The notes under the pieces: generated by a model | The model's input: only the letters and a program-made list of their open reading frames with translations | Databases searched by the model: none | What the model was told of the DNA's origin: nothing | Assembly (NCBI GenBank): GCA_937868095.1 | Contig: CALMLO010000014.1 | Coordinates: 186,001 to 250,000 of the forward strand | Source: an uncultured Phycisphaerales bacterium | GTDB taxonomy: Bacteria > Planctomycetota > Phycisphaerae > Sedimentisphaerales > Anaerohalosphaeraceae | Length of the DNA stretch: 64,000 bases | Direction of reading: 5' to 3' | Translations under genes and position numbers: made by a program | Shown here: one piece after another, positions 1-64,000 of the stretch | Numbering within the stretch: position 1 is the first letter of the stretch | How the letters are laid out: the number at the start of each line of letters is the position of its first letter

Positions 1-827
1 TCCGGTACAAGAGCCAGCTCGCTGAAGCGGAAGACCGGCCCGTCTTGACAGACGTATTTGTCGTTAATCTGGCAATGGCCGCACTTGCCGACGCCGCATT
101 TCATCCGCCGTTCAAGGTTGACATAAATGTTTTCCTTCGATACGTGGGCGTCGGCCAGGGAAATCAGCACAAATTTATACATAATCGGCGGGCCGCAGAC
201 AAGAACAAGACTGCCGGCCAGCTCGTTTTCAATCTTGGGAATTAGGGTGGTGACAACGCCGACATTGCCGTGCCACTGTTCGTGGGCCTCGTCGATAGTT
301 TCCAGCACCTTCATATCTGTGCGCTTGTGCCACAGAGCAATTTCATCGCAGAAGAGCCGCATACTGTAAGTTTTGGTGCCGATCAGAACAATAATTTTGC
401 CGTAGTTACCTCGGTGATCCAGGGCATAGCGGATGAAAGACCGCTGGGGCACAAGACCGATACCGCCGCAGATAAAGACCAGATTTCTGCCCTTGGCCTC
501 TTCGATGGGATAGGTAGCGCCGTAAGGTCCGCGAATGCCCAGTTTATCCCCTGGCTGGAGTTTGTGAATAGCCCGCGTCAAACTGCCGACATTTCGCACC
601 ACCAGTTCGAGACCTTTTTGTGTAGGCGAAGAGGAAATGGAGATGGGGGCCTCTCCGATACCTGCCAGCGAAACCTCCACAAACTGTCCCGGCTGGTAGG
701 CAAGGTCTTGGCCGCAGTCCATTTCCAGGTGCATATACACTTCTGTGTCAGTCAGCATTTTCCGTTTGGTAATCGTGGCCATCTGCGGCAGGTAAATATC
801 CGTTTGACCGTTGCAGCATTCACACAT
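1..827 (-). CDS. Hydrogenase/sulfhydrogenase subunit gamma, FAD/NAD-binding (partial)
   Basis: The coding sequence reads leftward off the window edge, so the C-terminus is missing. It begins MCECCNGQTDIYLPQMATIT at an ATG at 825-827, with AGGAG about 8 bases upstream. The protein resembles the ferredoxin-NADP reductase/PyrK-like gamma subunit of cytoplasmic [NiFe] hydrogenases. It has a flavin-binding barrel with an APISISSS segment in the usual RxYS position, an NAD(P) site (FICGGIGLVPQ), a LVCGPPIMY segment, and the start of a [2Fe-2S] motif (CGVGKCGHC). The family passes electrons between the iron-sulfur beta subunit and NAD(P). It lies 33 bases after the beta subunit in the rex operon. 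The catalytic subunits would be expected just beyond the left edge. The family call is firm; hydrogenase versus sulfur or sulfite reductase is inferred. Confidence 0.85.
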   Translation of the reverse strand, partial: MCECCNGQTDIYLPQMATITKRKMLTDTEVYMHLEMDCGQDLAYQPGQFVEVSLAGIGEAPISISSSPTQKGLELVVRNVGSLTRAIHKLQPGDKLGIRGPYGATYPIEEAKGRNLVFICGGIGLVPQRSFIRYALDHRGNYGKIIVLIGTKTYSMRLFCDEIALWHKRTDMKVLETIDEAHEQWHGNVGVVTTLIPKIENELAGSLVLVCGPPIMYKFVLISLADAHVSKENIYVNLERRMKCGVGKCGHCQINDKYVCQDGPVFRFSELALVP

Positions 828-860
828 ACTGAAATCTCCTCAGTTAAGTCGGTCGGCAGA

Positions 861-1904
861 TTAGCCGAGCTGGGTATCCTGGATTAAACGATTATACACA
901 TCGACAGGGTTGGCGATTTTGGCCGTACAGGCCGTAATGCACCGTCCGCAGCCGACACAGGCGATTTCCCCTCCGATTTTTGCCGGTACATATTTGCCTT
1001 TGCGGTACAGCCGATGGCGAAAACGGGCGGACCGTTCTTTGCGGAAATTGTGATTGCCGGCAACAACGGCGAAGTGTTCGAGCAGACAGCCGTCCCAGCA
1101 GCGGGCGCGCTGTCCGTTTTTCAAGTTCCAATCGACCTGATCCTGAACATCGAAGCAGTAGCAGGTGGGGCAGACCATATTGCACGAGCCGCAGGAGTAG
1201 CACAGACGTGCCTTTTCTTCCCAGACGGGGTGGTTGTAATGCTGTTCAAGAAGTTTAGGAAGAAAGGAGGGCTTGCACAGAAGCACATGCTTGTTGAGCC
1301 CGGCGGCGTTATAGTCCCAAACGGCTTTTCGGGCTTTCAGGTCTGCTTCAGAAGCAGGGGCCGACGCTCCGGCCAGCCGGAGAAGCTCCTGCCCCTTGTC
1401 GGTAGCGGCATCGGCCAGGATGGAGCCGTCTTTGAGAACCGTCAGGAGAATATCATACCCCTTGCTGATGGTGGCCGTACCCATGGAAGAAGCAAAAACA
1501 TTGATGCTTGGCCTAACCACATCGAGAGCAATGATGGTGATTTGTTTGCGGCGGTCCATGTAGTGCTTATCGTAATAACCTTGCCTGAACAGTTCGTCCG
1601 TCTGAAGAATGGCGGCCAGGTCATAGGGGTGTACCCCCAGCAAAATCATCGGTTTGCCTTCGTAAACACTTTGATAAGGGCCGAAGACCTCAAACTCGAG
1701 AAGAGGTTCGACCTGCGGGAGGACATACTTTTTCGGAGGGAGAATGGTGACATCGTAATCGAGCCGCAGGTCGGCGGGGCTGCTCAGAGGGCCGAAGGCG
1801 AAGCGGTCGTCTTTTGCTTGAGGGGCTATTACGGGCCGGCCGGTCTTCAGCATCGCTGAGACAAATTCATCGAACTGCTGTGAGGTGAATTTCCGTACAC
1901 TCAT
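861..1904 (-). CDS. Hydrogenase/sulfhydrogenase subunit beta, 4Fe-4S dicluster protein
   Basis: This is a 347-residue cytoplasmic iron-sulfur protein of the HydB/HyhB or anaerobic sulfite reductase A type. Two cysteine clusters near the C-terminus (CYSCGSCNMVCPTCYCF and CVGCGRCITACTAKIANP) each fit [4Fe-4S] binding. The N-terminal half matches the family's non-ferredoxin region (EVFGPYQSVYEGKPMILLGV). In the family it relays electrons between the flavin gamma subunit and the hydrogenase module. The ATG at 1902-1904 was chosen over an in-frame TTG at 1911-1913, because the AGGA at 1916-1919 is well spaced only for the ATG. It follows rex by 35 bases and precedes the gamma subunit by 33, so all three are probably one transcript under Rex control. 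Substrate specificity (H2, polysulfide or sulfite) cannot be settled from this subunit. Confidence 0.88.
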   Translation of the reverse strand: MSVRKFTSQQFDEFVSAMLKTGRPVIAPQAKDDRFAFGPLSSPADLRLDYDVTILPPKKYVLPQVEPLLEFEVFGPYQSVYEGKPMILLGVHPYDLAAILQTDELFRQGYYDKHYMDRRKQITIIALDVVRPSINVFASSMGTATISKGYDILLTVLKDGSILADAATDKGQELLRLAGASAPASEADLKARKAVWDYNAAGLNKHVLLCKPSFLPKLLEQHYNHPVWEEKARLCYSCGSCNMVCPTCYCFDVQDQVDWNLKNGQRARCWDGCLLEHFAVVAGNHNFRKERSARFRHRLYRKGKYVPAKIGGEIACVGCGRCITACTAKIANPVDVYNRLIQDTQLG

Positions 1905-1939
1905 GGTTTTCAATTCCTATGGTTCTATGATTTTCTTGT

Positions 1940-2554
1940 TTATAAGTAATAAGGCAAAATTCCGAGTTGAGAAGCCAAGTCAATATCTATTTTTTTCACA
2001 GAGGCCAGGACTTTCAGATGACAGGGAGAAAAATTCAAAAGTCCTCGGATGCCGGCTTTAGTTAGTTTGTCGGCCACGGCTTGAGCTGCCTCGGCGGGTA
2101 CAGCCAGAATGGCCAGCCGAATTTTCCGGTTTTTCAGAGTGGATATTCGGTGCACATTTTCAATTGTCAAAGTGCCGATTTTCTTTCCGATTTTTTTTGG
2201 ATTATTGTCAAAAACCGCTGCAATTTCAAGATTAAAAGAAGAAAATCCCGGATAAGCCACCAGAGCGGTTCCAATGCGTCCGGCCCCAACCAAGGCCGTT
2301 TTTTGCTTTTTATCCAGTTTCAGAATTCGCCGGATGCGCTGCGCGGTTGTTTGTACCGGATACCCCACCCCGCGCCGGCCGAAGGTGCCGAAATAGGACA
2401 AATCCTTTCGAATTTGATGGGGATTCAGGCCAAACCGAATGGCCAGCTCTCGGCTGGAAATGGTTTCTTCCTTCTCTTCTTCGAGGAGTGAAAAACCCCG
2501 CAGGTACATCGGCAGCCGTTGGATGGTTTCGTCCGGTATCCTGCGGTAGTTCAT
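1940..2554 (-). CDS. rex: Redox-sensing transcriptional repressor Rex
   Basis: A 204-residue Rex protein of normal family length. The N-terminal winged helix shows the Rex signature (ISSRELAIRFGLNPHQIRKD, then LSYFGTFGRRGVGYPV). It is followed by a Rossmann NADH-binding domain with GAGRIGTALVAY and a DNNPKKIG segment. Rex releases DNA when the NADH/NAD+ ratio rises and so derepresses fermentative and hydrogenase genes. The start ATG at 2552-2554 has AGAGGACAGGA upstream. The gene is first in a unit with the hydrogenase beta and gamma genes. A Rex operator sits just upstream of its start codon (2575-2594), so autoregulation is expected. Confidence 0.97.
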   Translation of the reverse strand: MNYRRIPDETIQRLPMYLRGFSLLEEEKEETISSRELAIRFGLNPHQIRKDLSYFGTFGRRGVGYPVQTTAQRIRRILKLDKKQKTALVGAGRIGTALVAYPGFSSFNLEIAAVFDNNPKKIGKKIGTLTIENVHRISTLKNRKIRLAILAVPAEAAQAVADKLTKAGIRGLLNFSPCHLKVLASVKKIDIDLASQLGILPYYL

Positions 2555-2574
2555 TATCCTGTCCTCTATTTCTA

Positions 2575-2594
2575 TTTGTGCTCACAATCACAAA
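2575..2594 (-). promoter_or_regulatory. Rex operator
   Basis: The 20-bp palindrome TTTGTGCTCACAATCACAAA contains the published Rex consensus TTGTGA-N6-TCACAA with a single mismatch (TTGTGC-N6-TCACAA at 2576-2593). It lies between the predicted transcription start (about 2598) and the rex start codon, a position suited to roadblock or promoter-clearance repression of rex and the hydrogenase genes. Confidence 0.85.
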
Positions 2595-2604
2595 TAATGG
2601 CCGG

Positions 2605-2633
2605 ACTATACCGCATTGGTCCAAATTCGTCAA
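2605..2633 (-). promoter_or_regulatory. Housekeeping promoter of the rex-hydrogenase operon
   Basis: On the minus strand a -35 TTGACG (2628-2633) is separated by exactly 17 bases from a -10 TATAGT (2605-2610). Both are one base from the sigma-70 consensus. The predicted start falls near 2598, immediately before the Rex operator. Confidence 0.75.
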
Positions 2634-2760
2634 TAGAGTTGCGGCAGAAATTCTGAAAAATTTTACAAAAATACCACCGCCGGGTTTGCCTGATTTTCCA
2701 AAAACATCTCCATTCAGACCTTGCGGGGCTGTTTTACTGAGATTCAAAAAGATATCGTGC

Positions 2761-2789
2761 TTGACATTACTTTTAAATCGGCTTAACCT
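2761..2789 (+). promoter_or_regulatory. Possible promoter of the zinc-ribbon gene
   Basis: A perfect -35 TTGACA (2761-2766) is followed after 17 bases by TAACCT (2784-2789), a poor -10. It is the only reasonable candidate ahead of the small gene at 2826. Confidence 0.35.
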
Positions 2790-2825
2790 AACAATTTGCA
2801 TTTTTTCAGAAAGGAATCTCTGTCA

Positions 2826-3047
2826 ATGCCGATTTTTGAGTATAAATGTTCGGATTGTGGCAAGATTACGGAAGTGCTTGTCAAAGGGTCCCGCTCGCCC
2901 AAGCCGGCATGTGAACATTGTGGGTCTAAAAACACAAAAAAGCAATTTTCCACATTTTCTGCCAAAGTCAAGCAGACTCAATCGCCTCTCAAAGAAAACT
3001 GCCAATCCTGCCGGAACCAATCCTGTCCCTACTCAGGCGGAATGTAA
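2826..3047 (+). CDS. FmdB-family zinc-ribbon protein
   Basis: A 73-residue protein starting MPIFEYKCSDCGKITEVLV. This N-terminus is diagnostic of the FmdB/CxxC_CxxC putative regulatory family. Two CxxC pairs (CSDCG and CEHCG) form one zinc ribbon, and the tail adds CQSC and a later Cys. The ATG at 2826 was chosen over an in-frame ATG at 2796 because the family always begins MP(I/L)(Y/F)EY, and because AAAGGAA lies 9 bases upstream of it. The cellular role of the family is not established. The gene stands alone and converges on the beta-helix gene. Confidence 0.88.
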   Translation: MPIFEYKCSDCGKITEVLVKGSRSPKPACEHCGSKNTKKQFSTFSAKVKQTQSPLKENCQSCRNQSCPYSGGM

Positions 3048-3073
3048 GGTCTTTGCCCAAAAGCAGTTGAGAT

Positions 3074-5140
3074 TCAAAACACCCCTTTGAGCCAGTTTTC
3101 GCACAAGGGGATAAGCTGATTTAGATCTCCTGTCCATTGGCTGGACAGCCAGACCCAGTCGTCCAGGTTTACTCTGAAATCACTGTTGAAGTCGCCGCCG
3201 AGCAAGTCATCGGGACCCATCAGCCAGAATATGGCAAGGAGTTGGAGGTCGCCAAGCCCGACGGTGCCTGAATGATCGATGTCAGCAGTTTGACAATACT
3301 GATTTTCCGCACCGCAGTTGTCCATTCCCCATTGCAGCGATAGGAAGGCAAGGTCTTTTATGTTAACCCAGCCATCATCGTTCAGGTCTGCCGGATTAGC
3401 AGGGGGCGGCGGTGTGCCGGGCCATGCCTCCCACGCACCTGCCGGCGGAGTAATGTAGGTCCATCCGCCGCCGACATACATTTGGCGGCCGGCGCTGCTG
3501 CTGTTGGTAATCTGGACAGCCAGAAAATTGCCTGCCGGCACGGCAAAAGCGGCGCCGGAGGTTTTGAATTGAAAGAAATTTGCACTTCCGCTGAGTTTGG
3601 CCGAGGGCCCGCCGGCGACAAAAAGCCCCTCAGCGGCGTCAGCATAGCCGATTTGGATTTGAAAGGTGCTGCCGCTTACAGTCGTATTGAAAAGAATTTG
3701 CCCGTTCCAGCCATCTTCCGAAGAGAGAACGTCAAAATTGATTTCGCCAAGGGCAGGGGTGTCTGAAAGAAAAATGACAGAACCGCCGGCAGGAATCGTT
3801 TGCCATTGGCCCGGTTGATTGGGTTCCATTGTCATTAGCCCTTCACTTGCCGGATACCACGCTTGAACCTTGTAATTTGCCCCAGAATCCGCCAAGGGAA
3901 AAGAGTCCTGAAAGAGTGCGCTCAAAAGAAAAGGGGTATCTCCAATGCCGTTGCCGTCGAGGTCGCTGCCGTCATAGGGGCTGTAGTAATTGCCCATCTT
4001 GCACGAGAAAACAGCATCGGAATAAAGATAAGTGAAGGGGGTTTGGGAATGCCAGTTTTCCCCGCCGGCCATGCGATAATACAGAAATGCTGTTGCTGTG
4101 TTGTCATCGAACTGATTTCGTGTGAGCGTATTTTGCTCTGATTCATAGCAATAAATACCGTAGGTGTTGTTCCCTCGAATAATATTGCCGATAAACTGAT
4201 TGCGGCTGCTCCGAAGTTCGATGCCGTACAGCGCATTGTTCTCAAAATAGTTGCCTGTGATGGTGTTGTAATTGGCAGCACTGATCAGCTCAAGTCCGCG
4301 GCTGTTTGAAGTGCAGAGATTCTGGCTGATAACATGATATTTTGCATTGCTCAAGCTGATAGCCGCATAGTCTTGGTGAGAAAGGCATGTATTCGATTGA
4401 AGTGTATTCAGGTCGGAATCATCTATTTCAATTCCGTGGATATGGTTTGCCTCCAGAATATTGTTGAAAAGGAGATTGCGGGTGCTGCCGACTTGTACGG
4501 TGATGCCTGACTGGCCGGAAAAGGAGACATCATTGGAGAGGATACGGTTGCCTGTAGTGCCGGTCAGATAAATGCCGGCGTTGGTGTTATAGAAGCAAAG
4601 ATTTTTTTGCAGCGTATTGTTGGCTCCGCCGGTCAGAAAAATGCCTCTGTAATTTTTATTTGTGCTGTCCCAGCCGCAGCGATTGTTTTCGATTGTGCAA
4701 GAGTTGACCCCGATAAGGGCAATGGCGGCGGCATTATTCGACGTGGCCCCGTAAATGCTGAAGCTGCGAAAGGTTACGAAGTTTCCGGTGATAGAGACGG
4801 CGTGCGTACTATTCGATTTGGCCTGAATAAATGTTTGAAGAGGGCCGCTTTCGGATTCGATGGTAAGATGGGCAAGAGAGACAGAAATGTTTTCTATATA
4901 AATCCCTGAGCCGTGTCCAGTTCCGCTGGAGCCGACAATGATAGTTACTGCATTCGGATCAGATGCGGAGCCGGCGACGGCGGCATTGACGGCGGCCTGA
5001 ATGGTGGTAAAGGCCGTTTCCCAGGTGAGACCGCCTGTGTTGCTGCCGTGGTCTGCAACATATAAGGTCTTTGCAGATAAAGAGTTATAGAAAACAAGAG
5101 AAAAAGACAGAAAAAGAAGATAATTGACATGTGCCTTCAT
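3074..5140 (-). CDS. Secreted parallel beta-helix protein with C-terminal dockerin-like repeats
   Basis: A 688-residue exported protein. The start used is the ATG at 5138-5140, which has GGGAGG 7 bases upstream and gives a clean signal peptide (MKAHVNYLLFLSFSLVFYNS then LSA). An in-frame start 5 codons upstream lacks these features. Residues about 25-400 are a right-handed beta-helix with many short N-rich turns (for example NTLQSNTCLSH and NAAAIALIGVNSCTIENNRC), as in NosD/PbH1 carbohydrate-active or adhesive proteins. A non-repetitive region follows. The C-terminus has three EF-hand/dockerin-type I-like calcium loops (DLNDDGWVNIKDL, DIDHSGTVGLGDL, DFNSDFRVNLDDW). Planctomycete secreted enzymes often carry such tails. 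No catalytic residues could be assigned, so enzyme versus surface adhesin is open. Confidence 0.82.
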   Translation of the reverse strand: MKAHVNYLLFLSFSLVFYNSLSAKTLYVADHGSNTGGLTWETAFTTIQAAVNAAVAGSASDPNAVTIIVGSSGTGHGSGIYIENISVSLAHLTIESESGPLQTFIQAKSNSTHAVSITGNFVTFRSFSIYGATSNNAAAIALIGVNSCTIENNRCGWDSTNKNYRGIFLTGGANNTLQKNLCFYNTNAGIYLTGTTGNRILSNDVSFSGQSGITVQVGSTRNLLFNNILEANHIHGIEIDDSDLNTLQSNTCLSHQDYAAISLSNAKYHVISQNLCTSNSRGLELISAANYNTITGNYFENNALYGIELRSSRNQFIGNIIRGNNTYGIYCYESEQNTLTRNQFDDNTATAFLYYRMAGGENWHSQTPFTYLYSDAVFSCKMGNYYSPYDGSDLDGNGIGDTPFLLSALFQDSFPLADSGANYKVQAWYPASEGLMTMEPNQPGQWQTIPAGGSVIFLSDTPALGEINFDVLSSEDGWNGQILFNTTVSGSTFQIQIGYADAAEGLFVAGGPSAKLSGSANFFQFKTSGAAFAVPAGNFLAVQITNSSSAGRQMYVGGGWTYITPPAGAWEAWPGTPPPPANPADLNDDGWVNIKDLAFLSLQWGMDNCGAENQYCQTADIDHSGTVGLGDLQLLAIFWLMGPDDLLGGDFNSDFRVNLDDWVWLSSQWTGDLNQLIPLCENWLKGVF

Positions 5141-5197
5141 TACCCAACCTCCCAAACCTCAAATGCTTTTTACACACTGTCGAAGTTTGAAATTCAA

Positions 5198-5226
5198 ATT
5201 ATAACCTTTCAGTTGGCAAAAATCAA
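5198..5226 (-). promoter_or_regulatory. Promoter of the beta-helix protein gene
   Basis: On the minus strand TTGATT (5221-5226), 17 bases, then a perfect TATAAT (5198-5203). It lies about 58 bases before the start codon. The rest of the 5141-5444 gap is AT-rich, with no gene recognised. Confidence 0.7.
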
Positions 5227-5444
5227 CCTATTTTATCAGGCCAAAGGCAATAAGGGATATATCGGACACACTTTTGTGTTATTGTGCGTCTTTGGGAAGA
5301 GGGTGAGTGAAGAAAATTGACGAAAAAAAGAACAAATGAAAAAATCGCTCTTGTGGGGTTAAAATGGGGGTAATAGTTTTGAGAAGATGCAAAGCGTGCA
5401 AAAGTGCGCAGGGAAAATCTGTTAGAGAGTCGGCTTGAAAAAAG

Positions 5445-6230
5445 TTAGTCGGAAGCGACGGCAAACTCCTTTTTACGACTGTTGAGCTGAGCTTTCAGTC
5501 GGGCAAGGATGGACGAATGCATCTGAGAAACCCTCGATTCGGACAGGTCGAGCGTGGCCCCGATTTCCTTCATTGTCATTTCTTCATAATAGTAGAGGAT
5601 GATAATCAGCTTTTCCGCTCGGGTTAATCCTTTGGTCAAAAGGTTTTTCAAGTCGCGTTTCTGTGCTTCAACGACGGGATTTTTGCTGCGGCGGTCCTCG
5701 ATGATGTCGATTTCCCGAATATCTTTATCCCCTTCGGAGTCGTTAAAATGGGTGTTAAGAGAAACCAGCCCGATAGCATTGGCGTCCCGCTGAAGGCGAC
5801 GAAACTCATGTTTTTCCAGTTCCATTTCCTCGGCCAATTCCTCTTCCGTAGGAAGACGTCCCAAGTGAGCTTCCAGGACCTGGGTGGCCTTATCGAGCTG
5901 GTTGGCCCGAGCCCGAACCAGACGAGGGGCCCAATCACCATCGCGGAGGTAATCTAAAATGCTGCCTCGGATGCGAGGGGTACAGTAAGTTTCAAATTTA
6001 ACCCCTCGATTAGGGTCGAACGCATCGATAGCATCCTTGAGACCGAAGTTACCGGCACTAATGAGATCGTCAAGTTCGACTTTGTTGGGGAGTTTGGCCA
6101 GGATTCTTTCGGCAGTATATTTGACCAAAGGCAGATAGTGTTCCCACAATTGATTGTGTGCTTGTTGGGAGCGAGTTCGAAAGAACTCGTCCCAGACCTG
6201 TGCAACATTTGCAAGACGGGTGGTTTTCAT
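5445..6230 (-). CDS. fliA: Flagellar sigma factor FliA (sigma-28)
   Basis: A 261-residue sigma-70-family factor of the FliA/WhiG group. Region 2 shows the sigma-28 pattern (LPNKVELDDLISAGNFGLKD, FDPNRGVKFETYCTPRIRGS). Region 3 is present (GRLPTEEELAEEM). Region 4 carries the helix-turn-helix MTMKEIGATLDLSESRVSQM. It directs RNA polymerase to late flagellar and motility promoters. The start has GGAGG 7 bases upstream. It lies 148 bases downstream of flhG, and a sigma-28-like promoter spans that gap (6354-6381), suggesting autoregulation in addition to read-through from the merR unit. No flgM anti-sigma gene was found in the window. Confidence 0.96.
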   Translation of the reverse strand: MKTTRLANVAQVWDEFFRTRSQQAHNQLWEHYLPLVKYTAERILAKLPNKVELDDLISAGNFGLKDAIDAFDPNRGVKFETYCTPRIRGSILDYLRDGDWAPRLVRARANQLDKATQVLEAHLGRLPTEEELAEEMELEKHEFRRLQRDANAIGLVSLNTHFNDSEGDKDIREIDIIEDRRSKNPVVEAQKRDLKNLLTKGLTRAEKLIIILYYYEEMTMKEIGATLDLSESRVSQMHSSILARLKAQLNSRKKEFAVASD

Positions 6231-6353
6231 GCTTAAACCTCCATGTTTATCACATTATTTTCCGCACATAAGCTGGCCTCGTCCGATAACATCGCAGCAG
6301 GTTCCTTTCTTCTGCATTCAAGCCGCGCGCAGCGAATGCGCAGAGGCGTTTAG

Positions 6354-6381
6354 TTATCGGCAAAAAGGCCGACCATCTTTA
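6354..6381 (-). promoter_or_regulatory. Sigma-28-type promoter of fliA
   Basis: On the minus strand TAAAG (TAAA at 6378-6381), 16 bases, then a perfect GCCGATAA (6354-6361). Enterobacterial FliA promoters have TAAA-N15-GCCGATAA, so the spacing is one base longer than usual. The -35 overlaps the end of flhG and the predicted start lies about 115 bases before fliA. Confidence 0.6.
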
Positions 6382-7206
6382 GAAAAACCAATTCACAACT
6401 TTTCGAAAGAACCCTTCATCGGCGGTCTGCATGGGTGTGGTATGGGTCAATCGATTGCTGAGCAGCTGAATCCCCCGCGAAAAGGGAGACTTTGGAAACG
6501 CCAGCACGACCGGCTTCTGCATGCAGACGGCAGTTTGCAAATACTCATCTCGGCAGAGAACACCCGCTTCATAAATCGGCGTAGCCAGGAATCGGTCGGC
6601 TACCTGGGCAATCTGCCGGCATATTTTTTTGCCTTCTTCAAACGAAGGAGCCATATTCACCAGGAGCATGATGCGGCCGGAGTACTTTCTGGCCGCCAGG
6701 ACCTTGATTACTGCATAGGCATCGGTAATAGCCGCCGGCTCCGGCGTAGTGACCACAAGCGTATAGTCAGCCGCCAGACAAAACCCGATAACATTGCGGC
6801 CGATGCCGGCCCCTGTATCTATTAAAATCATATCGGACCTTTTCTGAAGCTGATGAAGCTGGCTGAGCAGCCCATGATGCTGAAAGGCAGACAGATCAGC
6901 CAACTCTTGCAGTCCGGAGCCCCCGCAGATGACCTCAACGCCGGCCGGCCCGAGGTGCGTAATTTGCTCCAGCGTCTTTCGGCCGGCAATCACATGCGAT
7001 AAGTTATATCGGCAGCTGATGTTCATCATCACATCCAGATTTCCCAACCCCAGATCAGCATCGATTAAAACGATTCGCTGACCGATAGAGGCCAAACTAA
7101 TGGCCAGGTTCAGGGATATATTGGTTTTCCCAACTCCGCCTTTGCCGCTGGCAACAGCCATCACTACGGCTCGGCCGTTCTCCTCTTCCCTATGTTCTGC
7201 TGTCAT
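6379..7206 (-). CDS. flhG: Flagellar number regulator FlhG/FleN, MinD-like ATPase
   Basis: A 275-residue MinD/ParA ATPase. The deviant Walker A GKGGVGKT is at residues 21-28, the A' motif LIDADLGLGN at about 47-56, and the DTGAG switch at about 136. The C-terminus ends in a short amphipathic segment (FFRKVVNWFF) suited to membrane contact. FlhG limits flagellar number and partners the GTPase FlhF. In some bacteria it also holds the FleQ activator in check, and a FleQ-like gene is present in this window at 15.3-16.7 kb. The gene follows a 138-residue unknown and a merR gene, and precedes fliA. FlhF, the usual upstream neighbour, is absent here. Confidence 0.93.
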   Translation of the reverse strand: MTAEHREEENGRAVVMAVASGKGGVGKTNISLNLAISLASIGQRIVLIDADLGLGNLDVMMNISCRYNLSHVIAGRKTLEQITHLGPAGVEVICGGSGLQELADLSAFQHHGLLSQLHQLQKRSDMILIDTGAGIGRNVIGFCLAADYTLVVTTPEPAAITDAYAVIKVLAARKYSGRIMLLVNMAPSFEEGKKICRQIAQVADRFLATPIYEAGVLCRDEYLQTAVCMQKPVVLAFPKSPFSRGIQLLSNRLTHTTPMQTADEGFFRKVVNWFF

Positions 7207-7249
7207 TCTGCCCTGCCTTCAATGCTGCAAGGAAACCTGTTGTCCAAGC

Positions 7250-7284
7250 GGGGCACGGTTTTTACCAAAGAACCGAGCCGCCCC
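7250..7284 (-). other. Stem-loop in the flhG leader
   Basis: GGGGC-A-CGGTT (7250-7260) pairs with AACCG-agcc-GCCCC (7271-7284) around a 10-base loop, giving two 5-bp helices with an internal bulge. It lies 44-78 bases before the flhG start. It has no U-run, so it is not an intrinsic terminator. It may affect mRNA stability or translation, or be incidental. Confidence 0.4.
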
Positions 7285-7363
7285 ACTCCATGGGTATTCT
7301 CCGGAAAACAACTCCGGTGTCCAAGGACTCTTTTTCATCGAGCGGTCAGCTCGAGAGGCGGTT

Positions 7364-7780
7364 TTATCGTGCGGCTTCGAGCTTGCTCTTCAGATGAGCC
7401 AGCAATTCAGCCGCAAGCCGATTATTCAAAAGATTTTCGGATAATTTCTGAATTTGCACCTTTAGATACTGCGTCGGATTATTGCGCAACAGATGATGGG
7501 CCTCCATATCCGGAACGGGTTCAATCTCCAGAAGGCCGTTGGCCTCAAATCGGACATGAGAGCTGTCGCAGAAAAGCAGCCGATTTCGGCATAGATGTTC
7601 ACGAAGCGCATCCGTCAGACACTGGGCAAACTCGGCTGTCGGCAAATCCTGGGGAATAAACCCCGCTTTATACCGGTCAAAGATATTTCGGCTGAGGATT
7701 TCCTTCCGCTGCTCAGTAAACTCGAGGATTTGCAGCAGCAGTTCCGTAACATTTTCGGTTTTTTCTGTTATAGTATTCAT
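7364..7780 (-). CDS. Conserved-looking hypothetical protein in the flhG unit
   Basis: A 138-residue acidic, probably cytoplasmic protein that I do not recognise. It has no signal peptide, membrane segment or known catalytic motif. The N-terminus is helical (TEKTENVTELLLQILEFTEQ), the middle is beta-rich (SHVRFEANGLLEIEP), and the C-terminus is a leucine-rich helix (LKVQIQKLSENLLNNRLAAE). Its ATG (7778-7780) overlaps the merR stop codon (7777-7779) in an ATGA junction, so translation is coupled. flhG starts 157 bases downstream. The context points to a role in flagellar regulation or placement, but that is inference only. Confidence 0.75.
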   Translation of the reverse strand: MNTITEKTENVTELLLQILEFTEQRKEILSRNIFDRYKAGFIPQDLPTAEFAQCLTDALREHLCRNRLLFCDSSHVRFEANGLLEIEPVPDMEAHHLLRNNPTQYLKVQIQKLSENLLNNRLAAELLAHLKSKLEAAR

Positions 7781-8136
7781 GTCCGGCTTTTGCTTCCTCC
7801 GTTTGAGCTTAGAGGGGCTGACAGATTCGGCTTGGCTCTGTCTGAATCCTCTGTGAGAAGTTTTCGGATTTCGGTTAATGTTTTTGTTTTGCGCAGCTCA
7901 GCAATTTTCTGGAGCCGCTCAAATACAGATTCGTCATACAGGCGATGTCCCCCCTCGGTCCAGCCGGACTCGTGGATAAGTCCCATAATTGTGTAGTTGT
8001 GGATAGTCTGGCGGGTAAAGGGGGTGTTTCGAACAATTTCACCGATCCGAAATAACTTGGCCGGCACTTCAAAAGTTACGCTTCGCTGCTTGTTCATGTC
8101 TGGCCGCATGTTGTTTAAATCTCGGTTTAAGAGCAT
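7777..8136 (-). CDS. MerR-family transcriptional regulator
   Basis: A 119-residue protein with a MerR winged helix (FRIGEIVRNTPFTRQTIHNY, then GGHRLYDESVFERLQKIAEL) and only a short tail, so no separate ligand-binding domain. Such short MerR proteins usually dimerise and twist promoters with long or dyad-containing spacers. The start is uncertain: ATGs at codons 1, 10 and 14 are all possible and none has a strong ribosome site. It heads the unit merR-hypothetical-flhG-fliA. A perfect dyad overlaps its own -35 region (8212-8230), which fits autoregulation. Confidence 0.85.
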   Translation of the reverse strand: MLLNRDLNNMRPDMNKQRSVTFEVPAKLFRIGEIVRNTPFTRQTIHNYTIMGLIHESGWTEGGHRLYDESVFERLQKIAELRKTKTLTEIRKLLTEDSDRAKPNLSAPLSSNGGSKSRT

Positions 8137-8199
8137 TTAACTTTTGCTTTCACATAGACTTAGGCCTTTTCGCTCAAACGTCTATGTTCATTGCAATAA

Positions 8200-8228
8200 A
8201 ATATATTTTACGTTTTACAAAATGTAAA
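8200..8228 (-). promoter_or_regulatory. Promoter of the merR-flhG-fliA unit
   Basis: On the minus strand TTTACA (8223-8228), 17 bases, TATATT (8200-8205). Each element matches the sigma-70 consensus at five of six positions. The predicted start is near 8193, about 57 bases before the first merR start codon. Confidence 0.65.
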
Positions 8229-8230
8229 AC
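8212..8230. promoter_or_regulatory. Perfect dyad, candidate MerR operator
   Basis: GTTTTACA-AAA-TGTAAAAC is an uninterrupted 8+3+8 palindrome overlapping the -35 element of the merR promoter. TTTTAC is also directly repeated at 8206-8211 and 8213-8218. Position and symmetry suggest a binding site for the MerR protein encoded just downstream. Confidence 0.6.
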
Positions 8231-8757
8231 ATATTTTTTAATTTTCGAGGAAAATTTTTAAAGTTTTAATTTTTTTCAGAGACGGCAAAGCGTTTTTACT
8301 ATTTGCGTGGGGGCTGTCTGCGGTTTTTTCCCGTTTTGAGAGGTTTTTATATGTTAGATTTTATTGTCTTCAAAAAGTTGTTGGCGCTGGAGTCAGGGAA
8401 AGATCAGGGAAAGAACATCTGCTTGTTCCAGCGAATGCCTCCAGCCGGCGTCTTTGTGCTCACCGGCTTCCGGATTTCTTTTGCATTTCTTTCGCAAGGA
8501 AACCATTTGTGCGAAGAGGGTGCTCTTAGATGATTCAAAACGAACAAGGGGACAATAATCGGCAGGCGGACGGCCCGTCCCTTGAAACGTCCGATAATCT
8601 TGGATTTCAAAGGTCTGGATTGGTTGAATGAGGCGAGGGTTCCAGATTTTTTTTGTTTCGGGGAGGGTTAAACCTGTCGGGGCTAAGCACCGATATAGAA
8701 AGCGACCGCCTGTGTGAGAAACTGCTAACGATGGCCGGAGAAGTCAGAAGAGGAATT
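8231..8757. other. Intergenic region without a recognised gene
   Basis: This 527-bp gap separates the divergent merR unit and GGDEF gene. The left part is very AT-rich. A 76-codon plus-strand reading frame (8303-8533) has no recognisable similarity or ribosome site and was not called. The only element identified is the sigma-28-like promoter at 8670-8697. No riboswitch was recognised. Confidence 0.5.
8670..8697 (+). promoter_or_regulatory. Possible sigma-28-type promoter of the GGDEF gene
   Basis: TAAA (8670-8673), 16 bases, then ACCGATAT (8690-8697), which matches six of eight positions of GCCGATAA. The 16-base spacing equals that of the fliA promoter candidate. The predicted start lies about 53 bases before the ATG. 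Confidence 0.4.
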
Positions 8758-9831
8758 ATGTCGAAAAAGCAAGAACATCTTAAGCCGTCGGGGCAATTGT
8801 GTTCGGCCAATGAGTGCCGTTTAATTACAATTACCCCGTTGGCTAAACAGATAAATTGCTTGGATGTCAAGCGAATTGCAGACTTATGTGTGACTGAAAT
8901 CCCGCAGCTGATTGGAGCTCGGCTGGCTTCCCTGTATATTTTGGATGAGACAAGCGACATTCTTCATCTGGAAAGAAACAATCATCCGTTTTTGATTAAT
9001 AATATTGTTTCACTCAATCAGAATCCGCCCTCGCCGATGGTGGCGGCCATTCGCAGCAAGGAATTACTGGTAGTCGAGGGCGAAGAATCGCTTCGAGGTC
9101 CAAAAATCAGCCATACCCTTCGTCAGTTTTCCGGCAACTATAAGAGCGGCAGCTGCATTATTGCCCCCTTGGTTTGCCACGGCCGGGTTGTCGGGGTCTT
9201 GAATTTCAGTGAAAAAATCGGGGGCAGCAACTTTACCAATGACGATATCGCTGTTGTAGAGCTGTTTCGTCATTTGATCGGTGCCTCCATTGGAAACATA
9301 AACCTGTTTGAAAAGACCCAGCGCCAGGCCAAAACCGACGGGCTGACCGGAATGCTCAATCACCGCACCTTCTATGAACAACTGGAAATCGAACTGCGGC
9401 GAGCGAATCGGTACACTACGCATTTATCAATTATTATGGCGGATGTGGATAATCTGAAGCCGATAAATGACAATTATGGGCATCGGGCGGGGGATATGGC
9501 CATTAAGCAGATTGCTCGTCGAATCAGTGCCTGTATTCGTCAAATTGATATTGCAGCCCGCTACGGGGGTGATGAGTTTGCCGTGATTTTGCCCAATACG
9601 TCGCTGGAGGATGCGGTTGTGGTAGCCGGGCGTATGGTGGAAATGGTCAAGAGCACGCCGATGGTGTGGGAAGGCCAGCAAGTCGGCCTGTCGATTAGTG
9701 TGGGCGTGGGGCAATATTCACCGGACAGCAGCATCAGTGATATCACGAAGGCGGCAGACCAGGCCCTTTATGCAGCCAAGCAGGCAGGGAAGGGTCGCGT
9801 GAAGGTCTTTGAAGGCGTTGCAGCCACCTAA
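8758..9831 (+). CDS. GAF-GGDEF diguanylate cyclase
   Basis: A 357-residue cytoplasmic signalling enzyme. Residues about 30-185 form a GAF-type sensor domain (IADLCVTEIPQLIGARLASL, IAPLVCHGRVVGVLNFSEK). Residues about 190-355 are a GGDEF domain with an intact active site (RYGGDEFAVILP, residues 268-279) and an allosteric RxxD I-site (RQID, residues 261-264) five residues before it. It should convert two GTP to cyclic di-GMP with product inhibition. The start at 8758 was chosen because AGAGGA precedes it; an upstream in-frame ATG at 8653 lacks a ribosome site and adds no domain. A PilZ receptor encoded at 19.4 kb is a plausible target of the signal. Confidence 0.92.
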   Translation: MSKKQEHLKPSGQLCSANECRLITITPLAKQINCLDVKRIADLCVTEIPQLIGARLASLYILDETSDILHLERNNHPFLINNIVSLNQNPPSPMVAAIRSKELLVVEGEESLRGPKISHTLRQFSGNYKSGSCIIAPLVCHGRVVGVLNFSEKIGGSNFTNDDIAVVELFRHLIGASIGNINLFEKTQRQAKTDGLTGMLNHRTFYEQLEIELRRANRYTTHLSIIMADVDNLKPINDNYGHRAGDMAIKQIARRISACIRQIDIAARYGGDEFAVILPNTSLEDAVVVAGRMVEMVKSTPMVWEGQQVGLSISVGVGQYSPDSSISDITKAADQALYAAKQAGKGRVKVFEGVAAT

Positions 9832-9974
9832 GCCATCTTGCCTGTTTTCTCCTTTTTAACCTTTCTAAGAAATCGGCCGGAACGTTCTGAACCGGTATCT
9901 CAGCAGAACCAGCGGAAGGTTTTGGCAGAAGGGCTTCGTATTTTTCCGCCTTATTTCTTCGCTAAAATAGCATA

Positions 9975-10002
9975 TAGACTTTTTCATAATTTCCGCTATA
10001 AT
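9975..10002 (+). promoter_or_regulatory. Promoter of rarA, suggesting a leaderless mRNA
   Basis: TAGACT (9975-9980), 16 bases, perfect TATAAT (9997-10002). The rarA ATG begins only 9 bases after the -10, so transcription would start within one or two bases of the start codon. No ribosome-binding site precedes that ATG. Confidence 0.6.
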
Positions 10003-10010
10003 CGGATGAT

Positions 10011-11393
10011 ATGAGAAAAGGTCAGGCGGAATCCTTGTTTGCGGGGGCGGAGAAGGAGACCCTTGGTGCTCATGCGCCGCTTGCCGTCCGGATGCGGCCT
10101 TTGACTTTAGATGAATTTGCAGGGCAAGAGCATTTTATTGGTCCGGGCAAACTGCTGCGGCGGATGCTCGAAGGGGGAACGATAACCAGTTTGATTTTTT
10201 ACGGACCGCCCGGCTGCGGCAAGACTACCTTGGCGCAGATTGTAGCCGGCCATATCGAAGCGGCCTTTCATTATCTCAGTGCCCCAGCCGCCTCTGTAAA
10301 AGATATTCGGGAGATTATCGACAAGGCCAGGGATCGGCTCATTGAGAGGAAGCAGAAAACCCTCCTTTTCATTGATGAAATTCACCGCTTTAACAGGGCC
10401 CAGCAGGATGTGTTGCTGGATGATGTGGAAAATGGAGTCCTCACGCTGATCGGGGCGACGACAGAGAACCCCTTTTTTTCCGTGAATTCCCCGCTGATCA
10501 GCCGAAGCACAATTTTTACTTTTGAGCCGCTGAAGAAGGAGGACATTCTGGCTATTTTGACGCGGGCACTGAAGGACGAGCAGCGGGGATTTGGAAAACT
10601 TCCTGTGAAAGTGGAGCCGGCGGCAATGGAGTTTTTGGCGGTGATGAGCGATGGAGACGCTCGCAAGGCCCTGACCGCCCTGGAAGTGGCAGTATTGTCT
10701 CAGAAAAAGAGCGGCAAAGGCGGAATTCGGATAGATTTGGAAACAGCTCAAGAGTCCATTCAGCGCAAGTCGATAGTCTATGACGGCAGCGGCGATACTC
10801 ATTATGATTTGGCCAGTGCTTTGCAGAAGTCGATGCGGGGTTCAGACCCGGATGCCGCTGTTTACTGGCTGGCCCGGATGATTGCCGGGGGAGAAGACCC
10901 TCGCTTTATTGCCCGCCGGATTGTGGTTTGTGCGACGGAGGATGTGGGCAATGCGGACCCGCTGGCGACAGTTCTGGCGGCCTCGGCCCTGCAGATCGCA
11001 GAGTTTGTGGGGATGCCCGAAGCGCAGCTGGCGCTGGCACAGGCAGCGATTTATATTGCTTGTGCGCCGAAATCCAACGCCTGTGCGCGGGCGATTTTGT
11101 CGGCGGTTTCCGATGTGCAGTCGGGGCGGACAATCCCCGTGCCCCCGCATCTTCGCGATGCTCACTATGCAGGAGCCCAGAAGCTTGGATTCGGGATTGG
11201 ATACCGCTACCCGCACGAAAGTCCGCTGGGCTATGTCGAGCAGGATTATCTGGGCCAGACGCTGGAAAAACCGTATTATGTGCCTAAAGCCATCGGCCGG
11301 GAGAAGACCATGGCGGAATATCTGGAAAAACTTAAAAAACAGGTTGCCCGGATGGAAAAGGAAGGTAAAAGAGAGTCTGGCAAGGAACAATAA
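10011..11393 (+). CDS. rarA: Replication-associated recombination protein RarA/MgsA
   Basis: A 460-residue AAA+ ATPase of the RarA/MgsA/WRNIP1 family, near the family's usual length. Walker A is GPPGCGKT (residues 65-72) and Walker B is LLFIDEIHRF (about 118-127). A sensor-1 region (LIGATTENPFFSVNSPLISR) and the family C-terminal domain (AKSNACARAI-like segment: APKSNACARAI; then PYYVPKAIG-like segment YYVPKAIGREK) follow. The protein acts at stalled replication forks. It heads a unit with 5-formyl-THF cyclo-ligase 7 bases downstream, an arrangement whose logic is not obvious. Its promoter predicts leaderless translation. Confidence 0.95.
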   Translation: MRKGQAESLFAGAEKETLGAHAPLAVRMRPLTLDEFAGQEHFIGPGKLLRRMLEGGTITSLIFYGPPGCGKTTLAQIVAGHIEAAFHYLSAPAASVKDIREIIDKARDRLIERKQKTLLFIDEIHRFNRAQQDVLLDDVENGVLTLIGATTENPFFSVNSPLISRSTIFTFEPLKKEDILAILTRALKDEQRGFGKLPVKVEPAAMEFLAVMSDGDARKALTALEVAVLSQKKSGKGGIRIDLETAQESIQRKSIVYDGSGDTHYDLASALQKSMRGSDPDAAVYWLARMIAGGEDPRFIARRIVVCATEDVGNADPLATVLAASALQIAEFVGMPEAQLALAQAAIYIACAPKSNACARAILSAVSDVQSGRTIPVPPHLRDAHYAGAQKLGFGIGYRYPHESPLGYVEQDYLGQTLEKPYYVPKAIGREKTMAEYLEKLKKQVARMEKEGKRESGKEQ

Positions 11394-11400
11394 AACCGGA

Positions 11401-11991
11401 ATGGATAAATCGGAACTGCGAAAGATTGTTCAAACACGACTGGCGGAAATGACTCCGGAGGAACGGGCGGAGAAAAGCCGTCAAATCTGCCGGCATACAG
11501 CGGATTCGGAGGTGTTTCGAACGGCGTCGGTCGTCATGGCGTTTTTGTCAATGCCGCACGAGGTTGACACTACCCCCCTGATTCTCCACGCCTGGCAACA
11601 GGGGAAAACCGTTGCAGTTCCAAAGGTTTTCTGGGAGCAGAAGCATATGATTCCGGTGGAGATTCAGTCGCTGGACAGCGGTTTGGAAAAGGGCCATCAC
11701 GGTCTTCGGAATCCGACCGGCGGCGTACCGGTGCCTTTGGAGGAGATTGATTTGGTACTGACACCGGGTCTGGCCTTTGATAAACGCGGGAATCGGCTCG
11801 GACGCGGGGGGGCTTATTATGACCGTTTTTTCAAGAGTCCGGTGTTGGCGGCTCCGCGCTGGGCTCTGGCATTTTCGTTTCAGGTGTTTGAGGAAGTCCC
11901 CGCCGGTAAAGAAGATGAGCCGATGGATGCGGTTGTCACCGAGGCGGGAATCCTTTTTTGTAATCGTTCAACTTATTCGAGAGGGCAATAA
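11401..11991 (+). CDS. 5-formyltetrahydrofolate cyclo-ligase
   Basis: A 196-residue protein of the 5-FTHF cyclo-ligase (MTHFS, YgfA) family, which converts 5-formyl-THF and ATP to 5,10-methenyl-THF. The N-terminal helix (MDKSELRKIVQTRLAEMTPE), the FLSMPHEVDTTPLI substrate segment and the C-terminal GNRLGRGGAYYDRF nucleotide-binding motif are all present. The ATG at 11401 follows the rarA stop by 7 bases. A longer open frame begins inside rarA, but that part is a shadow. Only 2 bases separate it from the next gene. Confidence 0.93.
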   Translation: MDKSELRKIVQTRLAEMTPEERAEKSRQICRHTADSEVFRTASVVMAFLSMPHEVDTTPLILHAWQQGKTVAVPKVFWEQKHMIPVEIQSLDSGLEKGHHGLRNPTGGVPVPLEEIDLVLTPGLAFDKRGNRLGRGGAYYDRFFKSPVLAAPRWALAFSFQVFEEVPAGKEDEPMDAVVTEAGILFCNRSTYSRGQ

Positions 11992-11993
11992 CG

Positions 11994-13088
11994 TTGGCCA
12001 AAGGAAGATATCGACCCTATGGAACCAGTCGAGGGGGGAACCGTCGGAATCGTCTGATTGCGATTGTGCTGATGGTTTTAATTGCAGGGATGGTGGTTTC
12101 AATTCAGCTGCGCAAGAAAAAGGCATCGTCTCCTCCGCCGGCTCCCGAAGAGATTCCAGTTGTTTCTCTGTCAGAAATAACCCCGGTGCCGGCGGAATCC
12201 GCCCAGGCGGGGGCCCTTGAGGTCAGTCCGGCTGACAAGGGGGAGGCAGAACCATCGGTTTCGCCTTCGAGCGAGGAGAAATCTGCCGGCTCGCTCTCTG
12301 CGGAAGCAGCTGCAGCCGATGCCAGCGCCAGTCCGGAGGTTCGAGCGCTGATTGAACAGGCCGTGGAGGCCCGAAAAGCCGGAAAGATTATCCGCTCGCG
12401 AGATTTGCTCAATGAAGCTCTGAAGATGCCGATGAGCGAGGTCCTCCGAGATGAAATCAAACGGCAGCTTTCTCTATTGGCCGAACGCTGGCTGTTCAGC
12501 CGAGAGGTGCTCGAAGGGGACACGCTCACAGTGTGGTATCAGGTCAAACCGGGGGATTTGCTGGTAAAAATCTCCAATCAATATAAAGTTCCTCACGAAA
12601 TTTTGATGCAGATTAACCATATCTCCAAGCCGGAGGCACTTCAGGCCGGCCAGACTATCAAAGTCATTCGGGGGCCGTTCCATGCGGTTATCAGCCGGAG
12701 CCGCTTTACCCTCGATTTGTATCTGCAGGAGCAATATATCAAAACATATAAAATCGGATTAGGAATACCGGGCAGGGATACACCGACCGGCCTGTGGAGG
12801 GTGAAGGCGAACGATAAGTTAATCCGCCCAACCTGGACAGATCCGGACACGGGCAGACGATATGCGGCGGATGACCCGGATTATCCATTGGGTTCTCGGT
12901 GGATCGGGCTGGAGGGGCTGGAAGGGGAGGCCATGGGGAGAACCGGCTTCGCTATTCATGGGACTAAAGAACCGGAGACGATTGGGACCCGTTCTTCGCG
13001 GGGATGTATTCGCCTGTTTAATGGCGATGTGATTGAATTGTATAATCTCCTTTATGGCGGGCAGTCGCTGGTGCGGGTGGAAGACTAA
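11994..13088 (+). CDS. LysM and YkuD-domain L,D-transpeptidase
   Basis: A 364-residue envelope protein starting at a TTG (11994) with GAGAGGG about 9 bases upstream. A single transmembrane segment at about residues 21-38 (LIAIVLMVLIAGMVVSI) anchors it. A Pro/Ser/Glu-rich linker and helical repeat-like region follow. A LysM domain (VKPGDLLVKISNQYKVPHEI) sits at about 180-225, then a YkuD catalytic domain. The catalytic motif has FAIHGTKEP and SSRGCIRL with the nucleophile Cys near residue 338. The family makes 3-3 peptidoglycan crosslinks or attaches proteins to peptidoglycan. It is followed at once by the VWA/ExbB/ExbD genes, so a cell-wall role for that cluster is plausible. Confidence 0.92.
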   Translation: MAKGRYRPYGTSRGGNRRNRLIAIVLMVLIAGMVVSIQLRKKKASSPPPAPEEIPVVSLSEITPVPAESAQAGALEVSPADKGEAEPSVSPSSEEKSAGSLSAEAAAADASASPEVRALIEQAVEARKAGKIIRSRDLLNEALKMPMSEVLRDEIKRQLSLLAERWLFSREVLEGDTLTVWYQVKPGDLLVKISNQYKVPHEILMQINHISKPEALQAGQTIKVIRGPFHAVISRSRFTLDLYLQEQYIKTYKIGLGIPGRDTPTGLWRVKANDKLIRPTWTDPDTGRRYAADDPDYPLGSRWIGLEGLEGEAMGRTGFAIHGTKEPETIGTRSSRGCIRLFNGDVIELYNLLYGGQSLVRVED

Positions 13089-13115
13089 ATGGGAGGGGGC
13101 GGAGAGAGCATATCA

Positions 13116-14009
13116 ATGTATAAACGCGGGGGACACCGGCTGGGGGGGCTGGGTTGCTGGGCTGTTTCTGCAGCGGTGCATGCGGTCTGTCTGGGGTCGC
13201 TGGCCTTTGTGTATGCCCCCGCCGGCAGCCAGCCGGCCGAGGCGGGGGCGGGGGCTTTTTCGTCGAACCAGGCGGTCGGGCGGGTTTTGGAGGTGGAACC
13301 AACAGCGCCGAAACCTCGTCTAAAGCCGCTGAGGGCTCAGCGGCCTTTACCATCAGCCGTTCAGAAAGGAACTTTTGCGGCGGCGGCCGAAGAGAGAGCA
13401 GAAAAGGGGCCCATCGTTCCGACGACCCTCTCAGAGGATTTGATCGAACCTGCGGTGAATTTTTTCGGGGCTCGCCGCGCAGCGGGACGGATTTGTTTTG
13501 TGGTGGATTGTTCAGGCAGCATGTTTGGCCGGATGGGGCTGGTACGCCGGCAGCTGATAGAGGCGGTTCATCGGCTGACGCCTGACCAGTTCTTTTCGAT
13601 TGTGTTTTTCGGAGGGACAGGGGAGTATTTCGAAACCGGAGCCGGCGGGCTTCGGCGGGCTTCACCCTCGGCTAAACAGGAAGCGATTCGATTGATTGAG
13701 GCAGTGCGTCCCGGCGGCCGGACGGATGCCCTCTCTGCCCTGGCTAAAGCAATGTCCCTGCGAACGACGGCCGGGCAGGGGCCCGATTTGATTTATTTTT
13801 TGACGGATGGGTTCGATTTGGACAGCCAAGGGGCGGCCGACTTTTTGGTGCAGGCGGATGCAATGCGAAAACACATGGCCCCGCAGGCGGTGCTTCATAC
13901 AATTGGTTTTTGGACGGCGACGGCGGACCGTCAGATACTCCAGCAGATGGCGGAGCGAAGCGGAGGGGCTTTTACGTCGGTAGACTATGAGCGGGAGAAT
14001 GCGGAATAA
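13116..14009 (+). CDS. VWA-domain protein with TonB-like N-terminal anchor
   Basis: A 297-residue protein. The start at 13116 has GGAGAG 9 bases upstream; an in-frame ATG at 13089 abuts the previous stop codon and is the alternative. One transmembrane helix (residues about 12-33, LGCWAVSAAVHAVCLGSLAF) contains S18xxxH22, the motif seen in TonB and TolA anchors. A Pro/Lys/Arg-rich linker follows (PTAPKPRLKPLRAQRPLPSA), then a periplasmic von Willebrand factor A domain from about residue 120, with an intact MIDAS (DCSGS, residues 131-135) and FLTDG. ExbB- and ExbD-like genes follow directly. The sequence suggests a Ton/Tol-like energy-coupled protein whose effector is a metal-dependent adhesion domain. 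The function is otherwise unknown. Confidence 0.8.
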   Translation: MYKRGGHRLGGLGCWAVSAAVHAVCLGSLAFVYAPAGSQPAEAGAGAFSSNQAVGRVLEVEPTAPKPRLKPLRAQRPLPSAVQKGTFAAAAEERAEKGPIVPTTLSEDLIEPAVNFFGARRAAGRICFVVDCSGSMFGRMGLVRRQLIEAVHRLTPDQFFSIVFFGGTGEYFETGAGGLRRASPSAKQEAIRLIEAVRPGGRTDALSALAKAMSLRTTAGQGPDLIYFLTDGFDLDSQGAADFLVQADAMRKHMAPQAVLHTIGFWTATADRQILQQMAERSGGAFTSVDYERENAE

Positions 14010-14021
14010 GGATTTGCAGGG

Positions 14022-14825
14022 ATGACAGAATTTGTGATGATGGATGCGGCTTCTTTGTTCGACCGGTTTTTTGTCGCCGGCGGGCCGATTGTGTGGTTTG
14101 TGCTGCTGCCGATGTCGGTGGCGATGCTTGCTCTGGGGCTGGATTTGGGGATTCGGATTCGGCGGAAGGTTTTGCTGCCGGCCGGTCGAGCGGCGGAAAT
14201 TGCCGGATTGGCCAGGCAATGTGGACTGGATGGACTGCCTGGACGGCTGAAGAACCATTCGGATTTTCTCAGCCGGGCGCTCCTGCGGGCCCTTGTCAAA
14301 TGCGGCCGGAAGGGAATGGACATCGAGTTAGTGCGGGAGGCGGCCGCGGATGGATTGCGGGAGGAGGGACTGGGTTTGCTTCGAAGGGCGGAAGGATGCC
14401 ACCTTATCGGCACAGTAGCACCGATGGTAGGACTTTTTGGAACGGTTTTCGGGATGATTCAGGCGTTTACCCTCCTGGGTTCCTCCAGCGGCCAGCCCCA
14501 GCCCGATCAGTTGGCGGAAGCAATTTCAGTCGCATTGGTGACGACATTTTGGGGACTTTTGGCGGCGATTCCAGCTCTGTTTCTGCATGGTCTTTTCCGG
14601 ACGCGCATCGAATCTTTTGTAAGTGAAGCCGCCGCCGAAACAGAGGCACTTTTGGAGCGGCTTGCAGAGATGGGCTGTTTTCGTGCTCCTGTATCCGGTT
14701 TTAACCAAACCGAGGGGAGGCAAAAGCGCTCGCAGGAATCAGAAGGAAGATCGCTTCGCGAGGGGGAACATCCTGTCGCGGAGGAGGAAGAACCTATCCG
14801 GCTTGAATTTGGGGCGGACGAATGA
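14022..14825 (+). CDS. MotA/TolQ/ExbB proton channel family protein
   Basis: A 267-residue inner-membrane protein of the ExbB/TolQ type. There is an N-terminal membrane helix (about residues 18-37), a long cytoplasmic region, and two helices that carry the family core (HLIGTVAPMVGLFGTVFGMI and AISVALVTTFWGLLAAIPAL). The charged C-terminal tail is longer than usual. With ExbD it should form a proton-driven motor. The next gene overlaps by 4 bases (ATGA at 14822-14825), which indicates coupled translation. No TonB or TolA gene is adjacent; the VWA protein occupies that place. Confidence 0.9.
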   Translation: MTEFVMMDAASLFDRFFVAGGPIVWFVLLPMSVAMLALGLDLGIRIRRKVLLPAGRAAEIAGLARQCGLDGLPGRLKNHSDFLSRALLRALVKCGRKGMDIELVREAAADGLREEGLGLLRRAEGCHLIGTVAPMVGLFGTVFGMIQAFTLLGSSSGQPQPDQLAEAISVALVTTFWGLLAAIPALFLHGLFRTRIESFVSEAAAETEALLERLAEMGCFRAPVSGFNQTEGRQKRSQESEGRSLREGEHPVAEEEEPIRLEFGADE

Positions 14826-15283
14826 GACAGCGTCTTCTGCAGGGCCGGTTTGAACCAGTTGGTTCGTTTGATATGACACCAATTATTGATGTGGTGTTTC
14901 TGCTGATTATCTTTTTTCTGCTTGTTTATCGGTTTATTGGAGGGGAAAATCCGGATGTTTCTGTGCCGGATTCGATTCGCTCTGCTGTTCAAGTCCCGTT
15001 GCAGCAAGAGGTTATAACTACTGTTACAGTTGGGAGAGATAAGGACGGGCAAGTTTTTTTTAAGGTGGGTTCCGCATCGGTGGATGCCTCTGCCTTGACG
15101 AAAGTGCCTTCGGGAATTGCAGAGTTAATCAATCAGGAGATTTCCCAAGACAGCTCCTCCCCAAAAATTGTCCGGCTGCGATGTGATAAAAAAGTTCCTT
15201 TTGGTTTGGCCAAATATGCCCTAAAAGGGATTGTGCAGAGTGCAGCGACAGATATTCAGTGGTCTGTACTGAAGGAAGAATAG
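14822..15283 (+). CDS. ExbD/TolR-type biopolymer transport protein
   Basis: A 153-residue protein with one N-terminal membrane helix carrying the conserved Asp (MTPIIDVVFLLIIFFLLVYR) and a periplasmic domain of usual size. It is the partner of the ExbB-like protein in a proton-motive-force transducer. It is last in the cluster, and an intrinsic terminator follows 53 bases after its stop. Confidence 0.9.
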   Translation: MRQRLLQGRFEPVGSFDMTPIIDVVFLLIIFFLLVYRFIGGENPDVSVPDSIRSAVQVPLQQEVITTVTVGRDKDGQVFFKVGSASVDASALTKVPSGIAELINQEISQDSSSPKIVRLRCDKKVPFGLAKYALKGIVQSAATDIQWSVLKEE

Positions 15284-15331
15284 ATTTTGCCTGCGGCAGC
15301 ATCGCCGCAAACCGCATTTCAGCTTGCGATA

Positions 15332-16726
15332 TCACAAAACCGGCTGCGGTTTTTTCTCGGGTTCCTGAAGGTTGTATTGTTTCACTTTGGCGTAAAGGGT
15401 AGCACGGGTAATCCCGAGCAGAGAAGCGGCACGACTTTTCTGCCAGCCGGCTTCGTCAAGGGCCTTTTTGACCAATTCTTTTTCAGCTTTTTCGAGAGAG
15501 AAATCCTTGATTCTGAGTGAGTTAGCATTGTCCTCGGCCTGGTCCATTTCGAAAGCAAGAGCCGGATTCAGCAGAAGATTGGTAGTTCCGATTCGGTCGC
15601 CTGCCTCCAGGAGAATGGCTCTTTCAATGACATTTTTCAATTCGCGGACATTGCCGGGCCAGTGGTAGCGGGTGAGCATTTCCGCTGCCATCGAAGTTAA
15701 TCCTTTGATTTTACCCTTCTTTTCAGGGCAGATGGTCGAGGTCTGAATGAAATACTCGGCGAGCAGGAGGATGTCTTCTTTTCTGGACTCGGCGCGAAGG
15801 GGGGCCAGCGGAATAGGGCACACACACAAACGATAGTAGAGGTCTCTTCGGAATCGGCCGTTTTCGACTTCCTGCAGCAGGTTGCGGTTGCTCGAGGCGA
15901 TAAGGGTGGCCTTGCATTCAATCTCCTCCAGACCGCCGACTTTTCGGAAGCGGCGTTCCTGGAGAACCCGCAGGAGTTTGGCCTGAAGATCAAGCGGCAT
16001 TTCACTGATTTCATCCAGAAAGACGGTTCCGCCGTCGGCCAGTTCGAGCAGGCCGGTTTTCTCCCGGTCAGCACTGGTAAAGGAACCTTTGGTGTGTCCG
16101 AACAATTCACTTTCGAGCAGGTTGGCTGTCAGAGCCGCACAATTGATGGCTACAAATTTCTGCCGGGCACCGTTGCGGAGAATATGAACCGCACGGGCGG
16201 CCAGCTCTTTGCCGGTGCCTGTTTCCCCAACAATGAGAACGGGGTTGCAGTTGCTCTGGGCCACCAGCCGAACCATCCGCAGGGTCTGCATCATTGCCTT
16301 GCTTTTGCCGACAATAGAAACGGAGGAAGGACAGTCTTCCATAAAGAAGCGGCTGTCCGCAAAGGGTTCCTCTTCAGTTTGGAGAAGACGGCTGACGGCT
16401 CTGCCGACCTGGTCCGTATTTTCCGCATTCTCAACACACTGAGCCCATTTGTATTCTGATAGGAACGATTCCAGGTCGGGGTCATTCAGCGGCCCGAAAA
16501 TGAGAACCGGCTGACAAAGGCCCTTTTGGTGAAGGGTTTGAAGGGTCTGGAGAATATCCGCGCGGGCAATGCCGGCATCAAAGACAAGCAGGTTGGGTTC
16601 GACGGATTCCAAAAGTTCCCATAGGTCATCGACCTCATCGGCTGCGTAAAGGGTTTTTGCAAAAAGTCTGGCAATCTGCTGCGTGGTCGGCTGTCTGCCG
16701 ACGATCAGGATTTTTTCCAAAGTCAT
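15332..16726 (-). CDS. Sigma-54-dependent Fis-family activator, FleQ/FlrC-like
   Basis: A 464-residue NtrC-type regulator. The N-terminal receiver is degenerate: the acidic pair is replaced (LIVGRQ), an Asp remains at position 50 (LLVFDAG), and the Thr/Lys switch is not evident. The AAA+ domain has Walker A GETGTGKE (167-174) and Walker [10 protein letters not shown] (232-240). The sigma-54 contact loop reads GSFTSA (214-219) where GAFTGA is standard. The C-terminus has a Fis-type helix-turn-helix ([20 protein letters not shown]). It is transcribed away from flgD, and three -24/-12 promoters lie before flgB, flgD and a glycosyltransferase gene, so it is the likely flagellar master or mid-level activator. 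ATG at 16726 was chosen; a GTG at 16732 is possible. Confidence 0.92.
15336..15355 (+). terminator. Intrinsic terminator after the exbD-like gene
   Basis: AAAACCG-GCTG-CGGTTTT followed by more T residues forms a perfect 7-bp stem with a 4-base loop. It overlaps the last codons of the convergent regulator gene. Confidence 0.7.
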
Positions 16727-16732
16727 AAGCAC

Positions 16733-17158
16733 TCACTCACGGTACAAACCATCATGGATTGTCAGTTGGAATCAGCGTACTGCTACCATCGGCAGGGAGA
16801 AATAGGAAACTTTAATAAATTATGGGACGGTCCAATAATTCAAAAAGAGGAGATTCAGGAAGACGGGGGGAATGGGGGTTGGGTTCAAAGTTATCGGACT
16901 TAGTTCTTGCAAGCATTGGTTCGGATGAGGGCGAATGTGGAATAATTTTCCGACAGGTGCGAAGTTTTTGACCTCATTTCACCAGAGAACAAACCTCGCA
17001 GAATCTTCAGCAGAAAACTTTTAACTGTTTTTTCACTAAGAAGTTAGACGTTCAAAGAAGGAGGGCTTGCTGAGTATCTGGCATAGCAGTTGCAGGAGAA
17101 TCCCTTTCGGAAAAGTGTGAACGTTTGACGTTGTCTGCTTTGAGAAAGGAAGAAAAAG
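16733..17158. other. Regulatory gap between the activator gene and flgD
   Basis: No gene was recognised in these 426 bp. It holds the sigma-54 promoter at 17079-17094, possible enhancer half-sites TTCGGAT (16920-16926) and TTCCGA (about 16949-16954), and presumably the promoter of the divergent activator gene, which I could not place with confidence. Confidence 0.55.
17079..17094 (+). promoter_or_regulatory. Sigma-54 promoter of the flgD-flgE operon
   Basis: TGGCATAGCAGTTGCA has the invariant GG and GC at the correct 10-base separation and matches TGGCAC-N5-TTGCA except for one base. It ends 64 bases before the flgD start codon. A sigma-54 activator gene lies immediately upstream in the opposite direction. 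Confidence 0.8.
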
Positions 17159-17599
17159 ATGTCAACCGTACAATCTGCAACTGAGCAAAAGCTGGATTTT
17201 ATGAAACTGCTGGTGACGGAAATGGAGTATCAAAATCCGCTCGAACCGCTGGACAACCAGCAGATGGCGGCCCAGCTTGCCCAGTTTTCCCAGTTAGAAC
17301 TGACGGAAAAGATGAACACCAACCTGGAGACAATTAACGAAACCATCAGCAATATGAATCTTGGTTTTACGGGATCGATGATAATGGCCGAGCTGGAATA
17401 TGCACGGTCTCTCTTGGGGCATACCATTTCTTTCTATAATGAGACCTATCAGCAAAGTCTCGAAGGGCCGGTACAAGGGATTCGCTTTGTGGATGGGGAA
17501 CCGGTCTTGCAGGTTCAAGTTCAAGTCTCTGACAGCAAAGGTTCCGTAAGTGAACAAACGGTTCAAGTTAAACTGGATGAAATAGAAGGCATTCAATAA
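17159..17599 (+). CDS. flgD: Flagellar hook scaffold protein FlgD
   Basis: A 146-residue FlgD. The N-terminal region is typical (KLDFMKLLVTEMEYQNPLEP, DNQQMAAQLAQFSQLE). The C-terminal Ig/Tudor-like part is short, about 60 residues, so the protein is smaller than the 220-230 residues of enterobacterial FlgD. It caps the growing hook. AAAGGA precedes the start. It is first in the rod-hook operon driven by the sigma-54 promoter, and flgE follows after 14 bases. The hook-length gene fliK, often next to flgD, was not found. Confidence 0.92.
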   Translation: MSTVQSATEQKLDFMKLLVTEMEYQNPLEPLDNQQMAAQLAQFSQLELTEKMNTNLETINETISNMNLGFTGSMIMAELEYARSLLGHTISFYNETYQQSLEGPVQGIRFVDGEPVLQVQVQVSDSKGSVSEQTVQVKLDEIEGIQ

Positions 17600-17613
17600 C
17601 AGGGAGAGTTGCT

Positions 17614-19341
17614 ATGGGTTCTGCATTATCTGCCGGTGTATCGGGCCTCAAGGCCCATCAGGCGATGCTGGATGTGGCGGGCAATAACCTGGCCAATGTC
17701 AATACAGTCGGCTTTAAGGGCAGTTCGGTGACCTTTGCGGAGCTGCTCAGTCAGACGCTGCGGCGGGCCAGCGGCCCTTCGAGCAATCTGGGCGGTGTCA
17801 ATCCGCAGCAGATGGGCAGCGGGGTGGGGATTGCTTCGATTCGGGTGGATACGACGCAGGGGAATATCGTATCAACCGGCCAGGATTTGGATGTAGCGAT
17901 AGACGGGTCGGGTTATTTTGTACTGAATAATGGTTCACAGAATGTGTACACGCGCATTGGTTCCTTTGCCGTAGATGCAGGCAACACGCTGGTGGATCCG
18001 GCCACCGGCTATCGCGTCCAGCGAATCGGCAATTACGGCGAAAGCGAAGGTTTCCAGACAGCTGGAGATACGAGCATCCATATTCCATGGGATGCTTCGA
18101 TGCCCGCCCGTGCAACGACGGAAATCGCCCTTAACGGCAACCTTCGCGCATCCGCGGAAGATACAAGCGCAACGGCAAATAAAATTATGTCGAATCTGGC
18201 CTTAACCACCGGAAACGGAGAACGGGTGGCCACTGCCAATACATTTTTATCGGACCTGGATCAGTGGGTGACGCCGCTGGCGGAGGGGGAAACAGGGACG
18301 ATTCGAATCTCCGGCGTGCTGGAAGATGGGACGGTGTTTACGGATGAGGAGATTACTTGGACGGGAGCAGCTCCGGGTTCAGGGCCAACTGTACAGGATT
18401 TGCTGGATCAGATCACCGCTTTGTTCAATGATTCAACGGCGTCACTGAACTCAGACGGAAAGATTGTTCTTACCGCCAACCAGTCGGGATACAACCTCGG
18501 GATGATTACGAATATGACCTATGTGCCGGCTGATTCGGACGAATTGACGCTGCCGACGTTTTTTGATTATGTGACCATCGGTGGCAATGACACCAAGAAC
18601 TTCAAAATTACCGTTTATGACAACATGGGCGAGCAGCACGTCCTCAGCGGCACTTTTGTCAAAACAGATGCAACCAACACATGGGATTTGGTAATTGATT
18701 CCATCACGGGAGAAATGGAGGGCTCCTGGAGCACCTATGATATTCATAATTCCTCGGCGCTGAACCGGCGTATCTCGGGGATTGAGTTCAATCCGGACGG
18801 CTCCTTTAAGGGAATCTCCATTCCCGGTGAAGAGGCAGTCATTGGGGTGCAGTTTGAAAACAATCCGTCTGCCATCCAGACGATTCAGCTGGTGTTGGGT
18901 ACGCCTGGGGAATTTACAGGATTGACGCAGTTTGCCTCGCAGCAGTCCAGTGCGGCGGCTCTGACGCAGGACGGCTATGCGGCTGGTTCACTTTCCAATG
19001 TGACGATTGACCAGACGGGTATGATTGTGGGGACCTTTACCAATGGGGTAAAGGTCAATATTGCAGCACTCCAGGTCGGGATATTCCAGAACGCAGGCGG
19101 TCTGGAGTCGATTGGGAACGGCTATTTTCTGCCGACGGCCAACTCCGGGGAAGCCATTGCAACCATGGCAGCCAGCGGCGGGGCCGGCAAGATTACGGGT
19201 CAGAGTCTGGAACAGTCGAATGTTGATATCGCTACGGAGTTTGTAACGTTAATGCAGGCCCAGAACGGCTATCAGGCCAATGCCCGCACGATTCGGGTGG
19301 CCAATGAGGTGCTGAATGAACTGACCAATCTGATTCGGTAA
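17614..19341 (+). CDS. flgE: Flagellar hook protein FlgE
   Basis: A 575-residue hook subunit. It has the N-terminal flagellar rod/hook signature (GLKAHQAMLDVAGNNLANVN, TVGFKGSSVTF) and a C-terminal D0 helix (VTLMQAQNGYQANARTIRVA). The FlgE-specific DYVTIGGNDTKNFKITVYDN domain is in the middle. It is longer than the roughly 400-residue enteric protein because of inserted surface domains at about residues 170-320. It polymerises into the hook after export. Confidence 0.95.
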   Translation: MGSALSAGVSGLKAHQAMLDVAGNNLANVNTVGFKGSSVTFAELLSQTLRRASGPSSNLGGVNPQQMGSGVGIASIRVDTTQGNIVSTGQDLDVAIDGSGYFVLNNGSQNVYTRIGSFAVDAGNTLVDPATGYRVQRIGNYGESEGFQTAGDTSIHIPWDASMPARATTEIALNGNLRASAEDTSATANKIMSNLALTTGNGERVATANTFLSDLDQWVTPLAEGETGTIRISGVLEDGTVFTDEEITWTGAAPGSGPTVQDLLDQITALFNDSTASLNSDGKIVLTANQSGYNLGMITNMTYVPADSDELTLPTFFDYVTIGGNDTKNFKITVYDNMGEQHVLSGTFVKTDATNTWDLVIDSITGEMEGSWSTYDIHNSSALNRRISGIEFNPDGSFKGISIPGEEAVIGVQFENNPSAIQTIQLVLGTPGEFTGLTQFASQQSSAAALTQDGYAAGSLSNVTIDQTGMIVGTFTNGVKVNIAALQVGIFQNAGGLESIGNGYFLPTANSGEAIATMAASGGAGKITGQSLEQSNVDIATEFVTLMQAQNGYQANARTIRVANEVLNELTNLIR

Positions 19342-19354
19342 GGTCAAAGAGAGA

Positions 19355-20560
19355 ATGATTTCCATCTGGTTCCAACGGATTTTTCTGGCAGCCGCCGGCT
19401 TGTCGCCTTATGAACGCTTTGAGGCAATGCGGCAGATAGAGCGCGGCGGCCGCAGCGGCCTGAATGCCCTCCTGACCAATAAGTGGTTTATTATCTTGGG
19501 CTGGTCGCTGATTATTGTTCTGCTGCTGATTCTGGCGGCAGTCCGTCAGCATCAGCGCGAACGGAATCGTCGGAAGCAGATTCGTCTTTTTGAAGAAAAA
19601 GCCAATTTATTCGGGCTGACGCCGGAAGAACGGCAGGTGCTTCTGACGATTGCCCGGCAGGCCCGCATGAAACAGCTGGTCAATATTTATTTTCGTCCGC
19701 GCGAGTTTGAAGCGGGGATGGCTCGATTTCTGCGTCGGGCACTGGCCGCAGCAGTGAATGAAGAGGAGAAAAAACGTCAGATTGCAGTTATTGAATCCCT
19801 GAAATACAAAATCGGCTTTGTTAAGAACCATTCATCAGGTGGGGGCCGGTATCGCCGCAGTGAGTATTTAACCAGCCGGCAGATTCCGATAGATGCAGAG
19901 GTGGGGGTGGTGCTGAATCTCCCGATGGATAATCGGGAATATCGGGCCAACGTCGTCTCCAATGAGGTCACGGGAATCACACTGGAAGGACTTGCCCCCT
20001 TCCCGCTGAAGGCAGGCGATGCCTGCACTCTTCAGTATATGATTGGCTCAGTGCTGTGGGGGTTTGATGTGGTGGTCATCAGCTGTGAGGGCGCCGCTTT
20101 GAAGGTCTGTCATGTGGACCATGCCCGCTATATCAACCGCCGCCGTTTTGTTCGGGTTCCGCTGCATCAGCCGCTGTGGGCGGCAAAGTTTCCGGTGTTT
20201 GTCCGGGCCCCCAAACCCGTGCCGCCGGTGTTCCAGCAGGCGGAGGTAGTGGAGTTTTCCGGGCCGACCTTGCGCATTCGAGGGGCCCTCGAGGTGAGTC
20301 GCCGAGATCGGATTCTGGTGATTTTTGAAGTAGAACCGGGCCGTGTGGTGCAGGACATTGCCGAGGTGCAGCGCGTAGGGCGGACGGGAACAGGGCCTTT
20401 CTGTGTAGCCGAGATGATCGGAATGGATACCCGCAGCGAAGACGAACTGATTCGGCTGACCAATCAGGCCGCCCTTGAGCAGGGACTTGCGGCAGATTCC
20501 GATGAAGAGGATTCCTGGGATGAAGAACAGACAGAAGCATCAGCGGAGGTAAGTGTATAA
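19355..20560 (+). CDS. Membrane-anchored PilZ-domain protein, candidate flagellar brake
   Basis: A 401-residue protein with an N-terminal cytoplasmic stretch, one membrane helix (about residues 43-62, KWFIILGWSLIIVLLLIL), a helical linker, a YcgR-like N domain (about 175-255) and a C-terminal PilZ domain. The cyclic di-GMP RxxxR motif is present (RRFVR, residues 263-267). The second PilZ motif, normally (D/N)xSxxG, appears weakened as VVEFSGPTLRIRG. An acidic tail ends the protein. It lies between flgE (13 bases) and flgF (abutting), so it is made with the rod and hook. YcgR homologues slow the motor when bound to cyclic di-GMP. That role here is inferred from domain order and position. Confidence 0.82.
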   Translation: MISIWFQRIFLAAAGLSPYERFEAMRQIERGGRSGLNALLTNKWFIILGWSLIIVLLLILAAVRQHQRERNRRKQIRLFEEKANLFGLTPEERQVLLTIARQARMKQLVNIYFRPREFEAGMARFLRRALAAAVNEEEKKRQIAVIESLKYKIGFVKNHSSGGGRYRRSEYLTSRQIPIDAEVGVVLNLPMDNREYRANVVSNEVTGITLEGLAPFPLKAGDACTLQYMIGSVLWGFDVVVISCEGAALKVCHVDHARYINRRRFVRVPLHQPLWAAKFPVFVRAPKPVPPVFQQAEVVEFSGPTLRIRGALEVSRRDRILVIFEVEPGRVVQDIAEVQRVGRTGTGPFCVAEMIGMDTRSEDELIRLTNQAALEQGLAADSDEEDSWDEEQTEASAEVSV

Positions 20561-21301
20561 ATGTCGCTGGCCGCCGAAAAAATAGCTTCCGGGCTAAATG
20601 GACTGGTTGAGCAGCTGGAGGTAGTCTCCCACAATGTTGCCAACGCCCAGACCGCCGGCTTTAAGCGGCGTGTGCTTACCTTTGAACAGGAGTATCAGAA
20701 GTCGCTGAAGGCACTGGAGGGGAGCTGCTCGCTTCAAACCAATCCGCTCCAGACCCGCCAGACGGTTGATTTTTCGCAGGGACAATTGATTCAGACCAAT
20801 CGGCCTTTGGATGTGGCGCTGGAAGGGCGGGGATTTCTGACTGTTCAGACGCCGGAGGGGCCGATGTACACGCGCAACGGCAGTCTGCAGCTGAATGCAC
20901 TCAGCCAGCTGACGGATGCAGAAGGCCGCCTGGTAGCCGGCCGCGATGGGCCGATTTATCTGCCGGCGGACGTCAGCCCTGCGGAAGTCCAGATAACCCT
21001 GGATGGTACAGTCCGAGCAGGCGGAACGGAGATTGGTCAGCTGCAGCTGGCGGATTTCGGAGAAAATGAAAACCGGCTGATTCCTGCAGGGAGCGGCGTG
21101 TTTACGGCTCCAGCCGATGCAAAGCCGACCGAGGCCGCCGACCTGAAGGTCAGACAGGGTTATCAGGAAGGTTCCAATGTTCAGATGGTTGAAGAACTGG
21201 TAAGTATGGTTACGCTGTCGCGGCTGTATGAGGCGAATATGAATGTGCTGCGCAGGCAGCGGGAAAATTCGCAGGCCGTTTTGACAGTGGTCAGTACCTG
21301 A
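20561..21301 (+). CDS. flgF: Flagellar rod protein FlgF
   Basis: A 246-residue protein of the FlgF/FlgG rod family: N-terminal SHNVANAQTAGFKRR, the central RPLDVALEGRGFLTVQTPEG fold, and a C-terminal rod helix (VEELVSMVTLSRLYEANMNV). It is assigned FlgF rather than FlgG because flgG follows 14 bases later and is the better FlgG match. It forms the proximal rod. GGAGG lies 10 bases before the ATG, which directly follows the PilZ gene stop codon. Confidence 0.9.
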   Translation: MSLAAEKIASGLNGLVEQLEVVSHNVANAQTAGFKRRVLTFEQEYQKSLKALEGSCSLQTNPLQTRQTVDFSQGQLIQTNRPLDVALEGRGFLTVQTPEGPMYTRNGSLQLNALSQLTDAEGRLVAGRDGPIYLPADVSPAEVQITLDGTVRAGGTEIGQLQLADFGENENRLIPAGSGVFTAPADAKPTEAADLKVRQGYQEGSNVQMVEELVSMVTLSRLYEANMNVLRRQRENSQAVLTVVST

Positions 21302-21315
21302 GAAAGGAGTTTTTT

Positions 21316-22098
21316 ATGCTGCGAGCTTTTTCAACAGCGGCCACAGGCATGGATGCCCAGCAGACGATGGTGGACATTATTGCCCATAATCTGGCCAACG
21401 TGAATACGAATGGCTTTAAACGGTCCCAAGTCAATTTCCAGGATTTGCTGTATATCAAGATGCGGCAGGCGGATCGGGAGGTAACCTCGGGAGTAACCGC
21501 CCCCAGCGGGCTGGAGGTCGGCAGCGGAGTGAAGGTTGCCTCCACCAGCCGTGTCTTTTCCTCGGGTACCCTTGAAAGTACAGGCAACGAGTTGGATATG
21601 GCGATTCAGGGAGAGGGGTTTTTTCAGGTGACCCTGCCCAGCGGCGAAGAACGCTATACACGGGATGGGGCCTTTCAGAAGGATGCCGACGGTTATATCG
21701 TGACGGCGAACGGCTATCAGCTCAGCCCCGGCATTACGATTCCATCGGATGCAATGGCGGTGGATATCGGGACGGACGGAACGGTCACGGTGCAGACACC
21801 CTCCGGCGTTCAGGTGGTCGGGACGATCGAATTGTATCGTTTCCCCAATCCAGCCGGTTTGGCGGCGGAGGGGGATAACCTTTATCGCGAAACTGAGGCC
21901 AGCGGCACCGCTGTATCCGGCCGGGCCGGCGAGGAAGGATATGGTACGCTGCTGTCCCAGTATCTGGAAAAGTCAAATGTGGAGATGGTTCAGGAACTGG
22001 TGAATCTGATTACCGCCCAGCGGGGTTATGAAATCAATTCTCGATGTATCCGCACGGGTGACAACATGCTCCAGCAGCTCAGCCAGCTGATTCGTTAG
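21316..22098 (+). CDS. flgG: Flagellar distal rod protein FlgG
   Basis: A 260-residue FlgG of standard length. It begins MLRAFSTAATGMDAQQTMVD, continues IIAHNLANVNTNGFKRSQVN, and ends with the canonical VQELVNLITAQRGYEINSRC helix. AGAAAGGAG lies 7 bases before the ATG. The protein makes the distal rod that passes through the P and L rings encoded just downstream. Confidence 0.96.
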   Translation: MLRAFSTAATGMDAQQTMVDIIAHNLANVNTNGFKRSQVNFQDLLYIKMRQADREVTSGVTAPSGLEVGSGVKVASTSRVFSSGTLESTGNELDMAIQGEGFFQVTLPSGEERYTRDGAFQKDADGYIVTANGYQLSPGITIPSDAMAVDIGTDGTVTVQTPSGVQVVGTIELYRFPNPAGLAAEGDNLYRETEASGTAVSGRAGEEGYGTLLSQYLEKSNVEMVQELVNLITAQRGYEINSRCIRTGDNMLQQLSQLIR

Positions 22099-22115
22099 AC
22101 AGGACAGGTGAGACT

Positions 22116-23090
22116 ATGAAACTGTGGGCGATTTTGTCTTGTGCTCTGTTTTGGACGGCTGCTCAGCAAAACAGCGGTCAGTTGGAGATTTATCTGCCCC
22201 GCACGGTTCAGATTGAAGGGGAAGTGATTGAACTGGGGCAGATTGGCCTGCTGCAGGGCTCAGAGGAGATGGCGGCGGCGGTTCGCGGAATTCAGTTGGG
22301 GCGTTTTTCCATGCCGGGTCAGCAGATTATTCTCGACCGGCAGACTCTCCAGAGCTGCCTGGCCGGCGGAGGAATTTCACCGGAGAAGATTCGTCTGATG
22401 GGAGCCGAGCAGGTTGCAGTAACCCGAACAGGACAGAAGATGGATGGGTTGGCTTTGGTGGAGGCGGCTCAGACCTTTCTTCAGTCGCAGCTGGCCGCTC
22501 AGGAGGTTGTGATTGTGGGGCCGGTTTCGCCCCCGTCCGGCTGCCTGCTCAAGCCGGACCAGGCCGCGGAGGTTGTGCCGGTGCTTGGAACAGACCGAAC
22601 GCCGGGTCGACGGACGGTAGTTTTGTCAATCCGGCAGGAAGGGAAAGAAACCGAACGGATTCTGATTCCTTTTGAAGTGCGGTTTCGCAGCCGTCAGGTG
22701 ATTGCGGCGACGGATATTGCCGTCGGCCAGGTAATTTCACCGCAGGCGGTACGGCTGGAGACCGCAGAGACGCCGGAGCCCCAGTCAGTGGAACTTTCTG
22801 ATGTGGTAGGGGCGGCGGCTCGACGGGCTATTTCCGCCGGTACGGCGATTCGACCCCAGTGGCTTCAGCCGCCGACGCCGCCGGTCCTTATCCAGCGCCG
22901 GCAGAAGGTGGTACTCAAACTCGATACGGGATTGATGCTGATTACCGCCAGCGGCGAGGCCCTCGATGAGGGAACGGAAGGCCAGGTAATTCGGATTAAA
23001 CGCGGCCAGCGGCCGGACGAGCGGATTGTCCTTGGCAAGGTGATGCCGGATGGAACAGTAAGACCCTTATACGGAAAGGCAGACCAATGA
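22116..23090 (+). CDS. flgA: P-ring assembly chaperone FlgA
   Basis: A 324-residue exported protein with a short signal sequence (MKLWAILSCALFWTAAQ). The C-terminal half holds the FlgA SAF domain (RSRQVIAATDIAVGQVISPQ, then VVGAAARRAISAGTAIRP) and ends with the usual GLMLITASGEALDEG region. It is longer than enteric FlgA because of an extra N-terminal domain. It is needed to build the FlgI ring, and flgI lies two genes downstream. Its last 4 bases overlap flgH. Confidence 0.9.
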   Translation: MKLWAILSCALFWTAAQQNSGQLEIYLPRTVQIEGEVIELGQIGLLQGSEEMAAAVRGIQLGRFSMPGQQIILDRQTLQSCLAGGGISPEKIRLMGAEQVAVTRTGQKMDGLALVEAAQTFLQSQLAAQEVVIVGPVSPPSGCLLKPDQAAEVVPVLGTDRTPGRRTVVLSIRQEGKETERILIPFEVRFRSRQVIAATDIAVGQVISPQAVRLETAETPEPQSVELSDVVGAAARRAISAGTAIRPQWLQPPTPPVLIQRRQKVVLKLDTGLMLITASGEALDEGTEGQVIRIKRGQRPDERIVLGKVMPDGTVRPLYGKADQ

Positions 23091-23722
23091 ATATTCAGCC
23101 GTTTCAGAAAAAGATGCAGGCCTGGGTGCTGCTGACAGGGGCGGCCTGTCTGCTGGCTGTCTCGGCGGAGGCCGGTTCAATCTGGGCCAAGCGAAGCGAA
23201 AATCCAAAGTCGCTTTATGCTGACGATAAGGCCAATCAGATTGGAGATGTCCTGACAATTGTAATCAGTGAAACGCACAAGGTGGACAACAAAGTCAAAC
23301 GCGACACCAGCCGCACCAGCGAACGGAGCTTCGAAGTGGGCGATGATGATTTGTCCATCGGGCATATCCTTCCGAGTGTCAGCAAGGTGAAGGTGGATGT
23401 TGACTCGAGCAAAAGTCTGAACGGCAAATCCGACTATAAAGATGAGCGGAAAATCGAAGACCGCATTACGGTTATTGTAATGGATATTCATCCCAATGGG
23501 AATCTGGTAGTCCAGGGAACACGAACACGCGAGCTGAATGGGGACAAGCAGACGATTCAGGTGAGCGGCATCGTTCGGCCGCGTGATATCGGTTTTGACA
23601 ACACCATCCGCAGTGAGCAAGTAGCTAATTTTCAGATGATTTCGCTTTGCGATGGTGTAACCAAGGACTTCACCAAACCCGGCTGGTTTGGAAAGTTTTT
23701 GGATAAAATCTGGCCGTTCTAA
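23087..23722 (+). CDS. flgH: Flagellar L-ring protein FlgH
   Basis: A 211-residue FlgH. The core is typical (GDVLTIVISETHKVDNKVKR; the VQGTRTRELNGDKQTIQVSG segment, then RPRDIGFDNTIRSEQVAN). The signal sequence (KKMQAWVLLTGAACLLAVSA) includes a Cys, but its flanks (GAAC) are a poor lipobox; cleavage after AEA by signal peptidase I looks at least as likely. FlgH forms the outer-membrane ring, so its presence supports a diderm envelope. It overlaps flgA by 4 bases. Confidence 0.93.
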   Translation: MNIQPFQKKMQAWVLLTGAACLLAVSAEAGSIWAKRSENPKSLYADDKANQIGDVLTIVISETHKVDNKVKRDTSRTSERSFEVGDDDLSIGHILPSVSKVKVDVDSSKSLNGKSDYKDERKIEDRITVIVMDIHPNGNLVVQGTRTRELNGDKQTIQVSGIVRPRDIGFDNTIRSEQVANFQMISLCDGVTKDFTKPGWFGKFLDKIWPF

Positions 23723-23736
23723 AGGACGACAGGAGT

Positions 23737-24870
23737 ATGAAAAGCAGAATCTGGAAAAAGCAAATGGCGGCCCTCTGCGGGCTTTGTCTGCTCGGACTGA
23801 TCTCATCCGGCCGGGCGGCTCGGGTGGCCGATATTGTGCAGGTGTACGGGATCCGCGGCAACCCTCTGTTCGGGACAGGGTTGGTGGTGGGACTCAACGG
23901 CACCGGGGACGGCTCGCTGCCCAGCGCTCAGATGCTCACCAGTCTTCTCCAGCGGGAAGGACAAATCAGTTTGTCGCCGGAGACACTTCGGTCGGGAAAT
24001 ATTGCACTAGTGATGGTTACGGCTGAGCTGGGGCCGTGGGATCGGGAAGGGGCACTGATTGATATTCATATTTCCGCGCTGGGGGCTGCCCAGAGTCTGC
24101 AAGGGGGAACGCTGCTGGCGACAGAACTTAAGGGTCTGGATGGCGAAGTGTATGCGGTGGCTCGGGTGGCTTCCGTTTCGACCAGTTCCTGGACAGTGGA
24201 GGGAAAAACCGGCAGCAAAGTGACCAAGAATCATCCGACAGTCGGGCGGATTCCAAATGGTGCTTATGTGGAGCGGGCCGAGACGTCTCGGTTTGTGCAG
24301 ATAATCGGCGGCCGGCGGTATATTACCTTGTCGCTTCGGCATCATAACTTTACGACTGCTGAACGGATTCGGTCGGCGATTGACCGGTTGTATCCGGATT
24401 GTGCCTTTGCAGAGGACCCGGGAACTATTCGGGTGCGCATTCCGGACAATGTGGCGGACAGCGAAATCATGAAGTTTACGGATTCTCTCCTTCAGCTGGA
24501 GGTGGAGGTGGATTTGCCGGGCATCGTGGTAATCAATGAAAGGACGGGAACGATTGTTGTCGGCGGCACAGTAAGTATTTCGGAGACGGCGGTTGCCCAG
24601 GGGGATTTGGTAGTGAAAATCAAGGAGCAGCAGTATGTTTCCCAACCGACGACTCCGTTTACAGACTCTGCTACAACGGCTGTAGTGGATGATACGGCCC
24701 TTTCCATCGAAGAACGGGAAGGACATTTAATTTCCCTGCCGCGAACGGTGACGGTGGAAGAACTGGCTCGGGCGCTGAATGCCATCGGGGCTTCGCCGCG
24801 GGATTTGATTTCCATTTTTGATGCGCTGAATCGGGCCGGTGCTTTGCAGGCCAAACTGGAGATGATGTGA
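23737..24870 (+). CDS. flgI: Flagellar P-ring protein FlgI
   Basis: A 377-residue FlgI of normal length with a signal peptide (ending about SSGRAA) and strong family blocks: RVADIVQVYGIRGNPLFGTG, LVVGLNGTGD and NERTGTIVVGGTVSISETAV. It forms the periplasmic ring around the rod. GACAGGAGT precedes the ATG. It overlaps flgJ in a TGATG junction. Confidence 0.96.
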   Translation: MKSRIWKKQMAALCGLCLLGLISSGRAARVADIVQVYGIRGNPLFGTGLVVGLNGTGDGSLPSAQMLTSLLQREGQISLSPETLRSGNIALVMVTAELGPWDREGALIDIHISALGAAQSLQGGTLLATELKGLDGEVYAVARVASVSTSSWTVEGKTGSKVTKNHPTVGRIPNGAYVERAETSRFVQIIGGRRYITLSLRHHNFTTAERIRSAIDRLYPDCAFAEDPGTIRVRIPDNVADSEIMKFTDSLLQLEVEVDLPGIVVINERTGTIVVGGTVSISETAVAQGDLVVKIKEQQYVSQPTTPFTDSATTAVVDDTALSIEEREGHLISLPRTVTVEELARALNAIGASPRDLISIFDALNRAGALQAKLEMM

Positions 24871-25259
24871 TGGACGTGGGGCCGATTTCCCATTTTCTGC
24901 CGCCGGTGTCTTTTCCGCCGGCTCCTCAGCAGACCCTTCAGTCTGCGGCGGTTGAGCAGGAGGAAACAGGCCGGAACCGGCAAATTCAGGAAACGGCCAA
25001 GCAGTTTGAAGGCATTCTGCTTCAGCAGGTTTTTAAGCAGATGAAGGAAGCGACCGGCTCGCTGGAGATTTCGGAAGAAGAGGACGGAGAGGAAAGCGGC
25101 TTTGGCGAGCAGATTCAAAGTATGTTTTGGATGTTTCTGGCTGAGCATGTGTCTCAGGAAGGAGGGGTCGGATTGTGGAAACAGATGGCAGAACAGTGGA
25201 GCCGGCAGGAATCCGCGAAGAATGCGGCAAAACTTACCGGACTGGATGAACAGCTATGA
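24870..25259 (+). CDS. flgJ: Rod-binding protein FlgJ, N-terminal domain only
   Basis: A 129-residue protein matching the rod-binding domain of FlgJ (ETAKQFEGILLQQVFKQMKE, later VGLWKQMAEQW). It lacks the C-terminal muramidase domain of enterobacterial FlgJ, as in many other phyla, so another enzyme must open the peptidoglycan. The ATG at 24870 gives a TGATG overlap with flgI; a GTG one codon earlier is possible. It overlaps flgN by 4 bases. Confidence 0.88.
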   Translation: MDVGPISHFLPPVSFPPAPQQTLQSAAVEQEETGRNRQIQETAKQFEGILLQQVFKQMKEATGSLEISEEEDGEESGFGEQIQSMFWMFLAEHVSQEGGVGLWKQMAEQWSRQESAKNAAKLTGLDEQL

Positions 25260-25765
25260 ATGCACTCAGTCAAGAGCATCTGGATAAGTTGGCAGAGTAT
25301 CTGGACAGCCAGGCGGGCTATCTGGAACGGGTGCTGCAGTTTCTGGATGAATTTCGCAAATCGCTGATTCGGCGGGATGTGGCGGCACTGGAACAGATGC
25401 AGGAACAGATGGAGCAGGAAGGGGAACTCTGCCGGCAAATGGAGCAGCGGCGCCGTCGGCTGACAGAGGATTTGGCGGAGGTGATGGGCTGCGGGGTTCC
25501 GGAGGTGTGTCTATCGCGGATTTGCAGCTGGGTTGAGCCGGCGCAGCAGGCGGATCTGAAGAAACGGCAGGAGCATTTGAAGCAGCTGGCTGACCGGCTT
25601 CGACAGCAGCATTTGGCAACGGAACTGCTGGTGCGGGAATACACACGGATGAACCGGCGGTTTTTGGAAGTCCTCACGGGACAGCTGGAGAAAGGGAGGA
25701 TGTATGATGCTCACGGGCGTCCGGAGGGAACAGCCCTGTCGGGGCTGGTGAGTGTGAAACTGTAG
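25256..25765 (+). CDS. flgN: FlgN-type export chaperone
   Basis: A 169-residue, mostly alpha-helical, Gln/Glu/Arg-rich protein with the long coiled-coil character of FlgN (LEQMQEQMEQEGELCRQMEQ; LLVREYTRMNRRFLEVLTGQ). It sits directly before flgK and flgL, the substrates FlgN protects. Its ATG overlaps the flgJ stop in an ATGA junction. Similarity is weak, as is usual for FlgN, and the call rests on composition and position together. Confidence 0.78.
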   Translation: MNALSQEHLDKLAEYLDSQAGYLERVLQFLDEFRKSLIRRDVAALEQMQEQMEQEGELCRQMEQRRRRLTEDLAEVMGCGVPEVCLSRICSWVEPAQQADLKKRQEHLKQLADRLRQQHLATELLVREYTRMNRRFLEVLTGQLEKGRMYDAHGRPEGTALSGLVSVKL

Positions 25766-25795
25766 ACGGAAATAGACGAAAAGGAACGGAAACGT

Positions 25796-27823
25796 ATGGC
25801 CGGTTATGATATAGGAATGAGCGGAATCAGGGCGGCCCAGAAGGCGCTGAATGTCATCGGCAATAATCTGGCCAATGCCGCTACGCCGGGCTATCACCGT
25901 CAGGAAGTGGATTTGCGCCCGGCCGAAGATTCTTATATGAGCGGGGTGATGACCGGTCAAGGGGTGGATTTTGCCGGCATTCAGCGACAGATTGATGCGT
26001 TTCTGGAAGCGCAGCTGCTCCAGTACAACTCGTCTCTGTCTGCCATGTCGCGCAAACTGGATGCTCTGCGCGTAGTGGAAAGCGGAATGGGCGAGCTGTC
26101 GCTGAGCAGCATCAGTGAAAGTCTGGACAATTTCTATGCCTCTCTGTCCGACCTGTCGCTGCGGCCGCAGGATGTGAACTACCAGACCTCGGTCACAGCA
26201 TCGGCGGAAACCCTCACCAGTCAGCTCCGCAACTTGGCTTCCATCGTTCACAGTCTCCAGGATTCGCTTTATACGGAAGCACAGGAGGTGGTGGACAAGG
26301 TCAATCAGCTGGCCGTGCAGGTTGCCAAGATGAATCAGGAGATTTTTTCACTCCAGGTACAGGGACAGGAGTGCGGCAACCTGATGGACCAGCGGGATTT
26401 GCTAATCGGGCAAATGGGCGAGTATATCGATATTCGAACCGTTCAGCGCGACTGTGGAGTGGTAGATGTGGCAGTGTCGGATATTCCGATCGTGATTGGT
26501 TCTAATGTGTGTGCAATTCGTCTTGGATTAACAGAGGAGGGCGGGCAGACGAAGCTGGGCATCGCAGCAGAGGGAACCGAACAGCTGGACACGGAGCTTC
26601 AGAATGGGACGCTGGGGGCCATTTGTGAACTGCGGAACAGCACATTGGCGGACTTTCTCGACAAACTTGATAAGCTGGCGGTATCCCTGATTTCAGAAAT
26701 CAACCGTCTCCACGTACAGGGAATCAGTTCGAACGGCTCGTTTACGAGTCTGACCGGCTGGACGATGACGGAAAGCAGTGTGGCGGATTTTGTGCCGCCT
26801 GTGACCGCCGGAACAATTTATGTTCGGGTGATTGACCCGGATGGCGTCTCCACGCGTTACGCGGTTTCTGTGGATGAAACCAGCACCCTCGAAAGTGTTG
26901 CGGCAGACCTGGCCTCGATTCCGGGGCTGGATGGAGCCACCGGCCTCTATGCAGGTCGGCTTCAGATTGTGGCCAACACGGGTTATCAGTTTGATTTTCT
27001 GCCGGGTGTTCTGACCAGTCCGACGACGACGATACCGTCGGAACTGGCGGGAGCTGGGTCGGCAGAGAATCAGAAACCGCCCACGATTGCGATTTCGGGC
27101 CAATATACCGGCACCGCGAATCAGACTTATACGTGTACCGTTCACACCAATCCGCCGGACCAGACGCTGGCGATTGGAAACGGGACGATGTCGCTGGAAG
27201 TAAAAGACGGCTCCGGTGCTGTCGTGGCGACTCTTCAGCTCGGCTCGGACTATGTACCCGGCACAGCTTTATCCATCGAGGAGGGGGTTTTCATAACACT
27301 GGGGACCAATGGAATCAGCCCGGGTTATCTGAATGACGGTGATGTGATTACCATTGAGGCGCTGGCCAATTCGGATACGTCGGGCTTTCTGGCGGCGGTG
27401 GGCATCAATTGCTTTTTCAGCGGATGCGATGCGGCCTCCATTGATGTGACGGAAGATATTCGTCTGGATGCCTCCCGTATCGCTGTTTCCACGGGAGTGG
27501 AAGGAACAGATAATCGGAACTGCGTAGCAATGGCGAGCTTGGGCGACTGCAAAATGGCGGCCTTAGGCGGTATGACGACAAAGGAATATTACCAGCAGTT
27601 GGCGGTGGAGGTCGGACAGAAGATTTCCGTTCTGGATATGCAGTCCAGCAATACGGAGGAAATTATCCGCAGCCTGGAAGAGCAGCGGGATGAAGCCAGC
27701 AGCGTGGATGTCAACGAGCAGGCCAGTCTGATGATTGTGTATGAGCGCATGTTTCAGGCAATGGCAAAGTATTTAAATTCTGTCAACGATTCGATTGACA
27801 CGATTATGAGCATGCTTTCATAG
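25796..27823 (+). CDS. flgK: Hook-filament junction protein FlgK
   Basis: A 675-residue FlgK. It has the N-terminal GMSGIRAAQKALNVIGNNLA and TPGYHRQEVDL, the FlgK D1 segment VNQLAVQVAKMNQEIFSLQV, and a C-terminal helix ASLMIVYERMFQAMAKYLNS. A large insertion of about 250 residues in the middle, rich in Thr, Gly and Ser, is a surface-exposed domain. It joins hook and filament. flgL follows after 90 bases. Confidence 0.95.
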   Translation: MAGYDIGMSGIRAAQKALNVIGNNLANAATPGYHRQEVDLRPAEDSYMSGVMTGQGVDFAGIQRQIDAFLEAQLLQYNSSLSAMSRKLDALRVVESGMGELSLSSISESLDNFYASLSDLSLRPQDVNYQTSVTASAETLTSQLRNLASIVHSLQDSLYTEAQEVVDKVNQLAVQVAKMNQEIFSLQVQGQECGNLMDQRDLLIGQMGEYIDIRTVQRDCGVVDVAVSDIPIVIGSNVCAIRLGLTEEGGQTKLGIAAEGTEQLDTELQNGTLGAICELRNSTLADFLDKLDKLAVSLISEINRLHVQGISSNGSFTSLTGWTMTESSVADFVPPVTAGTIYVRVIDPDGVSTRYAVSVDETSTLESVAADLASIPGLDGATGLYAGRLQIVANTGYQFDFLPGVLTSPTTTIPSELAGAGSAENQKPPTIAISGQYTGTANQTYTCTVHTNPPDQTLAIGNGTMSLEVKDGSGAVVATLQLGSDYVPGTALSIEEGVFITLGTNGISPGYLNDGDVITIEALANSDTSGFLAAVGINCFFSGCDAASIDVTEDIRLDASRIAVSTGVEGTDNRNCVAMASLGDCKMAALGGMTTKEYYQQLAVEVGQKISVLDMQSSNTEEIIRSLEEQRDEASSVDVNEQASLMIVYERMFQAMAKYLNSVNDSIDTIMSMLS

Positions 27824-27913
27824 GGAGTTTCATTGGCCTGCGACTTGTCCAGACAAAGAATCGCCGTTTCCCTGCAGGAAGTGCCGGAAAACAGATAAGA
27901 GAGAGGATAAGCG

Positions 27914-29101
27914 ATGAGTTATTCCTTAGAGTCCATTTTCAAAACCACCTATTGGGCGATCAGCCGGCACTCGGAGGCGCTCAATATTCTTCAGCAAAAG
28001 GCGGCGACCGGACAGGATCTCAGTCGCGTATCGGATGATCCCAGCCATGCCAATCAGATTCTCGGTTTTCAGTCGGATCAGCGGAAGAAGGAAGTTTATT
28101 TGAATACGATGGAAGAAGCCATCAGCGTTCTGGACTTAAGTTCGTCAGTCGTCCAGAGCATTATGAGTGAGATGGCCAACGCCCGCGCTTCGCTGGCTTC
28201 GACCATGTCCGGCACAACCAGTTCGCAGGTGCGCCGCACCCTGGCTACGGAGCTGAATAATGCATTGGAGCAGGTTGTCTCGTTCGCTAATTCGGAACGG
28301 CTCGGCCAGTATTTGTTTGCAGGAGCGAATTCAGAACAGGCCCCCTATCAGGTGGAACGAGACGGAAACGGTCAGATTATCCGGGTGAACTATCAGGGCA
28401 GCCAGCAGGAGCAGAATGTGGAAATCATCCAGGGGATGGAACTGTCGGCTCTGCTGGTGGGAGATCAGCTTTTCCGCGACGATAGCCGTCAGACGCCGGT
28501 ATTTTACGGTTCTACCGGGGTTGCGGCGGGCAGCGGAACCTCCAGTGTGCGGGGAGATGTGTATTTGACTGTAGCCGGTTCGCCGGGGAATTATCAGCTG
28601 TCGATCGATGGGGGAGCCAGCTGGATGACGGTGGATGGGACAGAAACCAATGTCGCCGTCGTGAACTCCCAGACCGGCGAGGTCCTCTATGTAGATGCAA
28701 CCGGCATTCAGCAGACCGGTACCGAGCCCGTCCGGGTTCCCGGAACCTACGATATTTTCAATATTCTTATTTATGCCAGAGATTTGCTGAATAACAATCA
28801 GAATTTGGATGACGAGACGCTGGATGAGCTGATGGCAGCGACGCTGACTTCAATGCAGGAGGTCGAAGAAAAACTGACGCGGTCGTTTCCGGTCATTGGA
28901 GGCCGCATCGAGACGCTCAGCAATCTGAAGGACAGCGTGGAGGATTTGAAGGTCAATTCAGAAGACGAAGTGAGCCGTCTGCTGGATGCGGATATTACCC
29001 AGCTGGCCATTGATTTGGCCAGGCATCAAATGCTTTATGAAATGTCGCTCACGGCGGCTTCTAAGATTTTTTCTACTTCTTTGCTGGATTTTCTTGAGTG
29101 A
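27914..29101 (+). CDS. flgL: Hook-filament junction protein FlgL
   Basis: A 395-residue flagellin-like protein. The N-terminal heptad region (LNILQQKAATGQDLSRVSDD; then QILGFQSDQRKK) and the C-terminal ITQLAIDLARHQMLYEMSLT with ASKIFSTSLLDFL are diagnostic of FlgL. AGAGAGGATAAGCG precedes the ATG. The central region is longer than in enteric FlgL. It ends where the glycosyltransferase cluster begins. Confidence 0.94.
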   Translation: MSYSLESIFKTTYWAISRHSEALNILQQKAATGQDLSRVSDDPSHANQILGFQSDQRKKEVYLNTMEEAISVLDLSSSVVQSIMSEMANARASLASTMSGTTSSQVRRTLATELNNALEQVVSFANSERLGQYLFAGANSEQAPYQVERDGNGQIIRVNYQGSQQEQNVEIIQGMELSALLVGDQLFRDDSRQTPVFYGSTGVAAGSGTSSVRGDVYLTVAGSPGNYQLSIDGGASWMTVDGTETNVAVVNSQTGEVLYVDATGIQQTGTEPVRVPGTYDIFNILIYARDLLNNNQNLDDETLDELMAATLTSMQEVEEKLTRSFPVIGGRIETLSNLKDSVEDLKVNSEDEVSRLLDADITQLAIDLARHQMLYEMSLTAASKIFSTSLLDFLE

Positions 29102-29115
29102 AAAGGGCTTTGCAG

Positions 29116-30561
29116 ATGCAAATGGACTCGCCAACTTTTTTGTATCGTCAGGCCGTGCAGCTGGCGAAAGAAAAACAGACCGTTTCTGCCATGCACGCTA
29201 TAGAAGAGTTTCTGAAAGCCAGGCCGACGCATGGGCCGGGCTGGCACCTGGCGGGCCGGCTGGCGATGGAGATGGGAGATTATCAGCGGGCGATACAGTT
29301 TTTTCAGCGTTGCCTTTCGCTTCTGGATGGCCCGAAAGAGGCCGTCGAAGATTTGGCGGCGGCCTGGCTGAAGATGAATCGGCCTCAGCAGGCCGTACGG
29401 CTGCTGCGGACTATGAAGGCGGAGAATTGCTGGAGCGAAACACTGGCTCTCGAAACCGCCGGCTGTTTTCTGCGGCAGCAGGAGCCGGCAGCGGCAATGG
29501 ATGTTTTTCAGATGGGACAGCGCTGTTCGCGGCACCCTGCCGTTTTTGATGGGTTGATTGAACAATTGAAAGTTCAGCGACCGAAAGTCGCCTTTTTCTG
29601 CGGTGCTGACGGAGACACATTTTTGAAACCCATTTTGTCCTATCTTCGGCCGCGCTACCCCCTTCGCGTCTTCAGCGGCTCCCAAGCCGATGAAGTGAAG
29701 GAATTGATGGAATGGAGCGATATTTCCTGGTTTGAATGGGCCGGCGGTCTGGCACAAATCGGTTCTCATCTGCCGAAGACCTGCCGGATAATTGTCCGGC
29801 TGCATCGATATGAGGCCTATTTGCCATGGCCCAGGCAAATTCACTGGCCCAATGTGGATGTGCTGGTTACGGTGGGCAATTCTTATGTAATTCGAGCGCT
29901 GGAGCATTGGGTGCCGGATATTCGTCAGCAAACAGCAATTGTCCGCATCCCCAATGGGGTGGATGTAGAAGCCATTCCTTTTGTGCAGCGGAAAAGAGGC
30001 AAACATATTGCGTTTATCGCTTCCTGCCGGATGGTGAAAAATCCGATGTTCTTGCTCCAATGTATGGCTTATCTTCATCAGATGGATCCGGAATATCAGC
30101 TGTTCATTGCGGGCAAACTCGATGATTTGCTTATCCGCCAGTATCTGGAGCATCAGATTCAAGTCCTCGGGCTGGGCCAGGCGGTGCATTTTGACGGATG
30201 GGTGGAGGATATTCAGGGCTGGCTGGCTGATAAACATTATGTGGCGGTCAGCAGTCTGATTGAGAGCCAGGGAATGGGTGCCCTGGAAGCAATGGCGGCC
30301 GGACTCAAGCCGGTCATTCATCATTTTCCGGGAGCCGAAGAGATTTACGGCAAAGAGTTTCTGTTTAGCACGCCGGAGGAGTTTTGCGAACAGATTTTGT
30401 CAGAGCCATACGAACCGGCGGTTTACCGGCAGTTTGTGGAGCAGCGATATCCGCTTCAGCGGACTCTCCGCTTGATTGATGAATTGATAGATTCCTTTGA
30501 ACAAACGGAAATTAGCCCGGCAGCGAACCATCTGGCGGAGGATGCAGTTGGCGTCGGATAG
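29116..30561 (+). CDS. TPR-glycosyltransferase fusion (GT-B fold, GT4-like)
   Basis: A 481-residue predicted cytoplasmic transferase. Residues about 1-150 are TPR-like helices (FLKARPTHGPGWHLAGRLAM; YQRAIQFFQRCLSLLDG). Residues about 160-460 resemble a GT-B glycosyltransferase of family 4 type, with an RIPNGVDVEAIPF segment, IAFIASCRMVKNPMFLLQCM, and SSLIESQGMGALEAMAAGLK in place of the ExE region. The ATG at 29116 was preferred to a GTG overlapping the flgL stop because AAGGG lies 9 bases before it. It probably modifies flagellin or a hook-associated protein; the donor sugar is unknown. Confidence 0.82.
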   Translation: MQMDSPTFLYRQAVQLAKEKQTVSAMHAIEEFLKARPTHGPGWHLAGRLAMEMGDYQRAIQFFQRCLSLLDGPKEAVEDLAAAWLKMNRPQQAVRLLRTMKAENCWSETLALETAGCFLRQQEPAAAMDVFQMGQRCSRHPAVFDGLIEQLKVQRPKVAFFCGADGDTFLKPILSYLRPRYPLRVFSGSQADEVKELMEWSDISWFEWAGGLAQIGSHLPKTCRIIVRLHRYEAYLPWPRQIHWPNVDVLVTVGNSYVIRALEHWVPDIRQQTAIVRIPNGVDVEAIPFVQRKRGKHIAFIASCRMVKNPMFLLQCMAYLHQMDPEYQLFIAGKLDDLLIRQYLEHQIQVLGLGQAVHFDGWVEDIQGWLADKHYVAVSSLIESQGMGALEAMAAGLKPVIHHFPGAEEIYGKEFLFSTPEEFCEQILSEPYEPAVYRQFVEQRYPLQRTLRLIDELIDSFEQTEISPAANHLAEDAVGVG

Positions 30562-30594
30562 AAGTGTTTGAAGTTTTGACATGTGTTTATCCGA
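30554..30594. repeat. Inverted repeat upstream of a sigma-54 promoter
   Basis: TCGGATA (30554-30560) and TATCCGA (30588-30594) are exact reverse complements 27 bases apart. They lie 50-90 bp upstream of the -24/-12 element at 30644. A CGGATT dyad lies upstream of the flgB sigma-54 promoter too, so these may be activator half-sites. Confidence 0.4.
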
Positions 30595-30643
30595 GGGGTC
30601 AAGATTCCTTCTGTTTCCGCTCGAAAAAGGCAAAATTGACTTT

Positions 30644-30659
30644 GGGCATAGGATTTGCA
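30644..30659 (+). promoter_or_regulatory. Sigma-54 promoter of the glycosyltransferase operon
   Basis: GGGCATAGGATTTGCA has GG and GC at the correct spacing and shares 13 of 16 bases with the flgD element (TGGCATAGCAGTTGCA). It ends 51 bases before the next start codon, in the only sizeable gap between flgL and the large transferase genes. Confidence 0.65.
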
Positions 30660-30710
30660 CAAAAAACAGAAAAACCATAGACAGTTCTAATCTCTTTAGG
30701 GAGTGTGAAG

Positions 30711-32405
30711 ATGTCCGGACCGGATAAAAAAGTATTGGTGCAGGCAGCAGAATTGGCGGAGAAAGGGCAATATGAACAAGCCTTGGGACTCTTGCAAAGT
30801 TATCTGAAGGAACATCCCCAGGATCCGGAGGCCCTCAATGATGCCGGTACAATCCTGTATTGTCTTCATCGAGGGCAGGAGGCCATTGAGTATTTTCAAA
30901 AGGCCCGCTCCTTGAGCCGTGGGGAAATCCTTGCCCAGGTTCTTTTTAATCTTTGCGAGGTCTATCTGGCAGAACGTTGTCCCGAGGAGGCAGTCGGGCT
31001 GCTGGATGAGATGACCTCTCATAACATTCTGAATGTGGACACGCTCAATCGGATTGCCCAATGTTTTGTAGATAAGAATGCATTAGGGCCGGCGATTGAG
31101 ATGCTGCTGTACTCGCTGCGACTGGCCCCCAATCAGGAAATCCTGCGTCCGATGCTCGAGATTATCCGAAGCAGGCGGGCGGCTGTCTTTTTGTATGGGG
31201 AGCAGGAGCGTCGGCTGGAAGGGCTTCAATCCTATCTTCAGGAAAGGTATCGGGTTTATCCCTGTATCGGAGGCAATCTGCCGGCTGTCGGAGAAGGAAT
31301 CTTCCGGCAGGCGGTATCGATTTTTGCCGGCATCAGCAGGGCTCTGCTCGACAGTCGTTATCAGAGAGGGCCTTCGATTCTCTTTTTAGATTATGAAGAT
31401 TTGGGCAATCCTGCAATAGAACAGATTGACTGGACGGGCATCCAGGCACTGTTTGTCCCCTGCACGGCTGTTGCCGAACAGATTCGGCAGTGTTTGGGGA
31501 CGATTCCTTCCGCCGTGCGGGTTGGAACAATCGGACCCAGTGTCGATGCGGAGACGATCGGCTTTTTGGAACGAAAGAAAGGCAAACGCCTGGCGGCTGT
31601 CGGCCCCTGGACGGCTCATCACAATCCGATGTTTCTGCTGCATTGTATGCAGAAACTGCACTATCTCGATGCAGATATGCGGCTCTATTTGGCCGGCGAG
31701 TTTGAGGATGAATCCGTCCGGCAGTATGTCGAATCGATGATTGAAGCGATGGGGCTGGACAATGCGGTCTTTCTCGATGGGGTGCCCCGCAACTGGCAGC
31801 GGTGGCTGAAAGATAAGCACTACATTGTTTCTGCGGCGGTGGATGGACGGGCGATGCCGTCGGTTTTATGCGGAATGGCGGCTGGACTTCGTCCGGTTGT
31901 GCATCAATTCCCGGGGGCGTCGGAGTTTGTGGAGCCCCAGTATCAGTTCCTGCTGGCGGAAGATTTCTGTCGGCAGATTCTGGAAGGGGCCTATGAACCG
32001 CAGCGGTATCGGGAATGGGTGGTCGATCATTATTCACCCGTGCAGATTTATCTGCCGCTGGTGCGGGTTCTTTCGGAAATGGAACATCAACTGATGCTCC
32101 AGTCAGGCGGGCCGCAAGCACAAGAGCAGCCGACTTTTAAGCCGGCTTCAGCGGAGTATTCTCCTGCATGCCGTCCTGTGCCGATTTCTTCGCCGGTTCC
32201 TTCCGTCAAGGCGGCGGCGGAACCGCCCGTACCTTCTTCTTCGACATCAGAATCAGAGATGGAAGAAACAATTGAAGAGTTGGCACGGAAGGCCTTGGAA
32301 GCAGCCCAGCGGCTTTCATCCTTTTCAGGAAAGGTTGGTTCGGCACCGGCGGGGGCGGCGGCGTGCAGCAGCCCGGAAAGGAGTCCGTCCGCCAGCCCTT
32401 TTTAG
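30711..32405 (+). CDS. TPR-glycosyltransferase fusion, paralogue of the preceding gene
   Basis: A 564-residue paralogue of the 29116-30561 product. TPR helices (YEQALGLLQSYLKEHPQDPE) precede a GT-B/GT4-like domain (HNPMFLLHCMQKLHYLDADM; VLCGMAAGLRPVVHQFPGAS). The last ~110 residues are Pro/Ser/Ala-rich and then helical, with no domain recognised. The ATG at 30711 has AGGGAG 8 bases upstream. Its end overlaps the next frame by 43 bases. With its sigma-54 promoter it starts the main glycosylation operon. Confidence 0.82.
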   Translation: MSGPDKKVLVQAAELAEKGQYEQALGLLQSYLKEHPQDPEALNDAGTILYCLHRGQEAIEYFQKARSLSRGEILAQVLFNLCEVYLAERCPEEAVGLLDEMTSHNILNVDTLNRIAQCFVDKNALGPAIEMLLYSLRLAPNQEILRPMLEIIRSRRAAVFLYGEQERRLEGLQSYLQERYRVYPCIGGNLPAVGEGIFRQAVSIFAGISRALLDSRYQRGPSILFLDYEDLGNPAIEQIDWTGIQALFVPCTAVAEQIRQCLGTIPSAVRVGTIGPSVDAETIGFLERKKGKRLAAVGPWTAHHNPMFLLHCMQKLHYLDADMRLYLAGEFEDESVRQYVESMIEAMGLDNAVFLDGVPRNWQRWLKDKHYIVSAAVDGRAMPSVLCGMAAGLRPVVHQFPGASEFVEPQYQFLLAEDFCRQILEGAYEPQRYREWVVDHYSPVQIYLPLVRVLSEMEHQLMLQSGGPQAQEQPTFKPASAEYSPACRPVPISSPVPSVKAAAEPPVPSSSTSESEMEETIEELARKALEAAQRLSSFSGKVGSAPAGAAACSSPERSPSASPF

Positions 32406-33274
32406 CGGAGGAAAATACCGAGCCGGCGGTTGAACCAGCCGAAGACGAGTTGCCCAAGCCCGCCGTCCGTGGCGGAAAACGCACAAGGGTGCTGATTGTT
32501 CCGCCGCCGGGACTTTTGTCGGTCTTGCTGGCCGAGCCGGCCATCCGAGCATTTGGGCAGGCGGAAGCTTCGAGCCGGGAGATTACAATCTGCCATGAGT
32601 ACGCCGATTTATTCATCGGACATCCGGGAGTACGCGGGCTGGCTTATGGAGATGCCGGTGAACTGAACGAATCGTTCGACAAGGTGATTTATCTGCGGGG
32701 TGAGCCGCGGAAAGGAGCCGCTATGGACTGGATGTTTGATGCAGCAGGACAACTGGGGGTGCGGCTGGAGCACCAGACTCCTCAAATCATTCTGAACAGT
32801 TTTGATTTTGTCCGCACGCAGCGGTTTGGGTTGTCAAAGGTGCCTCGTCCCCGTGTGGTACTGGCGCCGCTTTCGGACAGTGCGGAAAGCTGGCTGGCTG
32901 CTCATTCAGTCGAACTGGCTCAACTCTTGAAGCAGAAACTGGGCGCAGGGCTTGTATATGCAGGAGGCGGGATTGGACCGGCAGCGGAAGGAGCCAAAGA
33001 CCTTCGGGGAAAACTGACGGCCCGCGAGATTGCCGCGGTGCTCCAGCAGTGCGATTTGCTCATCAGTGAAGAGGAAGAGACCGCCGCGCTGGCGGCTGCG
33101 ATTCATCTGCCGATTGTATATCTTGGAAAAAATTCATGGGATTGCTGGCCGATGAAGGAAGGAAGCAGCATTATTTCTATTTGTCCGACCGGCCCTGAGG
33201 ATGTGCTGGGGGCCGTCGCACGGCTGAATCCGGCATGGAACGCAGGGCGGACAACAGAGGGAACTGTTCAATAA
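32363..33274 (+). CDS. GT9-like glycosyltransferase (heptosyltransferase fold)
   Basis: About 303 residues, possibly fewer because the start is unsure. The GTG at 32363 lies within the end of the preceding gene and has no ribosome site. The frame is open upstream to 32276 but contains no ATG. Features of ADP-heptose:LPS heptosyltransferase-like proteins are visible (RVLIVPPPGLLSVLLAEPAI; LVYAGGGIGPAAEGAKDLRG; LTAREIAAVLQQCDLLISEE). The substrate site looks weakened: the family's usual GxD-type motif is LLISEEEE here. It is in the -1 frame relative to its neighbour, so translational coupling or frameshifting is conceivable. Confidence 0.68.
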   Translation: MQQPGKESVRQPFLAEENTEPAVEPAEDELPKPAVRGGKRTRVLIVPPPGLLSVLLAEPAIRAFGQAEASSREITICHEYADLFIGHPGVRGLAYGDAGELNESFDKVIYLRGEPRKGAAMDWMFDAAGQLGVRLEHQTPQIILNSFDFVRTQRFGLSKVPRPRVVLAPLSDSAESWLAAHSVELAQLLKQKLGAGLVYAGGGIGPAAEGAKDLRGKLTAREIAAVLQQCDLLISEEEETAALAAAIHLPIVYLGKNSWDCWPMKEGSSIISICPTGPEDVLGAVARLNPAWNAGRTTEGTVQ

Positions 33275-33277
33275 ACA

Positions 33278-34918
33278 ATGACGGCTAAACGTTCACAGCA
33301 TGGTCCGCTGGTGAGTGTTCTTATCAGCACCTACAACCGGCCCCAGTATCTGGAGGAGGCGCTGGAAAGTATTTTTGCGCAGACATGGCCGCATCTGCAG
33401 GTAGTGCTGGTGCGGGATGGAGGGGCAGCCGTGGAGGACGTGGTGCGTCGGTTTTCGGATCGGCGGCTGACCTTTATTAATCGGTCTGAAAATCGCGGGC
33501 TGCCGTATTCCTTTAATGAGGCCCTGGCCCACGCCCGCGGAGAGTATATCTGTTATTTGGGGGATGATGACAAGTTTTATCCTCACCATGTGCAGCGTCT
33601 GGTGGAGGCGATACAAAGCCAGGACCGCTGCGGCGCAGTGTACAGCGACTTGTATAAAGTGCACTGCCGTCTGAAGCCGGATGGACGCCGGATTGTTCTG
33701 GCAAAAAATCTTGAAATCAGCCGCGACTTTGACCGGATGCTGATGCTTCAATTCAATCATGTGCTTCACGTAAGCGTCCTCCATCGAAAGGATTTGCTCG
33801 AACGAGCCGGCGGATACAACGAGAAACTGAATGTTCTGATTGACTGGGATTTAAACCGCAAACTGTGTTTTTATACGGATTTCCTCCACATCCCGGAGAT
33901 TACAGGTGAATATTACGGCCCGGTCGGCGAGTGCGATCGGATTTCCGTTCAGCGCCGCAAGAATGTAAAGGACTATTTGCGGAATGTGCTGACAATCCGC
34001 ACAACCCGGCCTCCCAAACCCTGGCCGTGTATCGAGGATTTGTCCGTTTTGATTTTGGCGGAGCGGCTTGATGAATCGCTGGAGCAGACCCTGCGGGATT
34101 TATGGTCGCATACCTTTTATCCGCAGCAGATTTATGTGCCTCTTTCGAGGGAAGAGGCAGCGGGCTGGAAGCCGGCCGTGCCGAACGTGATTCCGGTTCT
34201 CGTCGAGCCGCAGTCGCCGCTGGAGCAGCGGATAGACCGGATGCTGGCCGTCTGTGAAGGAACGTATGCGGCACTGGTGCCGACAGGCCTGCCAGTAGAG
34301 ATGGACGAGGTGGCCTGGCTGGAGCGTTCTCTCCAGCCGCTGCTGATGTGCCGCCGACCCAATCAGGCCTTCGAACTGGCAGAAGCGACCGACAGCCGCT
34401 GGGGGGCGGTCTTCCGCAAGTCGGAACTGGAGTATGCCCGCCGGCAGTTTAACCATCTGCCGCTTCGCCGCGCCGTGGAGGCAGCCGGCATTTGTATTCG
34501 CAAGCCAGCCTTTGAAGAGTATCCTTTTCAGTTTGATCATTTTCTGGCTGCAGCCGAACAGAAGCAGCAGGAAGGGGACTGGGTGTATGCGGCCAAGGTT
34601 TATGAATACTTGGCTGAGCATTTCGGCAATGAACTCTGGATGCGGACCCGACAGGCCCACGCCCTGGAACAGGCAGGCCGTTTGGCAGAGGCAAGGGAGA
34701 CGCTCGAGCAGGTTCAGGCAGTTCGCCCGACGGTTTCATCGCTCTTGATTGCCGCTCGAATCTGTCAGAAACAAAAAAACTATCGCCAGGCGATCGATTT
34801 TTATGAACAGGCCCGAATGGTCCTTGAGACCAGGGACCGGTGCAGGAGAATTGTTTCTCCGGCCCGACGCAAAACATCGTGGAAGCCGGCTTCTGATGAA
34901 CCGGCGATGGTATCGTAG
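33278..34918 (+). CDS. GT2 glycosyltransferase with C-terminal TPR region
   Basis: A 546-residue protein. Residues about 9-230 are a GT2 (GT-A) domain: LVSVLISTYNRPQYLEEALE, a donor-binding LVRDGG segment, and the metal-binding CYLGDDDKFYPHHV (a DDD in place of DxD). Residues about 240-400 look like a second, degenerate GT-A domain (LSVLILAERLDESLEQTLRD) without a DxD. Residues about 420-520 are TPR-like. It begins 3 bases after the previous stop. It is likely part of the same glycosylation system. Confidence 0.82.
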   Translation: MTAKRSQHGPLVSVLISTYNRPQYLEEALESIFAQTWPHLQVVLVRDGGAAVEDVVRRFSDRRLTFINRSENRGLPYSFNEALAHARGEYICYLGDDDKFYPHHVQRLVEAIQSQDRCGAVYSDLYKVHCRLKPDGRRIVLAKNLEISRDFDRMLMLQFNHVLHVSVLHRKDLLERAGGYNEKLNVLIDWDLNRKLCFYTDFLHIPEITGEYYGPVGECDRISVQRRKNVKDYLRNVLTIRTTRPPKPWPCIEDLSVLILAERLDESLEQTLRDLWSHTFYPQQIYVPLSREEAAGWKPAVPNVIPVLVEPQSPLEQRIDRMLAVCEGTYAALVPTGLPVEMDEVAWLERSLQPLLMCRRPNQAFELAEATDSRWGAVFRKSELEYARRQFNHLPLRRAVEAAGICIRKPAFEEYPFQFDHFLAAAEQKQQEGDWVYAAKVYEYLAEHFGNELWMRTRQAHALEQAGRLAEARETLEQVQAVRPTVSSLLIAARICQKQKNYRQAIDFYEQARMVLETRDRCRRIVSPARRKTSWKPASDEPAMVS

Positions 34919-34929
34919 GAGAGCAGTGT

Positions 34930-35559
34930 ATGGATTTCGCAGGCGCATTGCAGAATCCGGATCAGGGATGGATGCAGCGGTATGATGTGCTCAAAGAGCT
35001 GGGAGACTGCTACGCCTCGGTGGGTGAGTATGACAATGCCCGCCGGTGCTATGAGCAGGCGTCGTGGCTGGAGCCGGACGAAGCCGGGCCGTATGTGGGC
35101 ACCGGCGTCATTGAACTTCAGCAGGGCCGGCTGGAAGATGCGGAGCTGGCCTTTCGGGTGGCGCTGCGGCTGGACGGCTGCAGCAGCCGCGCCTATGCGG
35201 GCCTGGCGATGATTGCACAGCAGTGCGGCCGTCTTCAGCAGGCCTTTGATTATTATCTGAAAAGTCTGGAACTGGACAGCAATCATCTGACGGCACTGCT
35301 GGGACTTTTTCAAGTCTCCTGCCAGATGGGCACGTTCAGCCAGGTGATTCACTATCTCCAGATATATCTGCAAGTCCATCCGGCCGATACGGCCGTGATG
35401 TTTTGTCTGGCGGCACTCTATGCCAAAGAAGGCCGGATTCAGCGGGCGAAAGACCTCCTGAAGGATATTCTGGCGCTGGAGCCCGGCCATGAAGATGCCC
35501 GCCAGCTGCTCGAAGAAATGGAACATAAAGCCATGCAGAAAGGTGGGTATTCTTTATGA
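34930..35559 (+). CDS. TPR-repeat protein
   Basis: A 209-residue protein made almost entirely of about six tetratricopeptide repeats (GDCYASVGEYDNARRCYEQA; IAQQCGRLQQAFDYYLKSLE; YAKEGRIQRAKDLLKDILAL). It has no signal peptide. The ATG at 34930 follows AGGAGAGCAGTGT. TPR proteins of this kind scaffold protein complexes, and here it may organise the transferases. It overlaps the next gene by 4 bases. Confidence 0.85.
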   Translation: MDFAGALQNPDQGWMQRYDVLKELGDCYASVGEYDNARRCYEQASWLEPDEAGPYVGTGVIELQQGRLEDAELAFRVALRLDGCSSRAYAGLAMIAQQCGRLQQAFDYYLKSLELDSNHLTALLGLFQVSCQMGTFSQVIHYLQIYLQVHPADTAVMFCLAALYAKEGRIQRAKDLLKDILALEPGHEDARQLLEEMEHKAMQKGGYSL

Positions 35560-35903
35560 GCAAACCAACCTCCCCTTTGTCTGCGAAAGCAGACGAGAAG
35601 GAAAACGAAGCCCGGCAGCTGCTCGGTTATTTAGCGGACCTGCTGGAGCGGCAGCTGGAGAAACTGCGCAAGTATGACTTGGACGGCGCGGTTCGCCTGG
35701 CAGAGGAATCGCAGCGCGTTTCCGAGCAGGTTGCCCGAGAGGGTCTGCTGGAACGGCCCTGCTATGCTTCCCAGAAGCAGAAAATTCAGGGACTCTATCA
35801 GGATGTATGTCTGATAATTGCCTCCCAGCGACAGGAAGTAGCCGAAAAATTGCGTCAGATTCGCGAAGGAATCCGGACGCTGGCCAGATATGCGGAGCAA
35901 TAA
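35556..35903 (+). CDS. FlgN/FliT-like small helical protein, putative chaperone
   Basis: A 115-residue, wholly alpha-helical, charged protein (ARQLLGYLADLLERQLEKLR; CLIIASQRQEVAEKLRQIRE). Size and helical-hairpin character resemble FlgN/FliT export chaperones. It is distinct from the flgN at 25256. An ATGA overlap couples it to the TPR gene. It could be the chaperone for FliD, encoded downstream, or for flagellin, but no specific motif proves this. Confidence 0.6.
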   Translation: MSKPTSPLSAKADEKENEARQLLGYLADLLERQLEKLRKYDLDGAVRLAEESQRVSEQVAREGLLERPCYASQKQKIQGLYQDVCLIIASQRQEVAEKLRQIREGIRTLARYAEQ

Positions 35904-35947
35904 GAGTTCTGTTTCAGCAAGGAAATTCGATAAGGGACACGGATAGA

Positions 35948-38900
35948 ATGATTTTACTCCCTTTAACACCCACGACCCCTGTTCTTCGCAAGAAGGCAGC
36001 TTACGAAGAAATTTCCCCGGAGAAGGTGCTGTCAATTCTTGGTTCCCCTGCTGTGCAGGCCGGCGTTCTTGAGGCATGGCGTTTTGTTGAGACAGATGTC
36101 CCTATTCAGGAGCAGATCGCTGTATTGCGTAAGCATATTGCCGACAACCAGCCGTTTTGGAATCTCTATGTAGGGCTGGCGTATGCGGCCCAGGTACTTC
36201 AGCCGAGAACGTATCTGGAAATTGGTGTACGGACCGGCTGCTCTATGGTTCAGGTCCTGGCTCACAGCTGTCTGCAGGGGGTAGTGGGGGTGGACTTATG
36301 GACAGGAAATTATGCGGACCTGCCCAATACTCTTACCTATGCGAAAAAACAGATTGAAAACTTCTGCCGAAAAACAGGCCGAACCGTTCCCGTGCATCTG
36401 ATTCAGGGAGATAGTCATCAGATTCTTAAACAGCTTATTCAGGCACAATGCCGATTCGATTTGATTACAGTAGATGGAGACCATTTCGAAAAGGGGGCCT
36501 GGGAGGATTTGATTGATGCACGAGCGTTGCTGGCGGACCGGGGAGCAATTGTGTTTGATGATATTGTGCACCCCGCTTTTCCGTTCTTGATGGATGTGGC
36601 AAAGCGGTTTGTCCGATCTTTTCCGGAGTTTCAGATTTTGATGAATTCCACTCAGGATAACGGCTGCGCCATCCTTCTGAAAGGAATAGAAGCAGCGGAC
36701 TTTCTCCGGCTTGAAAGCGATCAGCAGGAGCCGAAGAACCATCTGAAGGTCGCAGAAGAGTATGTCAAAAACGGAATGATGATTCAGGAGAGTTCTGCGT
36801 TTGCAGAGGCGATTGGTCAGGTTATTCGGGAGTATCGGCCGAAAAAGATTCTGGAGACCGGTACCTATCTGGGGCAGGGCACAACGGCCGTCATCGCCGA
36901 GGCAATGAAGCAGAACGGCATTGACGGCACCTTTTTTACCATCGAGGTCAATCCTCGTTATCACGCACAGGCCAAAGCATATCTGGAGAGCAAGGGCTAT
37001 CCGGTTCAGGCGCTTTGCGGTTTGTCGATTCCGAGGCGGCTGCTGCCCAGCCGTGAACAAATTCAGCAGACAACCACGGCCGTGCAGGACGAAACCCTTT
37101 TCGTTGACCATCCGGAGCCGGTTCGGGCCCAGCGCTACTATCAGGAAACGGATTTTCCCGATGTGCCGGATGATTTGCTCGGCAAGTGCCTGGCAGACTT
37201 TGACGGCAGGCCGGATTTGGTTCTTTTGGACAGCGCCGGTCATCTGGGCTGGATTGAGTTTCAGTACCTGCTCGAGCGGCTCAAAGGCCCCTGTATCCTT
37301 GCGCTGGATGATATTGACCATATCAAGCACCATCGCAGTTTTCAGCACATGCAGAAGGACAGCCGGTTTGAGATTTTAATTTCTTCCAATGAAAAGTTCG
37401 GCTTCTGCATCGCCCGCTTTGATCCGCAGCGCCGCAGCTGCCCCCAGCCGCATCCGCTTGAACCGAAGCATATTTTGTGGCTGCGTCCGGATGCGATCGG
37501 CGATGGGATTCTTTCCTCGGCGATGCTGCCGAGAATCCGCCGGCGTTTTCCTTCCGCTCGTCTGACAGTTTTTGTTCAGCAGGCCGTCGCCCCCCTCTAT
37601 GAGACCTGTCCGTTTGTGGATGAAATCCTCTGTTTTCAGCCGGAGGAAACAAATGACCCGGTGCAGTTTCTTCGCCGCTGGTCGGAGCGGATTTGGACAC
37701 TGGGGGCGGATTGTCTGCTTCATTCGGTTTATTCCCGGCAGTTTCTGATGGATGGGCTGGTCTATGCCTCCGGCATCCCCGAGCGAATTGGAATGGAAGG
37801 AAACTGCTGTAATATTCATCCTGAGAAGAAGGCCAAATCAGACGGCTGGTACACATGGCTGATTCCCAGCGAGGGGGACTGGAAACCGGAATTGGAGCGG
37901 CATCGGGATTTTCTGAGGGGCTTGGGGTGCGATGACCAGCCGCTCAAGCCGATCGTTTGGCTGACCGCAGAGGATGAGGCCTATGCTCACAAATGGCTGG
38001 AAGAAAACCAAATAAATCCAGAGCAGCTGGTTGTTTTATTTGCCGGCGCACGCGTGTCTCTTCGGCACTATGAGGGCTATGGAAAAGCGCTGGAAGAGAC
38101 AGCCCTCAAGCATCGGCTGGCAGTGGCGGCATTAGGAGCAAAAGAGGATTTTGAAATCAATCAGAGAAATTTGGATTGGCTCAAGGAACGAGGGATTCGC
38201 ACCTTCAATCTGTGCGGCCGGCTCAGTCTGCGTCAAAGTGCTGCAATCCTGAAACAGTGCCGCCTGGCTGTCGGAGCCGAGACGGGGCTGGCCCATCTGG
38301 CGGCGGCGGTAGATGTGCCCCATGTGGTAGTCATCGGCGGCGGTCATTTTGGACGGTTTATGCCCTACAGCCCGAAAACGACTTTGGCCGCTCTTCCGTT
38401 GGACTGTTATGGATGCAACTGGCTGTGCCGGTATGAGCAGGAGCGAAATTACTGTATTCAGGACCTTCAGCCGGCTGTGCTCTCAGAGGCCGTTCGGGAA
38501 ACATTCGAAAAATCCTCTTCTAAACCGAGAATCTTTATTCAGGACCAGCCCTTGTATAAAAAGCCGGAATCCGGCCCCTCCTGGAAACTCTTCTCGAAAT
38601 TTATTGACACCAGCACGGTTGAAATCTGCCGTGTATCTCATCCCCAAAAGGATTCCCAAACGCACACGCCATCGCTGCCCGCAGCACCCGCTGTGCTTCG
38701 AAGCAAAGAGCACCTGCCGGCTGGTGCTTTTCCAAAGATTACCGTCGTAACACCCTCGTATAATCAGGCGCCGTATTTAGAGGAATGTATTCAGTCGGTT
38801 TTGAGCCATGGCTATCCGAATCTGGAATATATCATTATGGACGGCGGCAGCACGGATGGCTCAGTGGAGATTATTAAAAAATATGAAAAGTATCTGACGT

Positions 38901-41290
38901 ACTGGCAAAGCAAGCCGGACGGCGGCCAGTATGCCGCCGTCGAAGAGGGATTCAGACGTTCGACAGGAGAAATCCTCACCTGGATTAATTCGGATGATAT
39001 GCTGCTTCCGGGCGCTTTGCGGAAAGTGGCGGCAATCTTTTTAAATCGGCCCGATGTTCAGTGGATTACTGGAAAAGTTTGTCTTCTCGAAGCAGATGGG
39101 ACGATTCATTATGCCGCTCTTGCTCCGGTTTTTTGGAACCGGGCAAGATACCTTGCGAAAGACTATAAATATATTCAGCAGGAAGGTTCTTTTTGGCGAA
39201 GGCAGCTGTGGGAGAAGGCCGGAGCTTTCCTATGGAAAGAATCCCGCTTAGCGGGCGATTTAGAACTGTGGAATCGTTTTTTCCGTCACGCGGACTTATA
39301 CACAGCCGAAGCTTTCTTAGGGGCTTTTCGCATGCAGCCGAATCGAAAGACCGCTTCGCTTATCGAAAAGTATAATCAGGAAGCAGAGGCCGTCCTCGAG
39401 GCGGAATTGCAGCAGTACGCAAGCCAGCCGGTTCACAGCCGCCCGCCCCTTCGAAAGCCTCCGCAGCCTATTACAGAACTGGAAATCAGCCGTTATCTGG
39501 AAATCTTCCCAGACCAGCAGCCGTCCCAGCCGGTTCAGATTCCTTCCTCCGGCAATTTTCTGGTAAGTGCTATTGTTTCCACTTATAACGCGGAAGCGTT
39601 TATTCGCAGCTGTTTGCAGAATTTGGTGGAGCAGACCCTCTTTCAGAAGGGGCAAATGGAGATTCTTGTGGTGGACAGCGGTTCCCAGCAGAATGAAGGG
39701 CGGATTGTCCGCCAGTTTCAGTCCTGCTATCCCAATATCCGGTATTTGCGAACCCCTCAGCGGGAGCCGATTTATGCGGCCTGGAACCGGGCGATTCGGC
39801 TGGCCTCAGGCAAATATCTCACCAGTGCCAATACCGATGACCGCCACCGCCCGGATGCCCTCGAGATTCTCGCAGAAACTCTCGAGAAGAATCCGAAGAT
39901 TGCTCTGGTTTACAGCGACCAGGTGATTGCTCCAATTCCTCTGGAGCGTTTTTCTGCGCGTTGGGGCCAGCTGATTCCCCGGCCTGATTACAGCTATGAG
40001 CGGCTTTTGTTCGGCTGCTGTGTCGGCTCTCAGCCGATGTGGCGAAAGTCGCTTCACGAGGAGTTCGGGCTTTTTGATGAAACGCTCACCGTAGCCGGCG
40101 ACTGGGATTTCTGGCTGCGGATTGCGTCACGCTATCCTTTCCAGCGAGTGCCGGAGTTTCTCGGTGTGTATTATAATAATCCGGCCAGCGCAGAACATGG
40201 CCGGCCGATTCATTCCCTCTATGAGCGGTATCTCGTCGGCAAACGATACGGCAATCCGCATATTTCGATCATTCCTCCGTGTGTCAGGAAAGACAACCCC
40301 CTCGTGTCGGTGATTCTGCCTGTTTACAATGGAGCCGATTATATTGCAGAAGCCATCGAGAGCGTTCTGATTCAGAATTATCCGCATTTGGAGCTGCTGA
40401 TTATCAACGACGGCTCGGAAGACAATACAGAGGAAATTGTCAAAAGATTTTCTGATGAGCGCATCCGGTATTTTCTGCAGAACCATGGGGGGCCGTCCGC
40501 GGCCCGCAATGAAGGGATCCGCCGTTCCAAGGGACAATTTCTGGTGATGCTTGATCATGATGATTATCTGACGGCGGATCATATCGGACAAATGCTGACG
40601 GCTTATGACCGCTATCCGGAAGCCGACCTGATTTATTGTGATACACTTCTGCTCAATGAAGAAGGCAAAGCCCTGCGTGTTCATCAGCGGAAGGAGTTTC
40701 AGAATCCGAATTATCTGATTCAGGAGATTTTTCAGGCCGGTTTTCCCATCGTTCCTTTTCGGACCTGCATTCGGCGTCGTGTTTTTGAGAAGATTGGAGA
40801 GTATGATCCTTCACTGTGGGTGGCCGAAGATTACGATATGTGGCGCCGATTCCTGAAACAGGGCTTGATTTTCCGGCATTGGCCCAAATCGTATTATTGC
40901 CGCAGAATACGCCGGAATGCCCATTCCAGAATCATCACGCCGGAAAAGGCCCGGATGCATTTCCAAGTGCTTCAAAGGTATCTGGAGACTTTCGAGCCCC
41001 AGCAGCTGTTTCCAGACGTGCGATGGGACTCTTATACGGGTTTCCAAAAAGAGTTTTTGTTTCATTTGAGGGTGTGCGGAGTCTTTGTCGCACTGGGCGA
41101 ACAGTATAAAGAAACAAAAATGTCTGCATGTCTGGTCCAATTGGCCTGTGAACAGGCCGTCCGGCATCTGGAAATCTGCCGATCGATTTATCCGGAGCAG
41201 CCGGCGATTGTCTCGCTGGAGCAGCGATGTCAGGCCCTGTTCACGGATTCAGAATCCTCGAATGTTCTGCAGGAGAGTGTGTCAGGATAA
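35948..41290 (+). CDS. Giant multi-domain methyltransferase-glycosyltransferase protein
   Basis: A 1780-residue protein without signal peptide or membrane helix. The ATG at 35948 was chosen because the frame upstream overlaps the previous gene and has no domain. Modules in order: class I methyltransferase-like (about 60-250; TYLEIGVRTGCSMVQVL, LITVDGDHFEKG); a second one (about 265-490; ILETGTYLGQGTTAVIAEAM); a GT9-like domain (about 505-850; WLRPDAIGDGILSSAMLPRI, LAVGAETGLAHLAAAVDVPH); then three GT2 domains at about 928-1150 (ITVVTPSYNQAPYLEECIQS, INSDDM), 1203-1420 (VSAIVSTYNAEAFIRSCLQN, NTDD) and 1450-1690 (VSVILPVYNGADYIAEAIES, LDHDDY). All three GT2s keep plausible metal-binding acidic pairs. 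It lies between flgL and fliD, so glycan assembly and methylation on flagellin is the favoured role. Confidence 0.85.
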   Translation: MILLPLTPTTPVLRKKAAYEEISPEKVLSILGSPAVQAGVLEAWRFVETDVPIQEQIAVLRKHIADNQPFWNLYVGLAYAAQVLQPRTYLEIGVRTGCSMVQVLAHSCLQGVVGVDLWTGNYADLPNTLTYAKKQIENFCRKTGRTVPVHLIQGDSHQILKQLIQAQCRFDLITVDGDHFEKGAWEDLIDARALLADRGAIVFDDIVHPAFPFLMDVAKRFVRSFPEFQILMNSTQDNGCAILLKGIEAADFLRLESDQQEPKNHLKVAEEYVKNGMMIQESSAFAEAIGQVIREYRPKKILETGTYLGQGTTAVIAEAMKQNGIDGTFFTIEVNPRYHAQAKAYLESKGYPVQALCGLSIPRRLLPSREQIQQTTTAVQDETLFVDHPEPVRAQRYYQETDFPDVPDDLLGKCLADFDGRPDLVLLDSAGHLGWIEFQYLLERLKGPCILALDDIDHIKHHRSFQHMQKDSRFEILISSNEKFGFCIARFDPQRRSCPQPHPLEPKHILWLRPDAIGDGILSSAMLPRIRRRFPSARLTVFVQQAVAPLYETCPFVDEILCFQPEETNDPVQFLRRWSERIWTLGADCLLHSVYSRQFLMDGLVYASGIPERIGMEGNCCNIHPEKKAKSDGWYTWLIPSEGDWKPELERHRDFLRGLGCDDQPLKPIVWLTAEDEAYAHKWLEENQINPEQLVVLFAGARVSLRHYEGYGKALEETALKHRLAVAALGAKEDFEINQRNLDWLKERGIRTFNLCGRLSLRQSAAILKQCRLAVGAETGLAHLAAAVDVPHVVVIGGGHFGRFMPYSPKTTLAALPLDCYGCNWLCRYEQERNYCIQDLQPAVLSEAVRETFEKSSSKPRIFIQDQPLYKKPESGPSWKLFSKFIDTSTVEICRVSHPQKDSQTHTPSLPAAPAVLRSKEHLPAGAFPKITVVTPSYNQAPYLEECIQSVLSHGYPNLEYIIMDGGSTDGSVEIIKKYEKYLTYWQSKPDGGQYAAVEEGFRRSTGEILTWINSDDMLLPGALRKVAAIFLNRPDVQWITGKVCLLEADGTIHYAALAPVFWNRARYLAKDYKYIQQEGSFWRRQLWEKAGAFLWKESRLAGDLELWNRFFRHADLYTAEAFLGAFRMQPNRKTASLIEKYNQEAEAVLEAELQQYASQPVHSRPPLRKPPQPITELEISRYLEIFPDQQPSQPVQIPSSGNFLVSAIVSTYNAEAFIRSCLQNLVEQTLFQKGQMEILVVDSGSQQNEGRIVRQFQSCYPNIRYLRTPQREPIYAAWNRAIRLASGKYLTSANTDDRHRPDALEILAETLEKNPKIALVYSDQVIAPIPLERFSARWGQLIPRPDYSYERLLFGCCVGSQPMWRKSLHEEFGLFDETLTVAGDWDFWLRIASRYPFQRVPEFLGVYYNNPASAEHGRPIHSLYERYLVGKRYGNPHISIIPPCVRKDNPLVSVILPVYNGADYIAEAIESVLIQNYPHLELLIINDGSEDNTEEIVKRFSDERIRYFLQNHGGPSAARNEGIRRSKGQFLVMLDHDDYLTADHIGQMLTAYDRYPEADLIYCDTLLLNEEGKALRVHQRKEFQNPNYLIQEIFQAGFPIVPFRTCIRRRVFEKIGEYDPSLWVAEDYDMWRRFLKQGLIFRHWPKSYYCRRIRRNAHSRIITPEKARMHFQVLQRYLETFEPQQLFPDVRWDSYTGFQKEFLFHLRVCGVFVALGEQYKETKMSACLVQLACEQAVRHLEICRSIYPEQPAIVSLEQRCQALFTDSESSNVLQESVSG

Positions 41291-41353
41291 GGCCTAAAGA
41301 TCTGCGGCATCTGTCGGTAAGGGAACGAGATAATCTGGCAGAGGATTATAGAA

Positions 41354-44182
41354 ATGAGTGATTTTTTCCAACGGGAAACGGTTGCGGTTTTGGCAACCAG
41401 TCTGACGCCCCGGAATATCGAGAATCAGCAGCAGGCAGTCCAGTCCTGGCGGAAAGCGGGGTTTGCCGTGCTGAGTATGAATCATCCGGAAGAGATGGCG
41501 GTCCTTCGTCCGCAGTTTCCGCAGGTTCGTTTCATCCCGGCCTCTCGAAACGGCCGTGAGTTTTTCGGCAAGCCGCTGATTTATATTGATGATCTTTTCG
41601 GAGCGCTGAAAGAAACCCAGTTTGAGATTGTCGGGATCATTAATTCGGATATTCATCTTTCGCTGGAACCGGTTCATCTGGACGCGATGGTTCGACAGAC
41701 GCAGGATGCCGTTATTTGCGTTAACCGGATGAATGTCAAGCGGCTGGGCGATGAGAACGCCGCAATTTTTATGAACGGTTTCGATGCTTTCTTTTTCCGC
41801 CGGGCCATGCTGGACCGGATTCCCCCTTCCCGTTTTTGCCTGGGGGTTGCCTGGTGGGATTACTATGTGCCGATCGTGTGCGTTTTAAACCGGATCCCGC
41901 TGGCTCGTTTCCAGGACCCGGTCGCCTATCATATCTTGCATCCGCTCAACTGGAACGAGAATCAATGGAACTATGCGGCCAAGTACTTCTTTGAGCGGCT
42001 GCTGGAACTGTGCGGACAGCACGAAGGATGCCATCCGTTCTGCAACCTGGGGTATAAACTCCGCGAGGCCTGGAAACTGTTTCATTTGATTCTCCTGAAT
42101 GACTGTCCGATATCTCTCATTCGCAAGAGTTATGTTTATGCCGAATTCATTCTGGGCATCATATACGGTCAAATGAAGGTGCTGGAGCCCCTTTGTCCGG
42201 ACCGCATGGAAAAGAATCCCTTTGCCCTGCCCGATTCAAGCAGGATCACACATGCTCTGGTAAGTCCATCGATGACACTGGTGGCGGTTGATAAGTCCGC
42301 CGGGCCGATGGTATCAGCCATTGTGTCCACGTATCAGTCAGAGGCCTTTATCGGCGGCTGCCTGCAGGATCTGGTCGAGCAGACGCTGTATCGGAAGGGG
42401 CTGCTGGAAATCATTGTGGTGGACAGCGGCTCGCCGCAGAATGAGGGGGCCATTGTCCGGGAATTCCAGAGCCGTTATCCGAATATCCGGTATATCCGGA
42501 CGCAGCAGCGTGAGACCATTTACGCAGCGTGGAACCGGGGGATTCGTGAAGCACGCGGTAAATATATCACCAATGCCAACACAGATGACCGCCACGCTCC
42601 CCTGATGCTCGAGATGCTGGCGGCGGCGCTGGAGGAAAGGCCGGATAAGGCGGCGATTTATTCGCATTTTTACATCACGGAGATTCCCAACCAAACCTGG
42701 CAAACCAAGACGCCTGTGCGGCTGGCCGACTGGCATCCGCCGTTTTCCCGAGAGGCGCTGCTGAAAGGCAATTTCATGGGACCGCAGCCGATGTGGCGTC
42801 GCTCGCTGCACGAGGAGTACGGCTATTTTGACCCCACGTTTCAGGTCTCCGGCGACTGGGAGTTCTTCCTGCGGGTTTCGCAGACTCACGAGTTTATCCG
42901 ATGCAGAGCCATCCTCGGCCTGTATTATTATAATCCGAAAAGTCTGGAACGCTCCGCCGGAACCCGGGAACAAGAAGACCGGTTTATTCGCGAACTTTAT
43001 ACAAAGAATCAGAATCGGATTATCCGCAGGCCCTTCCGTCCGGAAATGGAAAGTGCCTTTCCTGATTCGTCCATTCGGCACCAGCCGGTGCAGCAGGCCG
43101 CTCCTCGGCCCCTCATCAGCGTTTGCATGGTGACTTACAACGCCCAAGACAGCATTGTTCAGGCGATTCAGTCTGTTCTTTCTCAAACATATCAGCATTT
43201 TGAACTGCTGATTGTGGATGACGGCAGCACAGACCAGACCGGCCGGCTTGCTCAGTCTTTTTCGGATGCCAGAGTCCGCTATATCCGTCAGGAGCATAAG
43301 AACTTCGCAGCCGGAATGAATCGGGCTATTCAGCAGGCCCAGGGGGAGTTTATTCTCGGCGTAGATTCGGACGACTTTATTGCTCCGGATTATCTGGAAA
43401 AGATGGCGGCCTTTGCTCTGCAATACCCGGAGTACGATTATTATTATCCCGAAAAACTTACCCTCGTGGATGAAGCCGGCAATTACACCGGAACCGACTG
43501 GGAATACAATGACCTTCGGGACAGCAAATTGCTGCCGGCAATCCTGTTTGCAAAAGGAGCATCCCCGATTCCCAATTCGGGTTCGCTGAAGCGGCGTCAG
43601 ATGTTCGAACGAACCGGTCTCTTCCGTGAAATTGATAATGTGGAGGATTTTGATTTTCTGGCCCGCAACGCTCTTCAGATTCGCTTCCGGAAAGTTCAGG
43701 GCTCCTCCTGCTATTATTATCGTCGAAGTTCATCCACCAACAGCAGACGCTTTGAGCAGCGAAATCGCCTTACCGCGGCATGTCTGGATGAAATGATTCG
43801 ACATTATTCGCCGGCGCAGTTATGTCCGTTTTTGGCGGATGTATCAGAGGCGAGCGAACGAGAAAGAAGATTTTTAGACTATGTAATTTCTATATTTGAA
43901 AAACATGCCCAGGCATACCACGAAAGGGCGGGAGAAATCTTTCAGGAATATGCCGACAAATACAGACAAAAAAAGTCTGAAATAGGGGTTCAGCAAACCT
44001 TAAAGTTGGCCTTGAATTGCCTGGAGCAAAAGAACCCGATAAAAGCAGCCCAAATCTGTCGAGAAACATTGTCCAATAAAACCTTTATTCTGGATGGGAA
44101 AAGCAGACAGACTATCCAGACGCTCCTTTCCGAGATAGAATCCGTTCAGAAGGAGGAGGGTGAGCTTTTGCCTAAGTGTTGA
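41354..44182 (+). CDS. Three-module glycosyltransferase protein
   Basis: A 942-residue protein. Residues 1-300 form a GT-A-like domain not assigned to a family (VAVLATSLTPRNIENQQQAV, IVGIINSDIHLS, AWWDYYVPIVCVLNRIPLAR). A GT2 domain follows at about 318-560 (VSAIVSTYQSEAFIGGCLQD, NTDDRHAP) and a second at about 585-810 (LISVCMVTYNAQDSIVQAIQ, VDSDDFIAPDY). The C-terminal ~100 residues are helical. The first GT2 is closely similar to the second GT2 of the giant protein upstream, for example EQTL(F/Y), VVDSGS, QNEG and YAAWNR in register. It starts 63 bases after the giant gene. Confidence 0.85.
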   Translation: MSDFFQRETVAVLATSLTPRNIENQQQAVQSWRKAGFAVLSMNHPEEMAVLRPQFPQVRFIPASRNGREFFGKPLIYIDDLFGALKETQFEIVGIINSDIHLSLEPVHLDAMVRQTQDAVICVNRMNVKRLGDENAAIFMNGFDAFFFRRAMLDRIPPSRFCLGVAWWDYYVPIVCVLNRIPLARFQDPVAYHILHPLNWNENQWNYAAKYFFERLLELCGQHEGCHPFCNLGYKLREAWKLFHLILLNDCPISLIRKSYVYAEFILGIIYGQMKVLEPLCPDRMEKNPFALPDSSRITHALVSPSMTLVAVDKSAGPMVSAIVSTYQSEAFIGGCLQDLVEQTLYRKGLLEIIVVDSGSPQNEGAIVREFQSRYPNIRYIRTQQRETIYAAWNRGIREARGKYITNANTDDRHAPLMLEMLAAALEERPDKAAIYSHFYITEIPNQTWQTKTPVRLADWHPPFSREALLKGNFMGPQPMWRRSLHEEYGYFDPTFQVSGDWEFFLRVSQTHEFIRCRAILGLYYYNPKSLERSAGTREQEDRFIRELYTKNQNRIIRRPFRPEMESAFPDSSIRHQPVQQAAPRPLISVCMVTYNAQDSIVQAIQSVLSQTYQHFELLIVDDGSTDQTGRLAQSFSDARVRYIRQEHKNFAAGMNRAIQQAQGEFILGVDSDDFIAPDYLEKMAAFALQYPEYDYYYPEKLTLVDEAGNYTGTDWEYNDLRDSKLLPAILFAKGASPIPNSGSLKRRQMFERTGLFREIDNVEDFDFLARNALQIRFRKVQGSSCYYYRRSSSTNSRRFEQRNRLTAACLDEMIRHYSPAQLCPFLADVSEASERERRFLDYVISIFEKHAQAYHERAGEIFQEYADKYRQKKSEIGVQQTLKLALNCLEQKNPIKAAQICRETLSNKTFILDGKSRQTIQTLLSEIESVQKEEGELLPKC

Positions 44183-44228
44183 CTTCAAAAAGACTTAATA
44201 AATGTTAGTTATATGCAGAATAGATTCT

Positions 44229-44236
44229 GCCGATAA
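44229..44236 (+). promoter_or_regulatory. Sigma-28-type -10 element before fliD
   Basis: A perfect GCCGATAA lies 53 bases before the fliD start codon. The -35 position holds only TTAT/TATA rather than TAAA, so the promoter is incomplete by consensus. fliD is a typical sigma-28 target. Confidence 0.45.
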
Positions 44237-44289
44237 TGAAAGTGGCGAATTTTCGTTAAAAACTGATCCGAACAAGGGAGAAACGAGTC

Positions 44290-46371
44290 ATGTCTTCAAT
44301 ACAATTGACCGGCCTTTCGACAGGAATTGATACAGCTTCAATTGTTGAGCAGCTTATGCAGGTGGAACGGCGCCGCCTGACGAATTATGAGTCGAGTTTG
44401 GAAACCCTCAAGGAGAAAAGAACGGCGGTTTCCGAACTGAACACCAAGATGAATGCTTTGCGTTCCGCACTGTCGGCCTTGTCCGATTCGAGCCAGCTGC
44501 GCTCCTATCAAACCAAAAGCAGCAATGAAGATGTGCTGACGGCTGCGGCCAGCGGAAGCGCCTTTGAGGGAACCCACAATGTTAAGATTCGCCAGCTGGC
44601 AACAGCCAACCGCTGGGTCCATGATGGATTTAATTATGTGTCCCAGTATGTCGGCGAAGGCAATCTTATTCTGTCCTACAACAATCAGGAATTTGTTGTT
44701 CAGACGACAGCCACGACAACCCTCCAGGAATTGGTGGATTTGATTAACAACGATCCGGATAACCCGGGCATTACGGCCAGCATCCTCGACTATCAGTCGG
44801 GCTCCGGAAGATACCATCTGGTTCTCAGCGGTCGGGAGAGCGGTTCCGACTACCAGATTTCCATCAATACAAGCAACACGGACGTTCATACTTCGACGGA
44901 ACTGAAGACGGCCGACGGCAGCGATGCTGTCCTGAGCACCCGACTGTCTCAACTCGAGGGCAGCTCCGGTTTTGGAACGGGCTCAACGACCGATCAGATT
45001 CGGATTCAGGGATCGCTTGGGGACGGCACACCGGTGGATTATTCCTTTGAGGTAAACCCGTACACGACCGTCGAAGAACTGATGTCCGAAATTGAAACGG
45101 CCTTTGGAAATACCGTGAAAGTCCGTCTGGAAGATGGAGCCCTGATTGTTACGGATCGAACCAGCGGGGCCAGCGATTTATCTGTTTCCCTCTCCCTGAT
45201 ACCTGGCGAGGGTTCTTCGGCGGTATGGACGGCGCCGGTCTTTACCGAAACGACGGCGGGCGGTTCGATTAACTCCAATCTGAGCATGCTGGCACCCTCC
45301 GCGTTTTTGGAAACGCAGGCCGCTCAGGATGCGATGATTAAGATTGACGGCTATCCTGCGGGGGAAGATACCGATGAAAATACATGGATTCGGCGAAGCT
45401 CCAACACCATCGATGATGTGATAGCGGGTGTAACCTTGAACCTTCACAGTGCAACCGGCAACGATACCGATGGATACGATTCGGTGTCTGTTACACTCAA
45501 TCGCGATACCGCCACCCTGCAGGATAAACTTCAGGCGATGGTCGATGCTTATAATTCAGTAGTGTCTTATTTAAAGGAAAAAACCACATACGATGAAGAG
45601 GAAAAGAAGACGGGCATTCTTTCTTCCGAATACAGTCTGACCAGTATTACGAGCATCATTCGTTCTCCGCTGCTTTTCAATGCGTCCGGATTTACTTCTC
45701 GAGACACGTTTGTCAAGCCGGCGGATATTGGGCTTGAGTTTGAAGCGGACGGTACCCTGACCTTGGACAGCGCAGCATTTGAGGAAGCGCTGGTGGATAA
45801 TTATCAAGCAGTGCTTTCTTTGATTGGTGCCCAGAAGAGCGGCTACAGCAATTCGAACACCGTTAAGTTCTATCAGGCCAGCAGCTATACACAGGGCGGC
45901 CAGTATGATGTGCGGGTAACGATTGAGGACGGCCGGGTAACCTCCGCGCAAATCAAACTCAACACGGAAAGCTGGTCGGCGGCACGCGAGATGACCATAG
46001 ACGGAAACACACTCTACGGCAGTACAGAGACCGGCAGCAGCGGTTATCCCGTTAACCCGGAGTATAGTCTGGTTTTGAGTGTGGATACAGGCCAGTCCGG
46101 TACTTATGAGGCCTCTGTAAGCGTCAAGCAGGGCTTTGCCGGAAGTCTGTATGATACGGTCGATAAGATGCTGAAAACCGGAACCGGCCAGGTTCCGCTC
46201 GTGCAGGACGGCATCCAGAACCGCATTGATAATATGGAAAGCCGAATCAGCGATGAGGAAGATCGTTTGGAGCGGGTGGAGACGCGTCTGAAAAACCAGT
46301 ATGCTCGTTTGGAAAAGAATCTGCAGCTCATTCAGCAGCAGATGGCTGGCTTAAGTATGCTGAGCAGTTAG
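44290..46371 (+). CDS. fliD: Flagellar filament cap protein FliD
   Basis: A 693-residue FliD. The N-terminus is characteristic (SSIQLTGLSTGIDTASIVEQ, LMQVERRRL), with the FliD_N region KTKSSNEDVLTAAASG-like (QTKSSNEDVLTAAASGSAFE) and the C-terminal coiled coil (RIDNMESRISDEEDRLERVE, RLKNQYARLEKNLQ). It caps the growing filament and is longer than the ~470 residues of enteric FliD because of extra surface domains. AAGGGAG lies upstream of the ATG at 44290. Its stop codon overlaps that of the convergent gene. Confidence 0.95.
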   Translation: MSSIQLTGLSTGIDTASIVEQLMQVERRRLTNYESSLETLKEKRTAVSELNTKMNALRSALSALSDSSQLRSYQTKSSNEDVLTAAASGSAFEGTHNVKIRQLATANRWVHDGFNYVSQYVGEGNLILSYNNQEFVVQTTATTTLQELVDLINNDPDNPGITASILDYQSGSGRYHLVLSGRESGSDYQISINTSNTDVHTSTELKTADGSDAVLSTRLSQLEGSSGFGTGSTTDQIRIQGSLGDGTPVDYSFEVNPYTTVEELMSEIETAFGNTVKVRLEDGALIVTDRTSGASDLSVSLSLIPGEGSSAVWTAPVFTETTAGGSINSNLSMLAPSAFLETQAAQDAMIKIDGYPAGEDTDENTWIRRSSNTIDDVIAGVTLNLHSATGNDTDGYDSVSVTLNRDTATLQDKLQAMVDAYNSVVSYLKEKTTYDEEEKKTGILSSEYSLTSITSIIRSPLLFNASGFTSRDTFVKPADIGLEFEADGTLTLDSAAFEEALVDNYQAVLSLIGAQKSGYSNSNTVKFYQASSYTQGGQYDVRVTIEDGRVTSAQIKLNTESWSAAREMTIDGNTLYGSTETGSSGYPVNPEYSLVLSVDTGQSGTYEASVSVKQGFAGSLYDTVDKMLKTGTGQVPLVQDGIQNRIDNMESRISDEEDRLERVETRLKNQYARLEKNLQLIQQQMAGLSMLSS

Positions 46372-47930
46372 TCGGTTTTTGAAATGGCGGCAAAGAGGGG
46401 GTCTATGACATACACACCCCGAATCGCGGCGATTCCGGCAAACAGCGGCTGCACACGGGCAGGGGACTCCGTACTGAAAAAAAGGACGTGAAGGACCCCG
46501 CTGGTTTGCCCTGAGGTCTGCGGGAAAGCCCTCGGCCGTTGAGGAGCGTAAGCCAGACAGCACTGAAAATCAATCTGCGGCGGCTCTGCCGCTATCTGAA
46601 AGCAGTTTTCCGGGCGGATGCTTTGCAGCCAAAGATGCTCCAGTTGAGGGACCGGTCTCGGTGCAGATAAAGAAGACGGTTCGAGAGCAAACACTTTGGC
46701 GACGGCATTTCGAGGATCGGCATCAAACAGAAGAACATTCTTCTTTTGACGGGCCAGCCGTACAGCCGGATGAACAACCACAGATACAGGCAGGTCTTTG
46801 ACTGATTCTGCCGTAAGCAGAAGAAAAGACTGATGAAAAGCCGGCTGGCTGAAAAACTCTTCCATCTTGCGGTAATATTCTTCTGCGGAGCAGCATCGAA
46901 CATTCACCGGGCGAATTTCCGGAAGCATCGCGGAGGCAGCATCGGGAAGAGAGGGTTCAAAATCAGCAATCCGTTCAAGCGGCGCGCCAGCTGCGGAAAC
47001 GATCCTCAGTGAGTCCGGATTGAGCAGTTCAACTTCTTCTGCCCGCCCTGAAGAGGAAGAAATGATTTTGATTTTGCGGCTTTGAGCGGTTTCCTTCTCC
47101 CTGTCAAGCCGCGGCAGGGTGAGCGATTCTTTTGACAGCAGAGCGGCACAGGATATGGCTGTAATGGCCGCAGGAATCCACGACAGCAAGGCGGCAGCGG
47201 TCAATGGAGGGGCCAAGGTCTGAAGAGGGGAGCTGCCGGACGGAGCCGAGGCGGCCTGAAGTGCTTCCGCCAGCCATGCCAGCGGACAGGCGGCCAGCAC
47301 AAGAAACAGATTGACAGTGATTTGAGTCAGCAGCAGTTTTCGAATCTGCTCCATGGAGGCATAAAAGCGAACCTCTTTTTGGATTTTGTTCAAAAGGACT
47401 TGGGCCTGTTCCGCGGTGAGAATTTGAAGGGAGCGGTCGGTATCGAGCCCGGCTTTTTTGACAGGCAGGATGTGGTTGAAATAATGTTCCACGGCCAGCC
47501 GCATTCGTTTGCTTGCCAGATGAACCAGATACAGAAGAAAAAACCCGATTAAAAAGACCACCAGCAACGCCAGCAGCGGTTCAAAAGCCGCGATTGCCCG
47601 GCCGGTCGTCCCGATGAGCCGCCCGCAGGTATCTCCCCGAAGGACAAGAGTCTTCATACAGCCGGCCCCAGCCAGAAAACTTAGCAGAGAAGCCCCGGCG
47701 GTCAGCAGAGGAAAACCGTCCAGCTGACTGCTGTTTTGAGCCAGCAGGCAGGTGAGAACAACTGCTGCCGTCAAAGACAGCTGAAGAATCCAGAGAATGT
47801 CAAGCATCTGCGGCGGCCAAGGCAGCAAAATCCCCGTCAGCAGCATCGCCGCAGTGCTGACAAACAGCAGTTCCGTGCGGCTCCAGCCGGCTCCATTTTG
47901 AATGGTTGCGGTTGATACAGGGACATTCAT
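46368..47930 (-). CDS. FlhA-like membrane domain fused to a degenerate P-loop ATPase-like domain
   Basis: A 520-residue protein in the place usually held by flhA, 61 bases after flhB. Residues about 20-270 follow the order of the FlhA N-terminal membrane domain: LDILWILQLSLTAAVVL, a KTLVLRG segment where FlhA has TRLIL, the cytoplasmic loop ASKRMRLAVEHYFNHILPVK with GLDTDR for IDAD, and EVRFYASMEQIRKLL for ADFYGAMDGASKFV. Fewer helices are evident than the eight of FlhA. The FlhA cytoplasmic ring domain is missing. Instead residues about 345-500 resemble a MinD/BY-kinase fold (EYYRKMEEFF; LARQKKNVLLFDADPRNAVA) with the A' motif kept but no Walker A. It is not a frameshifted flhA: the frame is clean throughout. 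Function unknown; perhaps an accessory export-gate component. Confidence 0.7.
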   Translation of the reverse strand: MNVPVSTATIQNGAGWSRTELLFVSTAAMLLTGILLPWPPQMLDILWILQLSLTAAVVLTCLLAQNSSQLDGFPLLTAGASLLSFLAGAGCMKTLVLRGDTCGRLIGTTGRAIAAFEPLLALLVVFLIGFFLLYLVHLASKRMRLAVEHYFNHILPVKKAGLDTDRSLQILTAEQAQVLLNKIQKEVRFYASMEQIRKLLLTQITVNLFLVLAACPLAWLAEALQAASAPSGSSPLQTLAPPLTAAALLSWIPAAITAISCAALLSKESLTLPRLDREKETAQSRKIKIISSSSGRAEEVELLNPDSLRIVSAAGAPLERIADFEPSLPDAASAMLPEIRPVNVRCCSAEEYYRKMEEFFSQPAFHQSFLLLTAESVKDLPVSVVVHPAVRLARQKKNVLLFDADPRNAVAKVFALEPSSLSAPRPVPQLEHLWLQSIRPENCFQIAAEPPQIDFQCCLAYAPQRPRAFPQTSGQTSGVLHVLFFSTESPARVQPLFAGIAAIRGVYVIDPLFAAISKTD

Positions 47931-47991
47931 CGGGTTCTTTCCTTAGGCCGTTTTGCACCCAGTATAGCCGCTGGTTCAAAGCGGGCAAGTA

Positions 47992-49047
47992 TTATCTGGT
48001 ATGCCGCAGCCGATAGAGCAAGGCAAGAATTTCCGCTACGGCCGTGTAGAGTTTTTCAGGGATGGGCTGGCCCAGCTTGACAGTGGCGTAAAGCTCGCGG
48101 GCCAGCGGCGGCCTCCGAAGAATGGGTACACCGTACGCACGTGCAATCTCCTTGATTTTTTCGCAAAGATGATCCGCTCCTTTGGCGACTACAACAGGAG
48201 CCGAGGTTCGACCGGCCTCGTATCGGAGGGCTACCGCGACATGGTCGGGATTCACCAGCACGACATTGGCCTTGGGTACCTCCTGCAGCATCCGCCGCAT
48301 CGATGCTTCCATCTGTTTTTGACGGATTTTAGTTTTGACTTCCGGAGCCCCTTCGGTATCGCGGTATTCGTATTTGACCTCTTGTTTGGTCATTTTTAGT
48401 TTGTCAATATATTGCCAGCGGTGATAAAGTAAATCAATTACCGCCAGAATCAGCAGTCCCACACAAATGCGAATAACCGCTCCGAAAATCAACTGCCCCA
48501 TTACGGAAAGAATCTCCTCGGGCTGCATCCATTGAAGTTCGGCCAGAGGTTCGAGTTTGTTGTGCAGATAGAACCAGACAATAACGGTCAAAAAAAGGAT
48601 TTTGACCGTCGACATTCCCAGCCGAACGAGAGATTCCGGCGAAAACAGCGACATCAGGCCGCGAGTCGGATTGAGTTGATCGAGTTTCCAAAGGAGGGCC
48701 TTGGGAGAAAAATTATATCCGCTGACCAGGATGCTTCCGGCAATGCCCGCAAGCGTCAGCGCCAGCAGAAAGGGGGTCAAAACTTTCAGCGATTCAAGAA
48801 CAAGGGAATCCGCAAGCCCCAGAAAGGATTGGGGATTGTCCATCTGCTCGAACCGGCAGGAAAGACCGAAAGCAATTTGTTCCTTTGACCAGCGGATAAA
48901 CCACGGCCCGCACAAGGCCGTCGTCAGGGTCAGCACAATCAGGGTAATAGCGGACAGCATCTCCTGGCTTTGCGGCACATGGCCTTCCTGGCGGGCTTTT
49001 TCCAGCCGTCGCGGGGTTGGGTGTTCAGTTCGATTGGCTTCAGGCAT
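47992..49047 (-). CDS. flhB: Flagellar export gate protein FlhB
   Basis: A 351-residue FlhB with the usual N-terminus (NRTEHPTPRRLEKARQEGHV), four membrane helices, and the cytoplasmic autocleavage domain (VKYEYRDTEGAPEVKTKIRQ, ILRRPPLARELY). The self-cleavage site, NPTH in most FlhB proteins, reads NPDH (residues 266-269, VVLVNPDHVAVALRY). Cleavage at this site switches export from hook to filament substrates in well-studied species. Whether NPDH cleaves normally is unclear. It lies 5 bases after fliR. Confidence 0.95.
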   Translation of the reverse strand: MPEANRTEHPTPRRLEKARQEGHVPQSQEMLSAITLIVLTLTTALCGPWFIRWSKEQIAFGLSCRFEQMDNPQSFLGLADSLVLESLKVLTPFLLALTLAGIAGSILVSGYNFSPKALLWKLDQLNPTRGLMSLFSPESLVRLGMSTVKILFLTVIVWFYLHNKLEPLAELQWMQPEEILSVMGQLIFGAVIRICVGLLILAVIDLLYHRWQYIDKLKMTKQEVKYEYRDTEGAPEVKTKIRQKQMEASMRRMLQEVPKANVVLVNPDHVAVALRYEAGRTSAPVVVAKGADHLCEKIKEIARAYGVPILRRPPLARELYATVKLGQPIPEKLYTAVAEILALLYRLRHTR

Positions 49048-49052
49048 AAGCG

Positions 49053-49802
49053 TTAAAGAGGCAGCAGACGGCCAAGCCAGTTGGCAAACTGCCGAAGATA
49101 TTCATTTAAATAGGGAATAAAAAACCCGATAATCAGCAGTCCCAGTCCAATTCGCAGGGGAAAACTGAGGAAAAGCACATTGGTTTCCGGCGCCACGCGA
49201 GCCATAAAGGCCAAAACCACCATCAGCAGCATAAAAGCCGCCAGCAGAGGAGCAGACATCTGAAGAGCCAGCAGGAGCATCGCCGAGCCCGCTTGCAGGA
49301 TGCTTTCCGTCAGGATTCCGAGATTCGGCACAACCGCCGGCGGATAGTGTTCAAAACTTCGGGAAAGAATCTGCAAAAGAAGCAAATGGCTGTTGCTGCT
49401 GAACAGAAGAAGAATAAACAGGATTTCAAGCATCAGACCCAGCGGATGACCTTCCTGTCCGCTGAACGGGTCCAATACCTCCGCCATGCTCAGCCCCATC
49501 TGCTGTTCAATGTATTGACCGGCCATCTGCACGACAGTAAAAAGACAGTAAGCCGCAATCCCCATCGCCAGCCCATATAGGGTTTCTTCACCCAGCAGGA
49601 GCACAGCTTCAAACAGAGAAGGATTGGCCGCAAACGGCGGCGGAACCAGGATGCTGAAAAACAGACTCAGGATAACAGCGATGGAAATTTTCATCTGGAT
49701 GGAAAGAACCTCCCAGCTGAAAACAGGTGCCGTTGCAAAAAAAGCCCCCACTCGGGTCAGGACGAGAAAAAAGCCGAACAGTTTTGGGCTGAACAGGTCC
49801 AT
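49053..49802 (-). CDS. fliR: Flagellar export protein FliR
   Basis: A 249-residue polytopic protein with the FliR pattern: LTRVGAFFATAPVF near the N-terminus, QMAGQYIEQQMGLSMAEVLD in the middle, and the C-terminal FLSFPLRIGLGLLIIGFFIP. Together with FliP and FliQ it forms the export channel. It starts 3 bases after fliQ. Confidence 0.95.
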   Translation of the reverse strand: MDLFSPKLFGFFLVLTRVGAFFATAPVFSWEVLSIQMKISIAVILSLFFSILVPPPFAANPSLFEAVLLLGEETLYGLAMGIAAYCLFTVVQMAGQYIEQQMGLSMAEVLDPFSGQEGHPLGLMLEILFILLLFSSNSHLLLLQILSRSFEHYPPAVVPNLGILTESILQAGSAMLLLALQMSAPLLAAFMLLMVVLAFMARVAPETNVLFLSFPLRIGLGLLIIGFFIPYLNEYLRQFANWLGRLLPL

Positions 49803-49805
49803 GCC

Positions 49806-50078
49806 TTACTGACCGTAGGTTTGGATTTGAGTAAAGATTTCATAAGTGAACTTCATCAGAATTTGGAGCATCCAATGGCCGAACAGCAGCGTGGTTAAGG
49901 CAACGCCGATAACTTTCGGAGCCGTGGACAGCGTCATATCGCGAATGGACGTAACCGTCTGAAACAAAGAAATTAAAACACCAAGCACCGCGCAGACAAG
50001 AAGAATTGGTGCGGAAACCAGCAGGGCCGTTTCCATCGTATGCCGTCCGAGATAAAGAATGTAATCCGCAGTCATCAT
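49806..50078 (-). CDS. fliQ: Flagellar export protein FliQ
   Basis: A 90-residue protein of standard length with two membrane helices. Family features include ETALLVSAPILLVCAVLGVL, ISLFQTVTSIRDMTLSTAPK and VIGVALTTLLFGHWMLQ. The usual QIQEMTL region reads TSIRDMTL. It is part of the FliPQR gate, between fliP (9 bases) and fliR. Confidence 0.95.
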   Translation of the reverse strand: MMTADYILYLGRHTMETALLVSAPILLVCAVLGVLISLFQTVTSIRDMTLSTAPKVIGVALTTLLFGHWMLQILMKFTYEIFTQIQTYGQ

Positions 50079-50087
50079 CAGATTCCT

Positions 50088-50891
50088 TTACTTGAAACTT
50101 AAACTTAAGCCCTGCGCCAGGATTCCCCAGCCGTCCACGAGAATAAAGAGAATTAATTTGAAAGGCAGGGAAATCATCACTGGAGGCAGCATCATCATTC
50201 CCGCACTCAGAAGCACACTGGAGATGACCAGGTCCAAAAGGAGAAACGGGATAAACATCAGACATCCAATTTCAAAGGCGGTGCGGAACTCACTGATGAC
50301 AAAAGCCGGCGTGATAATATGCAAAGGCAAATCCGCCGCATAAGCCGGCGGAGTGATTTTAGCCATATTCACAAATACAGTCAAATCGGAGGTACGCGTT
50401 TGCCGAAGCATGAAATTCTTCAGAGCGGCATTAGCGATTTCAGTGCTTTGCTGAAGTTCCATTTGGTTACTCAGGTAGGGCAGAATGGCCTCCTGATGAA
50501 TTTTGGAAAACGTCGGTGCCATCGTAAAAAGAGTCAGAAAAAGGGCTAAGCCGAGCAGAGCGGTATTGGGGGGGATGTTTTGAGTACCCAGAGCCCTTCG
50601 AACAAATCCCAGTACGATGGCAATCCGCGTAAATGATGTCATCATCGCCAGAACACTGGGTAGCAAGGCCAGCAAGGTAAAGAGAAAAACCAGTCGGATG
50701 GGGCCGCTCCAGGGCGTGGGGGCCTGCTGCTGCGGGTCGGCAGAGGCCTTGTCAATCATCTGAATAAGCTCTTCAAGTGTCGGCAGGGTTGTTGATTCGC
50801 TGGAGATTGCCGCTTCAGCGGCAGGGGCTTGAGCCGGCGCTGCCGCCGTCAGCAGCACAACAAGCCAGAAAAAAGAGAGAAAATGCCTCAT
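50088..50891 (-). CDS. fliP: Flagellar export protein FliP
   Basis: A 267-residue FliP with a cleavable signal peptide (FFWLVVLLTAAAPAQAPAAE), as known for FliP, and family blocks MMTSFTRIAIVLGFVRRALG, ALFLTLFTMAPTF, FVISEFRTAFEIGCLMFIPF and MMMLPPVMISLPFKLILFIL. Its ATG overlaps the fliO stop codon in an ATGA junction. Confidence 0.96.
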   Translation of the reverse strand: MRHFLSFFWLVVLLTAAAPAQAPAAEAAISSESTTLPTLEELIQMIDKASADPQQQAPTPWSGPIRLVFLFTLLALLPSVLAMMTSFTRIAIVLGFVRRALGTQNIPPNTALLGLALFLTLFTMAPTFSKIHQEAILPYLSNQMELQQSTEIANAALKNFMLRQTRTSDLTVFVNMAKITPPAYAADLPLHIITPAFVISEFRTAFEIGCLMFIPFLLLDLVISSVLLSAGMMMLPPVMISLPFKLILFILVDGWGILAQGLSLSFK

Positions 50892-51343
50892 TCCGACCGC
50901 TCCTTTTGCGAGGAGACCGATTCTCTTGTGCTCGGCAGTTCCGTCAGGAGCCGGATACTGTCAGCGGTACTGCTGATCAGAATCTTTTTGGGGCCGACTT
51001 CAATCAAATGCAGCATTTTGCGAGGGCCTAAGGGAACGGTTTCCAGGACCGTAATCAGCCGGCCTTTGCCGGGTAGAAGACCCTTGCTGTATCTTCGGAC
51101 AAACCACCACAGTCCGCCCCCAAACAACGCAACGATGAAAATCATTATCAGGAGCTGTCGAATCAGATTCTGATGCAGATGCTCCAAACTCGACTCCGCA
51201 GGGGAAGACGGTTTCTCAAGGAGAGGGGGATGGGTGGGTTGGGATGAATTTGGCTCGGCAGTGTGGGCAGCGGACAGCATCCATTGTCCGAACACACAAA
51301 AGGCCAGAACCAATCCGAATATAATTAGTCTTTTTTTCAGCAT
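50888..51343 (-). CDS. fliO: Flagellar export assembly protein FliO
   Basis: A 151-residue protein with an N-terminal signal-like helix, a second membrane helix (about residues 64-84, LLIMIFIVALFGGGLWWFV) and a small cytoplasmic domain (ETVPLGPRKMLHLIEVGPKK), the FliO pattern. It helps FliP assemble. A 156-bp gap, with no gene recognised, separates it from the second motB gene. FliO is poorly conserved, and the call relies partly on its place before fliP. Confidence 0.87.
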   Translation of the reverse strand: MLKKRLIIFGLVLAFCVFGQWMLSAAHTAEPNSSQPTHPPLLEKPSSPAESSLEHLHQNLIRQLLIMIFIVALFGGGLWWFVRRYSKGLLPGKGRLITVLETVPLGPRKMLHLIEVGPKKILISSTADSIRLLTELPSTRESVSSQKERSE

Positions 51344-51499
51344 TCAGCCGTCTCCTGCAGGAAAGGGAGTATGCATTGGCAGAATAGATATGCAAAAATT
51401 GTGCCGAATGTGCAAAAAGAGATTTTTCCGCCGCCTTGGGCTGTTTTTCCAGAGAGGGCGTCAGAAAAACGGACACGACCTGTCAAATGGCTTTACGTC

Positions 51500-52231
51500 T
51501 TATTTTTCAATAATCAAAGTAATCATAATCTGCGTTTGCGAAGAGGTTAACCCTTTTCGGCCGGTCCATTCCCCGCCGCTGCCTGCGCCCCAGCAAAAGA
51601 TGGGCAGTTTTGTATCCGAAGAATCCAGACTTTCAAGGTATTCTTTTACGGCGGCGGCTCGTCGGGCCGAGAGCATCCATTGCCCGCTGGGAGTATCTTC
51701 GTCGGCGGCTGTCCCAAGAATATAAAGCATCCCCTCATGACCCATGGTGGAGAGACGGATTTGATTCCAGGCCAGACGCAGTTCCCGTTTGGCCGCTTCG
51801 TCTAAGGTGAACGACTTGGGTGCAAATCGGATTTTCATCGGAAGAAAAGTTTTGTAGAGGCCGTCGATTTGGGAAGGAGAGATTTTCATTTTGGTTTCTA
51901 TCTCGAACAAAATCCGCCGCAGCATTTCCGTGCGGGCGTCAATCGAACGGTCTTTGGGTTCTTCTTTTCCTTCGTCAATATTATAGGCAGGCTTGGGATG
52001 TTCAAATTCCATCCCGCTTTTTCGTTCAATAAGAAATCCGCTTAACCCAAAATCGGTCAGGGCCCGACGAATGGACGCGCTGCCTGCTAAAAATTTATGT
52101 TTTTCAACCCGAGTATCTGCCATACTGATCAGCATCACAAAAAAGGTCAGTAAAAGTGTTACCATGTCCGAATAAGTAACAATCCAGGTCGGTACGCCCC
52201 CGGAGGATTCCTGGTTTTTTTTCCGGCTCAT
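51500..52231 (-). CDS. MotB-family stator protein, second copy
   Basis: A 243-residue protein. The N-terminal stator helix with its ion-binding Asp is intact (PTWIVTYSDMVTLLLTFFVM). A linker and a C-terminal OmpA-like domain (FTLDEAAKRELRLAW, LSARRAAAVKEYLESL) follow, but the usual NRRVE ending is not recognisable. It overlaps the first motB by 4 bases, so the two are translationally coupled. It could form a mixed stator with the other MotB, or serve different load or anchoring needs. Confidence 0.88.
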   Translation of the reverse strand: MSRKKNQESSGGVPTWIVTYSDMVTLLLTFFVMLISMADTRVEKHKFLAGSASIRRALTDFGLSGFLIERKSGMEFEHPKPAYNIDEGKEEPKDRSIDARTEMLRRILFEIETKMKISPSQIDGLYKTFLPMKIRFAPKSFTLDEAAKRELRLAWNQIRLSTMGHEGMLYILGTAADEDTPSGQWMLSARRAAAVKEYLESLDSSDTKLPIFCWGAGSGGEWTGRKGLTSSQTQIMITLIIEK

Positions 52232-52881
52232 TCGTAGATACTCCGTTCCAGCAGCGTGATTTCAATCTGACGAACATGCGGCGGGGTCCGCAGAGTCGTG
52301 GCCGGAGAAATGCTGAAGCGTTCAGCAGGCAGATTTGCTTCTTCCGTAAAGTATTTGAGAACAGTCAGACAGCGGGCCAGCGAAAGGTCTGTTTTCCCGT
52401 CCGGACCGTTTTCAGAGATAACAACGCGGCCTTGGACTGAATGCAGGAATTTGGCCAGGGCCTGAAGCACTTCTCGTCCCGACTGAGAAATGGCGGTTCC
52501 CTGACCCCAAAAAAACTGCTCGGAAGGCATTGTAAAAACCTTTAGGTTTCGGAAGTCCAGCGGCTTTTTTTCCTGCATATAATTGCTGGTCAGCCGGGTG
52601 ATGTTGGTTCTGGTTTCTGTTCCTTTGGTGTGCTGGACTCTATCCTTTGACTCCTGCTTGTTTTGAAATGATTCCCGGTCGATCAGACGGCTCCAGCCGA
52701 TGGAAGGCAGGGCTTGAGCGAAGGACTCGGATAAAGATTCGAAGGTTTCTTTCTCAAACGAAGCAAAACTAATCAGAAGGACAAAGAAGGTCAGCAGCAG
52801 GGTGATGCAGTCGCTGAAGGTAACCAGCCATTCCGGAGAGCCGGGTTCTTCATTCTGAAATTGTTTTTTTTTGCGGGCCAT
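52228..52881 (-). CDS. motB: Flagellar stator protein MotB
   Basis: A 217-residue MotB with the stator helix and Asp (SPEWLVTFSDCITLLLTFFV) and a C-terminal OmpA-like peptidoglycan-binding domain (VVISENGPDGKTDLSLARCL, VRQIEITLLE) that is shorter and more divergent than typical. It lies 2 bases after motA. With MotA it forms the ion-driven stator. Confidence 0.9.
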   Translation of the reverse strand: MARKKKQFQNEEPGSPEWLVTFSDCITLLLTFFVLLISFASFEKETFESLSESFAQALPSIGWSRLIDRESFQNKQESKDRVQHTKGTETRTNITRLTSNYMQEKKPLDFRNLKVFTMPSEQFFWGQGTAISQSGREVLQALAKFLHSVQGRVVISENGPDGKTDLSLARCLTVLKYFTEEANLPAERFSISPATTLRTPPHVRQIEITLLERSIYE

Positions 52882-52883
52882 TG

Positions 52884-53654
52884 TTAAATGTTGGCTTTGA
52901 TTTCCTCACGGCGATTGGGCGCCAGAAACGCCTGCATTTTTTCACGAACAATTGTAGGGTTTTCTCCCCGACTGATAGTGCAGATGCCTTCCAGAATCAT
53001 TTCCATACTTGTAATTTCCGCTTGTGAATAGAGGCCGAGTTTTCCGGCCAGCGGGATAAAAACAAGGTTGGCCAGGATGGAGCCGTAAAAGGTGGTTATC
53101 AGAGCGACCGCCATACCGGCCCCGATTTGGTCCGGCGAGGTTAGATTGCGGAGCATCTGAACCAACCCGATGAGGGTGCCCAGCATTCCGAAGGCCGGTG
53201 CCGAAGCCCCCATGAACTCAAGAATCTTTTTGCCGCGGGAGTGCCGCTCCTGCAGGGAGTCGATTTCGAGAGTTAGCAGTTCACGCATTTTCTCCTCATC
53301 CTGGCCGTCCACAAGCATCTGAAGCCCTTTAGCGAGGAAGGAACTATCGGTCTTTCGAATATACTCTTCCAGGGCCAGCGCGCCGTCACGCCGGCTGATG
53401 GCGGCATAATTGACCATTTGCTGAATCAATTCATTGGGAGTTGGGAGTTTAACCAAAACCGCTTTTTTAATGACTGAAAAAATCCCCAGGAACTGAGGCA
53501 GAGAAAAGTGAATCATCGTAGCGCAGAGCATTCCTCCCACCACAATGCAAATCGAGGGGATATCGACAAAGGCCATGATACCCCCTCCTATCGCGATAGA
53601 GACGAAAATTACGCCGAACCCCAAGATCAACCCGATGATAGTAGCTATATCCAT
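52884..53654 (-). CDS. motA: Flagellar stator protein MotA
   Basis: A 256-residue MotA/PomA. Membrane segments include IIGLILGFGVIFVSIAIGGG and the channel helices FGMLGTLIGLVQMLRNL and MAVALITTFYGSILANLVF. The cytoplasmic loop carries charged residues (RDGALALEEYIRK) that meet FliG. The length is close to PomA of sodium-driven motors, but the coupling ion cannot be read from sequence. It is followed directly by two motB genes. Confidence 0.93.
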   Translation of the reverse strand: MDIATIIGLILGFGVIFVSIAIGGGIMAFVDIPSICIVVGGMLCATMIHFSLPQFLGIFSVIKKAVLVKLPTPNELIQQMVNYAAISRRDGALALEEYIRKTDSSFLAKGLQMLVDGQDEEKMRELLTLEIDSLQERHSRGKKILEFMGASAPAFGMLGTLIGLVQMLRNLTSPDQIGAGMAVALITTFYGSILANLVFIPLAGKLGLYSQAEITSMEMILEGICTISRGENPTIVREKMQAFLAPNRREEIKANI

Positions 53655-53660
53655 AATCGT

Positions 53661-54341
53661 TCAGTGAATTTCTTGAATTCGTTTGAGTTTTAAGCTGATC
53701 ATTGACGCTGTTTCGGGCTGCGCAGCTCCGATTTCCCCGAGGACTTTCGCAGCAGTTCGTTCCGACATGTAATAGAGAATTTTAATAGCATCGGCGGCTT
53801 GCGGTCCGGCCGCCATCGCACCCAGAATGCGGGCGGCCTGCGTGGTGTCCATTTTGTCATAGGTGGCGGCCAGACGCTGAAAGTTGGCCTGCTCGATGCT
53901 TTCAATCTGAAGAATGCTTTGCTGGAGCTGCTGCTGTTTTTGCTCCAGATTTTGAGCCAGAGCCGCCAGTTTGACGCGCAGCTGGTTCAGCCGGTCGATT
54001 TCCTCCTGAAGCGTTTGATGGCTGAGCTGAATCCTCTGTTCCTCCTGGGCCAGCTGTTTTTGTTTTGACCGGTATTCCCGCATCCGCTCCCGAATGTCCT
54101 CAATCAGATTCTGCAGCTGCCGTTCGGACAGGCCGGGTGTGTATTCGTCTATCGAAGCGGCCTGAAGGTAGGAAGGACCGCTTGTCACGTCGATGGCAGA
54201 TGAACTTTCAGTCGAGGAAGCAGCGGGGGGCTGAGGCGGAATCGCCAGACGCTTCTTTTTCAAATGCCAGCCGATTCCGAAAGACAGGCCGAAGCAGAGA
54301 ATTCCGGTTGTTATCAGAATCAGCAAATGTATTTTTTTCAT
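53661..54341 (-). CDS. MotE-like flagellar protein with MgtE N domain
   Basis: A 226-residue protein with an N-terminal membrane helix (IHLLILITTGILCFGLSFGI), a long Gln-rich coiled coil (about 90-160) and a C-terminal MgtE-N-like helical repeat (MDTTQAARILGAMAAGPQAA; MSERTAAKVLGEIG). This architecture is that of the MotE/COG3334 proteins found beside fliJ and mot genes, which stabilise other motor components. It follows fliJ and precedes motA by 6 bases. Confidence 0.82.
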   Translation of the reverse strand: MKKIHLLILITTGILCFGLSFGIGWHLKKKRLAIPPQPPAASSTESSSAIDVTSGPSYLQAASIDEYTPGLSERQLQNLIEDIRERMREYRSKQKQLAQEEQRIQLSHQTLQEEIDRLNQLRVKLAALAQNLEQKQQQLQQSILQIESIEQANFQRLAATYDKMDTTQAARILGAMAAGPQAADAIKILYYMSERTAAKVLGEIGAAQPETASMISLKLKRIQEIH

Positions 54342-54368
54342 AATTTCGCTCTCCTGTCCGAAGGCGGC

Positions 54369-54824
54369 TTACGCTTCAGCCAGGGCCACCGGACGGTTCC
54401 AGTGAATATGCGTATAGTCATCTAACTGTTTTTGTTCTTCAAGGTTGGCCTGCCGAAGGTACTCCTGCCGCGCCTTTTCCTTCAGGCGTTCCAGCCCTTT
54501 GCGGAATTTCTGCACCTTCAAAAATTCTTCCATTTTGGCCCGCCGGCGGTTTTCCAGCGTCCGACCCTCCTCGGCCATCTGATGCAGGGCTTTATCAATG
54601 ACCGGCACATATTGAAGATGAAAGGCCTGAGCCCCAATACGCTGTTCATCCGGCAGGGCTTGGATTTCTCTCTGATGGGCCCGCAGACGCATTTTCATTG
54701 CCATCATGCGGCCCCGAAGAATGGCGGCCTGTTCAGCAAGGGCAATAATCTCATTTCGCAGGGCCTGTTCCTGCTTTTGCTTGACATCCAGAAGCCGCTG
54801 AAGTTTCCAGATAAATTTTTTCAT
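54369..54824 (-). CDS. fliJ: Flagellar export protein FliJ
   Basis: A 151-residue, fully helical protein (FIWKLQRLLDVKQKQEQALR; LEQLKEKARQEYLRQ-like C-terminus read as LERLKEKARQEYLRQANLEE). Length and the N-terminal KLQRLLDVK motif are characteristic of FliJ, the central stalk of the export ATPase. It lies 4 bases after fliI. Confidence 0.9.
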   Translation of the reverse strand: MKKFIWKLQRLLDVKQKQEQALRNEIIALAEQAAILRGRMMAMKMRLRAHQREIQALPDEQRIGAQAFHLQYVPVIDKALHQMAEEGRTLENRRRAKMEEFLKVQKFRKGLERLKEKARQEYLRQANLEEQKQLDDYTHIHWNRPVALAEA

Positions 54825-54828
54825 TTTG

Positions 54829-56253
54829 TTATCCCTGAGCAGATGGTTTCAATTTGGCTTTGGGTTTGGCGGTTGGTTTGGCGCCGCCGGCGGGCGAAGG
54901 TTCCGAAAGAAGCTGATCCCATGCCTGTACAATTTCCTGCATTTGCCGAATGGTCTGTTCAAAGGGAGACCGCTGGCGGACCGGCTGAATCAGGAAATTC
55001 CGGATTCTGTCAATAAGGGCAATCGAGCCGTCAATGCGCCGGTTGCTGCCCGGCGAAAAAGCCCCGATTTGAATCAGGTCTTCCGCATCAGTATAGATGG
55101 CATAGATTTCACGAATCTTCAAAGCGGCTTTTTTGTGGTCTTCGGATACAACGGCCGGCATCAGTCGGCTGATGCTTTGGAGAATATCGATAGCCGGATA
55201 ATGACCGCGATCCGCTAATTTGCGGCTCAGCACAATATGACCGTCCAGCAGCGAGCGGGCACTGTCAGCGACCGGATCGTTCAGGTCGTCCCCTTCGGCC
55301 AGAACCGTCAGGATGCCGGTGATGCTTCCATGCGGACAGCAGCCGAGCCGCTCGATCAGCCGGGGCAGGATGGAAAATACGCTGGGGCAGTATCCTTTGG
55401 TGGCCGGCGGTTCGCCGGCGGCCAGACCGATTTCCCGCTGGGCTTGGGCAAATCGCGTTAAGGAATCCATCATAAAAAGCACATCCTGTCCCAGGTCGCG
55501 AAAATATTCAGCAATGGTTGCCGCTGTAAACGCGGCTTTAACCCGCTGAATGGGCGCCGAATCGGATGTGGCCGTCACGATCACACTGCGTGCAAGCCCC
55601 TGCGGACCCAGGTCTTTTTCGATGAATTCACGCACCTCACGTCCTCGCTCGCCGACCAGAGCGACCACATTGATATCGGCGGAACTGCCGTTGGCGATTT
55701 CACCGAGCAGCACGCTTTTGCCGACCCCGCTGCCGGCAAAAACACCGATACGCTGCCCTTTGCCGCAGGTGAGAAGACCATCGATGGCACGAATGCCCAG
55801 CGGAAGGGGCTGGTCAATCATTTTCCGACGCAGCGGATCGGGACTGCTGTTCTGCAGCGGACGAAGCTCTTCAACCGGAAGCGGGCCTTTTTGATCAATG
55901 GGCTGACCCAGACCATCCAGCACGCGTCCTCGAAGAGCCGGACTGACCGCAATCATTCGCGGTTTGTCCAGTGCGGTAACCACATCGCCCGGCGCAACGC
56001 CGTCCAGACTGTCCAGCGGCAGAAGAATTACCTGACTGTCGTGAAACCCAACGACTTCCGCTTCAATGGTTCGACCGCACCGCAGCCGGATTTGACAGAG
56101 TTGGCCCAGCCCCACAGAGGGGCCGCTGCTTTCAAGAATCAGACCGGATACCCGGACAACAACGCCCTTGGGTTCCGCCAGCCGCAGCTTCCGCAGGGTT
56201 TCCTGCAGCGGCTCAAAATCAAGACAGCAGGTTTTCGTTTCTGTTTTTGTCAT
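54829..56253 (-). CDS. fliI: Flagellum-specific ATPase FliI
   Basis: A 474-residue FliI. Walker A is GVFAGSGVGKSVLLGEI, Walker B is DVLFMMDSLTRFAQAQREIG, and the family block GEPPATKGYCPSVFSILPRL is present. It forms the hexameric ATPase that powers substrate loading. The C-terminus has an Ala/Lys/Pro-rich extension (SPAGGAKPTAKPKAKLKP). Its start overlaps the end of fliH by 35 bases. Confidence 0.97.
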   Translation of the reverse strand: MTKTETKTCCLDFEPLQETLRKLRLAEPKGVVVRVSGLILESSGPSVGLGQLCQIRLRCGRTIEAEVVGFHDSQVILLPLDSLDGVAPGDVVTALDKPRMIAVSPALRGRVLDGLGQPIDQKGPLPVEELRPLQNSSPDPLRRKMIDQPLPLGIRAIDGLLTCGKGQRIGVFAGSGVGKSVLLGEIANGSSADINVVALVGERGREVREFIEKDLGPQGLARSVIVTATSDSAPIQRVKAAFTAATIAEYFRDLGQDVLFMMDSLTRFAQAQREIGLAAGEPPATKGYCPSVFSILPRLIERLGCCPHGSITGILTVLAEGDDLNDPVADSARSLLDGHIVLSRKLADRGHYPAIDILQSISRLMPAVVSEDHKKAALKIREIYAIYTDAEDLIQIGAFSPGSNRRIDGSIALIDRIRNFLIQPVRQRSPFEQTIRQMQEIVQAWDQLLSEPSPAGGAKPTAKPKAKLKPSAQG

Positions 56254-56797
56254 CAGTTGGAACGCCGGCCAGCAAGGCCTCCGAGATACGTTTCAGATGT
56301 TCGTCGATAATCCATTCAATAATTCCCTGTTCACTTTCAACGATGCATTCGGCCGGCTGCACACTCGGATCCGGAATCAATCGAATCAGAGACGGCTGCT
56401 CGGTGCCGATTTTCCCTATCATATCCTGGCAGGTTTGCAGGTCCTTCGGGTTCAATCGGACAGTGATGGGCCGGTCCTGCGGAATCCCTTCCAGGGCCTG
56501 CTGAAGAATGGCTTCCATTTGATAATTTTGCTCATGAATATCCTTAGCCAGAATTTTAGCAGCAATTTCAATACTCAGACGGATAATCTGCTCCCGATGA
56601 GAGGCAAACAGCCGCACGGCACTTTCCTGCATTTGCTCGGCGGCCTGCCGAAGGGCCTCAAGGGCCTGCTGAATCTGGCGGTTCGCCATCGCCGGTTCCG
56701 GACGGGCGGCCGGCTGAGCCGGACGCTTCGGCGGATCGATAATAGACGCCGAAGAAATCGGAGCCGTCGAGGGCAGCTGAACGATCAGCGTCTTCAT
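56219..56797 (-). CDS. fliH: Flagellar assembly protein FliH
   Basis: A 192-residue protein with a Pro-rich N-terminus and a helical-alpha/beta FliH domain (LRQAAEQMQESAVRLFASHR; LSIEIAAKILAKDIHEQNYQ; CIVESEQGIIEWIIDEHLKR). FliH regulates FliI and docks it at the gate. Its ATG overlaps the fliG stop in an ATGA junction. Confidence 0.92.
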   Translation of the reverse strand: MKTLIVQLPSTAPISSASIIDPPKRPAQPAARPEPAMANRQIQQALEALRQAAEQMQESAVRLFASHREQIIRLSIEIAAKILAKDIHEQNYQMEAILQQALEGIPQDRPITVRLNPKDLQTCQDMIGKIGTEQPSLIRLIPDPSVQPAECIVESEQGIIEWIIDEHLKRISEALLAGVPTDDKNRNENLLS

Positions 56798-57807
56798 CTT
56801 TCCTCCTCAATAAACAGAAGTTCTTCCGCTTCATTGGCTTCCCGCAGCGGTTTGACAACTTCTTCGCGGGCTTCCAGAACCTCTTTCTTTCGCGGCTCTC
56901 CCATCAGTGAGGTTTCTTCATCGACCATTTGAGCGGCCCGTTCAGAAATGTTCGAGCGGATTTTAGCAGCAATAGCCGGATCAGCCCCATGAAGGGCCTT
57001 GGCCAGAATAGTCGGTTCCACATTCCGCAAAACCTGCTGCAGAGAGCGGTCTTCAATTTTGATGATATCTTCCCACGTTACCATCAGCGCCTTAACGGTT
57101 TTGGCGGTTTCCTTATTGCGGCCTTCGATTTCTTTCAGAAGAGCATCGCGTTTTTCCTTATCCAAACCGCTGAGCACCAGCGCAACCTTCCGCAGCATTT
57201 CTCGCGGGACGGCTTCTTTGACAACGATTGTCTCCTCCCGTGTCATATCGAGGATTCGCTTGCAGAGAATCTCGCCGATACGCCGCATTGTTTTGGGAGA
57301 GACTTCCACAGATTGAGTCATCCGCCAGATAACCTGCTGGCTTTTTGCGGCATCCAGACGATTGAGCACTTCTGTACTCACCGTAGTCGGCAGAGCCGAC
57401 AGAACCAGGGCAATGGCTTGAGGCGGTTCGTTTTCGAGAGCCGCCGCAATATGGGCAGCGGGAGCAGAAGCAATCACCAGAAACGGATCTTTTTCGCGAA
57501 CGGCCTGCTGCATTCGCGCCTGCATTTCGGCGGCCCGTTCTTTGCCCGCGGTTCCGTGAATCAGAGAGTTGACAAAACTTTTGATATGAAGCGTTCCGCC
57601 TTGGGCCTGGTGAAGATAGCCGCAGAATTCCCGAACGACCCGGTAGGCCTCTTCGCTGTTTTGCCTGCCTTGTGCATCCAGCTGAGACAGTTCCATAGCA
57701 ATTTTCTGAATCACATCCTGCGGCTGGCCTTTCAGCAGTTCTTTTGCCGTAGCCGCATCCAGCGTCGTCAGAAGCAAAGCCGCTTTCTGGATTCCTCTCA
57801 ACCGCAT
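56794..57807 (-). CDS. fliG: Flagellar motor switch protein FliG
   Basis: A 337-residue FliG of standard length. It has an N-terminal FliF-binding region (RGIQKAALLLTTLDAATAKE), middle-domain helices with the EHPQ-like ENEPPQAIALVLSAL, and a C-terminal torque domain (WEDIIKIEDRSLQQVLRNVE, ISERAAQMVDEE). It couples stator to rotor. Its partners FliM and FliN are not encoded in this window. Confidence 0.96.
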   Translation of the reverse strand: MRLRGIQKAALLLTTLDAATAKELLKGQPQDVIQKIAMELSQLDAQGRQNSEEAYRVVREFCGYLHQAQGGTLHIKSFVNSLIHGTAGKERAAEMQARMQQAVREKDPFLVIASAPAAHIAAALENEPPQAIALVLSALPTTVSTEVLNRLDAAKSQQVIWRMTQSVEVSPKTMRRIGEILCKRILDMTREETIVVKEAVPREMLRKVALVLSGLDKEKRDALLKEIEGRNKETAKTVKALMVTWEDIIKIEDRSLQQVLRNVEPTILAKALHGADPAIAAKIRSNISERAAQMVDEETSLMGEPRKKEVLEAREEVVKPLREANEAEELLFIEEER

Positions 57808-57810
57808 CGT

Positions 57811-59343
57811 TTATTGCTCCTCAGTAAGCCAGCTGCTGAAGAGAGTCCGTACTTGTTCAGGATCCTGCTGAATCTGAGTAGCAATCAGACGCCGCATGGC
57901 CGTCGGCGAATCTATCCCCATCGGCAGAGCCGGCAGGGTACTGCCGCCGAGCATTTCAGAACTCGCCGCAGGACGGGCAGCCGCCTTGGCCCCAGCGCGA
58001 GTGAAAATACGCAAAACCAGCAGCGCACTGAGCGCCAGAATACCCATCGACAATTGCCGGGCAATTTCAATAATGCTGTCCCAGTTGGGACCTGCCTCCA
58101 CCGGAACGGCCGGCGGACGGTAAAACGGCACATGTTTGACTGTCAGATTCTGTTCACTTAAAAGTTCCGGTCCGATGGCCGTACGGATAATCTGTTTGAC
58201 ATCCTCCAGCGACATTACCAGGCTGCTTTCGGCCTGCGTTTCCGCTGCCGGCTGTTCGGTTGCTGTCGTCGAAGTGCTTTCGGCGGCCGGTTTGCTTAAA
58301 TCAACAATAACAGAGACCGACCAGGCCGTTACCTGCCCGGGGACTTTGGTCTGGGTGGTGATGGTTTCCGGCAGCTGATACTGTGTGGTGGTAGTCCCTT
58401 TCTTTTCCGTGGAGGCAGGAGGATTACTCCCTGCTTCGTCGGTTCCGGTTGTTTGTTTGATGGTCGAAGTCTCGTCGATGGTTTCCTCAACAGGAATCCC
58501 TTTCTCGTAGGTTTTGCGGACAACAGATTCGCTGCTCATATCCACCGCTGCCTTCACCATTACCGTCGAACGGCCCGGCCCGAGCACCTGTTCGAGGGAA
58601 CGCTGAAGCCGATTGGCCATTTCCGCTTCCACCGCATTTTGATAATCGAGATAGGTATTCGCTCCGGCGGCACGGGGGTCGAGATTGCCGGCCTGGGTAA
58701 GGATATGTCCCTGGCTGTCGGCCACCGTGACCTGCTCAGGATTTAACCCTTCAACCGCACCGGCGACAAGGTTGGTGATGGCAGCCACCGTCGATTGGCT
58801 GATTCGCCACCCAGGTTTGATTTGAAGCATTACAGAGGCGGTTGCTTTTTGCTCGCTACCCGTAAACATCGTTTGTTCCGGACGAACGATGTGGACACGG
58901 GCAAATTCGACACCTTCAAAAACCTGAATCGTGCGCGCCAGCTCTCCCTGAAGAGCGCGATTGTAATTCATCTTCTGAACCAAGGGGCTCACACCCAGTT
59001 TTTCATTATCGAAGATTTCATATCCCGGCTCCCCGCTGTGGGGCAGCAGTCCTTCTTTGGCCGCCATCGCCCGCAATTCATGCACTTTCTCGGCAGGAAC
59101 GAAAACGCTGGTGCCCCCGCTGCGAAGCTCGTAAGGGATATTCTGTTCGCTGAGTTTGTCAGCGATTTTCGACGCCTGTTCAAGAGAGAGATTGCCGAAC
59201 AGAAGACGCATTTCCGGTCGGGTGGCCCACCGGGTTAAAAGAACCGCCGTCAAAACACACGTCAAAACCAGTGCCGCCAGCAGTGCCCGCTGGACAAGGC
59301 CGACTTTTTGCCATACTGCGTTGATTTTATCCAATAAACCCAT
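57811..59343 (-). CDS. fliF: Flagellar MS-ring protein FliF
   Basis: A 510-residue FliF with two membrane helices (about residues 18-36 and 433-452) flanking the periplasmic ring-building motifs: NIPYELRSGGTSVFVPAEKV; then NYNRALQGELARTIQVFEGV and ARVHIVRPEQTMF. The C-terminal FliG-binding tail (ALPMGIDSPTAMRRLIATQI) is present. AAGGA is upstream of the ATG. Confidence 0.96.
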   Translation of the reverse strand: MGLLDKINAVWQKVGLVQRALLAALVLTCVLTAVLLTRWATRPEMRLLFGNLSLEQASKIADKLSEQNIPYELRSGGTSVFVPAEKVHELRAMAAKEGLLPHSGEPGYEIFDNEKLGVSPLVQKMNYNRALQGELARTIQVFEGVEFARVHIVRPEQTMFTGSEQKATASVMLQIKPGWRISQSTVAAITNLVAGAVEGLNPEQVTVADSQGHILTQAGNLDPRAAGANTYLDYQNAVEAEMANRLQRSLEQVLGPGRSTVMVKAAVDMSSESVVRKTYEKGIPVEETIDETSTIKQTTGTDEAGSNPPASTEKKGTTTTQYQLPETITTQTKVPGQVTAWSVSVIVDLSKPAAESTSTTATEQPAAETQAESSLVMSLEDVKQIIRTAIGPELLSEQNLTVKHVPFYRPPAVPVEAGPNWDSIIEIARQLSMGILALSALLVLRIFTRAGAKAAARPAASSEMLGGSTLPALPMGIDSPTAMRRLIATQIQQDPEQVRTLFSSWLTEEQ

Positions 59344-59384
59344 GCCGCTTTGCTATCCTTGAGAGGGTGCCGGTTGGAAAAGGA

Positions 59385-59693
59385 CTAAATCTGCATTCGC
59401 ATGGTTTCCTTGTAGGCCTCAACCAGTTTGTTCCGTACCCCCACCAGAAGCTTAAAACTCATATCTGCCTTGGCCACTTCGGCCACAACAGTGTTAATAT
59501 CCTGTTGTTTGCCTGTCATCAGATCGAGAATAGACAGATTGGCCTGATTCTGCTGGTCGTTGACCTTATGGATGGATTCAAGAATCTTATCCCCGAAAGA
59601 GCCGTTCGACTGCTCTTGCGTGGAAGGGGTCTTGGGTACAGCAGAAGGGATTTGATTGGGGTAATGGATATTAGGGTTAAATTGTACCGCCAT
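59385..59693 (-). CDS. fliE: Flagellar hook-basal body protein FliE
   Basis: A 102-residue FliE of standard length. The C-terminal two-thirds are diagnostic (INTVVAEVAKADMSFKLLVG, VRNKLVEAYKETMRMQI). It joins the MS ring to the rod. It lies between flgC (12 bases) and fliF. Confidence 0.95.
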   Translation of the reverse strand: MAVQFNPNIHYPNQIPSAVPKTPSTQEQSNGSFGDKILESIHKVNDQQNQANLSILDLMTGKQQDINTVVAEVAKADMSFKLLVGVRNKLVEAYKETMRMQI

Positions 59694-59705
59694 AGCAAGC
59701 CCTCT

Positions 59706-60119
59706 CTATTTTAACAGTTCCAGACTTGATTCAACCATTTTCTGGTATTGTTTCAGAATTGCAGCATTGGCCTGATAGGCCCGGCTGGCCAGATTCAGAT
59801 TGACCATTTCCGTAGGCCAGCTGATATTCGGCATCATCACATAGCCGTCCTTGTCGGCCTGAGGATGGCCGGGCATCAAAACCCGCTGAAACGGCCCTTT
59901 ATCCTGCACAAGGTCGGCAAGCTCAACTCCGGATAAATTGTCTTCATCTTTGGTCTTAAATTCAGCAATCAGCCGGCGATACGGCTGCCCGTTTCCGGCA
60001 TCGGTGGTTTGGATGTTGGCCAAATTCGAACTGATTACCTCCACTTGCTTATTATAGGCACGCAAACCGGAGGTGGCGATGTCAATAGGATTGAACATAT
60101 TGATGGTTTCTATCTTCAT
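59706..60119 (-). CDS. flgC: Flagellar rod protein FlgC
   Basis: A 137-residue FlgC with the rod signature near the N-terminus (DIATSGLRAYNKQVEVISSN, LANIQT) and the FlgC-specific YVMMPNISWPTEMVNLNLAS with RAYQANAAILK at the C-terminus. The start could be codon 1 (MKIETIN) or codon 8 (MFNPID). It forms the proximal rod. Confidence 0.95.
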   Translation of the reverse strand: MKIETINMFNPIDIATSGLRAYNKQVEVISSNLANIQTTDAGNGQPYRRLIAEFKTKDEDNLSGVELADLVQDKGPFQRVLMPGHPQADKDGYVMMPNISWPTEMVNLNLASRAYQANAAILKQYQKMVESSLELLK

Positions 60120-60142
60120 AATTCAAGACAATTCTCGCCCGG

Positions 60143-60499
60143 TTATAACCTCATTGCCGAATCCATCTGCTGATATTTTTTCTTGAGAAGCAGCATATAA
60201 GTCTTGTGTTTTAAGGTGTTTTTGAGCATTGCTCCAACCTCATTGTCGAGGGAGATATCATTGTCAAACTCATTCAAGGGGGTATTTTGGGGCTGGAGGA
60301 TTTCAGGATTTAATGATTTAGGATCGATAGAATCCTGTTTTTTGACGGCCTCTTTGAGGATTTCTTCAAAATTAATATCAGAACGACGAAAACCGGGTGT
60401 GTTAAGATTGGCAATATTATTGGCGATGGCCTGCTGGCGAAGGCCCTCCGCCCGTATTCCCGATTCGAGAAGATTAAGTATTGTGCTGTCCTGTATCAT
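60143..60499 (-). CDS. flgB: Flagellar rod protein FlgB
   Basis: A 118-residue FlgB: QQAIANNIANLNTPGFRRSD with INFEEIL near the N-terminus, and NDISLDNEVGAMLKNTLKHK at the C-terminus. It is the first gene of the 14-kb basal-body/export/stator operon. Its start codon lies 43 bases downstream of a near-perfect sigma-54 promoter. Confidence 0.95.
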   Translation of the reverse strand: MIQDSTILNLLESGIRAEGLRQQAIANNIANLNTPGFRRSDINFEEILKEAVKKQDSIDPKSLNPEILQPQNTPLNEFDNDISLDNEVGAMLKNTLKHKTYMLLLKKKYQQMDSAMRL

Positions 60500-60542
60500 T
60501 TATAGGTTCTCCATAAAGGCACTATCAGTCAAAGGGCAAGTG

Positions 60543-60558
60543 TGCAAGGAATGTGCCA
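60543..60558 (-). promoter_or_regulatory. Sigma-54 promoter of the flgB operon
   Basis: On the minus strand TGGCACATTCCTTGCA has full matches to TGGCAC and TTGCA with correct spacing. It is the best sigma-54 site in the window. The predicted transcription start is about 30 bases before the flgB ATG. Confidence 0.88.
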
Positions 60559-60646
60559 GAGGTTCAGAATTGACATTTTCTAAAACAAAAACCGCTTTTT
60601 GGGGTAAAAAGACGAATTTTTAGGTGTATAACCTGTTGAAAGAATC

Positions 60647-60664
60647 AATCCGTTCGTTCGGATT
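60647..60664. promoter_or_regulatory. Perfect dyad upstream of the flgB sigma-54 promoter
   Basis: AATCCG-TTCGTT-CGGATT is an exact 6+6+6 palindrome centred about 105 bp upstream of the -24/-12 element, the usual distance for an enhancer bound by an NtrC-type activator. CGGAT half-sites also occur upstream of the other two sigma-54 promoters. Confidence 0.5.
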
Positions 60665-60688
60665 TTGAACAAGTGAATAAAAAACAAT

Positions 60689-60722
60689 AAAAAACCGAAA
60701 CAATCGAAGCGATTGTCTCGGT
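60689..60722 (-). terminator. Strong intrinsic terminator on the minus strand
   Basis: A 13-bp stem (ACCGAGACAATCG with CGATTGTTTCGGT, read on the minus strand) closes a 3-base loop and is followed by a run of five U. The single mismatch seen on the plus strand is a G-U pair in minus-strand RNA, which argues for that orientation. No minus-strand gene was recognised upstream of it. Confidence 0.75.
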
Positions 60723-60909
60723 CCGTGAAGGTTTGGCACCTGCATTTCGGAGGCGGGAACCTTCTGGAAATAAGTCGTTTCTGGAGAATACAGGATTGAT
60801 TGGGAAACACAGTTTATTTGCATAATTGAATAGAGGCGGCAAAAGTTTGCCTGTTTTTACATAGAGAGGGAAGTTTTTTCTTTTTATGGTTTTTATCAGA
60901 GCAGTTCAA

Positions 60910-60937
60910 TTGTGATATGTCCGGCAGCCGGTATAAT
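60910..60937 (+). promoter_or_regulatory. Promoter of xseA, suggesting a leaderless mRNA
   Basis: TTGTGA (60910-60915), 16 bases, perfect TATAAT (60932-60937). The ATG at 60944 lies 7 bases after the -10, where transcription should start. No ribosome-binding site is visible. Confidence 0.6.
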
Positions 60938-60943
60938 AAATCT

Positions 60944-62320
60944 ATGGCCCGCGCAAAATTACCCATTTTTTCGGTTTCCCAGATTAACGCCTTAATCAAG
61001 GGCGCGATTGAAAAAGGCCTGCCCCCGCGGCTCATGGTCAAAGGCCAGATAATGGACTGGAAACGTCATCAAAGCGGCCATTGCTATTTCCTTTTAAAAG
61101 ATGTTGATTCGCAGTTGCCGTGCGTTTTGTGGTCCAGCCGTTATCAGAAATTGAAGTTTCAGCCGGAAAACGGGATGGAGATATTGGCAATCGGCCATGT
61201 CGAGGTTTATGTCCCGCAAGGAAAGTATCAGTTGTATGCTGATGAACTGGAACCGGCCGGCATAGGGGCCTTGCAGATTGCCTTTGAACAGATGTATGCC
61301 AAGTTGAAGGCGGAAGGGCTCTTTGATGAGCGTTATAAAAAGCCGTTGCCGAAATTCCCAATGCGGATCGGTATCCTCACCAGCAAGAGCGGTGCCGCGG
61401 TCCACGATATGGCCGACAGCATTCTCCAGCGATGGCCGTGTGCCAAACTGTTTTTGTTTGATGTGCCGGTTCAGGGCGAAGGTGCCGCCGAAAAAATTGC
61501 TCAAAAACTCCGCTGGATTAACCGTCAAAACCGCTGTCTGAAACTCGATGTGCTCATTGTGGGCCGAGGCGGCGGCTCCATGGAAGATTTGTGGGCTTTT
61601 AATGAAGAAGTGCTTGCCAGGGCGATTTTCGAATCGAAAATCCCCATTATCAGTGCAGTAGGCCATGAGATTGACACCACCATTGCAGACCTGGTCGCCG
61701 ACGCCCGCGCATCCACCCCGACGAAGGCAGGCATTATCGCTGTCCCCGATCGCCGGGAGGTGCTGCATCGGCTGGATATGCTTTCACGCCGGCTGGAACA
61801 ATTGATAAGGACCCGGCTGGAGAGTGCCCACGGTCGGCTGGAGACGATTCTGGCCAGTTGGGTCTTTCGCGAACCGCATGGGCTGGTAGAGCGGGCCTGG
61901 CAGCTGGTGGATATGCGCTCGCTCCGCCTGGCAGGTGTGATGCGGCAGCAGATAACACGGCTCCGGCAGCGTCTGGAGCAGTGTGGGCAGGTTGTCCGGC
62001 GGTTGGAGCCGGTACGGCTGATTGCCGGCCAGCGGATTCGGCTCGAGCGCATGCAGGCGATGCTTGGACAGTCGCTTGCGAAAGTGATGGAGCAAAAGCG
62101 GTTGCAATTGGCCGCAGCGGAGAATAAACTGACAGCAATGGACCCGCGGGCAGTGCTCAAACGCGGATACAGCATTACAAAGAACATCCGAACCGGAGCA
62201 GTCATCCGGCGGGTAGAGGAGGTACAGGAGGGAGACGAGATATTGACGGAATTAGCAGACCAGCAGCATCTCAAAAGCCGGGTAGAGGAGCGGCAGCCCT
62301 CTCCAGGGCCGGAGAAGTAA
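60944..62320 (+). CDS. xseA: Exodeoxyribonuclease VII large subunit
   Basis: A 458-residue XseA. It has the N-terminal OB-fold (ISVSQINALIK-like IFSVSQINALIKGAIEKGLP; MDWKRHQSGHCYFLLKD), the catalytic core (RIGILTSKSGAAVHDMADSI; VLIVGRGGGSMEDLWAFNEE; AVGHEIDTTIADLVADARAS), a long coiled coil, and a C-terminal AVLKRGYSITKN segment. With XseB it degrades single-stranded DNA. An in-frame ATG at 60917 lies upstream of the -10 element and is unlikely to be used. Confidence 0.96.
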   Translation: MARAKLPIFSVSQINALIKGAIEKGLPPRLMVKGQIMDWKRHQSGHCYFLLKDVDSQLPCVLWSSRYQKLKFQPENGMEILAIGHVEVYVPQGKYQLYADELEPAGIGALQIAFEQMYAKLKAEGLFDERYKKPLPKFPMRIGILTSKSGAAVHDMADSILQRWPCAKLFLFDVPVQGEGAAEKIAQKLRWINRQNRCLKLDVLIVGRGGGSMEDLWAFNEEVLARAIFESKIPIISAVGHEIDTTIADLVADARASTPTKAGIIAVPDRREVLHRLDMLSRRLEQLIRTRLESAHGRLETILASWVFREPHGLVERAWQLVDMRSLRLAGVMRQQITRLRQRLEQCGQVVRRLEPVRLIAGQRIRLERMQAMLGQSLAKVMEQKRLQLAAAENKLTAMDPRAVLKRGYSITKNIRTGAVIRRVEEVQEGDEILTELADQQHLKSRVEERQPSPGPEK

Positions 62321-62321
62321 C

Positions 62322-62669
62322 ATGGCAAAAAAGACAAGCGACAGGGGCAAAGACGACCTGTCAAAATTAAGTTTTGAAGAGGCGATTCGGGCGCTTTCAC
62401 AGATTGTTGAAAAGATTGAAAGCGGACAGGTCCCCCTTCAGGAAAGTTTGGAACAATACGAGAAGGGAATGCGTCTGATTGCGCATTGCCGGCGGATTCT
62501 GCAGGAAGCCGAAAAACGCATTGCCCAGATCGAAGAAGTCCGCGAAGCCCCGAAACTGGAAGAGGAAAAAACTGAAGAATCAGCGGACGATTTGGAAAAG
62601 ACGGAGAAAGATTTTGGGGAGGAGGAGGAAGAGGAGGAGGATGGAGGAGAGGATTGGCTGAAAGGATAG
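62322..62669 (+). CDS. xseB: Exodeoxyribonuclease VII small subunit
   Basis: A 115-residue XseB. The conserved core is LSFEEAIRALSQIVEKIESG, QVPLQESLEQYEKGMRLI and AHCRRILQEAEKRIAQIEE. A C-terminal tail of about 40 residues is extremely acidic (a run of seven Glu and neighbours) and longer than in most XseB proteins. It starts one base after the xseA stop, and the tRNA gene begins 4 bases after its stop. Confidence 0.95.
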   Translation: MAKKTSDRGKDDLSKLSFEEAIRALSQIVEKIESGQVPLQESLEQYEKGMRLIAHCRRILQEAEKRIAQIEEVREAPKLEEEKTEESADDLEKTEKDFGEEEEEEEDGGEDWLKG

Positions 62670-62673
62670 ACAG

Positions 62674-62757
62674 GCGAGCGTGGCGGAATTGGCAGACGCG
62701 CAAGGTTTAGGTCCTTGTGTCCTTTGGGACGTGGAGGTTCGACTCCTCTCGCTCGCA
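62674..62757 (+). tRNA. tRNA-Leu, anticodon UAG
   Basis: An 84-nt class II tRNA. The acceptor stem GCGAGCG/CGCTCGC is perfect with discriminator A. The anticodon stem CAAGG/CCTTG encloses TTTAGGT, giving anticodon TAG (reads CUN codons). A long variable arm and a T arm GGAGGTTCGACTCC are present. The 3' CCA is not encoded. It follows xseB by 4 bases and is probably processed from that transcript. Confidence 0.96.
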
Positions 62758-62826
62758 ATCAGACAGCGTATCCCAGCAATTGCGGCTGTTCGTCAAACTG
62801 CGTAAATCTTTTTCCCCTCCTATTGG

Positions 62827-62866
62827 AAAACGACCCTTCACGGAACACCCAAGAATGGAGGGCCGT
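62827..62866 (-). terminator. Possible terminator of the alpha-galactosidase gene
   Basis: On the minus strand ACGGCCCU pairs with AGGGUCGU (8 bp including one G-U) around a 21-base loop, followed by a short U-run. It lies about 40 bases after the gene's stop codon. The loop is long and the U-run weak. Confidence 0.4.
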
Positions 62867-62906
62867 CTTTCAGCTCCGTATGACATTGTCCGCTTTTGGA
62901 GTATCC

Positions 62907-64000
62907 TTATTCTGTATCCCCTTCTTCCAATGGCGTAATGGTTATATTATCCAGCACTGCTTGGCCGTACCATGGATAGGAGCCGCGCGTGCCTATATTC
63001 ATAAATCCAAGCCGCAGAGTATTCCCAACCCCTGGCGGGTTGGAGCCCGTGTTCAGGACAAATGTTTTTTGTATCCACTGGCCCTGTGAAAGGCCGGCCA
63101 GGTCATAAGTTGCTGAGGTGATCATCGTGCTGCTGACGGCATCTTCCAGATACACCGACAAAATACCGGCAGCGGAACCTTCCGTGCTGCGTCTGCGGCC
63201 AATCCAGAGACTGACTTGATAACTTTTATTCGCAGCAATGCTCACCGGCTTGCCGCTGCTGTATTCAAGATTCTGTCCCATCCATGCCTGCTGACCGAGA
63301 ACACCGGTGTTTTCACCGGATTGAGAGGCCGGGTTAATATCGGAGGTTGTCAGGTTTTGTGCCACACAATTCCCGCCGGCATCAGCCGACCAGCCCCAAA
63401 CATCGCCCTCTGCTGACCATGAGCCGTCATTCAATATCTGAGCGTCAAAACCAGGATTATTCAGGATAATGATGGGTGTCTGCGGTGAGGCGGTTTCCGC
63501 TGCCGTAAGTTTGTATAACTTGGCTCCGTGGGGATTGACCGCTGCGCTCAGTGTATCCTGCACTTCTCCGAGTTCCGAATGGGTCCATAGGTCGCGTACG
63601 CTGCATCGTTTGACGCCGATATCAGCCAGCGCGACCTGGACGGTCATGCCGGCGGATGTCCGATTGAACAAAGCGATGTATTTTTCATTGCTGCTGTTGA
63701 CTGCATCGGCTGTCCAAACCACGCTGCGATCGGTATAGACAGGACGGTTATTGGTGCTGCTTTGGTTAACCGCGATAACCTCCGGATTGGTCAGCAGACT
63801 TGTCGTGAAAGCAGTGTTTTCCGGCAGGTTGCCGCCAAACATCAGGGGAGAACGTGTGATGCACCACAAACTCATCAGCGTATAACATTCATCTTCTGTC
63901 AGATTTGAATAGCGTTCATTCCCGACGGGTCCATATTTAGCCAATACACCCATCGGCAGCATGTCGAGATCCGGCCAATGACCGGGGGCATAATAATCTT
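62907..64000 (-). CDS. GH27-type alpha-galactosidase with C-terminal carbohydrate-binding-like domain (partial)
   Basis: The gene enters from the right edge, so its N-terminus and the main catalytic nucleophile region are missing; about 364 residues are visible. The first residues (DYYAPGHWPDLDMLPMGVLA) match the GH27 block that includes the acid/base Asp (the PDLDML region). ECYTLMSLWCITRSPLMFGG, then the C-terminal antiparallel beta domain (YIALFNRTSAG, RDLWTHSELG), follow. Residues after about 180 form a beta-rich module (LNNPGFDAQIL, WYGQAVLDNITI) resembling CBM4/9-like binding domains. It would cleave terminal alpha-galactose from plant or algal polysaccharides, probably outside the cytoplasm. 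Confidence 0.85.
   Translation of the reverse strand, partial: DYYAPGHWPDLDMLPMGVLAKYGPVGNERYSNLTEDECYTLMSLWCITRSPLMFGGNLPENTAFTTSLLTNPEVIAVNQSSTNNRPVYTDRSVVWTADAVNSSNEKYIALFNRTSAGMTVQVALADIGVKRCSVRDLWTHSELGEVQDTLSAAVNPHGAKLYKLTAAETASPQTPIIILNNPGFDAQILNDGSWSAEGDVWGWSADAGGNCVAQNLTTSDINPASQSGENTGVLGQQAWMGQNLEYSSGKPVSIAANKSYQVSLWIGRRRSTEGSAAGILSVYLEDAVSSTMITSATYDLAGLSQGQWIQKTFVLNTGSNPPGVGNTLRLGFMNIGTRGSYPWYGQAVLDNITITPLEEGDTE

Follow-up and report, generated by a model that had tools for sequence, protein, structure and literature searches.

A probable flagellin glycosylation island between flgL and fliD in an uncultured Phycisphaerales bacterium

The 15.2-kb interval between flgL and fliD in the window studied here (the whole 64,000-nucleotide stretch of contig CALMLO010000014.1) is quite likely, on the best explanation taken whole, a flagellin glycosylation island. 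Two features are new: TPR-fused transferases form a conserved frame that accompanies a transferase array turning over within a genus, and flagellin architecture splits near-perfectly according to the presence of the island.

Gene content of the flgL-fliD interval

Eight same-strand open reading frames fill the interval from the end of flgL to the start of fliD (Table 1). Six of them carry or resemble transferases, one encodes a TPR protein and one a FliT-like protein, and the earlier note's description of about 15 kb of glycosylation-type genes interrupting the flgL-fliD gene order thus holds. The ATG of GT4a at 29116 is preceded by AAAAGGG, and a GTG at 29098 is a possible alternative start; the frame of the multi-domain transferase opens at 35807 (up to 1827 aa) and its ATG at 35948 comes after the FliT-like gene. 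Promoter-like sites occur at chance level (10 versus 12.2 expected). Terminator-like sites number 31 against 21.0 expected (sd 5.0) and are scattered over both strands.

Table 1. Features of the flgL-fliD interval and its borders (positions in the window)
Feature	Position	Strand	Domain evidence
FlgL, left border	27914..29101	+	PF00669 (Flagellin_N), 37.6 bits
GT4a, N-terminal TPR and GT4	29116..30561	+	PF13692, 60.7 bits; TPR_19
GT4b, TPR and degenerate GT4	30705..32405	+	PF13692, 25.6 bits (below cut-off)
P303, 303-aa ORF, GT9-like only by eye	32363..33274	+	
GT2-TPR, N-terminal GT2 and C-terminal TPR	33278..34918	+	PF00535, 89 bits; TPR_19
TPR protein	34930..35559	+	TPR_2, 71.8 bits
FliT-like small helical protein	35556..35903	+	
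Multi-domain transferase	35948..41290	+	PF13578, PF01075, PF00535 x3
Multi-domain transferase, methyltransferase	36215-36565		MTase_24 (PF13578)
Multi-domain transferase, GT9	37862-38413		PF01075
Multi-domain transferase, three GT2	38732-39361, 39557-40219, 40298-40969		PF00535 x3
942-aa protein	41354..44182	+	PF00535 x2
942-aa protein, two GT2	42305-42973, 43109-43783		PF00535 x2
FliD, right border	44290..46371	+	PF02465 and PF07195 (FliD_N, FliD_C)

Domains scoring over the Pfam cut-off are present in GT4a, GT2-TPR, the multi-domain transferase (MTase_24, GT9 and three GT2) and the 942-aa protein (two GT2), and the firm total is 10 modules: six GT2, two GT4, one GT9 and one methyltransferase. 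This total could possibly reach about 14 with four further candidates, namely a second stretch resembling a methyltransferase, the N-terminal domain of the 942-aa protein (no PHROG match, and a poor structure model with a pLDDT of 46), P303 and the second half of GT2-TPR, so that the "at least a dozen" modules of the earlier note are possible, with 10 of them firm. Its six transferase genes likewise stand as genes carrying or resembling transferases, but P303, whose orthologues are found within the genus and in part of the family, is counted only by eye because it has no match in Pfam or NCBIfam (PHROG also gave none). Several transferases had been said to be fused to TPRs, and GT4a, GT4b and GT2-TPR do all combine a TPR with a transferase domain. 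The unusual transferase richness is also real: the interval holds 6 of the 18 PF00535 domains in the 3.04-Mb genome where an even spread would put 0.09, although tandem modules are not independent of one another.

GT4b is homologous to GT4a (35% identity), and its GT4 domain falls slightly under the Pfam cut-off (25.6 versus 27 bits). The E-x7-E region, which we take as the motif by which to judge these two proteins, is intact in GT4a, and GT4b lacks both Glu residues of the motif in all 5 genomes for which it was displayed; judged from these residues, GT4b is probably inactive.

Conservation and turnover among relatives

In the genomes compared, the flgL-fliD slot contains transferases in 28 and none in 10. 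Thirteen genomes from three families, out of 150 of the class, carry strong GT4a orthologues, and these adjoin flgL wherever that end is visible. The transferase array beside them differs even between congeners (the last GT2 module of the 942-aa protein is 50-65% identical among the relatives compared); thus there is no single glycan, and the "phylum-specific glycan" suggested earlier has to be given up, as models of the FliT-like protein, GT4a, GT4b, P303 and D_N also found nothing at any of 36 fliD loci outside the family (L041-L076). Island presence and content vary among relatives in the way known for flagellin glycosylation islands. The congener G318 and two further relatives, G315 and G322, have larger islands of 29-47 kb, and in all three NeuB and DegT sugar-synthesis genes occupy the same slot, which makes a flagellin glycosylation island the likely reading. 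The window's copy retains only transferases: Pfam found no sugar-synthesis gene among the eight proteins of its 15.2-kb interval.

Could these genes instead serve the envelope, the S-layer or an exopolysaccharide and lie among flagellar genes by accident? The GT2, GT4 and GT9 modules do resemble envelope polysaccharide transferases, and the array of one congener includes a capsule-type domain (PF10364). However, the eight proteins include no flippase, exporter, polymerase or membrane transferase (none has a predicted membrane segment, and all look soluble), the synteny with flgL is kept across three families, and the transferases are fused to TPRs. We disfavour this reading and consider it very improbable. 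Comparison of the relatives did not show the genes to be envelope polysaccharide genes, and the synteny, the lack of predicted membrane segments and the NeuB and DegT genes of the three relatives all bear out the earlier note's view of a filament-modification locus.

The TPR and FliT-like genes, which remain in island-less relatives, are best read as flagellar rather than glycosylation genes. The FliT-like gene is kept in all 10 of these, there directly before fliD, and the TPR protein in most of them (G278, G297, G300, G327, G310, G419, G404 and G449; it is absent from G307). At an E-value of up to 1, 13 of 22 FliT-like orthologues match the Pfam FliT family (PF05400; best 0.0023) and the window's own copy does not. 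Its structure model has three helices at low confidence and gave no match in a fold search at E up to 0.001, and when a profile of the orthologues was searched against PDB sequences no FliT turned up, the best hit being a designed protein (E 0.0054). Of the "FlgN/FliT-like" label given earlier, the FliT half is retained by way of the orthologues; the clear FlgN gene sits elsewhere (25256-25765).

Flagellin architecture and the island

All 20 island-bearing genomes with full-length flagellins have flagellins of 269-280 aa that lack an outer domain, and 9 of 10 island-less genomes have flagellins of 407-442 aa with an outer domain of 139-172 aa; long and short flagellins differ by one insert at one site. 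The exception is G310, which has a short flagellin and no island. A 395-aa flagellin in island-bearing G314 proved to be an upstream frame extension, and its three flagellins are 271-272 aa long. A Fisher test of island against flagellin length (16, 0, 1, 9) gives p 3e-6 but ignores relatedness.

We infer that flagellin is the substrate. The transferases might instead modify the hook-associated proteins FlgL, FlgK and FliD, or the hook, whose genes they adjoin, and their own place is indeed the stretch from flgL to fliD, with the flagellin genes of the window genome on other contigs. We think this unlikely, since it is flagellin architecture that tracks island presence and since three GT2-TPR genes immediately precede a flagellin gene and fliD in a different planctomycete family (f48).

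It is quite possible, though we would stop short of calling it probable, that island and short flagellin are linked by co-inheritance only, two types of flagellar cluster having moved whole with no replacement of the outer domain. FliD, FlgK, FlgL and FlgI from genomes without the island tend to cluster across family lines, in conflict with the RpoB tree; 27 of the family's short flagellins form a single clade; and there are just 4-5 independent pairs, with which a sign test cannot reach 0.05. Against this, the traits stay matched although the flagellin genes of the window genome lie outside the flgL-fliD cluster, G431 (f93) as well as G346 and G368 (f103) have islands even though the flagellin tree places their short flagellins among long ones, and for two genomes flagellin length led us to predict the absence of an island ahead of retrieving the flgL regions, in which no frame genes were then found. 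That a glycan replaces the outer domain is thus a strong lead and not proof, because independent contrasts are few and whole flagellar clusters appear to have been exchanged. More broadly, we tentatively propose that in this planctomycete class the filament surface may be a swap between a protein outer domain and a species-specific glycan made by the flgL-fliD island, lineages switching from one to the other as a package and the glycan assuming both the structural and the antigenic role of the outer domain.

Overall Ser/Thr content does not differ between the two groups, island-associated flagellins not being enriched. Short flagellins are richer in Ser/Thr at positions 83, 133, 157 and 175, but we do not press these as sites because they are mostly absent from the independent short lineages G431, G346 and G368.

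Proposed mechanism and known systems

The island is probably transcribed together with the hook-filament genes. GT4a and GT2-TPR would bind flagellin in the cytoplasm and attach the first sugar, perhaps aided by the inactive-looking GT4b; flagellin specificity is described as coming from the TPR domains in Maf-1 and, in FlmG (PMC7591256), from a TPR-bearing N-terminal domain. The soluble multi-GT/methyltransferase proteins would then extend and methylate the glycan before export, with the neighbouring TPR and FliT-like proteins acting as ordinary filament-assembly factors. Since flagellins that accompany the island in these bacteria lack an outer domain, the glycan would probably form the outer surface of the filament.

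If the glycan does stand in for the outer domain, this would point to a general explanation for the glycosylation of short flagellins. Filaments that lack this domain are a useful case because glycosylation sites are usually placed there, as described in PMC10889297, and the matched island-bearing and island-less genomes are a natural set on which to test the idea. Our literature searches listed no study of flagellin glycosylation in planctomycetes, and the locus gives them a defined target for filament glycoproteomics.

Variable islands inside the flagellar locus are described for Clostridium (the flagellar hypervariable region), Geobacillus and Enterobacteriaceae (PMC13317340, PMC5109656, PMC4875605). 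According to these accounts, the Clostridium region also contains fliT and NeuB-type pathways, in C. thermosuccinogenes the stretch from flgL to fliD contains glycosylation genes, and sugar-synthesis genes are used as the hallmark of the Enterobacteriaceae islands (PMC4875605). The window's interval differs in having no Maf gene (no Maf family among the Pfam matches of the eight proteins), and island presence shows no pattern with flagellin length in Geobacillus, whereas here the link is near-perfect.

A flagellin glycosylation island between flgL and fliC or fliD is a known kind of locus in a known place, as in Pseudomonas. The P. aeruginosa a-type island between flgL and fliC and the fgt1/fgt2 island of P. 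syringae, as described in PMC8306008 and PMC3927599, share with the window's interval this position, glycosyltransferase genes and variable content. In contrast, the right border here is fliD and not fliC, the frame consists of TPR-fused transferases, the flagellin genes are unlinked and the interval lacks sugar-synthesis genes. A single-protein parallel lies in architecture and size: FlmG, the soluble TPR and GT-B flagellin O-glycosyltransferase of Caulobacter (596 aa; PMC7591256), is described as having the N-terminal TPR and C-terminal GT-B-type domain that are seen in GT4a and, weakly, in GT4b (482-487 and 566 aa), but the island combines more than one kind of TPR-transferase with long multi-GT proteins as neighbours.

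Organization of the flgL-fliD interval

The 3.04-Mb genome containing the window is assembled in 69 contigs, and its FliD is 81% and 67% identical to those of the closest named relatives found, which are metagenome-assembled planctomycetes. Pfam profiles give the plus-strand order flgE, flgG, flgA, flgH, flgI, rod-binding protein gene, flgN, flgK, flgL, interval, fliD, and beyond fliD the export and motor genes flhB, fliR, fliP, motB, motA, fliI, fliG and fliF lie on the minus strand. The interval is 15,188 bp long, and its genes are tightly packed on one strand, the earliest possible start of the first being 14 bp past flgL; this spacing is compatible with a single transcription unit, which we infer. 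The 520-aa protein encoded beside flhB scores 31.5 bits with the FHIPEP (FlhA) profile, barely above the cut-off, and could be a divergent or otherwise odd form of FlhA; ORFs resembling it come after fliD in two fetched loci (L005 and L006).

Features of the flgL-fliD interval and its surroundings (window positions)
Feature	Position	Strand	Composition
flgL	ends 29101	+	
GT4a	29116-30561	+	TPRs N-terminal, GT4 domain C-terminal
GT4b	30705-32405	+	TPRs N-terminal, GT4 domain C-terminal
P303	32363-33274	+	303-aa ORF
GT2-TPR	33278-34918	+	opposite order: GT2 N-terminal, TPR C-terminal
TPR gene	34930-35559	+	
FliT-like gene	35556-35903	+	
Largest ORF	35948-41290	+	one methyltransferase, one GT9, three GT2 modules
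942-aa protein gene	41354-44182	+	two GT2 modules
fliD	starts 44290	+	
520-aa protein gene	46368-47930	-	FHIPEP match over first quarter only

None of the interval transferases scores above a curated NCBIfam cut-off. The highest 19-residue hydropathy average among the eight interval proteins is 1.74 (P303) and the others do not exceed 1.45, so all eight look soluble. Both glutamates of the GT4 motif E-x7-E are retained in GT4a of six genomes and absent from GT4b in the five genomes compared for it; lacking them, GT4b probably does not work as an enzyme. GT4b is kept within the genus, in the window and in relatives, despite this loss, and is likely a pseudo-enzyme retained as a partner.

The interval in related genomes

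FliD was matched in 28 of the 39 genomes of the window's family. The interval's state was readable for 38 genomes in and outside the family (several from one border only, due to contig ends; G295 was left out of the counts as ambiguous): 28 have transferases (island-bearing) and 10 do not (island-less). The 17 intervals measured range from 0.48 kb (G307) to 46.7 kb (G315). The island-less order is flgL, TPR gene, FliT-like gene, fliD; the TPR gene is absent from G307 and was not seen in G308, which is covered only between flgL and the FliT-like gene. The island form has a frame of GT4a, usually GT4b, sometimes P303, and GT2-TPR ahead of the TPR gene; between the FliT-like gene and fliD it carries an array that varies. 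In two genomes (G278 and G327) what remains next to the TPR gene is no more than a piece of TPR or a shortened TPR-GT4.

Within the genus it is the array that turns over. Frame genes there share 54-90% identity with those of the window, and the GT2 module nearest fliD is 50-65% identical among the relatives compared. The two methyltransferase stretches and GT9 are missing from G198, G251 and G318, and the first two of these genomes also lack the 942-aa protein's N-terminal domain; G198 carries FkbM methyltransferases in their stead. Twenty of the extra genes in the three large intervals were scanned (ten in G315, five in G322 and five in G318): each interval holds NeuB and DegT aminotransferases, and genes for formyltransferase, Gfo/Idh oxidoreductase, sulfotransferase and radical-SAM proteins each turn up in at least one. 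The window's own interval is the transferase part only. NeuB accompanies known flagellin glycosylation in Caulobacter (PMC7591256) and in the Clostridium NulO islands (PMC13317340). Near NeuB, DegT and sulfotransferase, the 46.7-kb interval of G315 carries a transketolase-like gene together with three radical-SAM genes (locus L160, 8976-15469), a combination that hints at some unusual sugar.

Searching 150 genomes of the class with the catalytic portion of GT4a gives strong matches (E < 1e-40) in 13, the best below these being 8e-22: seven of ten in the window's family, and two and four in families f93 and f103. GT4a directly follows flgL in G431, one additional GT2 gene intervenes in the four f103 genomes, and in G437 the contig starts within GT4a; GT2-TPR comes after GT4a in all six genomes outside the family. 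In a further planctomycete family, f48, four of six fetched loci (L056, L058, L059 and L061, at about 11.5-19.7 kb within each; not L057 or L060) have fliD and a gene of flagellin type, whose product is 308 aa long in both L056 and L058, immediately preceded by two or three genes of the GT2-TPR kind, which is a separate version of the same idea.

Flagellin length and the island

The window's genome encodes two flagellins (275 and 272 aa), both on contigs other than the window's; an ORF that looks FliS-like by eye comes after each gene, and the surrounding 16 and 14 kb that were fetched contain no GT match. All 20 island-bearing genomes with a start-corrected full-length flagellin have one of 269-280 aa (eight without a usable one were left out), and nine of ten island-less genomes have one of 407-442 aa, the exception being G310 (271 aa); in some genomes the best copy alone was taken at full length and the remaining copies by open-frame length. 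Alignment of 41 full-length flagellins places the difference in one insert of 139-172 aa at a single site, the outer domain, where short flagellins have 0-3 residues. Flagellin length predicted G307 and G308 to be island-less before their flgL regions were fetched, and no frame gene adjoins flgL in either (G307 was covered completely through to fliD). Across the class, most of the listed flagellin frames measure 390-690 aa. Three candidate short-flagellin exceptions (G426, G432 and G444) were rejected as cut at contig ends or masked.

Is this association independent of descent? An RpoB tree built from 35 genomes shows at least five changes of island state and six of flagellin state. Of four independent pairs on supported branches (five on all) an average of 3.9 of 4 run in the expected direction, but at least six pairs would be needed to reach p 0.05. 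In FliD, FlgK, FlgL and FlgI trees island-less genomes tend to cluster across families, contrary to RpoB, and seven form one FliD clade with support 100/100. The tendency to group with other families is seen in G297, G300, G307, G308 and G310 (loci L094, L091, L147, L146 and L163). Given this conflict, entire flagellar clusters have probably passed from lineage to lineage by exchange, and co-inheritance may account for part of the association. In the flagellin tree the short flagellins of G431, f103 and G310 sit among long ones, a placement that favours repeated over single change; short flagellins and islands occur together in G431 and f103, and G310 is short without an island.

Proposed function and known systems

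The filament-glycosylation island is genuine, well supported and of a known kind. Its TPR-transferase frame is unusual, and its association with flagellins that lack the outer domain is striking and testable. On the best reading, TPR-guided transferases would glycosylate flagellin in the cytoplasm, and soluble multi-GT proteins would then lengthen the glycan. A literature search listed no study dedicated to planctomycete flagellin glycosylation. As Shewanella demonstrates, O-glycans can be borne by flagellins at positions 106-185 (PMC11839096). No link to flagellin length was observed in Geobacillus (PMC5109656), unlike here. Pseudomonas islands occupy the same location as the window's (PMC8306008, PMC3927599). 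The proposed mechanism has analogues in FlmG, whose TPR-holding N-terminal domain binds flagellin (PMC7591256), and in Maf-1, whose acceptor specificity comes from its C-terminal TPR domain (PMC13317340).

Follow-up and report, generated by a model that had tools for sequence, protein, structure and literature searches.

A six-module predicted glycosyltransferase and methyltransferase protein in a flagellar gene cluster of the Planctomycetota, and the turnover of modules among its giant relatives

Introduction

What is the role of a single open reading frame of 1780 codons, with six predicted transferase modules, that lies inside a flagellar gene cluster? Protein glycans are usually seen as the products of separate enzymes, without a readable code, and a sequence-only reading of this locus had instead suggested a single-chain assembly line that builds a methylated oligosaccharide on flagellin or cap proteins. 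The frame, here called P0001, lies in a window of 64,000 nucleotides, the whole stretch of DNA that was analyzed, from an uncultured Phycisphaerales bacterium with a draft genome (G000) of 3.04 Mb in 69 contigs. Flagellin O-glycosylation is a cytoplasmic and sequential process, in which FlmG binds flagellin by its tetratricopeptide repeats (TPRs) and transfers the sugar by a GT-B domain (PMC7591256).

Results

A glycosyltransferase island in the flagellar cluster

The flagellar genes of the window are flgD, flgE, a flgG-like gene, flgA, the gene of a rod-binding protein, flgN, flgK, and flgL, followed by an island and then by fliD, an FlhA-like gene, and flhB. The glycosyltransferase (GT) island consists of glycosyltransferase genes inside the flagellar cluster that are bordered by flgL and fliD (Table 1). 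That P0001 lies between flgL and fliD, as had been stated from the sequence alone, is therefore true of the borders, but the gene is not alone there, since six other ORFs separate it from flgL and a multi-module protein of 942 residues is encoded downstream. The first 300 residues of the latter (41354-42277, + strand) form a module without a match in Pfam or PHROGs that is also found as a stand-alone gene, as an N-terminal domain, and within giants; judged by its sequence, it could be a divergent GT-A domain.

Table 1. Features of the glycosyltransferase island and modules of P0001 (positions in the window).
Feature	Position	Strand	Evidence
flgL, left island border	27914..29101	+	TIGR02550, 158 bits, cut-off 127
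TPR + GT4-type glycosyltransferase, 487 aa	29098..30561	+	Pfam
TPR + GT4-type glycosyltransferase, 566 aa	30705..32405	+	Pfam: TPR over cut-off, GT slightly under
303-aa protein, weak GT9 similarity	32363..33274	+	local search only, 16-21 bits; no Pfam match
GT2 + TPR protein, 546 aa, kept as separate gene	33278..34918	+	Pfam; ~630-690 bit matches in many loci
TPR-only protein, 209 aa, present in gap even at giant-less loci	34930..35559	+	Pfam
P0001, giant modular protein, 1780 aa, MT-MT-GT9-GT2-GT2-GT2	35948..41290	+	open frame; Pfam; structure models; purifying selection
MTA, residues ~31-248: class I methyltransferase, Methyltransf_24, SafC/COMT fold	36038..36691	+	Pfam, fold, motifs
MTB, residues ~276-496: second COMT-like methyltransferase fold	36773..37435	+	sub-cut-off Pfam, fold, motifs
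GT9 module, residues ~507-858: heptosyltransferase-family GT-B	37466..38521	+	Pfam, fold, Asp519
GT2a, residues ~918-1175	38699..39472	+	Pfam GT2; GT-A model; NSDD motif conserved
GT2b, residues ~1195-1430	39530..40237	+	Pfam GT2; GT-A model; NTDD motif conserved
GT2c, residues ~1446-1680, in nearly constant C-terminal GT2 clade	40283..40987	+	Pfam GT2; K4CP match; position-specific clade
Helical C-terminal tail of P0001, residues 1681-1780	40988..41287	+	DSSP on model; lowest conservation in P0001, 48% identity
Second modular protein, 942 aa: 300-aa module, then GT2b-like + GT2c-like modules	41354..44182	+	Pfam; module types as in P0001
fliD, right island border	44290..46371	+	PF07195 and PF02465

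Three observations at the loci count against a role of the giant in making a flagellar glycan. From flgL to fliD, no ORF was recognized as a sugar-nucleotide synthesis gene; such genes are a frequent hallmark of flagellin glycosylation islands but not a universal one. The two flagellin genes lie away from the island (275 aa, L128 7149-7976, - strand; 272 aa, L129 4041-4859, + strand), and in both proteins the middle variable region is very short, almost absent. Moreover, no glycosyltransferases were recognized beside the two flagellin genes when the ORF lists were inspected by eye.

Frame, start, and modules of P0001

The frame of P0001 is open throughout and the protein is soluble by prediction. 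The longest version of the frame begins at an ATG at 35807 and would give a protein of 1827 aa, but we prefer the start at 35948 because the N-terminal residues from there (MILLPLTPTTPVLRKKA) are similar to those at the beginning of the closest orthologue, that of genome G002 (MIVLPSNPRFCVLRKKA), which also backs the length of 1780 residues given earlier. The absence of membrane helices is borne out as well, as the 19-residue hydropathy windows peak at 1.45, a value at which none is expected. Five of the six modules are clear in Pfam and all six are seen in structure prediction, so the two methyltransferase-like, one GT9, and three GT2 modules read from the sequence stand, and the domain searches and structure prediction that had been named as checks found both SAM-binding-type and GT folds. 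The AlphaFold2 models of residues 1-905 and 902-1780 have mean pLDDT values of 79.5 and 84 and pTM values of 0.48 and 0.59, so that the placement of the domains relative to each other is unreliable. Orthologues conserve the SAM-type, GD, and DXD-type motifs, all of which are intact in P0001, and the modules evolve under purifying selection, with dN/dS of ~0.10-0.27 per module against the G002 orthologue (GT2a gave no dS). P0001 itself has no Pfam match to a TPR domain, and the TPR plus GT-B arrangement of FlmG is not seen in it.

The MTA module matches Methyltransf_24 over residues 90-206 (68.3 bits, cut-off 26.3), its predicted fold resembles SafC (5lhm, Z ~17.6), and its LEIG, VDGD, and FDD motifs are kept in orthologues; a sequence search of the PDB gave no match for it at E 0.01. 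The MTB region (259-500), searched alone, remains under the same Pfam cut-off at 22.0 bits, and its predicted fold matches COMT with Z ~17 and an rmsd of 2.1-2.3 Å over 160-165 aligned residues (Z ~17.4 for rat COMT, 2zth), with the motifs ETGT, LLDS, and LDDI kept in orthologues. The GT9 module matches PF01075 at residues 639-822 (58.5 bits, cut-off 22), and its model gives Z 33 to 3tov and Z 28.9 to WaaF (1psw), with Asp519 aligned to the catalytic Asp of the WaaF GD motif and conserved in 8/8 alignment rows. PF00535 (GT2) matches three stretches of P0001 (282.7 bits, cut-off 23.3), whose DXD-type motifs NSDD, NTDD, and DHDD are conserved or near-conserved in orthologues. By sequence, GT2c matches the chondroitin synthase K4CP at E 1.9e-26. 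In Foldseek the best PDB matches of the modeled GT2 half are K4CP and PmHS2, together with other GT-A enzymes; it is single GT-A domains that match, with a TM-score on the target of 0.33-0.38, and the domain arrangement superposes poorly.

Giants beside fliD in related genomes

Across the order, FliD was found in 92/125 genomes, upstream stretches were taken where contigs allowed, and 78 fliD loci were read. With a giant defined as an ORF of at least 1000 aa with GT-type matches that lies no more than three genes upstream of fliD, 47 of the 78 loci have one, of which one (L074) rests on a weak match only. The largest giant is 4014 aa long, and P0001 is mid-sized within the order. At least 22 fliD loci show flgL close to fliD without a giant, and because these relatives are flagellated the giant is dispensable for having a flagellum. 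In 20 genomes without detected FliD, the relatives of the modules are nearly all short single-domain ORFs. These observations support a strong co-occurrence of the giant with flagella. Outside the class, in genome G194, two giants, one of them 2723 aa long, lie downstream of flgK, flgL, and the gene of a TPR-like protein and are oriented as these are, with fliD not adjacent.

A relevant open frame of at least 880 aa is present in three of the 20 FliD-negative genomes (G068, G085, and G082), and each was considered as a carrier of a giant. G068 and G085 were rejected as non-flagellated carriers: FlhB is present, the assemblies are fragmented, and the giant-type ORF runs to the contig end, so fliD is probably missing from the assembly. 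G082, which has neither FliD nor FlhB, was rejected as the locus is a different one. Likewise, a match in Citrobacter was set aside, since the 444-aa protein looks like an ordinary PgaC-type membrane GT2 that is related to the GT2 domains only by chance.

Modules change while their order is kept

The orthologue in G002 is a frame of 2620 aa in which the six P0001 modules recur, 65-71% identical and in unchanged order. Compared with the MTA-MTB-GT9-GT2a-GT2b-GT2c arrangement plus 942-aa protein of G000, it has two insertions at domain borders, an N-terminal MT-GT2 and an MT between GT9 and GT2a, and its 300-aa module is a separate gene. Such shifts in content occur at domain borders even inside one genus. 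In the G001 giant (L046 11314-14388, - strand) the N-terminal half is replaced by an NKWYS (capsule synthesis) module and a weak GT4-like region; we read the NKWYS module as sulfotransferase-like, and by its sequence it could make the flagellar glycan of that species a sulfated one. TPR and FkbM methyltransferases take the place of the N-terminal half in G003 and G004, and an extra TylF-like methyltransferase is present in the giant of G005, a gene that is split across two contig ends and whose join is inferred. Some module pairs (F-J, G-H, and L-B) form a single protein in one genome but are encoded separately in another, and module L stands alone in G002, is N-terminal in a smaller G000 protein, and is an internal part of the G001 and G005 giants. 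Within the genus, shared modules are ~50-77% identical and the core flagellar proteins beside them 67-88%, so the shared modules look vertically inherited.

For an order test, modules were clustered at ≥42% identity over ≥110 residues and labels found in at least three loci were used. Only 20 of the 673 ordered pairs (3.0%) are discordant, against a mean of 33.6% and a minimum of 28.7% in 1000 within-locus shuffles, which leave shared ancestry in place and hence show that order is retained and not why. When restricted to unique, non-nested strings, the values are 3.3% discordant and 33.0% shuffled. The fliD-proximal GT2 module is nearly one clade in the 47 loci, with 5 changes versus 40 expected by shuffling, and the upstream modules vary. 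A B-A pair of GT2 modules is also conserved.

Discussion

A hypothetical mechanism for the giant

We now propose that P0001 is probably a cytosolic modular enzyme that builds an O-methylated glycan on flagellin or on hook and cap proteins, a reading founded on its sequence, on the predicted models, and on analogy with known enzymes. By analogy with FlmG, the neighboring TPR glycosyltransferases would bind the acceptor in the cytosol and attach the first sugar to it prior to export. The giant and its 942-aa partner would add further sugars from presumed nucleotide donors, in a linkage that is likewise presumed. The portion of the chain that is widely shared would come from the GT2b-GT2c pair and the species-specific portion from GT2a, GT9, and the other upstream modules, while the two methyltransferase modules would O-methylate sugars of the chain, presumably rather than the protein. 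The modules would presumably act in sequence. The decorated flagellin or, if that is the acceptor, FlgK, FlgL, FliD, or the hook protein would then be exported via the flagellar secretion system, and species would alter the glycan by gaining or losing entire modules while the order stays fixed. There is a precedent for such a mode of action in the viral protein A064R, which carries two GT domains plus a methyltransferase and in vitro carries out three steps one after the other (PMC9614988).

A stricter form of this proposal is a collinear assembly line, in which the order of the modules dictates the order of the sugars and methyl groups, as with the modules of polyketide synthases, and species diversify their flagellar glycan by inserting or deleting whole modules at a set place in this order, beside a constant terminal one. 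Because order is conserved while content changes, the comparison of sequences lends indirect support to an ordered, module-by-module logic of the giants. The fixed order could, however, come from common descent with losses and not from functional collinearity, and we regard the collinear line as unlikely. A related alternative, that the modules are co-expressed independent enzymes whose fusion has no functional meaning and whose order reflects ancestry and deletions only, has a somewhat better chance, though we still lean against it. The pairs that are fused or split depending on the genome, and module L in its three settings, are as this alternative would have them, whereas the fact that order has been kept repeatedly despite insertions and gene splits, together with growth to 4014 aa, suggests that linkage is selected.

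Two further alternatives concern the product. Paired GT2 modules might alternate, as in K4CP or heparosan synthase, to make a repeating polymer for a polysaccharide sheath or capsule; both of the enzymes whose structures the GT2 half matches best are two-GT polymerases, and the conserved B-A pair points the same way. That match is limited to single GT-A domains with low TM-scores and lacks agreement in arrangement, however, and a defined, non-repeating chain is a better fit to a set of GT modules that exceeds two and is mixed in type, to the GT9 and the methyltransferases, and to the growing module numbers in relatives, which makes a polymer improbable. Marginally less probable still is a surface-polysaccharide enzyme (for LPS, capsule, or S-layer) that is in the flagellar cluster by chance. 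LPS and capsule loci typically encode GT9 and GT2 enzymes, and the flagellin genes are not adjacent to the giant, but the position on the fliD side is the same in 47 loci, in another class (G194) giants follow flgL, and genomes that have no flagellar genes lack the giant: among the 20 FliD-negative genomes, giant-type ORFs occur only where FlhB is present (G068 and G085). That P0001 is an artefact of a frameshift, misassembly, or chimeric ORF would be a concern with any draft genome of many contigs, yet the six modules recur in the G002 orthologue without any change of order, and this, with the low dN/dS, refutes a frameshift or chimera and makes the chance of an artefact negligible.

Relation to known systems

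The proposed flagellar glycan enzyme shares features with several systems. In Pseudomonas, glycosylation genes also lie in the flagellar cluster, with fgt1/fgt2 upstream of fliC, a viosamine island with the large transferase VioT of 1173 aa, and methylated flagellin glycans (PMC3927599); there the transfer steps are assigned to separate genes and no six-module array is reported, and in the P0001 genome the flagellins are elsewhere. FlmG of Caulobacter is soluble, cytoplasmic, and modular, and its TPR plus GT arrangement is that of the island proteins at 29098 and 30705, but it has 596 aa and one GT-B domain, unlike P0001 with its six predicted catalytic modules and no TPR match (PMC7591256). 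A comparable layout is that of A064R of chlorovirus PBCV-1 (GT-GT-MT, 638 aa), a single chain in which two GTs and a methyltransferase act in sequence on a protein-linked glycan, as shown in vitro, and A111/114R has three GTs (PMC9614988). A064R is likened here by domain layout and not by sequence; it is a three-domain protein of an algal virus that acts on a capsid glycan, whereas the P0001 family has six or more domains and a flagellar locus. In enterobacterial flagellin islands, GT and methyltransferase are fused and island content is strongly variable, but the GT is of the GT41 type at the fliC/fliA locus, and multi-GT arrays are not described in the part of that account available to us (PMC4875605). 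K4CP and PmHS2, to which the GT2 half has its best matches in fold and sequence, have tandem GT-A (GT2) domains in one chain, but their two GTs alternate to make a polymer and they have no GT9 or methyltransferase modules.

It was thus known before that glycosylation genes occur in the flgL-fliC-fliD region, with a transferase of 1173 aa (PMC3927599), and that GT and methyltransferase can be fused (PMC4875605), and the earlier statement that P0001 far exceeds known flagellin glycosyltransferases holds insofar as it is larger and a mosaic, and has to be tempered by VioT and by these fusions. Literature searches on giant or multidomain flagellar glycosyltransferases and on flagellin glycosylation in Planctomycetes gave nothing directly on point; the literature searched had no report of such a size, of the number of modules, of their ordered turnover, or of their occurrence in Planctomycetota. 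Chains of up to 4014 residues, in which modules are gained and lost without a change of order, provide a natural series for comparing glycan structure with module order. The family may also be a source of multi-step soluble glycosylation enzymes, and it points to extensive flagellar glycosylation in Planctomycetota.

Additional observations

The longest fused ORFs upstream of fliD are those of L104 (G062, 4014 aa), L107 (G104, 3706 aa), and L097 (G060, 3559 aa), long parts of which are unannotated. By eye, an NSD motif is seen in the 300-aa module of the 942-aa protein, and a FliS-like ORF follows the gene of the 275-aa flagellin (L128). Immediately 5' of the giant, a 115-aa ORF (35556-35903, + strand), probably helical and without a Pfam match, is possibly a small chaperone. 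The FlhA-like protein of the cluster (46368-47930, - strand, 520 aa) corresponds to no more than the N-terminal part of FHIPEP (a match of 31.5 bits) and may be a second, truncated FlhA-like protein; a full FlhA is encoded elsewhere in the source genome (C32:101610-103556). In other members of the genus, ORFs homologous to the 520-aa protein, of similar size and with 48-64% identity, adjoin fliD and flhB.
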